From NCBI GenBank assembly GCA_964017235.1, contig OZ024934.1:88936706-89000705 (forward strand): a DNA stretch of 64,000 nucleotides, in the 5' to 3' direction. The notes under the pieces were generated by a model. The model was given only the letters and a program-made list of their open reading frames with translations. It was not told the origin of the DNA and did not search any database. The DNA is from Sabellastarte sp. h YS-2021. Lineage: Eukaryota > Annelida > Polychaeta > Sabellida > Sabellidae. The first letter of the stretch is position 1. Every line of letters starts with the position of its first letter. Positions 1-64,000 of this stretch are shown one piece after another. The position numbers and the translations under genes are program-made.

Positions 1-1929
1 TTCTTACTCTGTAAAGTCAGATCTTGTGATCCTGTTTGTAGTGCATTGCAAAGTTCTCTGTATTCATGTAAGTCTTTCAAGATTAATTCATTAAGCTCTT
101 TCATATTTCTAATCTAATTCACCAACAGTTCCACTGCAAATAATATCTGCTTTAAGCTACATTCAGCTTTAAAAGCCATTTTCTGCATTTTTAAAGAGAT
201 GATATGGAATCCTATTATATTTGAAAAGTTATAGCCAAGGCAGTGTATTTGTATGTTGTTTATATTTTTGTTTCATTTGTTAAAATGATTTAGTGGCTAC
301 CAAACATAAACTATAACCACTTGTATCTTTAGAGAATCAAACAAAACTAACAAACTCTTACAGGCTTCCCGTTAGTTGGAGAAGCATGTATGTTTAAAAT
401 ATTGATGCTTTGACAGTGTTATGAAGAGAAGTTTATCAAAATTTGTAATATTCATTTAATAGATTTTTCCTACTTAAACAAAATACTCTGTCTTGTCTGT
501 TCCATATCATAACAGTTCATATCAGTTCATGATCTTTGAAATAATATTAATTTATTCTCTTAAACACCAATGCTTTCATTTGACAATATATTTCATTGGA
601 AATATATGTGATCAGAGTTTGTCAGCAGGACGTTGTTGACAAGTGTTAAATTATACATACACTGTACGTGTTCTGTAAATAGTAGGAAAATGTTTGTGAT
701 CCTTATGTTGTAAAAATTGGTCTTGTGTTGAATTTACAGTTAGAACTCAATTTATGTGTTGTCATTTGTAGTTGATGTTTGGCTTAGAGCCACATTCAGT
801 TTTGAGCATATGAAAAATTCTGTGACAGACTGCCAAATTGGTCCAGAAGAAACAATAAACTGGAAGAGTAGGTGTTTAAAGTTTCAAAACATTTGTGTAT
901 ATTCTGTTTGTGTTATGTTGAGCTTCATGGTGATCAAAAGTAGTGCAAGATTTTGTTTATGATATCGAAACTGCTGAAATTTACGTGCAATACCCATCAT
1001 ACATGTACTTGCCAAAGCTCCCACCGAAGAAACAGTTTTCATCCTTAAATACAATGAATTTTAAATTTAAATGTTTTTCTGTTGTATATTTATCGTGATG
1101 TAGTTGCAGTAGAGATGTTAATTTTAGTAGTAATGTTTTACAGATAGGATTTGTGCAGTGTAAAATATAATAAGCTTGCTTACAGATGAATTGGTTGAAT
1201 TAAGTGCATAGTCATTTATGTATTTTGTGTCTGAACACTGATTAATATTTAAGTAATCTTGTCCAGAGGTACATACAACACTACTTTTTCAACCTTTGTG
1301 TCACAAGCTGAAATATTGCAGACTGATGTGTTCTTGGGTGCAATTAATGTTCCTCTTATTTTCTGAAATGGTATTTTAAGTGGAAGCATGGAATACATCT
1401 CTCACAATACACAATTGACATCTTGGTCTTACCAAGAAATGTTCATGCTATTAATATTTTGAACAATGAAATAAGGTTATTTACATCCCCACTACCAGGC
1501 AAATGTTCACATTTAACACTCGAGAAATGTTTGGTTTTGTTGTGGTTTTTTTTCAGCAAATGTCTTTCATGCAGCAAATTATATCTAAAGTTGTATTTTA
1601 TTGGTATAGTGAAGTCTAAACTGCTTTACATTAGAGATCTGCTTTATATTTTGCTTGGTAGAGGGTAGTTTTTTAGTTTTTAGTGATTTTGTCAAATAGA
1701 TGTCTAGCCGTTGGCAATAATATATGTCAGAGTATGTAAAAGGTTTGAGTAGATTCCGTACTATTCTGCATATGTGGTTTGTGTGAAAAAAAATAGTTGT
1801 CATCCCAGATTTCCTTTGTCAAAATATTGCTGATGTAGTCATGGGTATGTTCTTTATGGATGTAATATAGAATTATTACATGTGTGTACATGTTTATTGG
1901 ACATGTGTTGATTATTATTCAGATAACTT
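1..1929. other. AT-rich sequence with no recognised feature
   Basis: I see no gene, repeat array or element boundary here. The open frames are all under 85 codons, resemble nothing I know and are what chance gives in AT-rich DNA. This is the only stretch left of the segmental duplication, so it may be the older, single-copy flank. Confidence 0.6.
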
Positions 1930-3189
1930 GACAGAATATAGAGTTATTAATGCAGCCTGAGTTTTGGTTGGCAAGCCACCAGTGGATCAACATGCTTTGT
2001 GAAATCGGCCCCAGATAACTTGCTCATTGCTTCACTTGGCTACATCTGGTATTTTTAGACATGGAGTAATGAAATTTTGAATGAAAGGTATGGGAAGTAT
2101 TCTAATATTGACAATAATTATTTTTGTGTTGAAATAGCATTTTTTCAAAGTATTACAGTTTTATTTATCAAATAAAATTACAAAATCATAAACGTTATTT
2201 TACTATCTTCTCCTGGGTGAGGGTTGATGTCACCATTTTTTTGTTTATCTGAATATCTATTAGCAGGATTACTCAAAAGCGCAGAACAGACTCATGACAT
2301 TTCTTGTTGAAGATCGTTCTCATTTGCATATATTTGTTGGTTCCCATGTGCTGTGTAGGCAGATAAGAATCCTTCCAAAAACTGCAAAAGACCCTGGATT
2401 CTCAGGTGTGCTATAGTATTTATCTCATTACAAACTGTGGGTGTAGACCAACGGCATGTTTGAATTTCAAATATAACTGTTGATCTCTTTTTGATCTTTG
2501 TCCCGTTAAAAGCATCTTGGCTTTGTGGCATTTTGCTGTAAAAATAGTTTAGAAACTGAGAAAAGTTCTGTGTAGTCCTACAAATGCTGTCAAAATGTTT
2601 TACTGTCAGTGTAAAATTGAAATATCCAAATGAGCAATGAAAACTCCACAACAAAAAATATGTGCTGCTTCACTTCTTGCGTATTTTGTCATAATACCAC
2701 TCATCACACAAATACTAGAAATATATGTTTGCCTACAAAAATGAGGAAGCCAGTATCCACTTAGACTTTTTGAGAAATTGGATGCAGCCAACAAATTCCA
2801 ATCACTTTATTATTTCCGGCCAGTGGCTGAAGGCTGTGGCCGGGAGATAAAAAAATGCCTTCCATATGTGCATGCATGCGTCTGTTTGTCATGTTTCTGC
2901 ACAAACCTTTATGTCTCCTTCATTTATAAACCCATCTTCACCAGATTTACAGGGAATGTTTATGCCTATGAAATGTCCATGTAACGTTTTGACATTTTGA
3001 AAAATGAAATGACTACCATAGCCAATAGTTTGAAAATCATTAAGATGCTCTATAACATGAAATATTGCAGCTAGCTTCATCAAATTTGCACAAAAGATAT
3101 ATGGCTAGGAAAGCTAGCATGATAGTAACTATGACCTTGTATCAAAAACAAAATGGCTGCCATATCACATGTTTAATGTCAAATAGGGT

Positions 3190-4340
3190 ATATCCTGTTA
3201 AAAAGGCCTTGTATCTCCCTTACCATTGCTCCTTGGGGTTGGGAATGTGAAAACAAGTTATAGGAAGTCAAAGTGTGAGAATCTCCAAGTGTTAAATTTG
3301 ACTTTTGACCCCTGCTTCAAGGTCAAATGGGGGTCGTCCTATTTAAACCTTTTTATATCTCCCTTGTTATTGGTCATAGGGCTTCAGAATGTAAAAACAG
3401 CCAATGGGAAGTCCTGGCCTGCAAATGTTTTGCCTGTGAAAAATTTTGACAAACAGAATGGCTGCCTTAGCTCAATGTTCAAAAATCAGATGCTCTAAAA
3501 GTTTAAATATTGAAGCTAGCTTCTTCAAATTTGCACAAAATCTTTACAGCTAGGAAAGCTTGCCTCAGTAATTTGGGTCTCATTTTGAAAACAAAATGGC
3601 TGTCATATCACATGTTGAAGGTCAAGTTGAGGTCGTACATTAAAAAGGCCATATATCTCCCTTATTATTGATCTTAGAGATTTGAAATGTGAAAACAACT
3701 CATAGAAAATCATGTCCTGCAAATCTTTTGCAAGTACCGAGTTTGACTTTTGACCCTTGCTTCAAGGTGAAGTGGGGTCATCATACTAAAGAGGCCTTAT
3801 ATCTCCCTTATTATTGATTCTGCAGCTTAGAAATGTAAAGCTTAGAACAAATCATGTCCAGCAAATCTTTTGCAAGTGTAGAATTTGAGCTTTGACCTCT
3901 GCTTAAAGGCCAAGTGGGGTCAACATACCAAAAAGATCTTATATCTCCCTTATTATTGGTTCTAGAACTTTGAAATTTGAAAACAACCTATAGGAAATCA
4001 TACCCTGCAAACCTTTTGCAAGTGTGGAATTTGACCTTTGACCCCTGTTTCAAGGTCTAGTGGGGTTATCAGACTAACAGGCCTTATATCTCCCTTATTA
4101 TTGGTTCTAGAGCTTGAAAATGTGAAAGTAACCTATGGGAAGTCCTGGAAATTTTTGCAAAGTGTGGAATTTGATCTTTTATCCCCTGCTTCAATTAGGT
4201 TCATTTGGTTCATCATATTGAAAAGACCTTTTTTATCCCCCTTATTATTGCACCTTGAGCTCTGAACACTGTTTCATGGTCAGATTACCCCCAATTTTGC
4301 TTAATTCCTGGTGGGAGATAAAACCATGACAGCAGTCTTG
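3190..4340 (+). repeat. Minisatellite, period about 145 bp, inside copy 1
   Basis: A unit containing TATATCTCCCTTATTATTGG, then a 'GAAAATGTGAAAACAACCTA'-like stretch, then TTTGACCTTTGACCCC and CAAGGTCAAGTGGGGTCA recurs at about 3211, 3353, 3653, 3801, 3942, 4087 and 4235. The array ends in a non-repeated tail containing GGTGGGAGATAAAACCATG (near 4311-4329). The same tail type follows an unrelated array near 57700. The matching array in copy 2 runs from about 8230 to 8800. Confidence 0.8.
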
Positions 4341-5867
4341 TTTCGTATAAGTTGTTAATTTTCAGTGTAATTTTGTACAATACAGTGATTAACCCTATTC
4401 TTTACACTTGTTCTCCATCAACCGTAAGGTTGAGTATGCTGTACAATTGTGAATATTGTTTCATTCTTAAGTAATGGTCTGAAATTATTTATAAAATATT
4501 TTCACAGGGTTAATATCTAGCATATAGCCAAATCTTTCTGACCCAAGTTGTTATATTCTTGAATACTTCCCAAATAAATCAGGAGGGATATACTGGATTC
4601 AAGTCCATCAGGCAACCACTGTAGAAATTTCATTGTGTATGTGATAACTCAAAAAGTTATTGAATTGTTATCAAAGATAAACTATTGAAGATGATCTAAG
4701 GAAGATCCCTATTTTCAGGAGAAATTGACCTCTATATTTTGAAGATTTTTAGGTCATTTTAAGGCCTTATTACCAGATAAATATGGCCAAAGACTAATTT
4801 AGGGAGGTCCTCTATATATTTTTCTTTATTTCAGGCATTTAAAATTATGAAGGAGAAAAATGTTTGGTATAATTTTGACATTTTACCCTTTTCTAGGTCA
4901 CATGATCAAAAATGTTTATTTCTCTTGTTCCTTTTTTTATACCAGATTTTCTCAGAAAGTTGTATTTTTTTAAGTATGGCTTTTTGATTGACAAAATTTG
5001 ACAAGCACTTTCATTATTAAAATATAAGTGCTAGATAATTTTCATATCAGTCAGGCATTAATTTATTGATTGAGTGTTGATTGATTCTCATGTCATAAAA
5101 ACATACTGGAACTGACCCTTTTTGTCATGTAGCATATATTTATTCACATTCAGGAGCTACAAATTTAAGAATGGTTTAAAACTATGGGAGTCTTTCAACA
5201 CTTTTCAAAGTGGAAATGTAAGGTGAAAATGTATATAATATTATGCTCAAAAATTTTATTATTATATCCCCAAATGAAAGTTGGGGATACGCTGGATTCC
5301 ACCATCGCCATAGAAATTTCCTTGTGTACGCGATAACTCAAAAATGGATCAATTTTTTTTAACTTGGTAAGCATGGTAAAGGTGGCCGAAGAAAGATCCC
5401 TATTTTAAGGTGACCTTAAACTCCCAAAAATATAGAACTTAAGGTCATCTTAAGTCTCAAATGGACCTATGGCTACTTAAAGCCCTCTAGGTCAAAATGT
5501 GTTAGATAAAACTTTCATATGTAACCTCTGTAGAAAATTTCAAGTCTGTAGCATTATGTTTAAGGTCACCTTAAGGTCTCTAAATTGCCTGCAGAGAACC
5601 AATGTATAGACTTTTGGCTACTTTAAAGGCCCATAGATGTCAAACTTTGTGACTGATAGAGCTGAAATCTCATCTGGGAATGTATTAATATATTCTTTTA
5701 ATTTATCAATGACATTAAAATTTTTCAAAGGCCTGTCAACTTAAAAGTTGAATATTAATGATATTTAAAGCTTAAAGAAACTGTGTTTTTTCCCTCTGCT
5801 TGCTGAGTTTTAACGTTTTAAAAGCAAACTGCTTACACATATTAAAAAAGGTCAAACCCAGATAGCA

Positions 5868-6170
5868 GGACTCTGTAGGGCAACCACTGGCCCACCAGAG
5901 GCATAGCAGTCCGTCCGATATTGGCTGTAGCTGGTGGCACACCAATGGCATGACCAGCTAATAGACAGTGGTCCACCATTGGCAGCCGACAATAAGGTTT
6001 AATAGTGGTCCATCAGTGGCCCACTGTCGGCAACAAATGATAATCTTTTCTATTGGTCCACCTTCAGTAGCCAATGACCCAGATAGCTTGCAGACGTTGG
6101 CCCACCATCGGCATATACATCAGTCTGATGTTGGCAGCCACCGTTGATCCAATGGCTTTTTAGCTGGCGG
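5868..6170 (+). repeat. Cluster of GGCCCACCA / TCGGC imperfect repeats
   Basis: Imperfect units such as TTGGCCCACCATCGGC and GTGGTCCACCATTGGC recur. The cluster opens with CCCAGATAGC, and a second CCCAGATAGC lies near 6078. The twin cluster is at 10380-10690. A related remnant near 32150-32225 ends in the reverse complement, GCTATCTGGG. This suggests short elements with CCCAGATAGC ends, but I could not define a complete copy. Confidence 0.45.
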
Positions 6171-7407
6171 ATGACACGGCGATCAGATGGAGTTATGTGG
6201 TTATTGTTTAACAGAAGGCAAATAATTTACAGACTGTGGGTGTATTTTAGTTTGAGGGAATCCCTGATAAGTCACATGACCAAACATAAACAATGATGGA
6301 ACAGTATCTTAAGATGATATAATCCATAATCAAATAATAAAATTATAATGTTCGGAAACAACTTTTCTTACTGTGAACTTATAATGAGAATGTTATTTTT
6401 ATGTATAAAATTGTTAATTAGTTAGTAAAAAATTGTGGGCTCAATGAAATATAATTTTTAGACATACCATAATAAATGATTTTTTATTAAGTTTTCAAAA
6501 ATCCCCTATTATTGCTCACTGCCATCTTGAATTAAAATCCACCTTTGGCCCAATCTTGGCCCAACGTAGACAGAATATAGAGTTATTAATGCAGCCTGAG
6601 TTTTGGTTGGCAAGCCACCAGTGGATCAACATGCTTTGTGAAATCGGCCCCAGATAACTTGCTCATTGCTTCACTTGGCTACATCTGGTATTTTTAGACA
6701 TGGAGTAATGAAATTTTGAATGAAAGGTATGGGAAGTATTCTAATATTGACAATAATTATTTTTGTGTTGGAATAGCATTTTTTCAAAGTATTACAGTTT
6801 TATTTATCAAATAAAATTACGAAATCATAAACGTTATTTTACTATCTTCTCCTGGGTGAGGGTTGATGTCACCATTTTTTGTTTATCTGAATATTGATTG
6901 GCAGGATTACTCAAAAGCGCAGAACAGACTCATGACATTTCTTGTTAAAGATCTTCTCACTTGCATATATTTGTTGGTCCCCATGTGCTGTGTAGGCAGA
7001 TAAAAATCCTTGCAAAAACTGTAAAAGACCCTGGATTTTCAGGTGTGCTATAGTATTTACCCTTATACACCCTTGCACTGGATAAATATCTCATTACAAA
7101 CTGTGGGTGTAGACCAACGGCATGTTTGAATTTCAAATATACCTGTTGATCTCTTTTTGATCTTTGTCCCATTAAAAGCATCTTGGCTTTGTGGCATTTT
7201 CTGTAAAAATAGTTTAGAAACTGAGAAAAGTTATGTGTAGTCCTACAAATGCTGTCAAAATGTTTTACTGTCAGTGTAAAATTGAAATGGCCAATGAAAA
7301 CTCCACAACAAAAAATATGTGCTGCTTCACATCGTGCATATTTTGTTATAATACCCCTCATCACACAAATACTAGAAATATATGTTTGCCTACAAAAATG
7401 AAGAAGC

Positions 7408-7989
7408 CCAAAAAGATAAATACTATGCCATGGAGGGAAATGCAAAGATGCAACTGTATAATTTGCAGAGACAATGCAGATATAACAATGTAAGACACTT
7501 AAATGGCTGAATGTGCATTCTTTAATAGTTAGCCAAATCTGTTTATATTCTATTTTTTTTTCAATTTTCATCATTTTTTTTAGAAAAAAATATATTTTAT
7601 TCACTCTTAGAAAGGGTAGTAAAATATTTTGAGAAAAAAAAAGTAAAAAAACAGAAAATATTGTAAAGTATTATCACTCTTCACACATTGTGTAGTTTTA
7701 AACTTTGACATAAATGTATAATTGTAAGACACCGATGAGGGGTTCTCCCACTCTCGCCCTTCCGGTTGTCATTGGAAAAGAGTGTTTATTCTATTAATAT
7801 ATTGGTACAGACAAAATATTTTAAAACAATGTAGCTTACAAAGAATATCATATATGGCATATGCATATGACTGTTCACAGCAGATCTTTCACTGATAAAC
7901 ATTAAATAATTGTATAATGTATGTGTTGGCCAACTAAAAAGGGAGGAAAGTTTCTTTAATTAAAACAGGGTTTATGTTTTACATATACA
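7408..7989. other. Sequence present in copy 2 only
   Basis: This 582-bp stretch replaces copy-1 positions of about 2748-3419. It has A- and T-rich runs, no good open frame and no terminal repeats that I can see. It may be an insertion or filler added when the adjacent block was inverted. Confidence 0.5.
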
Positions 7990-8230
7990 GGGAGATATAT
8001 GGCCTTTTTAATGTATGACCTCAACTTGACCTTCAACATGTGATACGACAGCCATTTTGTTTTCAAAATGAGACCCAAATTACTCCGAGGCAAGCTTTCC
8101 TAGCTGTAAAGATTTTGTGCAAATTTGAAGAAACTAGCCTCAATATTTAAACTTTTAGAGCATCTGATTTTGAACATTGAGCTTAGGCGGCCATTCTGTT
8201 TGTCAACATTTTTCACAGGCAAAACATTTG
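7990..8230 (-). repeat. Inverted block within copy 2
   Basis: Read on the minus strand this block matches copy-1 positions of about 3420-3660. It includes the same order of landmarks (ATGTTTTGCCTGTGAAAAAT, TTCAAATTTGCACAAAATCT, CATGTTGAAGGTCAAGTTGA). Directly after 8230 the match to copy 1 continues on the plus strand from about 3667. It is therefore an in-place inversion relative to copy 1. Confidence 0.8.
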
Positions 8231-10379
8231 AAAGATTTGAAATGCGAAAACAACTCATAGAAAATCATGTCCTGCAAATTTTTTGCAAGTACCGAGTTTG
8301 ACATTTGACCCTTGCTTCAAGATAAAGTGGGGTCATCATACTAAAGAGGCCTATATCTCCCTTATTATTGATTCTGCAGCTTAGAAATGTGAAGCTTAGA
8401 ACAAATCATGTCCAGCAAATCTTTTGCAAGTGTAGAATTTGAGCTTTGACCTCTGCTTAAAGGTCAAGTGGGGTCAACATACTAAAAAGATCTTATATCT
8501 CCCTTATTATTGGTTCTAGAGCTTTGAAGTTTGAAAACAACCTGCAAACCTTTTGCAAGTGTGGAATTTGACCTTTGACCCCTGCTTCAAGGTCAAGTGG
8601 GGTTATCATACTGAACAGGCCTTATATCTCCCTTATTATTGGTTCTGGAGCTTGAAAATGTGAAAGCAACCTGGAAGTCCTGGAAATTTTTGGAAAGTGT
8701 GGAATTTGATCTTTGATCCCCTGCTTCAATTAGGTTCATTTGGTTCATCATATTGAAAAGACCTTTTATCCCCCTTATTATTGCACCTTGAGCTCTGAAC
8801 ACTGTTTCATGGTCAGATTACCCCCAATTTTGCTTAATTCCTGGTGGGAGATAAAACCATGACAGCAGTCTTGTTTCGTATAAGTTGTTAATTTTCAGTG
8901 TAATTTTGTACAATACAGTGATTAACCCTATTCTTTACAATTGTTCTCCATCAACCGTAAGGTTGAGTATGCTGTACAATTGTGAATATTGTTTCATTCT
9001 TAAGTAATGGTCTGAAATTATTGATAAAATATTTGCACAGGGTTAATATCTAGCATATAGCCAAATCTTTCTGACCCAAGTTGTTATGTTCTTGATTACT
9101 TCCCAAAATAAATCAGGAGGGATATACTGGATTCAAGTCCATCAGGCAACCACTGTAGAAATTTCATTGTGTATGTGATAACTCAAAAAGTTATTGAATT
9201 GTTATCAAAGATAAACTATTGAAGATGATCTAAGGAAGATCCCTATTTTCAGGAAAAATTGATTTTTAGGTCATTTTAAGGCCTTATTACCAGATAAATA
9301 TGGCCAAAGACTAATTTAGGGAGGTGCTCTATATATTTTTCTTTATTTCAGGCATTTAAAATTATGAAGGGAGAAAAATGTTTGGTATAATTTTGACATT
9401 TTACCCTTTTCTAGGTCACATGATCAAAAACGTTTATTTCTCTTGTTCCTTTTTTTATACCAGATTTTCTCAGAAAGTTGTATTTCTTTAAGTATGGCTT
9501 TTTGATTGACAAAATTTGACAAGCACTTTCATTATTAAAATATAAGTGCTAGATGATTTTCATATCAGTCAGGCATTAATTTATTGATTGAGTGTTGATT
9601 GATTCTCATGTCATAAAAACATACTGGAACTGACCCTTTTTGTCATGTAGCATATATTTATTCACATTCAGGAGCTACAAATGTAAGTATGGTTTAAAAC
9701 TATGGGAGTCTTTCACACTTTTCAAAATGGAAATGTTAGGTGAAAATGCATATAATATTATGCTCAAAAATTTTATTATTATATCCCCAGATGAAAGTTG
9801 GGGATACACTGGATTCCACCATCGCCGTAGAAATTTCCTTGTGTACGCGATAACTCAAAAATGGATCAATTTTTTTTTTAACTTGGTAAGCATGGTAAAG
9901 GTGGCCGAAGAAAGATCCCTATTTTAAGGTGACCTTAAACTCCCTAAAATATAGAACTTAAGGTCATCTTAAGTCTCAAATGGACCTATGGCTACTTAAA
10001 GCCCTCTAGGTCAAACTGTGTTAGATAAAACTTTCATATGTAACCTCTGTAGAAAATTTCAAGTCTGTAGCATTATGTTTAAGGTCATCTTAAGGTCTCT
10101 AAATTGCCTGCTGAGAACCAATGTATAGACTTTTGGCTACTTTAAAGGCCCATAGATGTCAAACTTTGTGACTGATAGAGCTGAAATCTCATCTGGGAAT
10201 GTATTAATATATTCTTTTAATTTATCAATGACATTAAAATTTTTCAAAGGAAGGCCTGTCAACTTAAAAATTGAATATTAATGATATTTAAAGCTTAAAG
10301 AAACTGTGTTTTTATCCCTCTGCTTGCTGAGTTTTAACGTTTTAAAAGCAAACTGCTTACACATATTAAAAAAGGTCAA

Positions 10380-10690
10380 ACCCAGATAGCAGGACTCTGT
10401 AGGGCAACCACTGGCCCACCAGAGGCATAGCAGTCAGTCCGATATTGGCTGCAGCTGGTGGCACACCAATGGCATGACCAGATAGACAGTGGTCCACCAT
10501 TGGCAGCCGACAATAAGGTTTAATAGTGGTCCATCAGTGGCCCACTGTCGGCAGCAAATGATAATCTTTTCTATTGGTCCACCTTCAGTAGCCAATGACC
10601 CAGATAGCTTGCAGACATTGGCCCACCATCGGCATATACATCGGTCTGATGTTGGCAGCCACCGTTGATCCAATGGCTTTTTAACTGGCG
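10380..10690 (+). repeat. Second copy of the GGCCCACCA / TCGGC cluster
   Basis: This is the copy-2 counterpart of 5868-6170 with a few substitutions. It opens with CCCAGATAGCAGGACTC. The minus-strand open frame across it is a by-product of the repeats. Confidence 0.45.
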
Positions 10691-11076
10691 GATGACACGG
10701 CGATCAGATGGAGTTATATGTGGTTATTGTTTAACAGAAGGCTGTGGGTGTATTTTAGTTTGAGGGAATCCCTGATAAGTCACATGACCAAACATAAACA
10801 ATGATGGAACAGTATCTTAAGATGATATAATCCATAATCAAATAATAAAATTATAATGTTCGGAAACAACTTTTCTTACTGTGAACTTATAATGAGAATG
10901 TTATTTTTATGTATAAAATTGTTAATTAGTTAGTTAAAAATTGTGGGCTCAATGAAATATAATTTTTAGACATACCATAATAAATGATTTTTTACTAAGT
11001 TTCCCAAAATCCCCTATTATTGCTCACTGCCATCTTGAATTAAAATCCACCTTTGGCCCAATCTTGGCCCAATGTA

Positions 11077-11139
11077 GATAGAATATAGAGTTATTAATGC
11101 AGCCTGAGTTTTGGTTGGCAAGCCACCAGTGGATCAACA
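11077..11139 (+). repeat. Start of a third duplication unit, truncated
   Basis: The first 63 bp of the duplicated unit reappear, from GATAGAATATAGAG to GGATCAACA. The sequence then switches to LINE A coding sequence. The switch marks either the 5'-truncated insertion point of LINE A or the duplication breakpoint. Confidence 0.8.
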
Positions 11140-12516
11140 GTGTGTGTACCATCATAGAGCAGGTCACCAAAATCATTCAAGACTCTCCCACTAAATCATG
11201 TTCCCTTGACCCTTGGCCCACTTTTCTTGTTCTTGAATTCCTGGATATTCTTATTACCCCCATCACCTCAATAATCAACGCCTCTCTAGCACAAGGTACG
11301 TGTCCTAATTTCTTTAAGCAGGCCCATGTAACCCCAATTCTCAAAAAATCATCCTTAGACAAGGAAGTTTTAAAAAATTACAGGCCTGTTTCCAATCTAA
11401 ACTTTATTTCAAAGATACTTGAAAGGGTAGTAGCAGCCCAGCTACAAACTCACCTTGATGAAGCCGGCCTGATGACTGCCTTCCAGTCGGCTTATAGAAA
11501 ACACCATTCTACTGAAAGTGCCCTCCTTAACATTCATAATGATATTCTTCTCAATATGTCCAAAGGGTCTGTTACAGCCCTCACCCTTCTAGATCTCTCC
11601 GCTGCTTTCGATACCATTGATCACACTATACTCCTGGACAGACTTAATGGTTACTATGGAATCAGGGAACTGGCACTCGGCTGGTTCAAATCATACCTGT
11701 CGGGAAGGACACACTCGGTCAAGGTAGGCAGCACACTCAAATCCTGTTGCCCTTCAGCATGGGGTCCCCCAGTGCTCCGTCCTTGGTCCAATTCTTTTTT
11801 CCCTTTACACCAACCCAATCAGCTCCATCATTCAATCTCACAATAGCATCAATTACCATTTCTACGCCGATGACACTCAGCTATACATTTCACTCTCTGC
11901 AGCAAATTTTTCTCGCTCTGTACAAAAACTAAAAAATTGCCTAAACGACATCCAAAACTTCATGTTCACAAATAAATTAAAACTCAACCCTGATAAAACT
12001 GAGTTCATTTTGATAGGTTCGAAAAACAACAGTAAACAACTCCTTCCTCGCTTTCCAATCAATATTCTTGGTAATCAGGTCTCACCAGCACAAAGTGTCA
12101 AGAACCTCGGAGTGGTGTTTGATTCCAATTTCACTTTCTTCGACCATGTGTCACAGGTCATAAAGTCCACTAGAGCTCATGCAAGAGACCTCTACAGAAT
12201 ACATCCCCTTCTAGACCTTAAAACATCAGTTCTTTTAGCCAATGCCTTGGTCAGCAGCAGACTGGACTACTGCAATTCCCTGTTTCTATCACTCACAGAC
12301 TTTGAGCTAAGAAGATTGCAACTAGTGCATAACTCACTCTGCAGGGTTGTCACCCGTTCCTCAAAATTTTCTCACATCACCCCTCAACTGAAAAAACTCC
12401 ATTGGCTTCCAGTTAGGTATAGGGTACAATTCAAAATAGGCCTCATTACATACAAAATCCTCAACCAAGGTCAGCCTGTTTACCTAAGAGAACTAATCCA
12501 CCCCTACACTTCCTCC
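11140..12516 (+). pseudogene. LINE A, reverse transcriptase part (CR1/L2-like), interrupted
   Basis: This is the reverse transcriptase of a non-LTR retrotransposon, which copies its RNA at a nicked target. Visible parts in order are the pre-RT linker, KNYRPVSNL (finger region), [16 protein letters not shown], palm motif A in [17 protein letters not shown] replacing the usual GVPQ box, a YADD box read in another frame near 11861, [13 protein letters not shown], and the thumb-like region with SRLDYCNSL and [18 protein letters not shown] frameshift lies near 11740-11750 and the frame changes again near 11940-11962. The endonuclease half is missing, as in a 5'-truncated insertion. Coding stops after TSS at 12516 and continues in phase at 29078, so 16.6 kb was inserted later. 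Confidence 0.88.
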
Positions 12517-12550
12517 CCCTTCTTGGTGAAATAAAGAGATTATAAGTGTA
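12517..12550. other. Short left remnant between LINE A and the Polinton-like element
   Basis: These 34 bp belong neither to LINE A nor to the element that follows. Together with 23687-23931 on the far side they form the site into which the Polinton-like element inserted. The last six bases, AGTGTA, are the left target duplication. Confidence 0.6.
12545..12550. repeat. Left 6-bp target-site duplication AGTGTA
   Basis: AGTGTA directly precedes the AGTAGTTATT terminus and recurs directly after the mirrored terminus at 23681-23686. Six bases is the known duplication length for Polintons/Mavericks. Confidence 0.85.
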
Positions 12551-12595
12551 AGTAGTTATTAGGGAGCAGTTCACGAGGTAAGTCAGAGTAATAGG

Positions 12596-12660
12596 GTCGG
12601 TCAAAGGTCAGGGGTCATAGGTCAGGAAGTGACGTCATATACATGTCAATCATCACGTGA
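12596..12660 (+). promoter_or_regulatory. Terminal DR1 / TGACGTCA / CACGTG module (left arm, module 1)
   Basis: Two overlapping direct-repeat hexamer pairs (CGGTCAAAGGTCA and GGGTCATAGGTCA) precede TGACGTCA at 12630-12637, and CACGTG follows at 12654-12659 with exactly 16 bp between them. In animals these resemble a nuclear-receptor DR1, a CRE (CREB/ATF) and an E-box (USF/Myc type). The motifs are seen; binding is inferred. They could equally be sites for an element-encoded protein. Confidence 0.5.
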
Positions 12661-13281
12661 CAGGATGGTGGCTTGTGATTGGAGGGTGGATGTCAACTAT
12701 CGCATAGAGAGGGTGGGCGTGTTCATGTCAAAGAGAAAATGATGAGTGATGGATCTCTATTGTAAGGCCAGTGTGAAATTATCTAAGACTTTGGAAGAGT
12801 AATTATTTTGATTATAGAATGTATAATTAATCATTTTGAAAAAGACTCTTTGTTGTTTGGTATTGTAAGACCTTTCAGGTGAAAGAATTCAATTTTTAAA
12901 AAGCTCCGATTACAAAGACCAAGGCTGTTCCAACGATTAAAATTTGAAATTGTACAAAGAGGAGATGATGAATGATGACAGTGGAAGGACATTTATCTTG
13001 ATTTTAGCATCGACAAGTGATTAATCTGTTTTTAAACAGTGCACCCAAGGTTCTTCCAACGGTTAAAATTTGAAATCCCCCCTTCTTTTTGAAAAATGCT
13101 GATGAGGCTGAGATATTTTAAAATGCTGACATCAGCATCTTAACTTTATTTGTAATTTCAAGCTCGATTCATCAACATGGTAACCCAGGGCTTTTCATTG
13201 TCCACTCGGGACAAAGAATTTTCAAACAATGTTTGGAAACCTAATATATTAAGCGAAAAAATAAAAGAGTGTAATAGGGTC

Positions 13282-13342
13282 GGTCAAAGGTCGCGGGTCA
13301 TAGGTCAGGAAGTGACGTCATGTATATGTCAATTATCACGTG
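13282..13342 (+). promoter_or_regulatory. Module 2 of the DR1 / TGACGTCA / CACGTG series
   Basis: TGACGTCA at 13313-13320 and CACGTG at 13337-13342 are again separated by 16 bp and preceded by CGGTCAAAGGTC and GGGTCATAGGTCA. This is the inner copy created by the 683-bp repeat. Confidence 0.5.
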
Positions 13343-13399
13343 ACAGGATGGTGGCTTGTGATTGGTTCTAGGATTCCTGGGATTCCTAGTAAAAGGAAC

Positions 13400-13429
13400 A
13401 GACGTCATATTGATGGCATGTGTCACGTG
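13400..13429 (+). promoter_or_regulatory. Module 3, with AGACGTCA and CACGTG
   Basis: AGACGTCA (one base off the palindrome) at 13400-13407 and CACGTG at 13424-13429 keep the 16-bp spacing. No direct-repeat hexamers precede it. It is too close to module 2 to be a 683-bp repeat copy. Confidence 0.45.
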
Positions 13430-14228
13430 ATAGGATGGTGTACTTGAATGGTATTGATGACCGATGGGTGGGCTTGACTTTGTGGAGATTTTAATATATG
13501 GGCAGATGTCATTTGATTGATGGGGTTGTTTTTCTGTAAAAGAGGAGCAGTAGCAACAGGAGACAATCTATGAACTTGTCTCTTGTGACACTATTTTTAC
13601 AATAACATATATTTTGCTACACGTACAAGCAGACATACAAGTAATATTTAAAACACACACATAAATTGGAGGAGATTGTTTACCTCAAAGGCAAACCTAT
13701 CCTTTTGTGTCAGTAAAGAATGTTTTTTTGTAACAAGAGGTTTTGATTGATTGGCAATTGAGAATGTGCCTGTTTCAAGGAACACGTGTAATTATAGTGT
13801 TTACACAGCTTGCTACTTTCAACATCAAAAACACTATGTTCCTTTTTTACAAGGTGTTGATGTAAGGGCATACAATAATGGTTTTTAGAATAAAAAATGA
13901 ACTTTCTGGTCACCCGTTCTCACCAATAATTTGCTCTTGTGTGTGTGTGTGTGACACTCGCTTATCTTTCTTGTTTTAAAATCAGATTATCACACAATTA
14001 CACAGCATTTCCCCTAAGTCATGTATAATAACAAAAAAACAGATATTAGGAACATTGACAAGAAACAAATGTTTGTCTTGTGTAAATATTTATGACAAGA
14101 GAACATTTACCATAAAATATATATGTAAGCTGGTGGAATCTTTTCAGCTATGTAAATGTGTATCATTATATTATTATGGTTGTTTAGCATGATAGCAGAT
14201 TGCCATCAGTTTTGGTCCGTTGTAGCAT

Positions 14229-14276
14229 AGGTCAAAGGTCAAGAGATGACGTCATATGGATGTCATATGTCACGTG
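14229..14276 (+). promoter_or_regulatory. Module 4, with a perfect DR1
   Basis: AGGTCAAAGGTCA is followed by TGACGTCA at 14247-14254 and CACGTG at 14271-14276, again 16 bp apart. The bases around it differ from modules 1-3, so the spacing was kept while the surroundings changed. Confidence 0.5.
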
Positions 14277-14949
14277 ACAGTATTGATGGGTGGGCGTGTC
14301 CATGTAACGAGGAGATGGTGGGGATTGAAGGACATATCACCTGGAAGGGTAATTATTTTTAGAAAAGAGTGTGAGGTTTTGATTGATGGGTTTCCTTGTA
14401 AAGATGAGGATTGATGGACAAAATTATTTTAATGATAGTGCTTGGCATCAAGATGTCTATCAATAATGAATCATTTTGAAGGGACTTTTAATTGTTTTGC
14501 AAGGGTTATGAGGCATTATTTAAACCCAAGGTTGTTCCAACTGTAAGAAATAATGGAGACCTTATCCCAAGTGGAGGAGGAGGAGTTTAAGTTTAGCCTT
14601 AAATTTAGGGTTTTTTGACTTTTGGTGAACTTAAAAGACGTGGGTGAGGGTTAGAGGTTTAAAGGAGATATATTTGAAGGCAGACTTTTAACATTCAGTG
14701 ACTTTATGAGTTTAAGTTTTGTGGGGAGTGATTAAAAGACAGAAACCTTTGGTAACTTAAAGACTTTTAAATTTGGAGACTTTAAAATACAAAAGAAATT
14801 CTAAAGGTCTTTTCAGATTTTAACTCGTTTATATGTAAAAATAATAAAGAAGATATTCTTTAAAAGACAAAAGAAAATAATGCAATGCTACTGCTGGTCA
14901 TAATATCTCCAGTGCTTCAAAAGATCAGAGGCAGACCCATACTTCAACT

Positions 14950-15500
14950 GTGGACTCATAAGGTCTATGCGTGAAAGGCTAAGCCTTAATTTGTAGGCTC
15001 TATAGCCTATTATAGACCATGGCTTGTAAAACTGAACCTCTCAAAGCCTCCATGCGTGTCAGGCTAACTCTCAAACTCTGTAGAATCTTTTTTTTGAGCC
15101 TTAAAATTAGGCTTTTGGAGAGTTCCAATTCTAATTGTACTTTTATAGTGCTTAATCTCCCATAAAACACAGCCTCAAAGGTTACAGACAGTATCAACAC
15201 TTGAGAAAAAACCAGATTATGGCCAAATTTAGAGTGGATAAATGAAAGGTTTTAAAGCCTATTGTTGACAATGCCTTATAAAACCGAGCCTTTGCACATG
15301 TCAGGCTAAGCCTTAAATCTGAGGCTCTATGGCCTATTATACAGCATGACATTTAAAACTGAGTCTCTAAAAGCCTCTATGTGGCTAAGCCTCAAATCTG
15401 TGGCTCTATAACCTATTGTAGAGCATTGCTTATAAAACTGAGCCTCTAAAAGTCTCTATGTATGTAAGGCTAAGCCTTACATCTGAGGCTCTATAGCATA
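14950..15500 (+). repeat. Degenerate repeat of about 75-110 bp, inner left arm
   Basis: Units of the form GGCTCTATAGCCTATTATA, TTATAAAACTGAGCCTCTAA and AGGCTAAGCCTTAAAT recur, and further loose copies lie at 15890-16060 outside the TIR. The core AAGGCTAAGCCTT is a near-palindrome. The mirror image is at about 19340-19960. Confidence 0.65.
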
Positions 15501-15780
15501 TTATACATCATAACTAGTTGTTTATTTTGAAATTAAGATATTTTACACCATCAAATATTTTCCTGGGGTAAAGCTGTATGTTAGTATGTTGTGAGATTTT
15601 ACAACAGATTTCCTCATATACAGTACCATACATTAGATTCAATGTTTATACATTGTTATTACTTTCTCCTCATAAAAGAGTTATCGTTTCCACACAAAGA
15701 ATTTGGCCACCTTTAGTGTTTCATACTTTGAAAAACACGGAAATGTGGGTGATAATAAAAGATTTAATGTCTATGCCGAC

Positions 15781-16190
15781 AATTTCACCTCATATTTAGA
15801 AGTATTCTAAAATCCTTTGTAGCCTCAAAAAGCAGTTGTTCACAGAACTCTTGTGTATAAAAGGTTGAGCCTCTTTACCAATGCTTAAAATCCTCTTGTA
15901 GAGCAGGAGTTATAAAACTCAGCAAAGAGGAGCCTCTAATACGCTGGGGTGTGCATGTGTGTGTGTGTGAGTGTGATGCTCAACTTCACAGCTTAGCCTC
16001 AGAGAACCCCTATGCGTAAGGCTAAACCTTAAATATGAGGCTCTATAGCCATAACTCTACAACATAAACTTAAATTAAGGAGTATTTATTCTAGAGAAAC
16101 GTGTGCTAATGCCTCAAAACTTTTACATGAAATGGAATGTTGTTGCCTGTATTGCATCATTGTTAAAGTATCATCCAAAGAGTGCACATC
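15781..16190 (+). promoter_or_regulatory. Upstream region of the ATPase gene
   Basis: This 410-bp stretch lies between the inner end of the left arm and the ATPase ATG. It contains a short TG-rich run near 15955-15970 and two loose copies of the arm's GGCTCTATAGCC-type repeat. I see no clear TATA box at a convincing distance. Being the only non-TIR sequence upstream, it is the natural place for the promoter, which is an inference from position only. Confidence 0.35.
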
Positions 16191-17846
16191 ATGACTACAC
16201 CAAAGACATTTAAGTGCTTTTCCTGTGACAAGAGCTATCGTTGGAAATGTGATCTTAAACGACACCAAATGTTAAAGCACAAAGATAACTACATTATGCA
16301 GACACCGATGGATAACAGCATCATGGAACTGACTGAGGATGCAGACTATGCATTTCAGCACCCATTCACTATGACAATCAGTGGCCCAACAGGTTCGGGG
16401 AAGACATTTTTTATCAGAAAAGTGCTGGAAAATTATAAAATCAATCCAATTCCGCAGAGAATAATTTACCTGTACAAACGTTGGCAACCACTGTACGATA
16501 CACTGAAGTTGAATGTAAAACCAAAAATAGAATTCATCAGAGGCATTCCAGATGATTTAGATGCAGACAGCTTCTTCCATACAGACAACAATAACGTTAT
16601 TGTATTAGATGATATGATGGATATTGCCGGAAATAACAAGGCAGTGTCAGATTTATTCACAGAAGGCTCTCATCATCGAAATTTAAGTGTCATTAATTTG
16701 ACTCAGTCACTTTTTCCTAAGGGGAAAAATAGTGTAACACAGCGCAGGAACACACAATATTTAGTAATATTTAAATCACCAATGTCTCAGGACCAAATAG
16801 CACAGCTTGGCAGGTTTATGTTTCCCAGCAAACTGGATACATTTTTGTCAGTGTACAGAAAGGCTACATTACCAGCATTCGGATATTTGATTATCGATGG
16901 AAAAGTAAACACACCAATAAGCCAGAGATTAGTTACAAATATTTTCACTCCATCAGTGGACAAGCAGCATGGATCTGGAATTCCTGTGCAAAGTCAAAAC
17001 TTTATTGATAAACAAAAACAGACACCCCCATCAGAAATGGGATATCCCAATCAAAGTCTACCACCCCCACCGGGTATCCCAAATACAGAGCAAGTGGGTA
17101 GGGGTATAAATGGTATTACACCGACTGATTCCTTCACTGAAGCAGAAGATTCAGAAAGTGACATGGATGTTTCAAATACCATACCGTGCAGATACTGTGG
17201 TATATTATTCGATGACTGGGATAGCTTACAAAAACATTTAATGTATGGGTGTGTATATGATAAAAACGGGAATGAAGAGGTCCCTCCAAAGCCAGCACAG
17301 AATAAAAAACAGAAACTAGAGGATGCTTTTGATGAGGATCTAGAGAACGACCTTGTCTTTACCAAACTGTTTGAAGATGCTAAGGAAATGCTTAGGGATG
17401 AATGGGAGGAAATTCGTAATCAGTATATTGCTGATGGCACAACAGAAAAAGAATCCGCAAGAAAAGCTCATGCTAAGATGCTGGAAAAGTATAAACAGGA
17501 CTTTTTCAGTCTGTACAAGCAGCTTTTAGAGTCCATGTTCAACCTTCAGAAGAATGGTGTGCATAATTTGATCTTGGAAGAAATCAACGATCTTGTTGGC
17601 AAGCACCGCAATGTAGAAAAGATTATCCGATGGGTTTTGGCCAAAAACAAATTTATGTTTGAAGATTTGTTTTCCCAAGAGGATGATGATGATGATTCAG
17701 AGGATGCTGATACAACTGACACACAATCAGAAAGCAACGAGGCCGAGAGTGAAGCCAGTGATTTTGAATCTGAAGACAACATCAGTGGTGCTGACCAAGA
17801 TGCTTATAACAACACAAGCCAAAGTGGAGCAGCATTTTCATTTTGA
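16191..17846 (+). CDS. C2H2 finger - P-loop ATPase - C2HC finger protein (packaging-ATPase-like)
   Basis: This is the only intact sizeable gene of the element, 551 residues in one exon. ATG at 16191 is chosen because the longer frame opens with GTG and a stop lies 18 bases above that. Residues about 9-30 form a finger of spacing C-x2-C-x12-H-x4-H. GPTGSGKT at 65-72 is Walker A. NVIVLDDMMD at 135-144 is Walker B, and INLTQSLF near 168-175 sits where a sensor strand is expected. Residues 333-354 form C-x2-C-x12-H-x4-C. A Lys/Glu-rich, probably helical region follows, then an acidic Asp/Ser/Glu tail from about 495. The core resembles the A32/FtsK-HerA-type ATPases that pump DNA into virions, including those of Polintons. 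The finger fusion is not part of the usual Polinton ATPase as I know it. Alternatives are a DNA-translocating or partner-recognition factor, or another STAND/AAA-like P-loop enzyme. Confidence 0.75.
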   Translation: MTTPKTFKCFSCDKSYRWKCDLKRHQMLKHKDNYIMQTPMDNSIMELTEDADYAFQHPFTMTISGPTGSGKTFFIRKVLENYKINPIPQRIIYLYKRWQPLYDTLKLNVKPKIEFIRGIPDDLDADSFFHTDNNNVIVLDDMMDIAGNNKAVSDLFTEGSHHRNLSVINLTQSLFPKGKNSVTQRRNTQYLVIFKSPMSQDQIAQLGRFMFPSKLDTFLSVYRKATLPAFGYLIIDGKVNTPISQRLVTNIFTPSVDKQHGSGIPVQSQNFIDKQKQTPPSEMGYPNQSLPPPPGIPNTEQVGRGINGITPTDSFTEAEDSESDMDVSNTIPCRYCGILFDDWDSLQKHLMYGCVYDKNGNEEVPPKPAQNKKQKLEDAFDEDLENDLVFTKLFEDAKEMLRDEWEEIRNQYIADGTTEKESARKAHAKMLEKYKQDFFSLYKQLLESMFNLQKNGVHNLILEEINDLVGKHRNVEKIIRWVLAKNKFMFEDLFSQEDDDDDSEDADTTDTQSESNEAESEASDFESEDNISGADQDAYNNTSQSGAAFSF

Positions 17847-18449
17847 GATATAAGGAGAAAAGTGAGACAATGCCTTTATGTAAATGTTTTAATGCATACT
17901 CCAGAATAATGCTATTGAAAACTTGACACCAGTTGAAGACAGCAGCTAAAAAATTCTGCTAAAGCAACAACTACATGGGACACATCACTGCCAGTTTGTA
18001 GTGGACCTATCTCTATCATTTTATATAAAACATGTATTTTTCAATGTAGCTTACAGCCTACAGGTGAGCAGAATAAAAGCCTCTAGTATTTATTCGATGT
18101 ATTGTTTCTATCTATTATGTTGGGCATAATGTGCTTACAATCAATTTATAGATTTTATATAATTGACTTTTATGAAATACATCACAAAATATTATTTAAT
18201 GTAAAATCTGTAAAATTTTATTTATGTAAAACTTGATGTAAATAGTTTTCACATTTGAGAAACTTTAGAATGCATGCTGTCAGCCAATAAAAAATCTTTA
18301 TATTATTTTGTTATTTTGCCACCAATCAGTGTTCACTTGTACATTTCAATGTTTCTGTATGGCAAAGATACCTATTATTTGGCATTATAAATCACTTTCT
18401 AAGCTAAATCTACTGTAATAAAGTTTGAGTCTCAGCTTGGGCACTTCAT
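17847..18449 (+). promoter_or_regulatory. 3' flank of the ATPase gene with AATAAA signals
   Basis: AATAAA occurs at 18072-18077 and 18286-18291, downstream of the stop in the sense of the gene, in AT-rich DNA. Either could direct polyadenylation. No other frame is credible here. Confidence 0.4.
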
Positions 18450-18600
18450 GTTGGAAAGTTGGTAGTTATTTACTGATGCCCGGTGGTTTGCAGTGTAGAA
18501 TCTTGACCAACTAGTATGCACTGGCTCCCACACCCCTAAACTACCCAACGCAATATGACCCTGACTGTTGAACGTGACATAAAACAAAAATTAAATATAA
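18450..18600 (+). mobile_element. 5'-truncated, diverged tRNA-type SINE
   Basis: The sequence follows the tail half of the complete SINE at 38911-39149: an AGTTGGTAGTT stretch, GGTTTGCAGTGTAGAA, ACTAGTATGCACTGGCTCCC, CTACCCAACGCAATATGACC, and a closing ATAAAACAAAAATTAAATA. The tRNA-like head is absent. It lies between the ATPase gene and the right arm, so the element carried or received a host SINE. Confidence 0.6.
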
Positions 18601-19339
18601 TCTAATCTAATTCAAGGTGGCCTTATCATGCTTTTTGTTTACAAAATTGCAATTTAAAATTGTAGATCTTCAGATTTTCTAATATGGATATTCAGAGTGC
18701 TTATTTTATTTCACATGGATTAATATTGGGAGTACATGCCTTTTTAAAGTTCTGTTTCTGTCTTTCACATTAGTAATTGCAGTAGAAGCTCTATTATCCA
18801 GCCCTCTTAGGAGTAATAGTGTTACGATGTACAGAGTCGATTTTCTCTAGTTTCTGTCGGCATAGACATTAAATCTTTTATTATCACCCACATTTCCGTG
18901 TTTTTCAAAGTATGAAACACTAAAGGCGGCCAAATTCTTTGTGTGGAAACGATAACTCTTTTATGAGGAGAAAGTAATAACAATGTATAAACATTGAATC
19001 TAATGTATGGTACTGTATACAAGGAAATCTGTTGTAAAATCTCACAACATACTAGCATACAGCTTTACCCCAGGAAAATATTTGATGGGTTAAATTCCTT
19101 AATTTCAAAATAAACAACTACTTCTAAAATTTCAGGCTGACATATATGTGTATGTTAATACCTCTCTGTCTGTCCATTTGTTGTTTGCAACATTGTTTAT
19201 TGCTTTTGTTTATGATGAATTATTTACCCCCCACCAAATTAATTATGGCAGTTGTACATAAGGTTTAGACTTTTGTGCTTTGGATACTGCATTTGCATAT
19301 GAATGCTTAGCGTTACAAGCATAAAAGTTTTTAAAGGCT

Positions 19340-19960
19340 CCATTTTATAAATTATGATGTATAATATGCTATAGAGCCTCAGATGTAAGGCTTAGCCTTA
19401 CATACATAGAGACTTTTAGAGGCTCAGTTTTATAAGCAATGCTCTACAATAGGTTATAGAGCCACAGATTTGAGGCTTAGCCACATAGAGGCTTTTAGAG
19501 ACTCAGTTTTAAATGTCATGCTGTATAATAGGCCATAGAGCCTCAGATTTAAGGCTTAGCCTGACATGTGCAAAGGCTCGGTTTTATAAGGCATTGTCAA
19601 CAATAGGCTTTAAAACCTTTCATTTATCCACTCTAAATTTGGCCATAATCTGGTTTTTTCTCAAGTGTTGATACTGTCTGTAACCTTTGAGGCTGTGTTT
19701 TATGGGAGATTAAGCACTATAAAAGTACAATTAGAATTGGAACTCTCCAAAAGCCTAATTTTAAGGCTCAAAAAAAAGATTCTACAGAGTTTGAGAGTTA
19801 GCCTGACACGCATGGAGGCTTTGAGAGGTTCAGTTTTACAAGCCATGGTCTATAATAGGCTATAGAGCCTACAAATTAAGGCTTAGCCTTTCACGCATAG
19901 ACCTTATGAGTCCACAGTTGAAGTATGGGTCTGCCTCTGATCTTTTGAAGCACTGGAGAT
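19340..19960 (-). repeat. Degenerate GGCTCTATAGCC repeat, inner right arm
   Basis: This is the mirror of 14950-15500, with the same AAGGCTTAGCCTT-type near-palindromes on the opposite strand. Confidence 0.65.
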
Positions 19961-21500
19961 ATTATGACCAGCAGTAGCATTGCATTATTTTCTTTTGTCT
20001 TTTAAAGAATATCTTCTTTATTATTTTTACATATAAACGAGTTAAAATCTGAAAAGACCTTTAGAATTTCTTTTGTATTTTAAAGTCTCCAAATTTAAAA
20101 GTCTTTAAGTTACCAAAGGTTTCTGTCTTTTAATCACTCCCCACAAAACTTAAACTCATAAAGTCACTGAATGTTAAAAGTCTGCCTTCAAATATATCTC
20201 CTTTAAACCTCTAACCCTCACCCACGTCTTTTAAGTTCACCAAAAGTCAAAAAACCCTAAATTTAAGGCTAAACTTAAACTCCTCCTCCTCCACTTGGGA
20301 TAAGGTCTCCATTATTTCTTACAGTTGGAACAACCTTGGGTTTAAATAATGCCTCATAACCCTTGCAAAACAATTAAAAGTCCCTTCAAAATGATTCATT
20401 ATTGATAGACATCTTGATGCCAAGCACTATCATTAAAATAATTTTGTCCATCAATCCTCATCTTTACAAGGAAACCCATCAATCAAAACCTCACACTCTT
20501 TTCTAAAAATAATTACCCTTCCAGGTGATATGTCCTTCAATCCCCACCATCTCCTCGTTACATGGACACGCCCACCCATCAATACTGTCACGTGACATAT
20601 GACATCCATATGACGTCATCTCTTGACCTTTGACCTATGCTACAACGGACCAAAACTGATGGCAATCTGCTATCATGCTAAACAACCATAATAATATAAT
20701 GATACACATTTACATAGCTGAAAAGATTCCACCAGCTTACATATATATTTTATGGTAAATGTTCTCTTGTCATAAATATTTACACAAGACAAACATTTGT
20801 TTCTTGTCAATGTTCCTAATATCTGTTTTTTTGTTATTATACATGACTTAGGGGAAATGCTGTGTAATTGTGTGATAATCTGATTTTAAAACAAGAAAGA
20901 TAAGCGAGTGTCACACACACACACACAAGAGCAAATTATTGGTGAGAACGGGTGACCAGAAAGTTCATTTTTTATTCTAAAAACCATTATTGTATGCCCT
21001 TACATCAACACCTTGTAAAAAAGGAACATAGTGTTTTTGATGTTGAAAGTAGCAAGCTGTGTAAACACTATAATTACACGTGTTCCTTGAAACAGGCACA
21101 TTCTCAATTGCCAATCAATCAAAACCTCTTGTTACAAAAAAACATTCTTTACTGACACAAAAGGATAGGTTTGCCTTTGAGGTAAACAATCTCCTCCAAT
21201 TTATGTGTGTGTTTTAAATATTACTTGTATGTCTGCTTGTACGTGTAGCAAAATATATGTTATTGTAAAAATAGTGTCACAAGAGACAAGTTCATAGATT
21301 GTCTCCTGTTGCTACTGCTCCTCTTTTACAGAAAAACAACCCCATCAATCAAATGACATCTGCCCATATATTAAAATCTCCACAAAGTCAAGCCCACCCA
21401 TCGGTCATCAATACCATTCAAGTACACCATCCTATCACGTGACACATGCCATCAATATGACGTCTGTTCCTTTTACTAGGAATCCCAGGAATCCTAGAAC

Positions 21501-23640
21501 CAATCACAAGCCACCATCCTGTCACGTGATAATTGACATATACATGACGTCACTTCCTGACCTATGACCCGCGACCTTTGACCGACCCTATTACACTCTT
21601 TTATTTTTTCGCTTAATATATTAGGTTTCCAAACATTGTTTGAAAATTCTTTGTCCCGAGTGGACAATGAAAAGCCCTGGGTTACCATGTTGATGAATCG
21701 AGCTTGAAATTACAAATAAAGTTAAGATGCTGATGTCAGCATTTTAAAATATCTCAGCCTCATCAGCATTTTTCAAAAAGAAGGGGGGATTTCAAATTTT
21801 AACCGTTGGAAGAACCTTGGGTGCACTGTTTAAAAACAGATTAATCACTTGTCGATGCTAAAATCAAGATAAATGTCCTTCCACTGTCATCATTCATCAT
21901 CTCCTCTTTGTACAATTTCAAATTTTAATCGTTGGAACAGCCTTGGTCTTTGTAATCGGAGCTTTTTAAAAATTGAATTCTTTCACCTGAAAGGTCTTAC
22001 AATACCAAACAACAAAGAGTCTTTTTCAAAATGATTAATTATACATTCTATAATCAAAATAATTACTCTTCCAAAGTCTTAGATAATTTCACACTGGCCT
22101 TACAATAGAGATCCATCACTCATCATTTTCTCTTTGACATGAACACGCCCACCCTCTCTATGCGATAGTTGACATCCACCCTCCAATCACAAGCCACCAT
22201 CCTGTCACGTGATAATTGACATATACATGACGTCACTTCCTGACCTATGACCCGTGACCTTTGACCGACCCTATTACACTCTTTTATTTTTTCGCTTAAT
22301 ATATTAGGTTTCCAAACATTGTTTGAAAATTCTTTGTCCCGAGTGGACAATGAAAAGCCCTGGGTTACCATGTTGATGAATCGAGCTTGAAATTACAAAT
22401 AAAGTTAAGATGCTGATGTCAGCATTTTAAAATATCTTAGCCTCATCAGCATTTTTCAAAAAGAAGGGGGGATTTCAAATTTTAACCGTTGGAAGAACCT
22501 TGGGTGCACTGTTTAAAAACAGATTAATCACTTGTCGATGCTAAAATCAAGATAAATGTCCTTCCACTGTCATCATTCATCATCTCCTCTTTGTACAATT
22601 TCAAATTTTAATCGTTGGAACAGCCTTGGTCTTTGTAATCGGAGCTTTTTAAAAATTGAATTCTTTCACCTGAAAGGTCTTACAATACCAAACAACAAAG
22701 AGTCTTTTTCAAAATGATTAATTATACATTCTATAATCAAAATAATTACTCTTCCAAAGTCTTAGATAATTTCACACTGGCCTTACAATAGAGATCCATC
22801 ACTCATCATTTTCTCTTTGACATGAACACGCCCACCCTCTCTATGCGATAGTTGACATCCACCCTCCAATCACAAGCCACCATCCTGTCACGTGATAATT
22901 GACATATACATGACGTCACTTCCTGACCTATGACCCGTGACCTTTGACCGACCCTATTACACTCTTTTATTTTTTCGCTTAATATATTAGGTTTCCAAAC
23001 ATTGTTTGAAAATTCTTTGTCCCGAGTGGACAATGAAAAGCCCTGGGTTACCATGTTGATGAATCGAGCTTGAAATTACAAATAAAGTTAAGATGCTGAT
23101 GTCAGCATTTTAAAATATCTTAGCCTCATCAGCATTTTTCAAAAAGAAGGGGGGATTTCAAATTTTAACCGTTGGAAGAACCTTGGGTGCACTGTTTAAA
23201 AACAGATTAATCACTTGTCGATGCTAAAATCAAGATAAATGTCCTTCCACTGTCATCATTCATCATCTCCTCTTTGTACAATTTCAAATTTTAATCGTTG
23301 GAACAGCCTTGGTCTTTGTAATCGGAGCTTTTTAAAAATTGAATTCTTTCACCTGAAAGGTCTTACAATACCAAACAACAAAGAGTCTTTTTCAAAATGA
23401 TTAATTATACATTCTATAATCAAAATAATTACTCTTCCAAAGTCTTAGATAATTTCACACTGGCCTTACAATAGAGATCCATCACTCATCATTTTCTCTT
23501 TGACATGAACACGCCCACCCTCTCTATGCGATAGTTGACATCCACCCTCCAATCACAAGCCACCATCCTGTCACGTGATGATTGACATGTATATGACGTC
23601 ACTTCCTGACCTATGACCCCTGACCTTTGACCGACCCTAT
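21501..23640 (-). repeat. 683-bp tandem repeat, three units plus terminal module
   Basis: The landmark CAATCACAAGCCACCATCCT starts at 21501, 22183, 22866 and 23549, so the period is 682-683 bp. Each unit carries CACGTG, 16 bp, TGACGTCA and the TGACCTTTGACC-type hexamers. The left arm has only two such landmarks (near 12661-12681 and 13344-13364), hence one unit. The copies look almost identical, as in a recent expansion by unequal exchange or replication slippage. Confidence 0.9.
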
Positions 23641-23680
23641 TACTCTGACTTACCTCGTGAACTGCTCCCTAATAACTACT

Positions 23681-23686
23681 AGTGTA
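23681..23686. repeat. Right 6-bp target-site duplication AGTGTA
   Basis: This directly follows the terminal AATAACTACT of the Polinton-like element and matches 12545-12550. Confidence 0.85.
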
Positions 23687-23931
23687 TATTGTCCCTAGAC
23701 ATTGTTAAACTGTTTGTTTACCCTCAAACGGGTATTATTGCCCACCCGATAATTCCCGCGGTTCTTTACTATTGTTGTCCACAACAACCAAATTAACTGT
23801 ACTATATACAAAGCCCTGATCAACAATAACCAAACATACTATATTAAATGTAAAGCCCAGGCACACCATCTACATACAACTAAACCCTTCTCACCATCTT
23901 ACATACAAAGCCCACATTTACAATAACCAAA
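23687..23931. other. Unassigned remnant between the Polinton-like element and LINE B
   Basis: Together with 12517-12550 this forms about 280 bp of unidentified sequence into which the Polinton-like element inserted. It has loose repeats with ACAATAACCAAA and AAAGCCC and no open frame of note. Confidence 0.5.
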
Positions 23932-26503
23932 TTAATAATAATAATAATAATAATAATAGTAGGATTTATATAGCGCAAAATTGATAATCCTCTAATGCGC
24001 TTGAGTCCAAGAAGGGAGAGTCCAGGGACAGGCATGGGTTGACATCTAAAAAGCACCCGCCAGGGTATAGCTAAGGTGGGGGGGTATGCCAGCCTAAACA
24101 AGTAGGTCTTTCGCTGGCTTCTGAAACCATCTATTGTTTGCTGAGATCTGACAGTCTGTGGCAGCTTGTTCCATTCGGCTGGTGCAGCTACTGCAAAGCC
24201 ACGTCTTCCTATGTGCTTATTGGGGTGGGCTGAGGAGATAGATAGCCTGTTGCCACGAGTGAGACTGCTCGATCTTATTAATGCTGAAAGATACAGGGGC
24301 TGTGAAAGATTAATAGCCTTGTACTTAAACAGGATGCGATGTTGAATTGGGAGCCAGTGGAGTTTTTTCAAAAAGGGTGTAACATGACTCATTTTGTCAA
24401 GTCTGAAGATGATGTGGCAAAGAGCATTCTGGACTCTCTGTAGTTTGGCTATGTTGGACTTGCTTACCCCATAGAGTAAAGAGTTACAGTAGTCTAGACA
24501 ACTACTGACCATAGCATTTGCCAGAAGTATTGCTGTCTCAACTCCAAGGAATTTGCGAATTCGTCGCAAATCACGAAGATGATAGTAACATGCTCTGCAA
24601 ACCTTGGCAACATGATTGTCAAAGGAGTTGTCTGAGTCGAAAATAACACCCAGATTTTTTACTTCCACCGACGGAGAGATATTGTTTTGGAGGAGTGGAA
24701 CAGGGAAATCTGGTGCAAGCGACTCTCTGATGGCTTTTTGACCTATAATGATAAATTCGGTTTTTTTCTGGGTTTAGTTTTAGTTTGACACCGTCCATCC
24801 ATTCCTGTACAGACTTGAGACACTCGGTCAGCTCTTCCATGCTAGAGTCAAAATTCCTGGAGTCAACTGCGAGGTAGATCTGGGTGTCATCGGCATACAG
24901 GTGATGAGTAACATTGAATTTTGAAATAACTTGACTGAGGGGACTAGTGTAGAGGGTGAAAAGGAGAGGACCCAGTACAGAGCCTTGGGGGACTCCAAAA
25001 GGGAGAATTACCGCCTCAGAGAAACTATCACCTATTTTAATTTTTTGTTTACGGTTTGAAAGATACGATTTGATCCATGACAAGACAGTACCATCTAGAC
25101 CAAACCAGTCATGCAAGCAGTCATACAAAAGAGAGTGATCAATCGTATCAAACGCTACCGATAGGTCTAATAATGTTAGGGCCACTGCCTTTCCTGAGTC
25201 CACTGAGAGAATTATATCATTTTGAATCTCCAACAATGCGGTTTCAGTGGAGTGGGAACTCTTATAAGCAGACTGGTTGACATTTAAGAGCCCCTCGTGC
25301 GAAATAAATTTATTTAGCTGCTTTGCCACCACCTTCTCAATAAGTTTAGATATAAAGCTGAGGTTTGACACCGGCCTGTAGTTTTTGAGGATATTTCTAT
25401 CAAGGCTCGGCTTCTTTTGAAGGGGGGGTGACATATGCCATCTTAAAACAGTTGGGGAAACTACCTTCTGTGACTGAATAATTTACAATTTTAGTGATGG
25501 GGGTGATGAGAATATCAGCATACTCCTTGACCAGTGACGTCGGAATCGGGTCAAGGTCACATGATTTGGATGGTGAGGACTTTAGAATTTTGAGTAGTTC
25601 TTCCACGGACACAGGTGTGAAAGAGGACAGTGTATTTTTAGTGGGGTTGGGTCTAGTAACTGAAGATGGTATTGATGACTGCAGTGTGGATCTTATCTTG
25701 AGGATTTTGTCATAGAAGAACTTGCAGAAAGTGTTCGCAAGGTCAGTTTTATTTGTGTAGTCTGGTAGAACAGCAACAGAGGACCTGTGTAAGATCTTTT
25801 TGAAACAGTTCCACAGAGCCTTGGGATTTCCTTGGTTTTCAGCCACAATGTTGGAATAATGATTGCATTTGAACTTCTCTAGCAGGAAATTATAGTGGTT
25901 GATTGCAGCCCGCTATTGGCTACGATTACTGGCTGAGTTTTCACGACGCCATGCCCGCTCATATTTCCTCTTGAGTCGTTTTGCTTTGAGGATGTCACAG
26001 TTCATGAAACCAGTCTCGGCATGTCTCGGTATATTTTTCTTCATGATTGGGGCGTGCTTGTCAAGAAAGCTTCTCAAAGTATTAAAGTATTGATGACTGA
26101 GAAGACTGGCAGGTTTGTACGGGCATCTAATGAGGTCAGATTTCAGGATATCCATTCTAAAATCTGAAATATTTATCTTGTGAATTTTACGGATGGGAAC
26201 ACATTGAAACTTACAGGATTCCCTGACAGGGAAGATAAAGCTGAATATGATTGCCTGGTGGTCTGATAGTCCCCCAATAACTTTGGGACTAATGGCCCAG
26301 GAGAATGAATCCCTCACACATAGAGCATCCAAAATATGACCCTGAATATGTGTAGGTGTATTGACAAGTTGTGTAAAACTGAATTGCTCAAGGATATCAT
26401 AAAATTTCAGTGTCCAGGTGTCATGTTTATCCAGATGAAAATTAAGATCTCCAAGGAGAATACTGAGCGGCATCAGAGTCTGTGACTCATCTGAACCAAT
26501 CAT
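23932..26503 (-). pseudogene. LINE B, minus-strand copy (CR1/L2-like), 5' truncated
   Basis: Read leftwards: the second half of an APE-type endonuclease (LLGDLNFHLD and the LSDHQAI catalytic box, 26503-25913), a linker (25846-25400), reverse transcriptase (25434-24770) with [45 protein letters not shown] and YADDTQIYL, and a C-terminal region with SCLDYCNSLLYG and [16 protein letters not shown]. It ends in the conserved 3' segment GCGCTATATAAATCCTA and an (ATT)n tail. Frame changes near 25900, 25430 and 24770-24660 break it. The first half of the endonuclease is absent. Confidence 0.87.
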
Positions 26504-26649
26504 GCACTCCTGTGATCATTGAGTTGGGGATTCACCCATGTGTAGATAGCATCAATTTTGCTTATCTGGCTTTCCAGGGTCACTGTCGAAGGGGGACACA
26601 TAGTTTCCGGAATGTAAGTCCGTGGACATCATTGCTCCTAGCTCTTTCA

Positions 26650-26676
26650 GGTGATATCAGTCTCAATCCAGGCCCT
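26650..26676 (+). other. 2A-like motif GDISLNPGP in LINE B
   Basis: The frame reads LLLALSGDISLNPGPGS directly before the endonuclease. 2A peptides make the ribosome skip a bond before the last proline; the core is D-x-E-x-N-P-G-P. 2A-like sequences are known in APE-type non-LTR elements. Here S replaces the usual E, so activity is uncertain. Confidence 0.55.
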
Positions 26677-27443
26677 GGTTCTAGATCTCTTAATGGTTGT
26701 CTTCTCAACGTTAGATCTATCAGAAATAAATTGGCTTCCTTTCTGGAGTTCGTCAAAGATAACAATGCTGATCTTATAGCTGTCACTGAGACATGGCTTA
26801 GGCCAGAGGATACTGAAAGTTTTATCTCTAGTATCACACCTCCTGGTTATAAGTTCACTCATGTACCTCGAAATGTCAAGAAAGAGGGTGGAGTTGGCTT
26901 TTTCATCAAGGAGGACCTGAGTTTTGAGCGAGTTTCAAAAAACAGTTATCAGGCTTTTGAAAGTATCTCCATACAGATTAGCACTGAGGGTGCTAAAGAT
27001 GTTATATTTCATGTAGTCTATAGGCCCCCAAATCTCTCAAAGTCGCAGTTCCTGGATGAATCTGGCATGTTCCTCGAAGGTGCTGCTTTATCAGGCTATA
27101 AAAATACCCTGTCCTCTTTCACACCTGTGTCAGAGGAAGAACTACTCAAAATTCTAAAGTCTCACTATCCAAATCATGTGACCTTGACCCGATTCTGACG
27201 TCACTGGTCAAGGAGTGTGCTGATATTCTCATCACCCCCATCACTAAAATTGTAAATTATTCAATCACAGAAGGTAGTTTTCCCAACTGTTTTAAGATGG
27301 CATATGTCACCCCCCCTTCAAAAGAAGCCGAGCCTTGATAGAAATATCGTCAAAAACTACAGGCCGGTGTCAAACCTCAGCTTTATATCTAAACTTATTG
27401 AGAAGGTGGTGGCAAAGCAGCTAAATAAATTTATTTCGCACGA

Positions 27444-27959
27444 GGGGCTCTTAAATGTCAACCAGTCTGCTTATAAGAGTTCCCACTCCACTGAAACCGC
27501 ATTGTTGAAGATTCAAAATGATATAGCTCTCTCAGTGGACTCAGGAAAGGCAGTGGCCCTAACATTATTAGACCTATCGGCGGTGTTTGATACAATTGAT
27601 CATTCTCTTTTATATGACTGCTTGCATGACTGGTTTGGTCTAGATGGTACTGTTTTGTCATGGATCAAATCGTATCTTTCAAACCGTAAACAAAAAAACA
27701 AGGGGCTCTTAAATGTCAACCAGTCTGCTTATAAGAGTTCCCACTCCACTGAAACCGCATTGTTGGAGATTCAAAATGATATAACTCTCTCAGTGGACTC
27801 AGGAAAGGCAGTGGCCCTAACATTATTAGACCTATCGGTAGTGTTTGATACGATTGATCACTCTCTTTTGTATGACTGCTTGCATGACTGGTTTGGTCTA
27901 GATGGTACTGTCTTGTCATGGATCAAATCGTATCTTTCAAACCGTAAACAAAAAATTAA
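27444..27959 (+). repeat. 258-bp in-frame tandem duplication inside LINE B reverse transcriptase
   Basis: GGGGCTCTTAAATGTCAACC occurs at 27444 and 27702, a 258-bp (86-codon) step. Each copy encodes NVNQSAYKSSHSTETALL and the FDTIDH motif-A region. The two copies differ at a few sites (LSAVFDTIDH against LSVVFDTIDH), so the enzyme could not fold normally. Confidence 0.9.
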
Positions 27960-29077
27960 AATAGGTGATAGTTTCTCTGAGGCGGTAATTCTCCCTTTCG
28001 GAGTCCCCCAAGGCTCTGTACTGGGTCCTCTCCTTTTCACCCTCTACACTAGTCCCCTCAGTCAAGTTATTTCAAAATTCAATGTTATTCATCACTTGTA
28101 TGCCGATGACACCCAGATCTACCTAGCAGTTGACTCCAGGAATTTTGACTCTAGCATGGAAGAGCTGACCGAGTGTCTCAAGTCTATACAGGAGTGGATG
28201 GACAGTGTCAAACTAAAACTAAACCCAGAAAAAAACGAATTTATCATAATAGGTCAAAAAGCCATCAGAGAGTCGCTTGCACCAAATTTCCCTGTTCCAC
28301 TCCTCCAAAACAATATCTCTCCGTTCCCGGTAAGTAAAAAATCTGGGTGTTATTTTCGACTCAGACAACTCCTTTGACAATCATGTTGCCAAGGTTTGCA
28401 GAGCATGTTACTATCATCTTCGTGATTTGCGATGAATTCACAAATTCCTTGGAGTTGAGACAGCAATACTTCTGGCAAATGCTATGGTCAGTAGTTGTCT
28501 AGACTACTGTAACTCTTCACTCTATGGGGTAAGCAAGTCCAACATAGCCAAACTACAGAGAGTCCAGAATGCTCTTTGCTGCATCATCTTCAGACTTGAC
28601 AAAATGAGTCATGTTACACCCTTTTTGAAAAAACTCCACTGGCTCCCAATTCAACATCGCATCCTCTTTAAATATAATTTTTTGGTATTCAAGGCTATTA
28701 ATCTTTCACAGCCCCTGTATCTTTCAGCTTTAATAAGATCGAGCAGTCTCACTCGCGGCAACAGGCTATCTATCTCCTCAACCCGCCCTAAGAAGCACAT
28801 AGGCAGGCGTGGCTTTGCAGTAGCTTCACCAGCTGAATGGAACAAGCTGCCACAGACTGTCAGATCTCAGCAAACAATAGATGGTTTCAGAAGCCAGCTA
28901 AAGACCTACTTGTTTAGGCTGGCATACCCCCCACCTTAGTCATACCCTGGCGGGCGCTTTTTAGATGTCGACCCATGCCTGTCTCTGGACTCTCCCTTCT
29001 TGGCCTCAAGCGCATTAGAGGATTTGTATCAATTTTGCGCTATATAAATCCTACTATTATTATTATTATTATTATTT

Positions 29078-29450
29078 AGAAATACTAGACGAAGTACCCC
29101 TAAACTCAAGTTCCTTCATACCCCCACTTTTGACCGTAGAGTTCATAAATCAATTAAACACTTCTCAAATTCTTTTAGTCACTATGCCCCAGTTCTTTGG
29201 AACTCTCTCCCCTTCCAAATAAGAAACAGTCCCTCTGTCGCATCTTTCAGGAAACACCTCAAAACCCACCTTTTCAACTCTAGCTTCCCAACTTAGTCTC
29301 CTTCCCTCTCGGTCCCACCCACAAACCTGGTACACTGACCTTGAACACCCCTCGACTTTTCTTATAAGAAATGATTTTTGTTAACTAGCGCACTGAGTTC
29401 CCCTTAGTGTGGAAGATATTGCGCCTACAAAGCAGTAGATTAGATTAGAT
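29078..29450 (+). pseudogene. LINE A, C-terminal end and 3' tail (continuation of 11140-12516)
   Basis: AGA at 29078 continues the codon phase broken at 12516: TSS is followed by RNTRRSTPKLKFLHTP. The frame stays open through HYAPVLWNSLPFQIRNSPS and FRKHLKTHLFNSSFPT to TAG at 29294-29296. This is the normal C-terminal pattern of CR1/L2-type ORF2 proteins. The 3' untranslated part ends in an (ATTAG)n-like tail near 29440-29450. Confidence 0.88.
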
Positions 29451-29454
29451 AGTT

Positions 29455-29700
29455 GCATGTGTCAGATAAAAAACAAGGCCAAAAGGTGTTTTGGTCCCCT
29501 AGCGCGAGCTCAAAGTCATCAGAGACATGAGTAGTGCACTAGAATTTATGAAAGTCTCGTAACAGAAATAAATTCCAACTTAGATATATCCCACAGCTGG
29601 CCCCGAACTGAGATGGTCACCCATCCAAGTACTAACATAGCCCATTGCCGCTTAACTTCAGTAAGCAGATGAATAGCCATCACCCTGTGCCACAATTTCT
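29455..29700 (-). mobile_element. 5S-rRNA-derived SINE or 5S pseudogene
   Basis: Read on the minus strand, 29690-29610 contains CTGAAGTTAAGC, then GGGC, then TTAGTACTTGGATGGGTGAC. These are the box A-like and box C-like parts of the 5S rRNA internal promoter in the right order and spacing. The first part of the 5S match is poor. The sequence to its left down to about 29455 may be the SINE body. No tail or target duplication was found. Confidence 0.6.
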
Positions 29701-29718
29701 GAAAGTAAGATGCAAGAA

Positions 29719-29957
29719 GGACATATGTATGGGAAAAAGGCTAAAGGACATGTCCTTTTAGGTATTGGAGAGCAAGAGAGTGAAATTCAGAATGCCCCAC
29801 CAAGTGTTATCAATGTTATCAAAGTCCGGAGACAAAAGGACATATGTATGGGCATAAGCCAAACGAACATGTGTTCTTTCAGCTATTGGAGAGCAAGAGA
29901 GGGAAATTCAGAATGCACAGTTAAATTCATCAAAGTCCGGAGACAAAAAAAAAAGTG
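29719..29957 (+). repeat. 119-bp tandem duplication
   Basis: GGACATATGTATGGG starts at 29719 and 29838. Both units include TATTGGAGAGCAAGAGAG and end with CAAAGTCCGGAGACAA. The open frame across it is a by-product. Confidence 0.75.
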
Positions 29958-30029
29958 ATCTGTAGCACGAGCTCTATCAAGACATAGTTTTAGGTTTCTT
30001 CAAAACACAAAATTATATCACATGGAAAA

Positions 30030-30047
30030 AGTGAAGATATCTTCACT
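30030..30047. other. Perfect 18-bp palindrome
   Basis: AGTGAAGATATCTTCACT is its own reverse complement. It lies just left of the short inverted-repeat element at 30057-30150. No function is inferred. Confidence 0.6.
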
Positions 30048-30056
30048 AAAAATAAA

Positions 30057-30150
30057 ATATTTGCCACCTGTGACCCACTGGATGCACATCATGGGTCCTG
30101 TACTACTTACGTAGTAGGTGGGCCACTGATGGACTACCTGTGGCAAATAT
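30057..30150. mobile_element. 94-bp MITE-like inverted-repeat element
   Basis: Perfect 11-bp ends ATATTTGCCAC and GTGGCAAATAT bound it, and ATAAA stands on both sides as a possible 5-bp duplication in low-complexity DNA. The interior has GTGGGCCACTG-type sequence like the clusters near 5900 and 32150. Confidence 0.5.
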
Positions 30151-30287
30151 ATAAACAAGCAATACACAAGGTAATACAGTGTTGAAAAGACTGACTGAGC
30201 AAAATGCAGCATTACAGAATATGTTTCTTTATATAATTGCCATTAACTTAACTTTAGTGAAAGAAAATGCACATTTCATCTAAATTT

Positions 30288-31240
30288 TACCCCACAGCCC
30301 TTAAGGGCTGTCAGGGTATTGTTTTCACCCATGGTGTCCAGATGGGCGGCTGGGCGGGCGGCGGGAAAAAAGTTGTCCGGCCTGTATCTCAAAAACCGTA
30401 AGGTGTAGGAAGTTGATACTTGGTAGGGACATTAGTTAATGGGTGCAGGTATGCAACGTTATGGTCTGACCTTGATATGACCTTTGACCTTGTCGTAGTG
30501 ACCTTGACCTATAAAATCTTGTCCAGGCCATATCTTGGAAACCGTAAGGTGTAGGAAGTTGATACTTGGTAGGGACATTGGTTATGGGTTGTAGGTGTGC
30601 AACATCAGGGTGTGACCTTGATTTGACCTTCGATCTTGCTGTAGTGGCCTTGACCTATAAAATCTAGTCCTGGCTATATCTCGGAACCGTAAGATGTAGG
30701 AAGTTGATACTTGGTAGGGACATTAGTTAGTGGGTGTAGGTGTGCAACGTTATGGTGTGACCTTGATTTGACCTTTGACTTGCTGTAGTGACCTTGACCT
30801 TGTCCGGGCTATATCTTGGCAGCCATAAGGTGTAGGAAGTTGATACTTGGTAGGGGCATTGGTTAGGCTGTGCAGGTGTGCAATGTCATGGCGTGACCTT
30901 GATTTGACCTTGCTGTAGTGACCTTGATGTATAAAATCTGGTCCTGGCTATATCTCAGAAACCATAAGGTATAGTAAGTTGATACTTGGTAGGGACATTG
31001 GCTAGTGTGTGTAGATGTAAAACATCATGGTGTGGCCTTGATTTGACCTTTGACCTTGCCGTAGTGACCTTGACCTATAATGCATTGTCTGGGCTATATT
31101 TCGGAAACCATAAGGTGTAGGAAGTTGATATTTGGTCGGGGCATTGGTCGGGGGTTATAGGTGTGCAACGTCATGGTGTGACCTGGATTTGACCTTTGAT
31201 CTTGCATATCTGATCTTGCATATCCCCAGGCTGTGGGGTA
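30288..31240 (+). mobile_element. Hairpin-ended element with tandem-repeat core (pearl/Helentron-like)
   Basis: The left end TACCCCACAGCC matches GGCTGTGGGGTA at 31229-31240 as a perfect 12-bp inverted repeat. Just inside the left end is the perfect hairpin ACAGCCCTTAAGGGCTGT, then a GGCGG-rich run. Six units follow, aligned on the ACCGTAAGGTG/CCATAAGGTG position at 30395, 30541, 30686, 30822, 30961 and 31107 (period 136-146 bp). Units include TAGGAAGTTGATACTTGG and TGACCTTGACC. The layout recalls oyster pearl elements. The true 3' end, expected some tens of bases beyond 31240, was not fixed. Confidence 0.6.
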
Positions 31241-33055
31241 CAGACATCTCTGATGCTATTTTTTCAGAATGCTACACCAGTGGGCCGATGCTGGCTTTCA
31301 AGACATCTCACCCCGTATGCAAACTCACCCCAGATTTTAAAAGACAAGTCACCCCATGTCACAATTCACCCCATAAGACAACTCACCCCATAACTATTTG
31401 TTAAAATAAGCTCAAATAAACCAAAATTTATTCCAAAAGCAACATATTAATGCTGAAGACATACATATACATGTACATAATCAAAAACCAGTAGCTTGAA
31501 ATAAAATAAACAATGAAAAGTGTTAAAAGTGTTCTTTTCATTGTTCCATGATAAATCACCCTGGACTTTTCTGGCTGGCATTCCTTCTGAAGTGCTGTCA
31601 CAAGCATCTGCTGAGGTGTGGTCTTCTTGGCCCCTCTTGAATGAAGGGCACTTGAGCTCCCACATACTTTCAGCAGTTGTTTTGCTCCTATTTCTCCATG
31701 ATCGGAAGTGATCTTTTCTATTCGAGTGGGGCCTCTCATGTAACTAAAATCATTACCCAAGTGATCCTACAAGGGAGACTGATCACTTAGATCATGATTC
31801 AAGTGAACAAAGTGATTGTGAATCGAATAAGCCTAGTGTGAAATGAGTGCTCAAGAAAACTGTTATGATTACTATTCAATCACCCTTAAAATGGACTTCA
31901 GACCACCAGTTAATTGATTGGACAACAGAGATGGAGTCTTCTTTTGAAGCAGCATAAACTATACAACTTGTGTACAATCCTTTGCTATAGTTGAGGCTTT
32001 AGAGAAGGTGGGACCATGCAATATTTTTATATTTTGAAATAATATGTTTTTTGAATTTTGTTACATAATATGTCCAAAAAAATATTTGAGGTTACTATGA
32101 AGTAGTTTATACTGCTTTAAAATTTAAAAAAATAGAGTCATTGGTCCAGCAGAGGCTCAGTGGTTCACTATCTACATTTTGCCACCCATAGCCGACAATG
32201 GCCCACTAGGGTCTTGCTATCTGGGAAGGGAATTTTATTATCTGGTGAGCATTAAGTCCTAATATTAATAACATTATGGCCTACTTACAGTGAAAAAAGG
32301 GGATTTTCAGCCCTTAACGAGTCCAGTACAATTTAACTTACCTCAGTTAATTTTGATACAGCTCATGCAGTCATGAACATATATCTGTTGGTAATCAGAC
32401 ATATATAAATGCAAATCTTAAGTACATTGTACAATACTTTTTTCTTGTGGCTTAGTAATTTATAAAACCTGATATACAATTTTCCCGTTGGCACCCCTTA
32501 TTGACATGTTTGATTTTTTATTGCTCATAAGACTAAGCAAGCCTGGACCATTGATTATATCTGAATATTTTATTACCCCTTTTACATATATTAGAGTGTT
32601 TGTGATCTGGTTCTGGTGATCTCATACTATTTATATAGTAGCATAAGTGTTAGAAGGGGAACTTCATTACCTCATTAGTTCATGTAGTTATGAAGTTATT
32701 TCATTGGATAATCACACATTTAAAAACTCCAATTTTAAGTACATTTATGCAACACTTTTTTCTTCTGGCTTAATAATTTATAAGTCTGGATATTGATTTT
32801 TCTTACTGAACTTCAATTAACATCTATAAAACATGGTATACAGTTGGTCTTGGACCAAACTATAGATAACACTTTTAAGTATGAAAAAATACATATCATT
32901 ATTGGATTAATATAAATGAATGAGTAACTTTGCATGGAAAATATTTACTCAACAAGGAGTTAAGAGTTTAGCTCTTTAAACTCCATTAAAAGCATTTACA
33001 GATAATTAATCACTACCTTAAAACAATGTTTCAGATGAAGTGTGCACACAGATCC
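31241..33055. other. Non-coding stretch with small repeats
   Basis: ACTCACCCC-type units recur at 31305-31395. Near 32140-32225 a GGCCCACTAGG...GCTATCTGGG stretch resembles the clusters at 5868 and 10380. Two loosely similar units lie near 32400-32540 and 32700-32830 (a TTTTTTCTTGTGGCTTAG / TTTTTTCTTCTGGCTTAA pair). A 110-codon minus frame at 31428-31760 resembles nothing I know. Confidence 0.45.
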
Positions 33056-33059
33056 TCAC

Positions 33060-35312
33060 AAAGTCTAATGAAGTTTTCCTCATGTAAAAATATTGGAACA
33101 TTTAAAAGACACCATTTCTGTTTCAATCCGATTTTTAAGTTTAACATAGAGGCATTTAAATGTTATTATATTATTTCCTTTCCTCGATATATGTGATTTT
33201 ACATATAAAAAGGTAAAATTAATCAAATTTAATGCAGTACGTTTCTCACATGGCACGCCTAGCAACACATCAAGAACAGTGACTTTAATGTTTATTTGAG
33301 AGCATTGTACAAAAAAATGTTCTATACTGTCTACAACATGATGGAATATTATAAACTGCAGTTTGTACTCATCACAGGCTATACCTGGCAGTTTAAATAG
33401 TTTCTTCCAATCAAGATTAATAAGGAATGGGTAACATTCTACTGATTGTCAACTACATTTGGCATAGAGCTCAAGAAAGTCATATATTCATATATGTCTC
33501 TTGATTGTAACTGACTTATATTTTATTTATATATTTATATCGTAGTTAATGGTATTTAACTTTTTTTTGAATTTTTATTTTGTCCTTCCATTTTATAGGT
33601 AAAGCCAATATGGTAAAATTATATGTTAGAATTGGAATGTGACATCCATATTTTACCTCTGTATTACTTTTACTCATAAGACCTTTTTCATCAACAATAT
33701 TTCTGCCATGTAGTATTCCACATTGCTTCAAGAAATCAAAATTTTTACCTGGTGGTTTATCTTGTATTTTTATATACTGATTGTATTGGATTTTTCCCCT
33801 AGAATTACTATGTAATTTTTTGGTTCAACTAAAAAGAATGAAAACCAACAAGCTAGAACTTGCCGACAAAAACTGGTACACCAAGTGAGGACTTGTATTC
33901 TTGTTGGACCCATTTTACATAATAGGGTTTCAGTATCATTAATGTCACACATTTTTAATGCCAAGTATCTCCATTTATTCCTAAATGTAGTTGTACCCTG
34001 TATTAACAGTCTTTTAACCCAACTAGCCTTAACAGAGGTGATTACTTGTTTAAAGTCAACCATTTTTAATCCTCCTTGAGGATAGACATTCATAACTGTT
34101 TTTCGCTTGACCTTTAGTCTCTTGTCATGTCCCCATAAGAAGGAAAAAAGCATTCTGTCAACATCTGTAATAAAACTTTCAGGCACATAGATTACACTGC
34201 GTATGTTGACAATTTGGCTTATTATTAGACTCTTAATAATTGTAACTCTATCTTTAACACTTAAACCTTGGCCAGACCATACATTGATAATATGTTGTAT
34301 TGCATTTAGTTTAGGCTTGAAATTCAGCTGAAACATCACCTCATTTGATGCAGAAAACCAAACTCCCAAACTTTTGAATCTCATATGTCCATTAAAAATT
34401 TTTATTTGTTTGTATCATTTCACTGTTTAAGGGGACAATGTCTGTTTTTGACTTATTTAATGTCAGACCTGAGCAAAGTCCAAAACATTCTATCCAATCA
34501 AAAGCATGTGTAAGAGAGTCTTCACTGTTAGTTAAGAGAGTAGTATCATCAGCAAGTTGATTTATGAGATATTCATGATCACCAATTGTGATACCTTTAA
34601 TCATTTTATTACCTCATATACCAGTGGATAGATACTCAACTACTATTTTAAAAAGTAGGGCACTCAGACAGCATCCTTGCCTGATACCATGGTGTAGGTT
34701 AAAAAATTGAGAGGATTTGCCATTGTTAATAACACAGCTTTGTATGTCATTATAAAGCATTTTCACACAATCAATAAATCTATCATGGATTTTAGGCAAT
34801 CAAATAGGAAACTCCAAGTAAGGGAATCAAAGGCTTTGGCAAAATCTACTAGAATAACTAGGCCAGGTTTGTTATAGAAGGTACAGTAATCAATAATATC
34901 TCTAATTGTACAAATATTTTTACCAATGAATCGGCCATTAATGTATCCTACTTGATCCGGATTAGTGTATTTAAAACCTTTTGTAGCCGTGTGGCAGAGA
35001 CTTTAGTTAAGGTCTTGTAGTCTGCATTTAGCACACTATTTGGCCTCCAGTTATTCAGTGAACATAAATTCTTGACTTTTTTGGCACCAGATTTATGATT
35101 CCCCGTTTTTGATCTAATGACAACTGATTATTTTCAATTGACCATTTAAAACTAAGAACTAAGAAAAATTTTAATTTATTCCAAAAAAAATTATAAAAAT
35201 CTTCTAGGAGCCCATCAGTTCCAGATATATAATTTTCCTGTTGGGCATTCCTTATTGATATGTTTGTTTTTTTATTGCTTTTGCTCCACAAATTGTTATT
35301 GAAATCCTTCAA
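33060..35312 (-). pseudogene. Degraded L1/Tx1-like LINE, minus strand
   Basis: Read leftwards the fragments give an ordered reverse transcriptase: SGTDGLLEDFYNFFWNKL and SLDQKRGIINLVPKK (35312-35055), KAFDSLTW-like sequence near 34850-34820, HHGIRQGCCLSALLF (34799-34614), a QLADDTTLL active-site box (34604-34392), then the C-terminal half (FKSLGVWF, PESFITDVDRMLFSFLWG, GGLKMVDF, 34384-33770). A 33731-33546 piece has LPIKWKDKI, and a 33268-33060 piece has DVLLGVP and the KNRIETE end. Frames break repeatedly. The 5' half with the endonuclease is absent. The order and boxes fit the L1/Tx1 group rather than CR1. Confidence 0.78.
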
Positions 35313-36290
35313 AGGAGGCCCAGTCTACTTTCAATTTAAATATTAATGATGTTATGGCTATCTTACACTTTAAAAATAGTGTTTTATCCCTACGATTACT
35401 GAGTTTTTAAACTTTTTAAAATCAAACTTGTTACACATATTAAAATTGCCAATAGGAACACTCTTGATGTGTGGTGACCATGAAGTCCCATTTGAACTAA
35501 TTTCACTTCAGTCACTTGATAATCACACAGTTATAAATTCCCAATTATACTGCATAATATAACACTTTTTTCTGATTTTCATTAACAGATCTTTGTGGGG
35601 TAGGTTGTGTAAATGCATAGACTGGACCATTGAGACAGCTACAGGAGAGAAACCCTATTCCCAACACCCACTGAGCAGTATGGCTAACTGTTTTTATCTA
35701 TATCTAGAACATAATTATTCGATTCACAAAATAAATCATGTTGTATTATATTACTGACATTTATAATATGTTATTGGAATCAGTGAATAAAGTACTGTTG
35801 TTGCAATTTTACTCACTGCCTTTGGTTTAATTTTATATTTTTCTACCATGTTTAAGATATATAGTAAAATAATTTAGTTAGTTTTCCGTATATTCTAACC
35901 AAAATCTAGGCAATAAAAAATTACAGTGTGAAATAGTCTTTGTAAACAGAAACACTTATTTCATCTCATCTGGAATAGAAAACCATAGTCTATGACTCCG
36001 AAAAGCCTAATAAATTGCTGCCCTCCCCCAACTCATTTCCGTGTATTTCGCAGCGTATGTACAAAAATATTGTCTGTAAAACAAAAAAATGTTATTTAAT
36101 TATTGTTGAAGACTATTCATACCTAGTCAGATATGAGGTTCTTGGCCCCTTCTGGTATTTCAAGACCAATTGGATGACCATAAATGAGGTAGATTTTCAA
36201 TTATTTCTTAAAATCACTTTAATTATTGCAATTAGAGCTTTAGCATGTGTTTTGAGGTAAAGCACACCATGCCAGATACCATAAACCCCA
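35313..36290. other. No recognised gene; dispersed repeat pieces
   Basis: The part near 35330-35460 resembles 5745-5870 (ATATTAATGATGTTATGG, CTGAGTTTTTAAACTTTTTAAAATC), so a dispersed repeat family is present. I see nothing else that I can name. Confidence 0.4.
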
Positions 36291-37495
36291 TCAAATTTGC
36301 CCCACTTTTTGAAAGTATTTGCATTTGCATTTGAGGTTTTCAAATGTAAACTATTTGCATTTGAAAAAACTTTTTCAAATACTTTCAAATATATTTTGCA
36401 AATAGTATTTATTCTGCAAGTGACTGAATTTGCTTATTTTTCATTTTTTGGGCAAAGTTATTCTTTTTATTAATATTAATCATATGTATCAGTGAACTCA
36501 AATTTAATTTAGATTTTTATAAGTACTTTTATAAAAGTAATAAGTTAAAAATATTTTATCTTGGTGACTTATTGAATATTACTAATATTATAAACATGCT
36601 TCTTTGAAGATATTTAGCTGATAAAGAAACATTATGTCAAAGGCTGATCTCTTAAAGTGATATTGAAATTGACAAAAACAAGTCTAAAACCAAACCTTTG
36701 TCCGGCTTATACAAAAGCAGCTTACAAGTGGCAGTCCCATCATTGTGGATTTGTGTGAAAAAACATAAACACAAAAACAAATATTCAATAAAAGGTTACT
36801 GGGAAGATTCAAGGTGTCGGGAACGATTAAGTCTAATGTTAGACAACACTCTTTCTGTTATGAATGTCCCTGAAGAAAAAAGAAAGTATTGTGTGAGGTG
36901 CAAGCATTGTTCTACTGAACTCAGTGGGTCAACAAAAGCAACCACTAATCCTCTCACTTACAGATTAATATTTTAAGCATTTTTTATAAATAGTTGTAAA
37001 AGTTCAGTCCTTCATAAAGAAATTACTTTATTAGAAAATAAATATCATAGAAGTTCATGAAATAATTTTAAAATACAATCTTGTTGAACATTGTAAATTA
37101 ATTCATTTTTTCTCGAGATTTTTTTAATATATAATACCAATTGTACTTATCACCACTATGTTTTAAGTAAAGTAGTGGTATACTTCTGCTGTTTTCACTA
37201 CTTGTTTTTTCACAAAATGACACTATTTATAGCAAATTTCTATTATTTTGTTTCCAGAGAACCTTTAAAATTTATTTTGTGTGTTTTACAATTTTTAATC
37301 TCTACTTAATGTGTGTTATACTTTTAACATTTAATATATTCATGTATGCTAACATATAAAACTTAAAGTATTTGAAAAAGTATTTGAAATACTTTGGAAA
37401 AGTATTTGCATTTGAAGAAAATAAAAGTATTTGCATTTGAAAAATTGAAAAGTATTTGCATTTAAATACTTTTGAAAGTATTTGACCCAAAGTCT
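36290..37495 (+). mobile_element. hAT-like remnant with BED-type finger piece
   Basis: Both ends are rich in AGTATTTGCATTTGAA-type units, on opposite strands: 36315-36415 and 37370-37490. Between them a frame at 36698-36976 ends KYCVRCKHCSTELSGS...NPLTYRLIF. The C-x2-C spacing, GSTKATTN stretch and L-x-x-L spacing fit the BED finger that opens many hAT transposases, with the last His lost. No catalytic domain remains. Exact termini and an 8-bp duplication could not be fixed. Confidence 0.5.
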
Positions 37496-38266
37496 GCCCA
37501 CAAGGTCAAAATGATGTTGTAATGTTCATTCTTTCAAACACTGGGACATGTGTATTAGACAGATTACATTCTGACAAAGATTGTTTGATAATATTGCAAT
37601 GTGAGCAAGTAAGCTAAAAATACATTTCATTAACCTGCCTGAACAGCTTTCACTACTTTTATATCACAAAATATACAGTGATCAGTTGCTTTATGTGATT
37701 AGTAATGTCAATAAATACTTCAACTTGAAAAGTACATTTAATTTTAATGTCATATCATGCTCAATATCAAATCTGATTTGTGTCATGTACTGTATATTTT
37801 GTTTTGTGTTTTTTTATTTTTTTCCTGCTTATGTCGTACTTAAAGATGGTAAAAAAGATCAATAAAAAAAAAAAAAAAAAAAAAAATTTAATGTACATTT
37901 ATGCAATGGACACATCAGCTCAAGCTCTAATCTCAGAGGTGGGATGTGAGTGTGGTACCACTGCACCACTTTGGATATTCATTTACACATCACCCTTATA
38001 TATGCCCCCTACCCTACCTCCACAAACACAATAATTGCAAATGTAAATTGTTTATATTTTTTCAAGTGGATTATGTTGTTTGAGGTACAGCTCTCTATAG
38101 CTGTACATTTTATTGATTATTATGGACACTTAAATTGTTACTTGGCCTGTGCAATAAAACAACAATAAGCATCTTCCTTTAATGTACACTTTCAATATTA
38201 ATAGCCATTTGAATTTGCCACTGAAATGCAAGAAAAATGTATTCCACAATGTTTAGTGCCACTTTT
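37496..38266. other. AT-rich gap with an A run
   Basis: There is an A run of more than 20 bases near 37866-37887. No gene or element end is recognised. The open frames at 37780-38168 are low-complexity. Confidence 0.45.
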
Positions 38267-39833
38267 GGTACATTATAAAACCCAGAATTGAAACTGGAAT
38301 TTTTTCCGGAATAGCACCTATTACTGCACCTCCATGCTGATTGGCTCTTAAAAGTATGGGGATGGGGCTTATGCCCTATACACCTTTCATAAAACCCCTG
38401 AGCATAGCAACCTATTTTAGGGTCATGTAATTTGGAAATGTAGAGTTTTTCATAATTCCCTCTCATTTGAGAATATCAAATATATGTTGTAAATGAAAAA
38501 GTTTTTACAATAATTCCCACTTGCAAATGTAGTCACTCCTTTAAAGGGGCAATATTGTAATTATATCCATTGTAATATATATTTGATTTTTTTTCCAGAA
38601 TAGCACCTCTCACCACAGCTCCTAGCTGATTGGCTCATACATATATGGGGGCAGGAATTAACTCCTTGCCAACTTTTCACAATCCTTTAGTAAGTGATAA
38701 GATAATTTATTATTTAGTCTCATAATTTAATCCAGCAGGAGTGTATGTAGTATATATACTATAAATGAAATAGCTTGTTTAAAGTTCAAATATTTTGATG
38801 TTTTACATTGGAACTGGATTAGAGCATCTCATAGTACCCCTTTGAAGCAGATTATTTCTTATAACAATAATTTAATGTGGCAGGCATATACATGCTTGTA
38901 CATTACATGTGGGGGCCATGGTGGCAGAGTGGTAACACTCTCGCCTCCCACCTCTGAGGCCGGGGTTCGATTCCCGGCACGGCCTCATGTGAGAAAGCTG
39001 GTAGTTGCTTGCCGTTGGTCGGCAGTTTACAGTACAGAACCCTAACGAACTGTATGTACTGGTTTCCTCTGCCCTTCCAACTACCCGTCGTGATATGACC
39101 TGTACAGTGTTGAAAGCAATGTAAAACCCCAAATAAATAAATAAATAAAGTACATTATATGTCACTGGCAGTTGAACTTGGAAAATTTTCTGGAACAGAG
39201 AACACTCACAACACCCATTTACAACCAGTCACTTGTTTAGATCTATTAAACAAAACATTTTGAAGCCTCATAATTCCTTGTTAGTTTTTTTTTATAAATA
39301 ATTCCAACTTATAAATAAAAATCCTTTTGAATGATTTATTATTATTGATTGGCTCTTAAAAGTATGGGGGTGGAGCTAAATGGTCTGTCACTCTTTTGGC
39401 TCTCTGTCTTTTCAAAAAACTTCTCTGTCTGTGTGTGTTGTGGGTTTGGGGACTTTATCATTCAATAAATCTTTTACTATAGACAGCTTCTACAAGTGTT
39501 TGGTATTTTTGGATTTGTTGTAATTTATTGAGAAATTATAAATAACAATAATTTTGGCTACAATGCACCACTTTATTTGATAGAAATTAAATTTGTCAAA
39601 AGTGAACTTGCATCCCTGTTGTCAATTGAAATATATACTTTGAGCAAGTTGTTAATGTCATTGTAGCCTCATATTTCCTGCACACAGTGAGTGTACAACT
39701 ATCAGCATTCGATATTTTACTGCACCTCATATTTTAACACCACATCTCGATGCAGCATTTTACCGCACCTCATATTTTAACACTGCACCTCGACGCACCT
39801 GTTTTTGTGGAATACTGAAAAATATAAAGTACC
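38267..39833 (+). mobile_element. Non-autonomous, internally deleted copy of the RAG1-N-like transposon
   Basis: The left end GGTACATTATAAAACCC and the right end (reverse complement GGTACTTTATATTTTTC) match the ends of the 6.34-kb element at 40493-46829. The first 200 bases align with 40493-40720, and from about 38480 it aligns with the right part of that element from about 45740, so the transposase region is missing. It keeps the motif block CCGGAATAGCACC...GATTGGCTCTTAAAAG...GGGGTGGGGCTTA and the CCGCACCTCATATTTTAAC tail. No matching 9-bp duplication is visible (left GCCACTTTT, right CCTTTTTTC). A SINE has inserted at 38911. Confidence 0.78.
38911..39149 (+). mobile_element. Complete tRNA-derived SINE with target duplication
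   Basis: Box A TGGCAGAGTGG is at 38922-38932 and box B GGTTCGATTCC at 38964-38974, the RNA polymerase III promoter of a tRNA. A body of about 140 bp and an (AAAT)n tail follow. The flanks GTACATTACATGT (38898-38910) and GTACATTATATGT (39150-39162) are a 13-bp duplication with one mismatch. The related transposon at 46080-46110 has a single uninterrupted version of this site. Confidence 0.9.
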
Positions 39834-40483
39834 CCTTTTTTCTTGTGTCCTGTCCAGTTTCAAAGTTGCATTATATGTTGATCTGTTGAAATTTTATTTA
39901 TGGTCGATGGTCCAGTTTTCGTGCTAGCACTAGTTTTTGTGTGTTTGCAGCATATTTAACAATATGTCAGCCAATATAAAACAAAATTTCTTCAAATAAA
40001 AACTGACAAAATCTACTAGTATTTTTCTTTAAAATGATACTTTTATCATTTCTGTAGTTGAATCAGGTACTTGAATATCACTTGTTAAACTCTTTTAGTC
40101 CTTATTTTGGGTTCATGCAATAGTTTGTTTGCCAATAAATTTTTATCAATGCAATGTGAAATTTTGTTAATCTTTAATTGCTTGTAAATTTGCCAATACA
40201 TAACCAATTTTTACAATTAAAACACCATTGGAAAGTTTATTGTGTAGAGTTTAACAGTTATGTCTTTGTTTGTGTATAATATTGTACAAAAATTGTTTAA
40301 TTTTAAAGTTTATGAAATAGACAACAGATAGCATGAAAACTGGATCAGTAACCCTGTGACATATAACCCTTTGACATTCAAAATTAAAAGAATGCAAGAA
40401 ATATTTTTCAGCATTTTAGTGGATATTTTCTTCATAATTCAGCATAAATAATGCCCGAAGTATTTTATAGTTGTGGAGAACTT
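39834..40483. other. Spacer between the two transposon copies
   Basis: This is AT-rich sequence with no gene or repeat that I recognise. Confidence 0.5.
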
Positions 40484-40492
40484 AGTGTAAAC
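40484..40492. repeat. Left 9-bp target-site duplication AGTGTAAAC
   Basis: This directly precedes the GGTACATTATA terminus and is repeated exactly at 46830-46838. Confidence 0.88.
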
Positions 40493-41655
40493 GGTACATT
40501 ATAAAACCCGGAATTGGAATTGGAATCGGAATTTTTTCCGGAATAGCACCTCTTACCGCACCTCCATCCTGATTGGCTCTTAAAAGTGTGGGGGTGGGGC
40601 TTAAGTCCAACACCTTTCATAAATCCCCTGAGTATAGGGTGCCTGAGTATAGCAGCCTATTTTAAGGTAATGTAATTTGGAAATTTAGAGTTTTACATTA
40701 TTCCATCTCATTTTAGAATATCAAACATATGTTATAAATGATCACAGTGGTTTTTTTAAAGCAAAATCTGAATGTTTAGTTGACTCAGAAAATTTTTGTG
40801 TGAATATATTTTGTGTGAGGGGGGGAAGAGCAGATAACAGAACCTGCATTATAGCACAGATAACTTTTCTCGGGGGGAAAAAGATGTCTGTCAAAGTAGG
40901 TCATTGTTTTAAAATTGAAAATAAAAATATTTAGAATCATTGTACAAATGTAAAATTTATATGTATTAAAAGATTAAGCTTTGTAGAATTTATTAAAACA
41001 ATTTTGTGTTTTATATCACTAAAGATAGAATTGATTTTATACACATTCCATTAGTAAACAAAGAAAAACATACAAAAGTAACTGTTGAAGCTAAACTGAA
41101 TTACTTGCCATTTTAAATTAAAGATAAAAAAAGGTTTCCTGATTTAATAACAGAACAAAAACTATATATTTGTAAAGAAGAAGAGTTATACTTTTTAATG
41201 CATGTTTTATATTCTTTGTGTATTTTTGTTTCTGTGATTTATTACAAGTTTAAAACAGAGATCTCTACACATTATAAGCCATATGCAGCTGCATGTTTGT
41301 TATGTGTGTATTGTACACAGCCACATAACACTGTATGAATGATGAGTGGGAAAAAAGGCAATTCTTTTTCTCCAGTTGTACATACAATGAAACAAACCTG
41401 TCCTCTATAATTCAAGCTTAATCACATCAATTAGCTTTTACCTAAATACATTATACACTTGCACTGCTCATTGCCATGAGTCATGCTGGTGCAGAATATT
41501 CTTTTTTATATCCTGCTGGCCAGTGATTATTTATCTCTTTGAAACTTGCAAAACAGTCACAGTGTAAACATAAAATAAGGGAAAAATGTAGAATATTTTT
41601 TTACTTTTGCAAGTGTAGTAGTTTTATTGAAATATTATATATTACAAGGACTATA

Positions 41656-44600
41656 ATGACTGCAAGTATGCATAGTCTTGATTTTCACAAACAGTGTTTA
41701 AGAAACCTATGTAGGATATGTAGTAACAGGGCTCAAACCTGTGAACAAATGAATCGTAAAGCTACACCTAGATTATGTGCAAATAGCAGAGATGAAATAC
41801 ATATTTACTACGGTGTTGACATCTCCTCTGATGAAGAAGAGATACATCCAACCAAAATGTGCAATAAGTGTTTTTATAAAATGAAAAATGCTAAAGTGCT
41901 GTCAGAAAATCATAAAATGGACAGAGAAAAATATTTAGGTGAAAAAGAAAAAGCAGGATCTGCTTCTCGATTGTGAAAACCCCACAAGCGTATCGACTGC
42001 AATGTGTGCAAGCTCTATACTGGCCAGATGAGTAAAGGTAGAGCCAAAAAAATCTCTAAAAGAGGCAGACCAAAAAAAGAATCTCCAATTAGCAAAAATG
42101 GTGGACATGGTTTTAACCATTTATGCACTTCATGGGATATCTCTGGTGATTATGAAATTGACTCCTCTAAAATACCCAGTGAACTTCTAAATACATACAT
42201 ATGCCAAATTTGTCAAGGTATGTACTCAGTGAAATCGGTGAAAACAACATGTGACCACTACTTCTGTGCTGATTGTTTTTCAAACTACTTCAAACATAGA
42301 CAGGTAGATCAAGTCAATTGTCCTATATGCTCAAATCCAGTAACAGTAGATGATATCAAACCAGTCGAAGAAAGATTTCAGACACAGCTTTTAACAATTG
42401 ATGTCAAGTGCAAAAAGTGCACTCATGTGGGCCCCTTACAAACATTTAATCTACACTATTGTGATTCAAATCTAAATATTGATGAAGGTCAATTTCTTCC
42501 AATATCAGACGACCCAACAAATGATTTTCAAATGCATAGTACACCAAAGGATAAAGGTCCATCATGCAGTACTATAGAAATACAAACATCCCCTGCACTT
42601 TTCTCAGATGAATCCAACGGAATGCTACCTATTCGATCAGAGGAGAAATCTCTTTCTCGATCTTTATCATCCCCACTTACAAAAACAGAAGAAAGACTTC
42701 ATACACATTTAACCAAAAGAAAATTAAATTTTTCAAAAACTAAGTCAATTATAAAGTGCAAAACAGGGGGTCAACCTATCGTATTGAAGCGACTTGTAAA
42801 AGCCAGAAAATCAAGTCTTGATGTGGCATCTCCATTGAAACGAAAAAGAGCTAGAGAGGTTGCAACCTATCGATCTGCTATTGCTGGCACAAATGAAGAC
42901 TCACAGCACATCCAGCAATCATCAGAATTGAAAGTTTTATCAAAGAAGCAGAGAGTGAATGTATGCTCTAAGGCTGGAATATCAAACAAATCATACATGT
43001 CAAAAAGAGTTTCACTGGCAATGAAAACTGCTTTAAGACTTTCATGGAACCAGCATAGGAAGCAGAAGCAATATCTTTCAAAATTTGCAGGTGTTAAATG
43101 TGAGGGTGAAAAGAAAGAGAGGGTTGAAAGGAAAAGAATACTAGGTGATCATCTAAAAGTGAAAATGCTAAAAGTAAAAGAAAAAGATGAAAAGATACAT
43201 GACAGTGTTGGTGGATTGGCTGAAAAGCATGTACCTGTTGTGCATGTTCCAGATTTGTGTGCATTTGTTAAGGAACGACTGAACAACTATGAAGAACAAC
43301 ATAAGCTAGTTTGGAAAGAGGGTATGCCAGAAAATGAAGTGTGGATAAAGATTGGAGGTGACCATGGTGGCAGTTCGTTTAAGCTCTGCCTACAAGTATG
43401 CAATGTGGAGAAACCCAATTCCAAAGAAAATACTGTTGCTTTTTGTTGTATGCCAGCAAAAGATTTGTATCCAAATTTGGAATCATTGGCCAGTTTATAT
43501 GCTGACGAAATCTTCAAATTGCAACACGAAATTTGGAACAACAAAAAGATCAGAGTGTTTTTATTTGGAGACTACGCCTTTCTAGCAAGTCTGTACGGGA
43601 TATCTGGTGCCAGGGGAAAACATTTTTGCTTATGGTGCCAACTCCATTATGAAGACATTCAAATTCCTTTGGGCATCAGAGGCAAAGCAAGACGGCGGAA
43701 ATTAAGAAACATGATTAAAGACAATGAAAAATTTGTCAACAATGGAAAGGGAAATCGTGCTCTGGCAGGAAACTTCAATAATGTGATTCATAAACCATTG
43801 TGGAACATTGTTTTGACACATGCGTGTCCGCCATACCTTCACATTTTACTTGGCATTGTGAAGAAGCATCATGATATGTTTGAACAGGAGATTCATCAAA
43901 TTGACGTTGATTTGGCTGAAAGAGTGTCACTTTCTTCAGCAAAACTAGATAATTCACTGTTTCACACCTACATTGCAGATTTAAGAACCAAAAGGAAATT
44001 ACTAAACCATCTGGGGTTTCTTAAAGACCAAAACAGTTCAAACAGTGATCTTACCAATAAGGAAAAAGATACATTAATGTCGGAAATTGCCAGTACTGAG
44101 AAAAAGATGCAAAAATGCAAACCAACACTTTCAGTGCAAAGTGGCCCACTTGTTGCAGTGGTTTTAGAAACTTTAAAACAACAAAATATTGTTCAACAGG
44201 CCTACCACTCCAGATCATTCATTGGAAATCACTGCTCAAAATACATCAAACAAAAAGTACAGGACAAACTTTCAGTCACTATTCAAGAAAAAATTTGTGA
44301 ATTATCAGGTAATATAGAACTAAACCAGAGAATTGAGAAAATTGCAACCAAATTTCACAGGTTAAATACATTATTTGAAAGAGTTCACAGTGAGGTTGGA
44401 CACATAGAAAATGTAACTGAGATGGATCTAGCTGAAATTGAGGACAAGATTCAGAAATATTTGGATTTCTTTCGGAAAAAATTTCCAGGAGCTTTGTTGC
44501 CAAAACATCATCTTTTAGAAGACCATGTACTGGAATGGATGGAGAAATGGCGATTTGGCATGGCCATGCATGGGGAACAAGGGGGAGAATCCATTCATAG

Positions 44601-44739
44601 GGAATTTAACAGAATAGAAAGAAATATGTGTCATGTAGCAAATCTCTCTCAAAAGCTTCTATTTATAATGAGAGAACATCACACACTAACTCATCCAGAA
44701 ATCCAAAGTCAAACTGAACTTAAGAAAAAAAACAAATAA
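41656..44739 (+). pseudogene. RAG1-N-terminus-like RING transposase with one in-frame TGA
   Basis: The frame runs from ATG at 41656 to TAA at 44739, about 1,027 codons, broken only by TGA at 41974-41976. Before it, LCRICSNRAQTC and EEIHPTKMCNKCFYKM match the order of zinc-binding motifs at the start of RAG1. After it come PHKRIDCNVC, a C3HC4 RING (42202-42330) and a C-x2-C...H-x-C finger near 42409-42462. A basic linker leads to a probable DDE domain: GGDHGGSSFK (D at 43360), FLFGDYAF (D at 43570), a CLWC insert (43627-43638), and GEQGGESIHREFN (E at 44587). RAG1's own DDE core is of Transib type and is not what is seen here. The longer frame above 41656 starts at TTG and 42004 is GTG, so neither is a likely start. 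One nonsense base may make this copy dead or need read-through. Confidence 0.83.
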
Positions 44740-45825
44740 GAAAACCCCCAAATCTTAAGATCTTAACTGAAATATAATAACTTAATAAGTGCTTGGAATA
44801 TTTATATTTTAAACGTTATTGTATAAAACAGTATTACATTTGTGAAAAACAATATTTCTGTCACCGTTTTCCTGTAAATTATTGTGGTTTTCAAAAAAAA
44901 ATAAGTGGATATTTAACATGATACATGCTTGGAATATTTAGATATCAAAACTTTATTGTATATACTATATAACAGTATTATATTTGTGTAAACACAGTAT
45001 TTGTGTTACCATTTTCTTGAAGGTTAGGATCTTTTTTGTGAAAATTTATATGGATAATCAACACATATATTTATTTATTTGGAATAACAACAACCTGTAA
45101 AAGTACATGTCTAAAATCATCCCAGACAAGGAGCAGCAGGTATGTATTTCCTTGTTTCTGCACATTAAACATTACAAACACCTGCTTCATGTTCTACAAT
45201 TTGGGAAAGTTTACATCACTGATAAACTGGAGTAGAAAAAATACACAACAAATATTTTTATATGTATTGAAAGAATAGACAATAACCTTACAGTGTATGT
45301 AAATATTTTATCTGTAAGAAATCAGGAAACATGTTATATTTAAGTAAATTAAAGTCTTAATTACTGGTAAATTACATTGAAATGTGCTCCTATTTCTTGC
45401 CTGCTTACACTTGCCTTTGCAATGGAATTTCATATTTTAGAACTTTCATTACTTTATAATTATTGCATTTTTGGTATCATTTTAAAGAAGAAAGATAGAG
45501 TTTTTAATTCATATATATGGTGTTGAGATATGTAAACCAGGCAATTTATCACAGCCTTTTTAAAACACTGATGTTTTATTTCCTCACTACTTCTCCCGCA
45601 TAAAATCTGACAAGTGAGAGAATGCACTGTGTGTGTGTGTTTATGTGCTTTGATCTCTTAGTATAACAACTGGCTGTTCTCTTCAAAAAGTTTCTAAGTT
45701 AACTAAACATACTCTAGAAAAACCACTGTGTGATAAAGTGTTTACCAATAATCCCTACTTTGAAATGTATAGTCACTATTAAAGATGGAACATTGTAAGT
45801 ATATCCACTATAATATATATTGGAA
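44740..45825 (+). other. 3' part of the transposon with a 140-bp direct repeat
   Basis: GCTTGGAATATTTA occurs at about 44791 and 44929, each followed by TTTATTGTATA-like sequence, AACAGTATTA and a CACCGTTTTC/TACCATTTTC stretch. The two copies are about 138 bp apart. No other gene is visible. Confidence 0.6.
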
Positions 45826-46423
45826 TTTTTTCCGGAATAGCACCTCTTACCGCACCTCCATCCTGATTGGCTCTTAACAGTGTGGGGGTGGGGCTTAAGT
45901 CCAACACACCTTTCATAAAGCCCCTATAGGGTGCCTGAGTATATATACTGTAAATGGAAAAGCTGTTAAAGTTCTAAAATTTTGATGGTTTACATTGGAA
46001 CTGTATTAGAACATCTCATAATACCCCTCTGAAGCAAATTATTTCTTACAATAATAATATAATGTGGCAGGTATATACATACCTGCATATTATATGTCAC
46101 TGGAAGATGAACTGGGAAAATGTTTTGGAACACTCACAACACCCCTTTACAACCAGTCACCTTGTTTATTAAACCAAACATTTGGAAGCCTCATAATTCC
46201 CTGTTAGTTTCTTATCAGTAATTCCAACTAATAAATGCAGAAAATTCTTTTGAATAATTGATTATTTTCCACTACAACTTATATTGGAATTTTTTCCGGA
46301 ATAGCACCTCACCGCACCTCTGTGCTGATTGGCTCTTAAAAGAACGAGGGGTGGAAAATGAATGTATTATCAATCAATATACCTGAAAGGGCTTTTCTTC
46401 AGAGTTTTTTTCAAGGGAAATCT

Positions 46424-46715
46424 GTGACCTCATTTCTTCTCATGAATATTAATAACTTGGGTGCTAAGGCCGTCAGTTCTCTACTTTAAAGTATTTTATC
46501 TTTGTCAAGATATCCATTTTATAAAATACAGTTAGGAAACTACAGGGGAAATCCGTGACCTCATTTCTTCTCATGAATATTAATGACTTGGATGCTATGG
46601 CCGTGAGTTCTGCAGTTTAAAGTATTTCATCTTCGCTGAAATATCTATTTTATAATATATTGTTAGGAAACTGCAGGGGAAATCTGTGACCTCATTTCTT
46701 CTCATGAATATTAAT
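46424..46715 (+). repeat. 130-bp tandem repeat near the right end of the transposon
   Basis: TGACCTCATTTCTTCTCATG begins at 46424, 46556 and 46686, so the period is 130-132 bp; the last unit is partial. It lies directly inside the GCACC-rich terminal block and is absent from the shorter copy at 38267-39833. Confidence 0.8.
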
Positions 46716-46829
46716 GACCGCACCTCATATTTTAACACCGCACCTCACCGCACCATTTTACCGCACCTCATATTTCAACACCGCACCTCAACGCACCCGT
46801 TTTTGGAATTCCGGAAAATATAATGAACC

Positions 46830-46838
46830 AGTGTAAAC
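46830..46838. repeat. Right 9-bp target-site duplication AGTGTAAAC
   Basis: This is an exact copy of 40484-40492, directly after the terminal ATAATGAACC. Confidence 0.88.
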
Positions 46839-47258
46839 TTGTTTTATCACATACTTTATTGATATTTTTATTAAGTAGCATGATTACTGGTGCAACTGAC
46901 ATAAATCCTTTCCCTCGCTGCTTTATTTTCTCCTCGATTTTTTTTTCTCAATTTCCCTGTATTTTGTGGTATACCCCGAGCCTACCCTCGGTAAAATATA
47001 ATTTGATTTTTATAATGCCGGTTCGAGGAATTTAGTAAACTTCCTGCTAAACAAAAAGACCAAAACACTTGACAAAGGTGTTAAATATTTATTTTTGTAT
47101 TCTAATTATTTTATATTTAATCAAATAAGACATTCAACAACACGATCAATTGTTAATTAAAAGAAAACTTTTGTAAGTAATGTCTTGCGCAACATATGCA
47201 GATATTGTCATGTGACACTGACAAAACATTTTCCATATGATTAATAATAGGTACAGTA

Positions 47259-47485
47259 CTGCTTCTAGGCATAAGTTGGCCGCGGGTCGTAAGTTGGCCG
47301 CCACTCATTTAAATGTATCAAACAGACAAATGTGTGGTTGCACAGGTTTTAAAAGTGGTAGTTATAATAAATCTTATTATAATAGACCATTCAAGAATGA
47401 TACAGGCCTTTAGATTTATAGAAATTTCAAAATATGATGATGACGGCCAACTTACGACCCGCGGCCAACTTATGCAGGGAAGCAG
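47259..47485. mobile_element. 227-bp palindromic MITE flanked by TA
   Basis: The ends CTGCTTC...GCATAAGTTGGCCGCGGG are inverted repeats of about 45 bp with a few mismatches near the tips, and TA stands on both sides (47257-47258, 47486-47487). TA duplication fits the Tc1/mariner group. The interior is a short AT-rich stretch. Confidence 0.75.
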
Positions 47486-47629
47486 TAGTCATACAACCCT
47501 GTCACTAAAGTTAAACGGCATTAATGTAAGACAGTGATACAAAACAGGTAGCTAAACCGATTTTCTATAGATACATAGAACTCTATACATTGATACAGTA
47601 AACCATGGTTCACTTATTGCATTTACGAT

Positions 47630-48655
47630 TGTTGTATCCTTGCGTTGCCGGTTTTCGACGGTCATACACAATTTAATTCATTTTTGTTTCTTTCATCAGT
47701 CCTTGCAATATTTCAAACTTAAAATTTAAAAATATATTGTTTGTTTGACAAGTACAAATATGACAGGACAAATATTTTAAGTTATTTCACTTTATTTGAT
47801 TTTATTCAATTTATGTGTGCATGGTGTTCTTAATTTAGAAATGGTTGTCTGTTATCGACGGTAAAATAAAATCAATATTAATGGTCTTTAAAATATATTC
47901 TAAACTTTTTATTTTTTCCTTTGTCCCCTTTAATCAATAATTAAATAAATAAACTGAATAACTGTTGCAATTCTATCATAAAAATCACAAATAACATACC
48001 TTTTTGAAGGTGTGCACATAAAATTATTTTCGTCGACAATTATATCATTAATTTTTAAAGTTGGTTTTGAAAGCTGTTTCTTCCATTTTGTGTCGAGGTA
48101 AATCACGTTTTTATGTTAATGACCACAGGCATGGTTATTTATTTTATAACCTCAAAAAATCAAATTATTTTATGGCACATTTTTTTTTGTATTGGCTGCT
48201 GAACTAACACATGCTGTCTGTGACAATAGACTGCATAAAAATCAATTTAGTAAAATATGTAGATTTTTTATATTGCAAAATAAATAACATAAATCTATTT
48301 GCCTTTTACAAAATATCAAATAACTGTATTTTATTAGGATAAAATTTGCATATTTCACGGAAATTGATGAGCGTTGCCAATGACAACCATGTTTTATTTT
48401 ACTTTAAAAATTCATATATTAGTTCACTTAACAAAATCGGGATTTTACTATATCATGTATTAAGAAACTTAATTTTATCAAATTCGAAACAATACCAGCA
48501 TTTGAAATTATGTGACATATTTAAAATATAAATTAATATTTTATTTATGTAGTTTTACGGAGATGAAAAACACGTGCACAGAACTACAATGTATTAATGC
48601 GCGGCCGTCGATAATAGACGACTGTCGATAAAAGACGACACAACGATACCTATTT
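47630..48655. mobile_element. Possible old DNA element with CGAC-rich ends
   Basis: GTATCCTTGCGTTGCCGG with GTTTTCGACGGTC on the left loosely matches the reverse complement of GTCGATAAAAGACGACACAA with CGATACC on the right. Internal CGACGG and GTCGAC sites recur. The match is imperfect and no target duplication is seen. Confidence 0.3.
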
Positions 48656-48919
48656 CCAGTCTATTACTAAAAGCGTGCAGTATTTTTAGCTATAACATTT
48701 GAAACATTTTAGTGCACTTTTCTTGTCCCACAAAAGCGTGTTTGTAACCAGAAACACTTCTGTTTTAAGAATATACAGCTACTGTTAATATTTTTGCGCA
48801 AAATCGTGCATCAGTGTAATGTTAAAACCATTTAGACTGGAAAGTGGAATTGACCGGATTCTGGTTCATGTAGGATATTAATAACTTTAAGAAATTACGT
48901 AAAATCATACAACTCTATA

Positions 48920-49244
48920 CTGGTCAGCCAGTGAATTTTGTCACCCCAGTGAAGTTCGTCACCTGCTGTAAAATGCTCAAGGACAGGCAATATTCGGAAC
49001 ATGTCTAATGTCTCATGATTTATGCCTTACGGGTTGGATGGTGTGCCTGAGAATCCGTTGATACGGAGATTAAGCACCTGGACAACTGATTGATTGAATA
49101 TTCACATTTAAACAAATGGAATAGCTTCTTTCAACGGCAAGGTATACATTATATGCCGTAACTGGACAGTAAAAACTCTTTAATATTGTCATGAAATGCA
49201 GGTGACAAACTTCACTGGGGTGAGGAATTTCACTGGCTGAGCAG
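48920..49244. mobile_element. 325-bp MITE flanked by TA
   Basis: The left end CTGGTCAGCCAGTGAATTTT and its continuation CACCCCAGTGAAGTTCGTCA mirror GTGACAAACTTCACTGGGGT and the right end CACTGGCTGAGCAG. The arms are about 47 bp. TA flanks both ends (48918-48919, 49245-49246). The terminal CTG is shared with the element at 47259. Confidence 0.75.
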
Positions 49245-49346
49245 TACATTGATACATAGAAACCATGGTTCACTTAGTGCATTTGTTAATAATTTTAAGA
49301 AATTACGTAAAATCATTCAAATGTAATAGGAAACGTTCCCACATGA

Positions 49347-49447
49347 CATATACAGAAAAAAATGTATCACGAATGAAGATAATAATATACAAGGGCGTAG
49401 CATGAGTATTGTTAATCTTCATGAGTGATATATTTTTTCTGTATATG
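49347..49447. repeat. 101-bp imperfect palindrome
   Basis: CATATACAGAAAAAAATGTA and TCACGAATGAAGAT mirror ATCTTCATGAGTGA and TATATTTTTTCTGTATATG. The arms are about 34 bp. It could fold into a long hairpin and may be a MITE core. Confidence 0.65.
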
Positions 49448-50107
49448 ACATATACTATATGTCTAATGAGGGATGCTTTACTTTTATTATCCACCATGTT
49501 GTACGCTTATGGGTTAAAAAGATTATTTATTGAAAGAATGTGATAAAGGCTGTCAAAAAGCATGGGAAACAGTGATTATAAAAACTTAAATCTTTAACTT
49601 GCACTATTTTATTAATTTTTGCATGGATTTTTATGCTACAAAGATGAACAGAAGTGTTGTAAAGTGACCTTTCTAATGATATATAACACATATTTGTAGG
49701 TAACATGGTTTCCAAGGTATTAGTGAAAAACCAGATGTTACTGACACTAGTTATCCTGGAGGCGCCATTGTCTTCAAATTCTTCAAATAAAATATATCAC
49801 TCTATATGGGTCAAATACAACATGTGGTGGATAATAAAATGACACCTCATCTGACATTGATACTGTCTAACATTAGTGACACTGGTGTACTGTATGCAGA
49901 CTGATAACTTATTTCACCAATTGTTTGTGCCTATTATAACAGTTTTTGTAGTTAATTCAGTTTGAGGTTTACATTGTTTTGATTAAATAAACCCACTATA
50001 GGTATGTACTTTATACTTACTGAAACAAATAGAAGCATGCTATGGTGTGTATACTGCTTCCCACTGTAACTTGGCACATTTTGTACACAAAATCCTTATT
50101 CATGGTT

Positions 50108-50300
50108 ACCGTATTTTTCCAAAATATGGCCTGGGTGTTAATTATTTTCAAATGGCATCAGACCAGGCGTTAAATTGAACCAGGCGTTCTTTTGAAATAC
50201 AAAAAACAGTGTTATAAATTGTAAACAGTTTGCTTGGTACCAGGCGTTAATTTGAACCAGGCGTTTATTTGAACCTGGGCGTTATTTTGGAAATTTATGG
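50108..50300. mobile_element. 193-bp MITE flanked by TA, with CCAGGCGTT repeats
   Basis: The left end CCGTATTTTTCCAAAATATG and the right end (reverse complement CCATAAATTTCCAAAATAAC) form inverted repeats within TA (50106-50107, 50301-50302). CCAGGCGTT with an AATTGAA or AATTTGAA spacer repeats on both halves. A TACCGTATTTTTCC-like start is usual for pogo/Tc1-type MITEs. Confidence 0.7.
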
Positions 50301-50302
50301 TA

Positions 50303-51046
50303 TTACTCTTTTAATGTCATGAATTTCTATTGATTAATATATACAATGAAACATGCACAAACTATAAATGTATTTTAACAACAAAAGTTCAAAACAATGA
50401 ACATTTTAGAAGGGTTTTTAAGGGGCAATTTTACAATTTCTGTAAGAAATCAGTGCTCCAACTTGGCAAAATTTGCATACAGAAGGTAACAAAGTTATTT
50501 AATTTATTGCTGTCATAATTTCTATTTCCTTATTTGGTATACAAAAGTGCACAAGTTTTATTAATGACAACTAAATGTTAATAAATATACAATCTTCCAT
50601 TTTGTGCCATTTTGATTTTTGTGTCATGATACAGCATGAAGCAGTAAGGCATGTTGGAATAAAAGTATGTAGAAATTTTCATTTTATTTCATGAAAATGT
50701 AATATACCTTATCATATGAAAACACTTGGATTAAATTTTCAGTTAGTAAGGCAAACTATAAATGGAGATAATATGTCAAACTTTTACATAAAAAGTCAAA
50801 ATATTAAGATAAAAATTATAAATTTGAGTTAGTTACAAGTAACGTCAAAATTTAAATGATTTCAATGTTTTAAACATGTTTAATACTCCAGCACAAGTAG
50901 ATAAGGACCTGTATGTAGTTGTGCCCTAGACATTATGAACACCACTCCCCCCTACACACTCTAAATTATGGCTGTTTTAATTGACCCAGTAATGTAACCA
51001 GACACCTACTAAAATTAGTACTTCATTCATGCTATATATGATTTCT
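50303..51046. other. AT-rich stretch with no recognised feature
   Basis: I see nothing beyond AT-rich sequence and short chance frames. Confidence 0.5.
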
Positions 51047-51184
51047 TTGCCAATGGAAAATTTGAGTTCTGTAGCTTTTAATGTTGGGAGATCGCCATGA
51101 TTTTACTTGTCGATGTTTGCCAATGGAAAATTTGAGTTTTGTAGCTTTTAGTGCTGGGGGATCGCCATGATTTTACTTGTTGAT
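51047..51184 (+). repeat. 69-bp tandem duplication
   Basis: TTTGCCAATGGAAAATTTGA starts at about 51047 and 51116. Both copies continue through GATCGCCATGATTTTACTTG. Confidence 0.8.
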
Positions 51185-52465
51185 GTTTGTATCGGATATT
51201 GGTGACCAAACTTTGGACATTTCCGATTATGGAGTCGCAAATTTTAACCAAATATTAAATGATAAGTATAATACACACAAATTACCACAAATATGACCAA
51301 AATATAATCACAGACGTCTCCCTCACCAACAGACCATTCTTGATGTATTCTCACTTGTGATTGGCTGATTTTATGATTACCTTGACAACAGTTGGAAAAC
51401 CCCAAGGTGTTTACGTTATTTTTATTGCATTCACAACTGGTTTTGTGGTTTTAACTAATGAATATTTCAGATTTTTACAAAATAATATTCCGATTAGTGT
51501 TTTATTGTGACCAAAAGGCTACAACGAATTGAGTTTAGCAAATATCAGTTGTACTTAAATTTTACCTATCATCGATCAGTAATGAGCCAACAAGCGATAA
51601 TACTGAAGTTTGCAAACGTTGTCCCAGCATTAGTAGCTTTTATTTTAATGTCACATTAAGGTCTCTGAAAATCCCATAGTGAGTTATATATATATATGCA
51701 TTTTGTGCCCTTTTCACTAGAGAACATATTATGATATTAACATGTTTTAATAATCTATACCAAAATTCAAGGCTTTAAGTTATACTTAACTGTGTGAGCC
51801 CCATAAAGGCACCTTCTGGGGACTTTTTTCTATATTTTTCACACATTTTGTATTTTAAATTCAATGTTTCCATTTACGCACAAACGTGCGTAAATTTACG
51901 CCAAAATCAAGCGATTTACGCACATGTTATTTACCAGGGGGTCAGACTGACGCAGAAGTATTTGTAAAAAGAAATATCAACATTATGGCTATATATGAAG
52001 CAGTTCTTTATTTATTCCAATTTCAAAACAACAATGGCCGATTTCCTGTTGTTTACTTGTAACTGTGCGTGCGTGGGGTGAAAAAGGTCGAGAGGTGAAG
52101 AGTTTGCGAGGTTGCGAGGTCACGCATGCGCATTCACGTTATTCAATTACCGAATCCACCAAAGGACGCAATATTTTTTACTGTTACATGCAATAAAACA
52201 GCACTGAGGATATGCTGTATATTTTAAAATTTCCTGTGTGACAAGAGCTACGCAGAATGAGATCCATCTTAAACGGTCAGTATTTGATGTACCCTAGCAA
52301 ACCTTATTCAAAACGTGCGTGCATGTGTGCGTGCGTTAGTTAGTCACGCAGATTTCTCCAAAACTACTACAGCTACAGATTTTTTGTAAATTAATTGTCC
52401 CAATGAATTTTTACGCCCTCGAAAATTTTTTTGGTTTTATGGACTTAGGCCTAAAGATAAGTGAG
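51185..52465. other. Unassigned sequence before the satellite block
   Basis: I see no gene. A local cluster of GTGCGTAAATTTACGC and GATTTACGCAC lies near 51887-51924. GTGCGTGCG-type repeats occur near 52065-52075 and 52313-52340. Confidence 0.45.
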
Positions 52466-53355
52466 TAATAGCAATCTTAGCTACTTGGAGTAAAGGGCTC
52501 ATAAATCAAAAACTATTGCAGTTACAACTTTTTCTTCAAATATGTTGTTCAGCTACTTTGTCCTTAGCTATAAGATGGTACATAGTTTGGGGTCCCATTG
52601 CATGCCATAAGTGAGTAATAGCTATTTTCTTATTTGTAGCAAAATAATGACATAAGTAAATGTCAAATATCTTCAAAAGTATTAAAGTTAGGGAATTCTT
52701 TTCAAATATGTTGTCCATCTACTTTTTGATAAGCTATCACATAGTAAAGTTTCAGATCTGTTGCACATTGGATAGCTGAGTAATAGCTACTTTGAAATTC
52801 TACAGTCGAGTAAATCCATTGTAACTCCAAAACTAGTGCAGTTAGAGTATTTTCCTAAAATATGTTGTTCAGCTACTTTGTCCTTAATTATAAGATGCCA
52901 TATAGTTTGGGGTTCTATTGCATGCCATAAGTGAGTAATAGCTATTTCCTTATTTGAAGCAAAATAACAACATGAGTAAATTTCAAATATCTTCAAAAGT
53001 ATTAAAATTAGGGAATTCTTTTCAAATATGTTATTCATCTAGTTTTTGGTAAGGTATCACATACTAAAGTTTGAGACCTGTTGCACATTGGATAGCTGAG
53101 TAATAGCTACTTTGAAATTGTGACTGTTGAGTAAATCCATTGTAACTCCAAAACTATTGCAGTTAGAGTATTTTCCAAAAATATGTTATTCAGCTGCTTT
53201 TTCCTTATCTATAAGATGGCATATAGTTTGGGGTTCTGTTGCATGCCATAAGTGAGTAATAGCTATTTTCTTATTTGTAGCAAAATAACAACATAAGTAA
53301 ATTTCAAATATCTTCAAAAGTATTCAAGTTAGGGAAATATTTTCAAATATGTTAT
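52466..53355 (+). repeat. Satellite A, period about 320 bp (dimer of about 160)
   Basis: CATGCCATAAGTGAGTAATAGC occurs near 52602, 52921 and 53244, a step of 319-323 bp. Each unit is built of two related halves, each with a GAGTAATAGCTA block, a run on the pattern AAAAGTATT/AAAACTATT, and an ATGTTGTTCA or ATGTTATTCA block followed by a CTACTTT-like stretch. It is cut at 53356 and resumes at 58147. Confidence 0.85.
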
Positions 53356-53399
53356 TAAGCGTCCCGCAAGGGACGCTTGTTTGTGTATGGGAGAGCTTC

Positions 53400-53463
53400 T
53401 GGCTCCGCCGGCTCCGCCGGCTCCGGCGGCTCCGCCGGCTCCGCCGGCTCCGCCGGCTCCGCA
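53400..53463 (+). repeat. GGCTCCGCC microsatellite (9-bp unit, about 7 units)
   Basis: GGCTCCGCC is repeated near the left end of the Helentron-like element, with one unit reading GGCTCCGGC. The Gly/Ala-rich minus frame at 53329-53577 is only its translation. Confidence 0.9.
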
Positions 53464-53769
53464 TTTTGTTTTCCTTATAACTCTGTAACCGTTAGGCGGA
53501 TTCTTTTCAAATTTGGCAGGTTTAGGCAGTAGCCCTGGGGAATTTTTTTGAATATGCTGCAGTGACATTTCAACCAATCAGAGAGGTCACATGACCAAAA
53601 ATGTCTTTTTTCGATGGGGAAGCTTGTCCGGATGATAACTTGAAAGGAATTTTATCAATTCACCTGAAACTTGGCAAATACATTCATTCTATTAAAATCT
53701 GGAAATCATTAGATTTTGACATTGATTGGTCAAGAAATGGCCGAGTAATTAATGATTAATTAATCATTA

Positions 53770-55235
53770 CGAATTTTCCAAATAAGGAAAACACAAAAAT
53801 GCTTATATCTCGAAAACCGTGCTAGATAGAGCGATTTCGACGAAATTTTTGACCCGCAGGGTATCTCTGCGGAGTAGTTTTCCCAATTTTCAAAAAATTT
53901 TTGTCTCGCCCAAAATGGCGGCCATTTTGAATTTTCGAAATTTTCGCAAAAATTGCAAAACACAAAAATGCTTATATCTCGAAAACCGTGCTAGATAGAG
54001 CGATTTCGACGAAATTTTTGACCCTCAGGGTATCTCTGCAGAGTAGTTATCCCAATTTTGAAAAAATTTTTATCTCGCCAAAAATGGCGGCCATTTTGAA
54101 TTTTCGAATTTTTCGCAAAAATTGCAAAACATAAAAATGGTTATATCTCGAAAACCGTGCTAGATAGAGCGATTTCGACGAAATTTTTGACCCTCAGGGT
54201 ATCTCTGCAGAGTAGTTATCCCAATTTTGAAAAAATTTTTGTCTCGCCAAAAATGGCGGCCATTTTGAATTTTCGAATTTTTCGCAAAAATTGCAAAACA
54301 TAAAAATGCTTATATCTCAAAAACCCTGCTAGATAGAGCGATTTCGACGAAATTTTTGACCCGCAGGGTATCTCTGCAGAGTAGCCATGCCAATTTTCAA
54401 ACAAAAAATTTCTCGCAAAAAATGGCGGCCATTTTGAATTTTCAAATTTTTCGCAAAATTGCAAAACACAAAAATGCTTATATCTCGAAAACCGTGCTAG
54501 ATAGAGCGATTTCGACGAAATTTTTGACCCATAGGGTATCTCTGCAGAGTAGTTATCCCAATTTTGAAAAAATTTTTATCTCGCCAAAAATGGCGGCCAT
54601 TTTGAATTTTCGAATTTTTCGCAAAAATTGCAAAACATAAAAATGGTTATATCTCGAAAACCGTGCTAGATAGAGCGATTTCGACGAAATTTTTGACCCT
54701 CAGGGTATCTCTGCAGAGTAGTTATCCCAATTTTGAAAAAATTTTTGTCTCGCCAAAAATGGCGGCCATTTTGAATTTTCGAATTTTTCGCAAAAATTGC
54801 AAAACATAAAAATGCTTATATCTCAAAAACCCTGCTAGATAGAGCGATTTCGACGAAATTTTTGACCCGCAGGGTATCTCTGCAGAGTAGCCATGCCAAT
54901 TTTCAAACAAAAAATTTCTCGCAAAAAATGGCGGCCATTTTGAATTTTCAAATTTTTCGCAAAATTGCAAAACACAAAAATGCTTATATCTCGAAAACCG
55001 TGCTAGATAGAGCGATTTCGACGAAATTTTTGACCCATAGGGTATCTCTGCAGAGTAGCCATGCCAATTTTCAAAAAAATTTTATCTTGCCAAAAATGGC
55101 GGCCATTTTGAATTTTCGAATTTTTGCGTAAAAATTGCAAAACACAAAAATGCTTATATTTCGAAAACCGTGCTACATAGAGCGATTTCGACGAAATTTT
55201 TTATCTTCAGGGTATCTCTGCAGAGCAGCTATCCC
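53770..55235 (+). repeat. 169-bp tandem array, nine units, with a 506-bp higher-order repeat
   Basis: The TGCTTATATCTCGAAAACCG position recurs at 53801, 53970, 54139, 54308, 54476, 54645, 54814, 54982 and 55152. Units contain AGAGCGATTTCGACGAAATT and AAAATGGCGGCCATTTTGAA. Three-unit blocks starting at 54139 and 54645 are almost identical and 506 bp apart. A partial unit continues at about 57740-57990, after the 133-bp array. Confidence 0.9.
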
Positions 55236-57645
55236 AAAGAGCTTTCACTTGGTGAAGTTTCAGACCCATAGCTAATTGCTCACCTACTCAAAAAGAGTAA
55301 ATGCGAATTACCTCTGAAAGTATTGCAGATGGCCAATTTTTCTCAAATAACTCATTCACCTACTTTTGGAAGAGCTTTCACATGGTGAAGTTTCAGACCC
55401 ATAGCCAATTATTCACCTACTCAAAATGAGTAAATGTGAATTATTTCTAAAAGTATTGCAGATAGCCAATTTTTCTCAAATAACTCATTCACCTACTTTT
55501 GGGAGAGCTTTCACATGGTGAAGTTTCAGACCCATAGCTAATTATATACCTACTCAAAATGAGTAAATGCTAATTATCTGTAAAAGTATTGTGGATACCC
55601 AATTTTTATCAAATAACTCATTCATCTACTTGTGGGAGAGCTTTCACATGGTGAAGTTTCAGACCCATAGCTAATTACTCACCTACTCAAAATGAGTAAA
55701 TGCGAATTATCTCTAAAAGTATTGCAGATAGCCAATTTTTCTCAAATAACTCATTCACCTACTTTTGGGAGAGCTTTCACTTGGTGAAGTTTCAGACCCA
55801 TAGCTAATTACTCACCTACTCAAAATGAGTAAATGCGAATTATCTCTAACAGTATTGCAGATAGCCAATTTTTCTCAAATAACTCATTCACCTACTTTTG
55901 GGAGAGCTTTCACTTGGTGAAGTTTCAGACCCATAGCTAATTACTCACCTACTCAAAATGAGTAAATGCGAATTATCTCATAAAGTATTGCAGATAGCCA
56001 ATTTTTGTCAAATTAATCATTCACCTACTTTTGGGAGAGCTTTCACTTGGTGAAGTTTCAGACCCATAGCTAATTACTCACCTACTCAAAATGAGTAAAT
56101 GCGAATTATCTCTAAAAGTATTGCAGATAGCCAATTTTTCTCAAATAACTCCATCACCTACTTTTGGGAGAGCTTTCACTCTGTGAAGTTTCAGACCCAT
56201 AGCTAATTACTCACCTACTCAAAATGAGTAAATGCGAATTATCTCTAAAAGTATTGCAGATAGCCAATTTTTCTCAAATAACTCATTCACCTACTTTTGG
56301 GAGAGCTTTCACTTCGTGAAGTTTCAGACCCATAGCTAATTACTCAACTACTCAAAATGAGTAAATGCGAATTATCTCTAAAAGTATTGCAGATAGCCAA
56401 TTTTTCTCAAATAACTCATTCACCTACTTTTGGGAGAGCTTTCACTTGGTGAAGTTTCAGACCCATAGCTAATTACTCACCTACTCAAAATGAGTAAATG
56501 TGAATTATCTCTAAAAGTATTGCAGATAGCCAATTTTTCTAAAATAACTCATTCACCTACTTTTGGGAGAGCTTTCACTTGGTGAAGTTTCAGACCCATA
56601 GCTAATTATTCACCTACTCAAAATGAGTAAATGTGAATTATCTCTAAAAGTATTGCAGATAGCCAATTTTTCTCAAATAACTCATTCACCTACTTTTGGG
56701 AGAGCTTTCACTTGGTGAAGTTTCAGACCCATAGCTAATTACTCACCTACTCAAAATGAGTAAATGCGAATTATCTCATAAAGTATTGCAGATAGCCAAT
56801 TTTTGTCAAATTAATCATTCACCTACTTTTGGGAGAGCTTTCACTTGGTGAAGTTTCAGACCCATAGCTAATTACTCACGTACTCAAAATAAGTAAATGC
56901 GAATTATCTGTAAAAGTATTGCAGATAGCCAATTTTTCTCAAATAACTCATTCACCTACTTTTGGGAGAGCTTTCACTTGGTGAAGTTTCAGACCCATAG
57001 CTAATTACTCACCTACTCAAAATGAGTAAATGCGAATTATCTCTAAAAGTATTGCAGATAGCCAATTTTTCTCAAATTAATCATTCACCTACTTTTGGGA
57101 GAGCTTTCACTTGGTGAAGTTTCAGACCCATAGCTAATTACTCGTCTACTCAAAATGAGTAAATGCGAATTATCTCTAAAAGTATTGCAGATAGCCAATT
57201 TTTCTCAAATAACTCATTCACCTACTTTTGGCAGAGCTTTCACTCTGTGAAGTTTCGGACCCATAGCTATTTATTCACCTACTCAAAATGAGTAAATGCT
57301 AATTATCTGTAAAAGTATTGCGGATACCCAATTTTTATCAAATACTCATTCATCTACTTGTGGGAGAGCTTTCACATGGTGAAGTTTCAGACCCATATCT
57401 AATTACTCACCTACTCAAAATGAGTAAATGCGAATTATCTCTAAAAGTATTGCAGATAGCCAATTTTTCTCAAATAACTCATTCACCTACTTTTAGGAGA
57501 GCTTTCACTTGGTGAAGTTTCAGACCCATAGATAATTACTCACCTACTCAAAATGAGTAAATGTGAATTATCTCTTAATAGTATTGCAGATAGCCAATTT
57601 TTCTCAAATAACTCATTCACCTACTTTTGGAAGACCTTTCACACA
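55236..57645 (+). repeat. 133-bp tandem array (satellite D type), about 18 units
   Basis: CAGACCCATAGCTAATTACT-type landmarks recur every 133 bp from 55261 to about 57524. Units carry CTACTCAAAATGAGTAAATG, AAAAGTATTGCAGATAGCCA and TCATTCACCTACTTTTGGGA. The array interrupts a 169-bp unit (CTATCCCAA before it, a GACAAAAATTTTTGTCTC stretch after it) and ends with a CGGCGGGAGATACACACCAC tail near 57700. Confidence 0.9.
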
Positions 57646-58146
57646 CGAAAATGAAAAATTGTGAATATCTCGGAAAAGCTATTTCTTCTGCTTTAATGCT
57701 CGGCGGGAGATACACACCACGGCAGTGGTCTTGACAAAAATTTTTGTCTCCCAAAAATGGTGGCCATTTTGAATTTTCAAAGTTTTTGCAAAACACAAAA
57801 ATGCTTATATCTCGAAAACTGTGCTATATGGAGCGAACTCAACAAAATTTTGGACCTGCTGGGTATCTGTGCAGAGTAGCCATGCCAATTTTCAAAATAT
57901 TTTTGTCTCGCCAAATATAGCGGACATTTTTAATTTTTTTATTTTTTGCAAAACACAAAAATGCTTATATCGTGAAAACCGTGCTAGATAGAGCAGACTG
58001 CGCTGACTTTGGTTGCCACAACAGTATAAGGCTAGAAACGAAGCATTTTCTTAATACTTTAGCACTCACCTTTATATCCTTTTCGGGACGCTTTGTTTTT
58101 GCTATGCAAAAACATTATCTTTTTTTTTTGCGAGCGATCCTCTAGT
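57646..58146 (+). repeat. Tail of the Helentron-like element
   Basis: In order this holds the satellite tail with GGCGGGAGATA (57702-57712), part of two 169-bp-type units (TGCTTATATCTCGAAAAC, TGCTTATATCGTGAAAACCG), and the right end with CGGGACGCTT, the hairpin and CTCTAGT. Confidence 0.6.
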
Positions 58147-58500
58147 TCATCTAGTTTTTGATGAGCTATCAGATAGTAAAGCTGCAAACCTGTTGCACAC
58201 TGGACAGCTGAGTAATAGCTACTTTGAAATTGTGACTGTTGAGTAAATCCATTGTAACTCAAAAACTACTGCAGTTACAGGATTTTCCTAAAATAATTTG
58301 TTCAGCTACTTTTTCCTTAACTATAAGATGGCATATCGTTTGGGGTTCCATTGCATGTCATAAGTGAGCAATAGCTATTTTCTTATTTGTAGCAAAATTA
58401 TGATGGAAGTAAATGTCAAATACCTTCACAAGTACCAAAGTTAGGCAAATTTTTTCATTTGTTATTCATCTAGTTTTTCAAAAGCTTACTTTCCTGTGTC
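58147..58500 (+). repeat. Satellite A resumes after the insertion
   Basis: TCATCTAGTTTTTGATGAGC continues the unit that was cut at 53355. One further ~320-bp unit follows before the 143-bp array. Confidence 0.8.
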
Positions 58501-60760
58501 CTTTATATTTTTGTTGCTTTTGCAGATGTAGGTCAATAGCTAAGTGAATAGATAGCTGAGCAAGAGCTACTAAAATGAGTAAATGTCTTTTATCTCTAAA
58601 AGTATTATCGGTAAGCAATTTCTTCTAAATAAGTCATTCACCTACTTTTGGGTGATCTACCACATAGTGAAGTTGCACAACTGTAGCTCTTTGGATAGGT
58701 GAGTAATAGCTACCAAAATGAGTAATTGTCTTTTATCTCTAAAAATATTACACATAGGCAATTTCTTCTAAATAAGTCATTCACCTACTTTTGTGTGATC
58801 TACCACATAGTGAAGTTACAGAACTGTAGCTCTTTGGATAGCTGAGTAATAGCTACTAAAATGAGTAAATGTCTTTTATCTCTAAAAGTATTACAGGTAG
58901 GCAATTTCTTCTAAATAAGTCATTCACGTACTTTTGTGTGATCTACCACATAGTGAAGTTGCAGAACTGTAGCTCTTTGGATAGCTGAGTAATAGCTACT
59001 AAAATGAGTAAATGTCTTTTATCTCTAAAAGTATTACAGGTAGGCAATTTCTTCTAAATAAGTCATTCACCTACTTTTGGGTGATCTATCACATAGTGAA
59101 GTTGCAGAACTGTAGCTCTTTGGATAGCTGAGTAATAGCTACCAAAATGAGCAATTGTCTTTTATCTCTAAAAATATTACACATAGGCAATTTCTTCTAA
59201 ATAAGTCATTCACCTACTTTTGTGTGATCTACCACATGGTGAAGTTGCAGCACTGTAGCTCTTTGGATAGCTGAGTAATAGCTACTAAAATGAGTAAATG
59301 TCTTTTATCTCTAAAAGTATTACAGGTAGGCAATTTCTTCTAAATAAATCATTCACCTACTTTTGGGTGATCTACCACAGAGTGAAGTTGCAGAACTGTA
59401 GCTCTTTGGATAACTGAGTAATAGCTACTAAAATGAGCAAATGTCTTTTATCTCTAAAAGTATTACAGGTAGGCAATTTCTTCTAAATAAGTCATTCACC
59501 TACTTTTGGGTGATCTACCACATAGTGAAGTTGCAGAACTCTAGCTCTTTGGATAGCTGAGTAATAGCTACTAAAATGAGTAAATGTCTTTTATCTCTAA
59601 AAGTATTACAGGTAGGCAATTTCTTCTAAATAAGTCATTCACCTACTTTTGGGTGATCTACCACATAGTGAAGTTGCAGACCTGTAGCTCTTTGGATAGG
59701 TGAGTAATAGCTACCAAAATGAGTAATTGTCTTTTATCTCTAAAAATATTACACATAAGCAATTTCTTCTAAATAAGTCATTCACCTACTTTTGTGTGAT
59801 CTACCACATAGTGAAGTTACAGAACTGTAGCTCTTTGGATAGGTGAGTAATAGCTACCAAAATGAGTAATTGTCTTTTATCTCTAAAAATAATACGCATA
59901 GGCAATTTCTTCTAAATAAGTCATTCACCTACTTTTGTGTGATCTACCACATAGTGAAGTTGCAGAACTGTAGCTCTTTGGATAACTGAGTAATAGCTAC
60001 TAAAATGAGTAAATGTCTTTTATCTCTAAAGTATTACAGGTAGGCAATTTCTTCTAAATAAGTCATTCACCTACTTTTGGGTGATCTACCACAGTGAAGT
60101 TGCAGAACTGTAGCTCTTTGGATAGCTGAGTAATGGCTACTAAAATGAGCAAATGTCTTTTATCTCTAAAAGTATTACAGGTAGGCAATTTCTTCTAAAT
60201 AAGTCATTCACCTACTTTTGGGTGATCTACGACATATTGAAGTTGCAGAACTGTAGCTCTTTGGATAGCTGAATAATAGCTACTAAAATGAGTAAATGTC
60301 TTTTATCTCTAAAAGTATTACAGGTAGGCAATTTCTTCTAAATAAATCATTCACCTACTTTTGGGTGATCTTCCACATAGTGAAGTTGCAGAACTGTAGC
60401 TCTTTGGATAGCTGAGTAATAGCTACTAAAATGGGTAAATGTATTTTATCTCTAAAAGTATTACAGGTAGGCAATTTCTTCTAACTAAGTCATTCACCTA
60501 CTTTTGGGTGATCTACCACATAGTGAAGTTGCAGAACTGTAGCTCTTTGGATGGCAGAGTAATAGCCACTAAAATAAGTAAATATCTTTTATCTCTAAAA
60601 GTGTTACAGATAGACAATTTCTTCTAAATACGTCCTTACCTACTTTGGGTTGATCTACTGCATAATAAAGTTGCAGAACTGTAGCTCTTTGGATGGCAGA
60701 GTAATAGCTACTAAAGTGAGTAAATGCCTTTTGTCTTTAAAAGTATTGCAATCTAACATT
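58501..60760 (+). repeat. Satellite B, 143-bp tandem array, about 15 units
   Basis: CTGTAGCTCTTTGGATA starts at 58681, 58824, 58967 and 59110, then continues at about 143-bp steps to 60679. Units carry GAGTAATAGCTACTAAAATG, CTCTAAAAGTATTACAGGTA and GTCATTCACCTACTTTTGGG. Variants with AAAATATTACACATA are interspersed, hinting at a higher-order order. Confidence 0.9.
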
Positions 60761-61285
60761 AAACTTGTTGTCACTTCTACATGTGCCTCGAGCTCACAAG
60801 AAAATTTATATTCCACTATCTTTAGTACATCTAATTTATGCGGCGGGAGATAAATGCATGCGTCTGAATGCTTGTTTTTTATGTCAGCTGACTTGTCAGT
60901 CAGCTGACATTATGTCATCACTCTGCGGCGTGGGTGTACGCGTCCGCGTGAACAACTTCTTCTCCAAAACTACAAGGCCTAGAGACATGCTGTTTTTTTT
61001 AAAAGATACCTTATCTATCGAGGATGAAAAATTGTTCAAGGCATGCAAATCTGTCTGTTCGTCTGTTTGCTAGAGACATTACAAGGGGGGTACCCCCACC
61101 AAAAGTGTGAAAATTTCAACTTTTTATCACAATTTTCTCCGTGACTATTGCAGGGATTTCTCTCATATCTTGCATATATGTACTAGGCCAGAGGTAGATT
61201 CTCTTGTGTGAGTATGAGACCTGGATCTGTCTTACTTTTTTTTAAATAAATTTTTTTAATAATTTTTAATGCATTAAAATTCATG
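60761..61285. other. Spacer after satellite B, with GGCGGGAGATA tail and a palindrome
   Basis: GCGGCGGGAGATAAATGCAT lies at about 60840-60860, some 80 bp past the array. A double palindrome follows at 60882-60909: TGTCAGCTGAC, a 6-base loop, GTCAGCTGACA. GGGGGGTACCCCC lies near 61085-61098. The 102-codon frame at 60765-61073 resembles nothing known. Confidence 0.55.
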
Positions 61286-62900
61286 AAATCATGCACTAAA
61301 TCACTTATAACTTCAAAAGTGTTGCATTTACAGCATTTTGTGAAAATATGTTGTTCAGCTACTTTTTTCATAGCTACAATATGGTGAGTAAGTTGGGTGT
61401 CTGTCTCAATAGCTAAGTGAGTAATAGCTACTTTTGGGCTTTTCAGTAACTTCCATTATGAGTAAAATCACTTGTAACTTAAAAACTATTGCATTTAGAG
61501 AATTTCGTATAAATATGTTATTCAGCTACTTTTGGGCCAGCTATAACATAGTTAAATTTCAGACCTGTAGCTCATGGCATAGCTGAGTAATAGCTACTTT
61601 TAGGTTATCACTGTTGAGTAAATCGCTTATAACTTGAAAACTATTGCATTTAGAGAATTTCGTATAAATATGTTATTCAGCTACTTTGGGGTCAGCTATA
61701 ACATAGTAAAATTTCAGACCTGTAGCTCATGGCATAGCTGAGTAATAGCTACTTTTAGGTTATCACTATTGAGTAAATCACTTATAACTTGAAAAGTGTT
61801 GCATTTAGAGCATTTTGTTAAAATATGTTATTCAGCTACTTTTTTCATAGCTACAATATGGTGAGTAAGTTGGGTGTCTGTCTCAATAGCTAAGTGAGTA
61901 ATAGCTACTTTTGGGCTTTTCAGTAACTTCCATCATGAGTAAAATCACTTGTAACTTAAAAACTATTGCATTTAGAGAATTTCGTATAAATATGTTATTC
62001 AGCTACTTTTGGGTCAGCTATAACATAGTAAAATTTCAGACCTGTAGCTCATGGCATAGCTGAGTAATAGCTACTTTTAGGTTATCACTGTTGAGTAAAT
62101 TACTTATAACTTCAAAAGTATTACATTTAGAGTATTTTGTTTCAATATGTTATTCACTTATTTCGGAGTCAGCTATAACATAGTGAAGTTCCAGACCTGT
62201 GGCTCATTGCATAGCTGAGTAATAGCTACTTTGAAGTTCTCACTGTTGAGTAAATCAGTTGTAATTGGGAAACTATTGCATTTACAGAAAGTTTGTAAAT
62301 ATGTTATTCAGCTACTTTGGGGTCAGCTATAACATAGTGAAATTACAGACCTGTAGCTCATGGCACAACTGAGCAATAGCTATTTTCAGGTACTGACTGT
62401 TGAGTAAATAACTTGTAACTTGAAAAATATTGCATTTGGAGTATTTTGTTAAAATATGTTATTCAGCTACTTTTGGGTCAGCTATAACATCGTGAAATTA
62501 CAGACTTATAGCTCATGGCATAGCTGAGCAATAGCTATTTTCAGGTTCTCACTATTGAGTAAATCAGTTGTAACTTGAAAACTATTGCATTTACAGTATT
62601 TTGCTTAAATATGTTGTTCACCTAATTTTGGGTCAGCTATAACATGGTAAAAATTCAGACATGTAGCTCATTGCATAGCTGAGTAATAGCTACTTTGAGG
62701 TTATCAGTGTTGAGTAAATCAGTTATAACGTGAAAACTATTACATTTACAGTATTTTGTTTAAATATGTTATTCATATAATTTTTGGTCAGCTATAACAG
62801 AGTGAAATTGCCAGACCTCTATGTCATGGCATAGCTTACCAATATCTACTTTCAGGTTCTCACTGTTGAGTAAATCATTGTATCCACTGGATAGCCGCAG
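61286..62900 (+). repeat. Satellite C, monomer about 150-160 bp
   Basis: CCTGTAGCTCATGGCATAGC and GAGTAATAGCTACTTTTAGG recur at about 61564, 61719 and 62041, with variants to 62800. A distinct variant (GTGAGTAAGTTGGGTGTCTG) occurs at 61384 and 61861, 477 bp apart, suggesting a three-monomer higher-order unit. Confidence 0.82.
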
Positions 62901-62999
62901 TGTGTAGAGAGATTTCACCATTACCGCTCTAACGAAAAAAAATATTATAGCTAGCCTTCTCAAGTTTCCAAGGTATATTAGAGGGTGCACCACAGTATT

Positions 63000-63785
63000 C
63001 TATTGGTAGGCTTTATGTCTAAATTAGGCCTGTGGCTAAATTACTTGCCTACTAAAAATGAGTAATTCTGCATTTTCTCTAAAAGTATTGCAGATAGCAA
63101 ATTTTTCTTAAATAACTCATTCACCTACTTTTGGGAGGGCTTTCACATGCTGAAGTTCCAGACCTGTAGGTAATTACTCACCTACTCAAAATGAGTAAAT
63201 GCGAATTATCTCTAAAAGTATTGCAGATAGCCAATTTTTCTCAAATAACTCATTCACCTACTTTTGGGAGTGCTTTCACTTGGTGAAGTTTCAGACCCGT
63301 AGGTAATTACTCACCTACTCAAAATGAGTAAATGCAAATTATCTCTAAAAGTATTGCAGATAGCCAATTTTTGTCAAATAACTCCTTCACCTACTTTTGG
63401 GAGACCTTTCACTTGGTGAAGTTTCAGACCTGTAGCTAATTATTCACCTACTCAAAATGAGTAAATGCTAATTATTTCTAAAAGTATTGCAGATATCCAA
63501 TTCTTATCAAATAACTCATTCATCTACTTTTGGGAGAGCTTTCACATGGTGAAGTTCCAGACCCGTAGGTAATTACTCACCTACTGAAATTGAGTAAATT
63601 CGAATTATCTCTAAAAGTATTGTAGATAGCCAAGTTTTCTCAAATAACTCATTCGCCTACTTTTGAGAGAGCTTTCACTTGGTGAAGTTTCAGACCCGTA
63701 GCTAATTATTCACCTACTGAAAATGAGTAAATACGAATTATCTCTAGAAGTATTGTAGATAGCCAGTATTTCTCAAATAACTCAT
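63000..63785 (+). repeat. Satellite D, 133-bp array outside the Helentron-like element
   Basis: The same monomer as in 55236-57645 recurs about six times (CTACTCAAAATGAGTAAATG, AAAAGTATTGCAGATAGCCA), with CAGACCCGTAGGTAATTACT where the inner array has CAGACCCATAGCTAATTACT. The array stops abruptly at TCATTAATATGAAAACAACT. Confidence 0.88.
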
Positions 63786-64000
63786 TAATATGAAAACAAC
63801 TTATAGGAAGTCATGGGCTGCAAATCTTTTCATGGTGTCAGATTTGACCTTGGGCCCCTCCTGCTTATTATTGGTCCTAGAGGTTTGCAATGTGAAAACG
63901 ACTTATAGGAAATCATGGGCTGCGAATCTTTTGATGTGGTCAGACTTCACCTTGGGACCCTGCTACAGGGTCAAATAAGGGTAGCCAAACTTAAAAGTGC
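63786..64000 (+). repeat. Minisatellite related to 3190-4340, running off the window
   Basis: A TGAAAACAACTTATAGGAAG / TGAAAACGACTTATAGGAAA pair, each followed by ATCATGGGCTGC-like sequence and a TTGACCTTGGG/TTCACCTTGGG stretch, resembles the 145-bp units near 3210-4250 (TGAAAACAACCTATAGGAAA). It begins abruptly inside a satellite D unit. Confidence 0.6.

Follow-up and report, generated by a model that had tools for sequence, protein, structure and literature searches.

A Polinton-like element with giant inverted arms and a single zinc-finger packaging-type ATPase gene

The stretch of 64,000 nucleotides that was analysed (the window) contains an inserted element of 11,130 bp (12551-23680), in which two giant inverted arms enclose one packaging-ATPase gene. 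We give slightly better than even chances to the explanation that this is a non-autonomous element, derived from a bivalve-type Polinton/Maverick, with homogenised arms and a proposed helper-driven cycle. Its origin from a Polinton, rather than from a convergent lineage, is the most likely. No account of an ATPase-only Polinton was found in the literature searched, the coverage of which is incomplete.

Element ends and inverted arms

The element is flanked by a perfect 6-bp target-site duplication (TSD), AGTGTA, at 12545-12550 and 23681-23686, as is expected for Polintons/Mavericks. The first-pass annotation had described AG...CT termini next to this duplication. Both were confirmed, and the full termini extend beyond AG/CT to AGTAGT (12551-12556, plus strand) and ACTACT as read on the plus strand (23675-23680, minus strand), that is, to the (AGT)2//(ACT)2 motif found at the terminal inverted repeats (TIRs) of Mavericks. 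The end sequence for comparison with Polinton ends is AGTAGTTATTAGGGAGCAG. As AGTAGT occurs in the window at about the expected frequency (34 occurrences against 31.0 expected), the weight of the evidence lies in its location at both exact TIR ends, beside a perfect 6-bp duplication. For vertebrate Mavericks, (AGT)2//(ACT)2 is reported as the commonest end motif and 6-bp duplications are reported for intact copies, and the authors connect the repetition of the end motif with jumping back during protein-primed replication (PMC8097293). The duplication, the long TIRs and the end motif support the Polinton-type integration proposed in the annotation, and given the AGTAGT...ACTACT ends the link to Polintons is stronger than it was stated there.

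The arms are located at 12551-15781 (3231 nt, plus strand) and, as the inverted partner, at 18855-23680 (4826 nt, minus strand), in agreement with the 3.2 and 4.8 kb originally estimated. Relative to the left arm, the right one is longer by two 683-bp units (about 22214-23579) and by some 230 nt that are specific to it (19124-19353). When the two extra units are gapped out, the outer left arm (12551-15511) is identical to its partner (0/2961 mismatches). This identity ends at a sharp boundary, since in the inner arms 8 of 269 aligned nucleotides are mismatched and an indel is present (Fisher p = 2e-9 for outer versus inner mismatch rate). A single common age is hard to reconcile with these values, and most likely the outer arms were homogenised recently, by conversion or by copying of one arm onto its partner.

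Both arms are built of tandem repeats with units of 683 bp and about 79 bp, similarly to the long TIRs of foldback elements, and the copies of the 683-bp unit differ among themselves by 0-2 nt. A promoter-like module of 56 bp includes TGACGTCA, TCACGTGA and AGGTCA half-sites, which are candidate motifs for host factors. Its first copy is placed at 12613-12668 (plus strand) and the others start at 13296 (plus strand) and at 21514, 22197, 22880 and 23563 (minus strand), adding up to six copies in the element and none elsewhere in the window (up to three mismatches allowed). This terminal module may bear some likeness to the ends of adenoviruses. A diverged copy is found at 14228-14283 (plus strand), and together with the recurrence of the module it suggests that the arms may have been enlarged through tandem duplication of their terminal module.

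The AGGCTNAGCCT palindrome is found ten times in the window (up to one mismatch; 1.29 expected), always inside the element. The palindromes are confined to the inner arms and the stretch directly before the ATPase gene, with six of the ten at 14976-16029 (plus strand, inner left arm and stretch before the gene) and four at 19388-19889 (minus strand, inner right arm).

The ATPase gene, its relatives and their neighbors

The sole long intact ORF of the element (16191-17846, plus strand) encodes a protein of 551 aa and corresponds to the single intact gene of the annotation. The protein comprises, in this order, a C2H2 finger, a packaging-type ATPase domain (residues 52-250; 16344-16940, plus strand), a second C2H2 finger, an all-helical domain (about residues 386-502; 17346-17696, plus strand), for which no clear structural match was found, and an acidic tail. 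Structurally, the nearest folds are those of FtsK/HerA packaging ATPases, with Drosophila-associated adintovirus 3 as a BFVD match. The earlier assignment to packaging-type ATPases is therefore supported, and it can be specified as a viral packaging ATPase of the FtsK/HerA type, as found in Polintons/Mavericks, combined here with a pair of zinc fingers and a helical domain.

The next-longest stop-to-stop frame is of 122 aa and antisense to the ATPase gene. Among the 52 frames of at least 50 aa in the element, 20 were scanned with Pfam along with the ATPase; the set excludes frames that are duplicated in the right arm (16), lie within the ATPase gene (12) or are small and overlapping (three). 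No match above a cut-off was obtained for any of the 20 frames. In the case of the integrase, tblastn with nine ATPase-integrase proteins of Mya (described below) matched only the ATPase gene (E < 0.4), and Pfam found none in the 20 frames. The same Pfam scan showed neither a protein-primed family B polymerase, with no frame exceeding 122 aa outside the ATPase frame, nor an adenovirus-like protease or a capsid protein, with no frame of capsid-gene size. The absence of the other Polinton genes, as first noted, is thus supported by frame length, Pfam on 20 of 52 frames and tblastn.

Relatives of the ATPase amounted to 188 proteins by sequence search and 235 by alignment search, and the family details are drawn from the best 120 of each. 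An organism is named for 16 of the 120 sequence-search matches listed, and all 16 are bivalves (Mya, Mercenaria, Mizuhopecten, Pecten, Solemya, Pinctada, and Mytilus). From these relatives alone, a bivalve origin of the window would be the probable one. Among the matches listed, identity to the element's ATPase is 98% for P0001, 91% for P0002, 90% for P0003 and 91% for P0006, the clusters of which include 22, 4, 18 and 15 member sequences, respectively (59 in total). A simple pattern located the P-loop in 104 of the 143 family proteins fetched. In these 104, several of which are fragments, the N-terminal finger is present in 54 and the second finger in 90, and 47 carry both.

Amino-acid differences from the element's protein were compared between the core and the other counted regions, with residues 33-51 left uncounted. 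P0002 differs at 5/199 core positions and 40/333 others (p 7.5e-5), and fewer core differences are also found in P0003 (p 7e-6), P0004 (p 1.5e-5) and P0005 (p 7e-10). The bias of P0006 is marginal (p = 0.048), and P0001, the closest relative among the matches listed, shows none (2/199 vs 7/333; p = 0.49). Thus, the differences clearly spare the ATPase core in four of the six relatives compared (P0002-P0005). Judging from these comparisons, which draw on protein databases that favour intact frames, the family is under protein-level constraint. This conservation may operate in full-length relatives alone.

The genes next to related ATPases were searched in two ways. The integrase part of P0070, a protein picked for having both genes, retrieved nine proteins including P0070 itself, all from Mya, under length limits that favour fused models. 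A piece of a related ATPase lies upstream of the integrase in all nine, although in P0143 it is only about 46 residues long. The fused gene models, all of one species, show adjacency of ATPase and integrase, not a fused protein.

The scan of bacterial and archaeal genomes showed six contigs with a related ATPase (L001-L006), confirmed by tblastn and regarded as eukaryotic sequences contaminating the bins. L004 comes from the bin of a Bathymodiolus symbiont. In it, pieces of the finger and ATPase are arranged head to head with broken ORFs, and a DNA-polymerase PHROG matches one of these ORFs (E 0.0011) as well as L002 (E 1.4e-4). Other stretches of the L004 ORFs are, as we assume, Polinton-polymerase motifs. 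A polymerase was not detected in L004 by Pfam, and none was found in the PDB sequence search; on the basis of the one PHROG match and the assumed motifs, these ORFs likely include a polymerase fragment. L002 encodes an adenovirus-type protease above the cut-off, with a polymerase match below it, whereas the integrase with a chromodomain is above the cut-off in L001 and L005 and the integrase match of L006 is below. Pfam A32 or IVa2, scanned in the ATPases of L001-L005, exceeds its cut-off in L001 and L003 but stays below it in L002, L004 and L005. No capsid gene was found at the cut-off in these contigs. L001, L002, L005 and L006 resemble gene clusters of adintoviruses and related midsize linear viruses.

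The tree of ATPase cores includes 146 of 149 sequences (three removed because of their length or for lack of a match; L006 not included) and is rooted on L001, L002, L003 and L005. All non-root ATPases form one clade with modest support (0.736). The element's ATPase is placed in a clade of 40 tips (0.991), and the ATPase of L004 joins at the next node outside it (0.899). Six of the eight integrase-linked Mya proteins looked for are in the tree, all outside the 40-tip clade, no member of which is known to adjoin an integrase or polymerase. The placement of polymerase- and integrase-linked members around this clade indicates that the element's ATPase descends from within a group of ATPases associated with Polinton-type genes, although none of its close relatives is itself known from a full element. 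Homology, neighbors and tree assign the one remaining gene to a gene family of Polintons, as is the case for non-autonomous derivatives.

Origin of the element and alternative explanations

In the explanation that we favor, a full Polinton/Maverick ancestor would have lost its polymerase, integrase, protease and capsid genes and retained its ends and one intact packaging-ATPase gene, and the terminal repeats would have grown into arms of 3-5 kb via tandem duplication of the terminal module. The polymerase of a helper Polinton would prime from the terminal protein at the AGTAGT ends, and the displaced strand would fold back via its arms, so that one arm is copied onto the other and their identity is maintained. 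The helper's integrase would insert the product with a 6-bp stagger, and the zinc-finger ATPase may bind the DNA of its own element and drive the helper's packaging or handling. Helpers are plausible in bivalves, since Maverick is listed at 1.69% and 1.93% in two columns of a hard-clam genome table (PMC8905726). The arms, which are beyond the TIRs of published vertebrate Mavericks, count against this explanation, as do the 40-tip clade, in which no member is known to adjoin an integrase or polymerase, the missing core bias of P0001 and the marginal one of P0006, the single PHROG match behind the polymerase assignment in L004, and the origin of the integrase-linked gene models from one species. 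A more specific form of it, an animal-genome analogue of phage satellites, is rather unlikely: the element would be a trans-mobilised Polinton satellite, the fingers of its packaging ATPase would recognise the AGGCTNAGCCT arrays and divert the capsids or replication of the helper, and the arms would be rebuilt in each cycle by protein-primed fold-back replication.

A serious but less probable alternative is that the element arose from a full Polinton by deletion, either as a one-off or recently, and that it moves in trans or is dead, with the ATPase as an undecayed passenger. The ends, the TSD and the kinship of the ATPase fit with it, and the identical arms would denote a young copy (or recently converted arms), in which an intact ORF requires no selection; the lack of core bias in P0001 is in the same direction. 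Incomplete gene sets are known, as the ATPase was identifiable in 83% and the protease in 74% of the Polintons surveyed (PMC4028283, Krupovic 2014). However, nine capsid-less Polintons in that survey had lost the ATPase and protease too (PMC4028283), and thus an ATPase without a capsid gene is unexpected. In our judgement, a single intact gene in the middle of enlarged arms is atypical of random deletion, and both the core conservation in P0002-P0005 and the 59 member sequences for which P0001, P0002, P0003 and P0006 stand, whatever elements host them, argue against a passenger.

The remaining explanations have little probability. In a two-gene transposition system modelled on the ATPase-integrase pairs MuB/MuA and TnsC/TnsB, the element would carry the ATPase half and borrow the integrase. 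The position of the ATPase before the integrase in all nine Mya models and zinc fingers suited to DNA binding agree with this analogy, but gene-model fusions indicate adjacency alone, a homologue adjoins protease and polymerase-like ORFs in L002, and the fold is nearest to FtsK/HerA packaging ATPases, MuB and TnsC being AAA+; we therefore consider it improbable. Even less credit is given to the separate lineage, converged on Polinton-like integration, that the annotation had offered as an option and that would have acquired its ATPase. The very large arms and the polymerase, integrase and capsid genes not found in the element would suit it, but the (AGT)2 ends, the 6-bp TSD and the ancestry of the ATPase indicate the Polinton group; since this ATPase is homologous to those beside integrase, protease and polymerase-like genes, convergence is not supported. 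The least probable is an assembly artefact or a unique genomic rearrangement. Long perfect palindromes are difficult to assemble and a single copy was seen, within the window, but a perfect TSD surrounds exact inverted ends and a 98% identical ATPase exists in a separate record (P0001). The arms also differ in unit number and inner divergence, with 8 mismatches in their inner parts and about 230 nt present in one arm only, which disfavors such an origin.

If the helper-dependent Polinton derivative is the correct explanation, an element with only the ATPase, itself part of a conserved motor family, would argue indirectly for packaging in animals, which would then have parasites of its own. The long homogenised arms would record the replication mode of such ends, and the zinc-finger ATPase family, the named members of which are all bivalve among the matches listed, would be a marker for helpers and satellites. 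Mavericks/Polintons encode capsid genes, and according to PMC8097293 particles had not been observed.

Comparison with known systems

Polintons are described by their polymerase, integrase, protease, ATPase and capsid genes (PMC11071308, PMC4028283, PMC6431247). The element shares with Polintons/Mavericks the 6-bp TSD, the TIRs, the (AGT)2//(ACT)2 motif and a packaging ATPase of the FtsK/HerA-A32 class, but it has no detected polymerase, integrase, protease or capsid gene, and its ATPase is part of a larger protein that also has the two zinc fingers and the helical domain. It is also smaller (11.1 kb) than the intact vertebrate Mavericks reported, which are of 12.7-24.6 kb, and its arms (3.2/4.8 kb) exceed their TIRs of 46-1,447 bp (PMC8097293).

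The fold of the ATPase is common to the element and Drosophila-associated adintovirus 3. Among adintoviruses and midsize linear viruses, an FtsK/HerA homologue is reported for an adomavirus of the clam Tegillarca, and zinc-finger genes for some adintoviruses (PMC11071296). The adintovirus-like clusters differ in holding other Polinton-type genes, and the ATPase frames of L001, L002, L003 and L005 have, by eye, no apparent fingers.

Very long arms with tandem repeats and little coding capacity are features that the element has in common with foldback elements (FB, TU), which possess very long terminal repeats, internal tandem repeats and little coding capacity. On the contrary, foldback elements have longer TSDs (8-10 bp) and a transposase of the Mutator type, whereas the TSD length (6 bp) and end motif here are of Polinton type, no transposase ORF was found in the element, and what it encodes is a viral packaging ATPase.

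Phage satellites (PICI/SaPI) redirect the packaging of their helpers. By analogy only, the element would share with them the logic of retaining one packaging-specificity gene.

Sequence surrounding the element

The Polinton-like element (12551–23680) is flanked on both sides by frames of non-LTR retrotransposon reverse transcriptase. The left one lies at 11082–12534 on the plus strand, with the RVT_1 domain in 11082–11843, and its end is separated from the start of the element by 16 nt. The right one occupies 24622–25482 on the minus strand, with RVT_1 in 24622–25482. Positions 23937–25298 and 27698–29076 form a pair of inverted copies with 95.6% identity.

Elsewhere in the window, a direct repeat of 2.9 kb is found at 3678–6631 and 8233–11139 (95.9% identity), and a tandem array at 30373–31205 consists of about six copies of a 146-bp unit with 80% matches. 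Satellite arrays with periods of approximately 320, 169, 133, 143, 155, and 133 bp are located in 52502–63786, and several of them resemble one another. An ORF of 920 aa (41977–44736, plus strand) combines a RING finger with DUF1280 (E 1e-19).

Homologues of the ATPase in other genomes

Comparison of the helical domain of the element's ATPase (17346–17696) with BFVD and with 16 PDB chains turned up no structure clearly related to it.

Homologues of this ATPase also occur in six contigs (L001–L006) from bacterial genome bins, some of which are bins of Escarpia and Bathymodiolus symbionts. These contigs carry Polinton/adintovirus-like genes (ATPase, integrase, protease, and polymerase pieces) and probably entered the bins as contaminating host or eukaryotic DNA.

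In Mya arenaria, a viral-type ATPase piece and a Polinton-type integrase piece are joined in nine gene models (proteins P0039, P0043, P0056, P0070, and P0139–P0143), eight of which bear the name "YMD3-like". These models, annotated as host genes, are remains of mobile elements.
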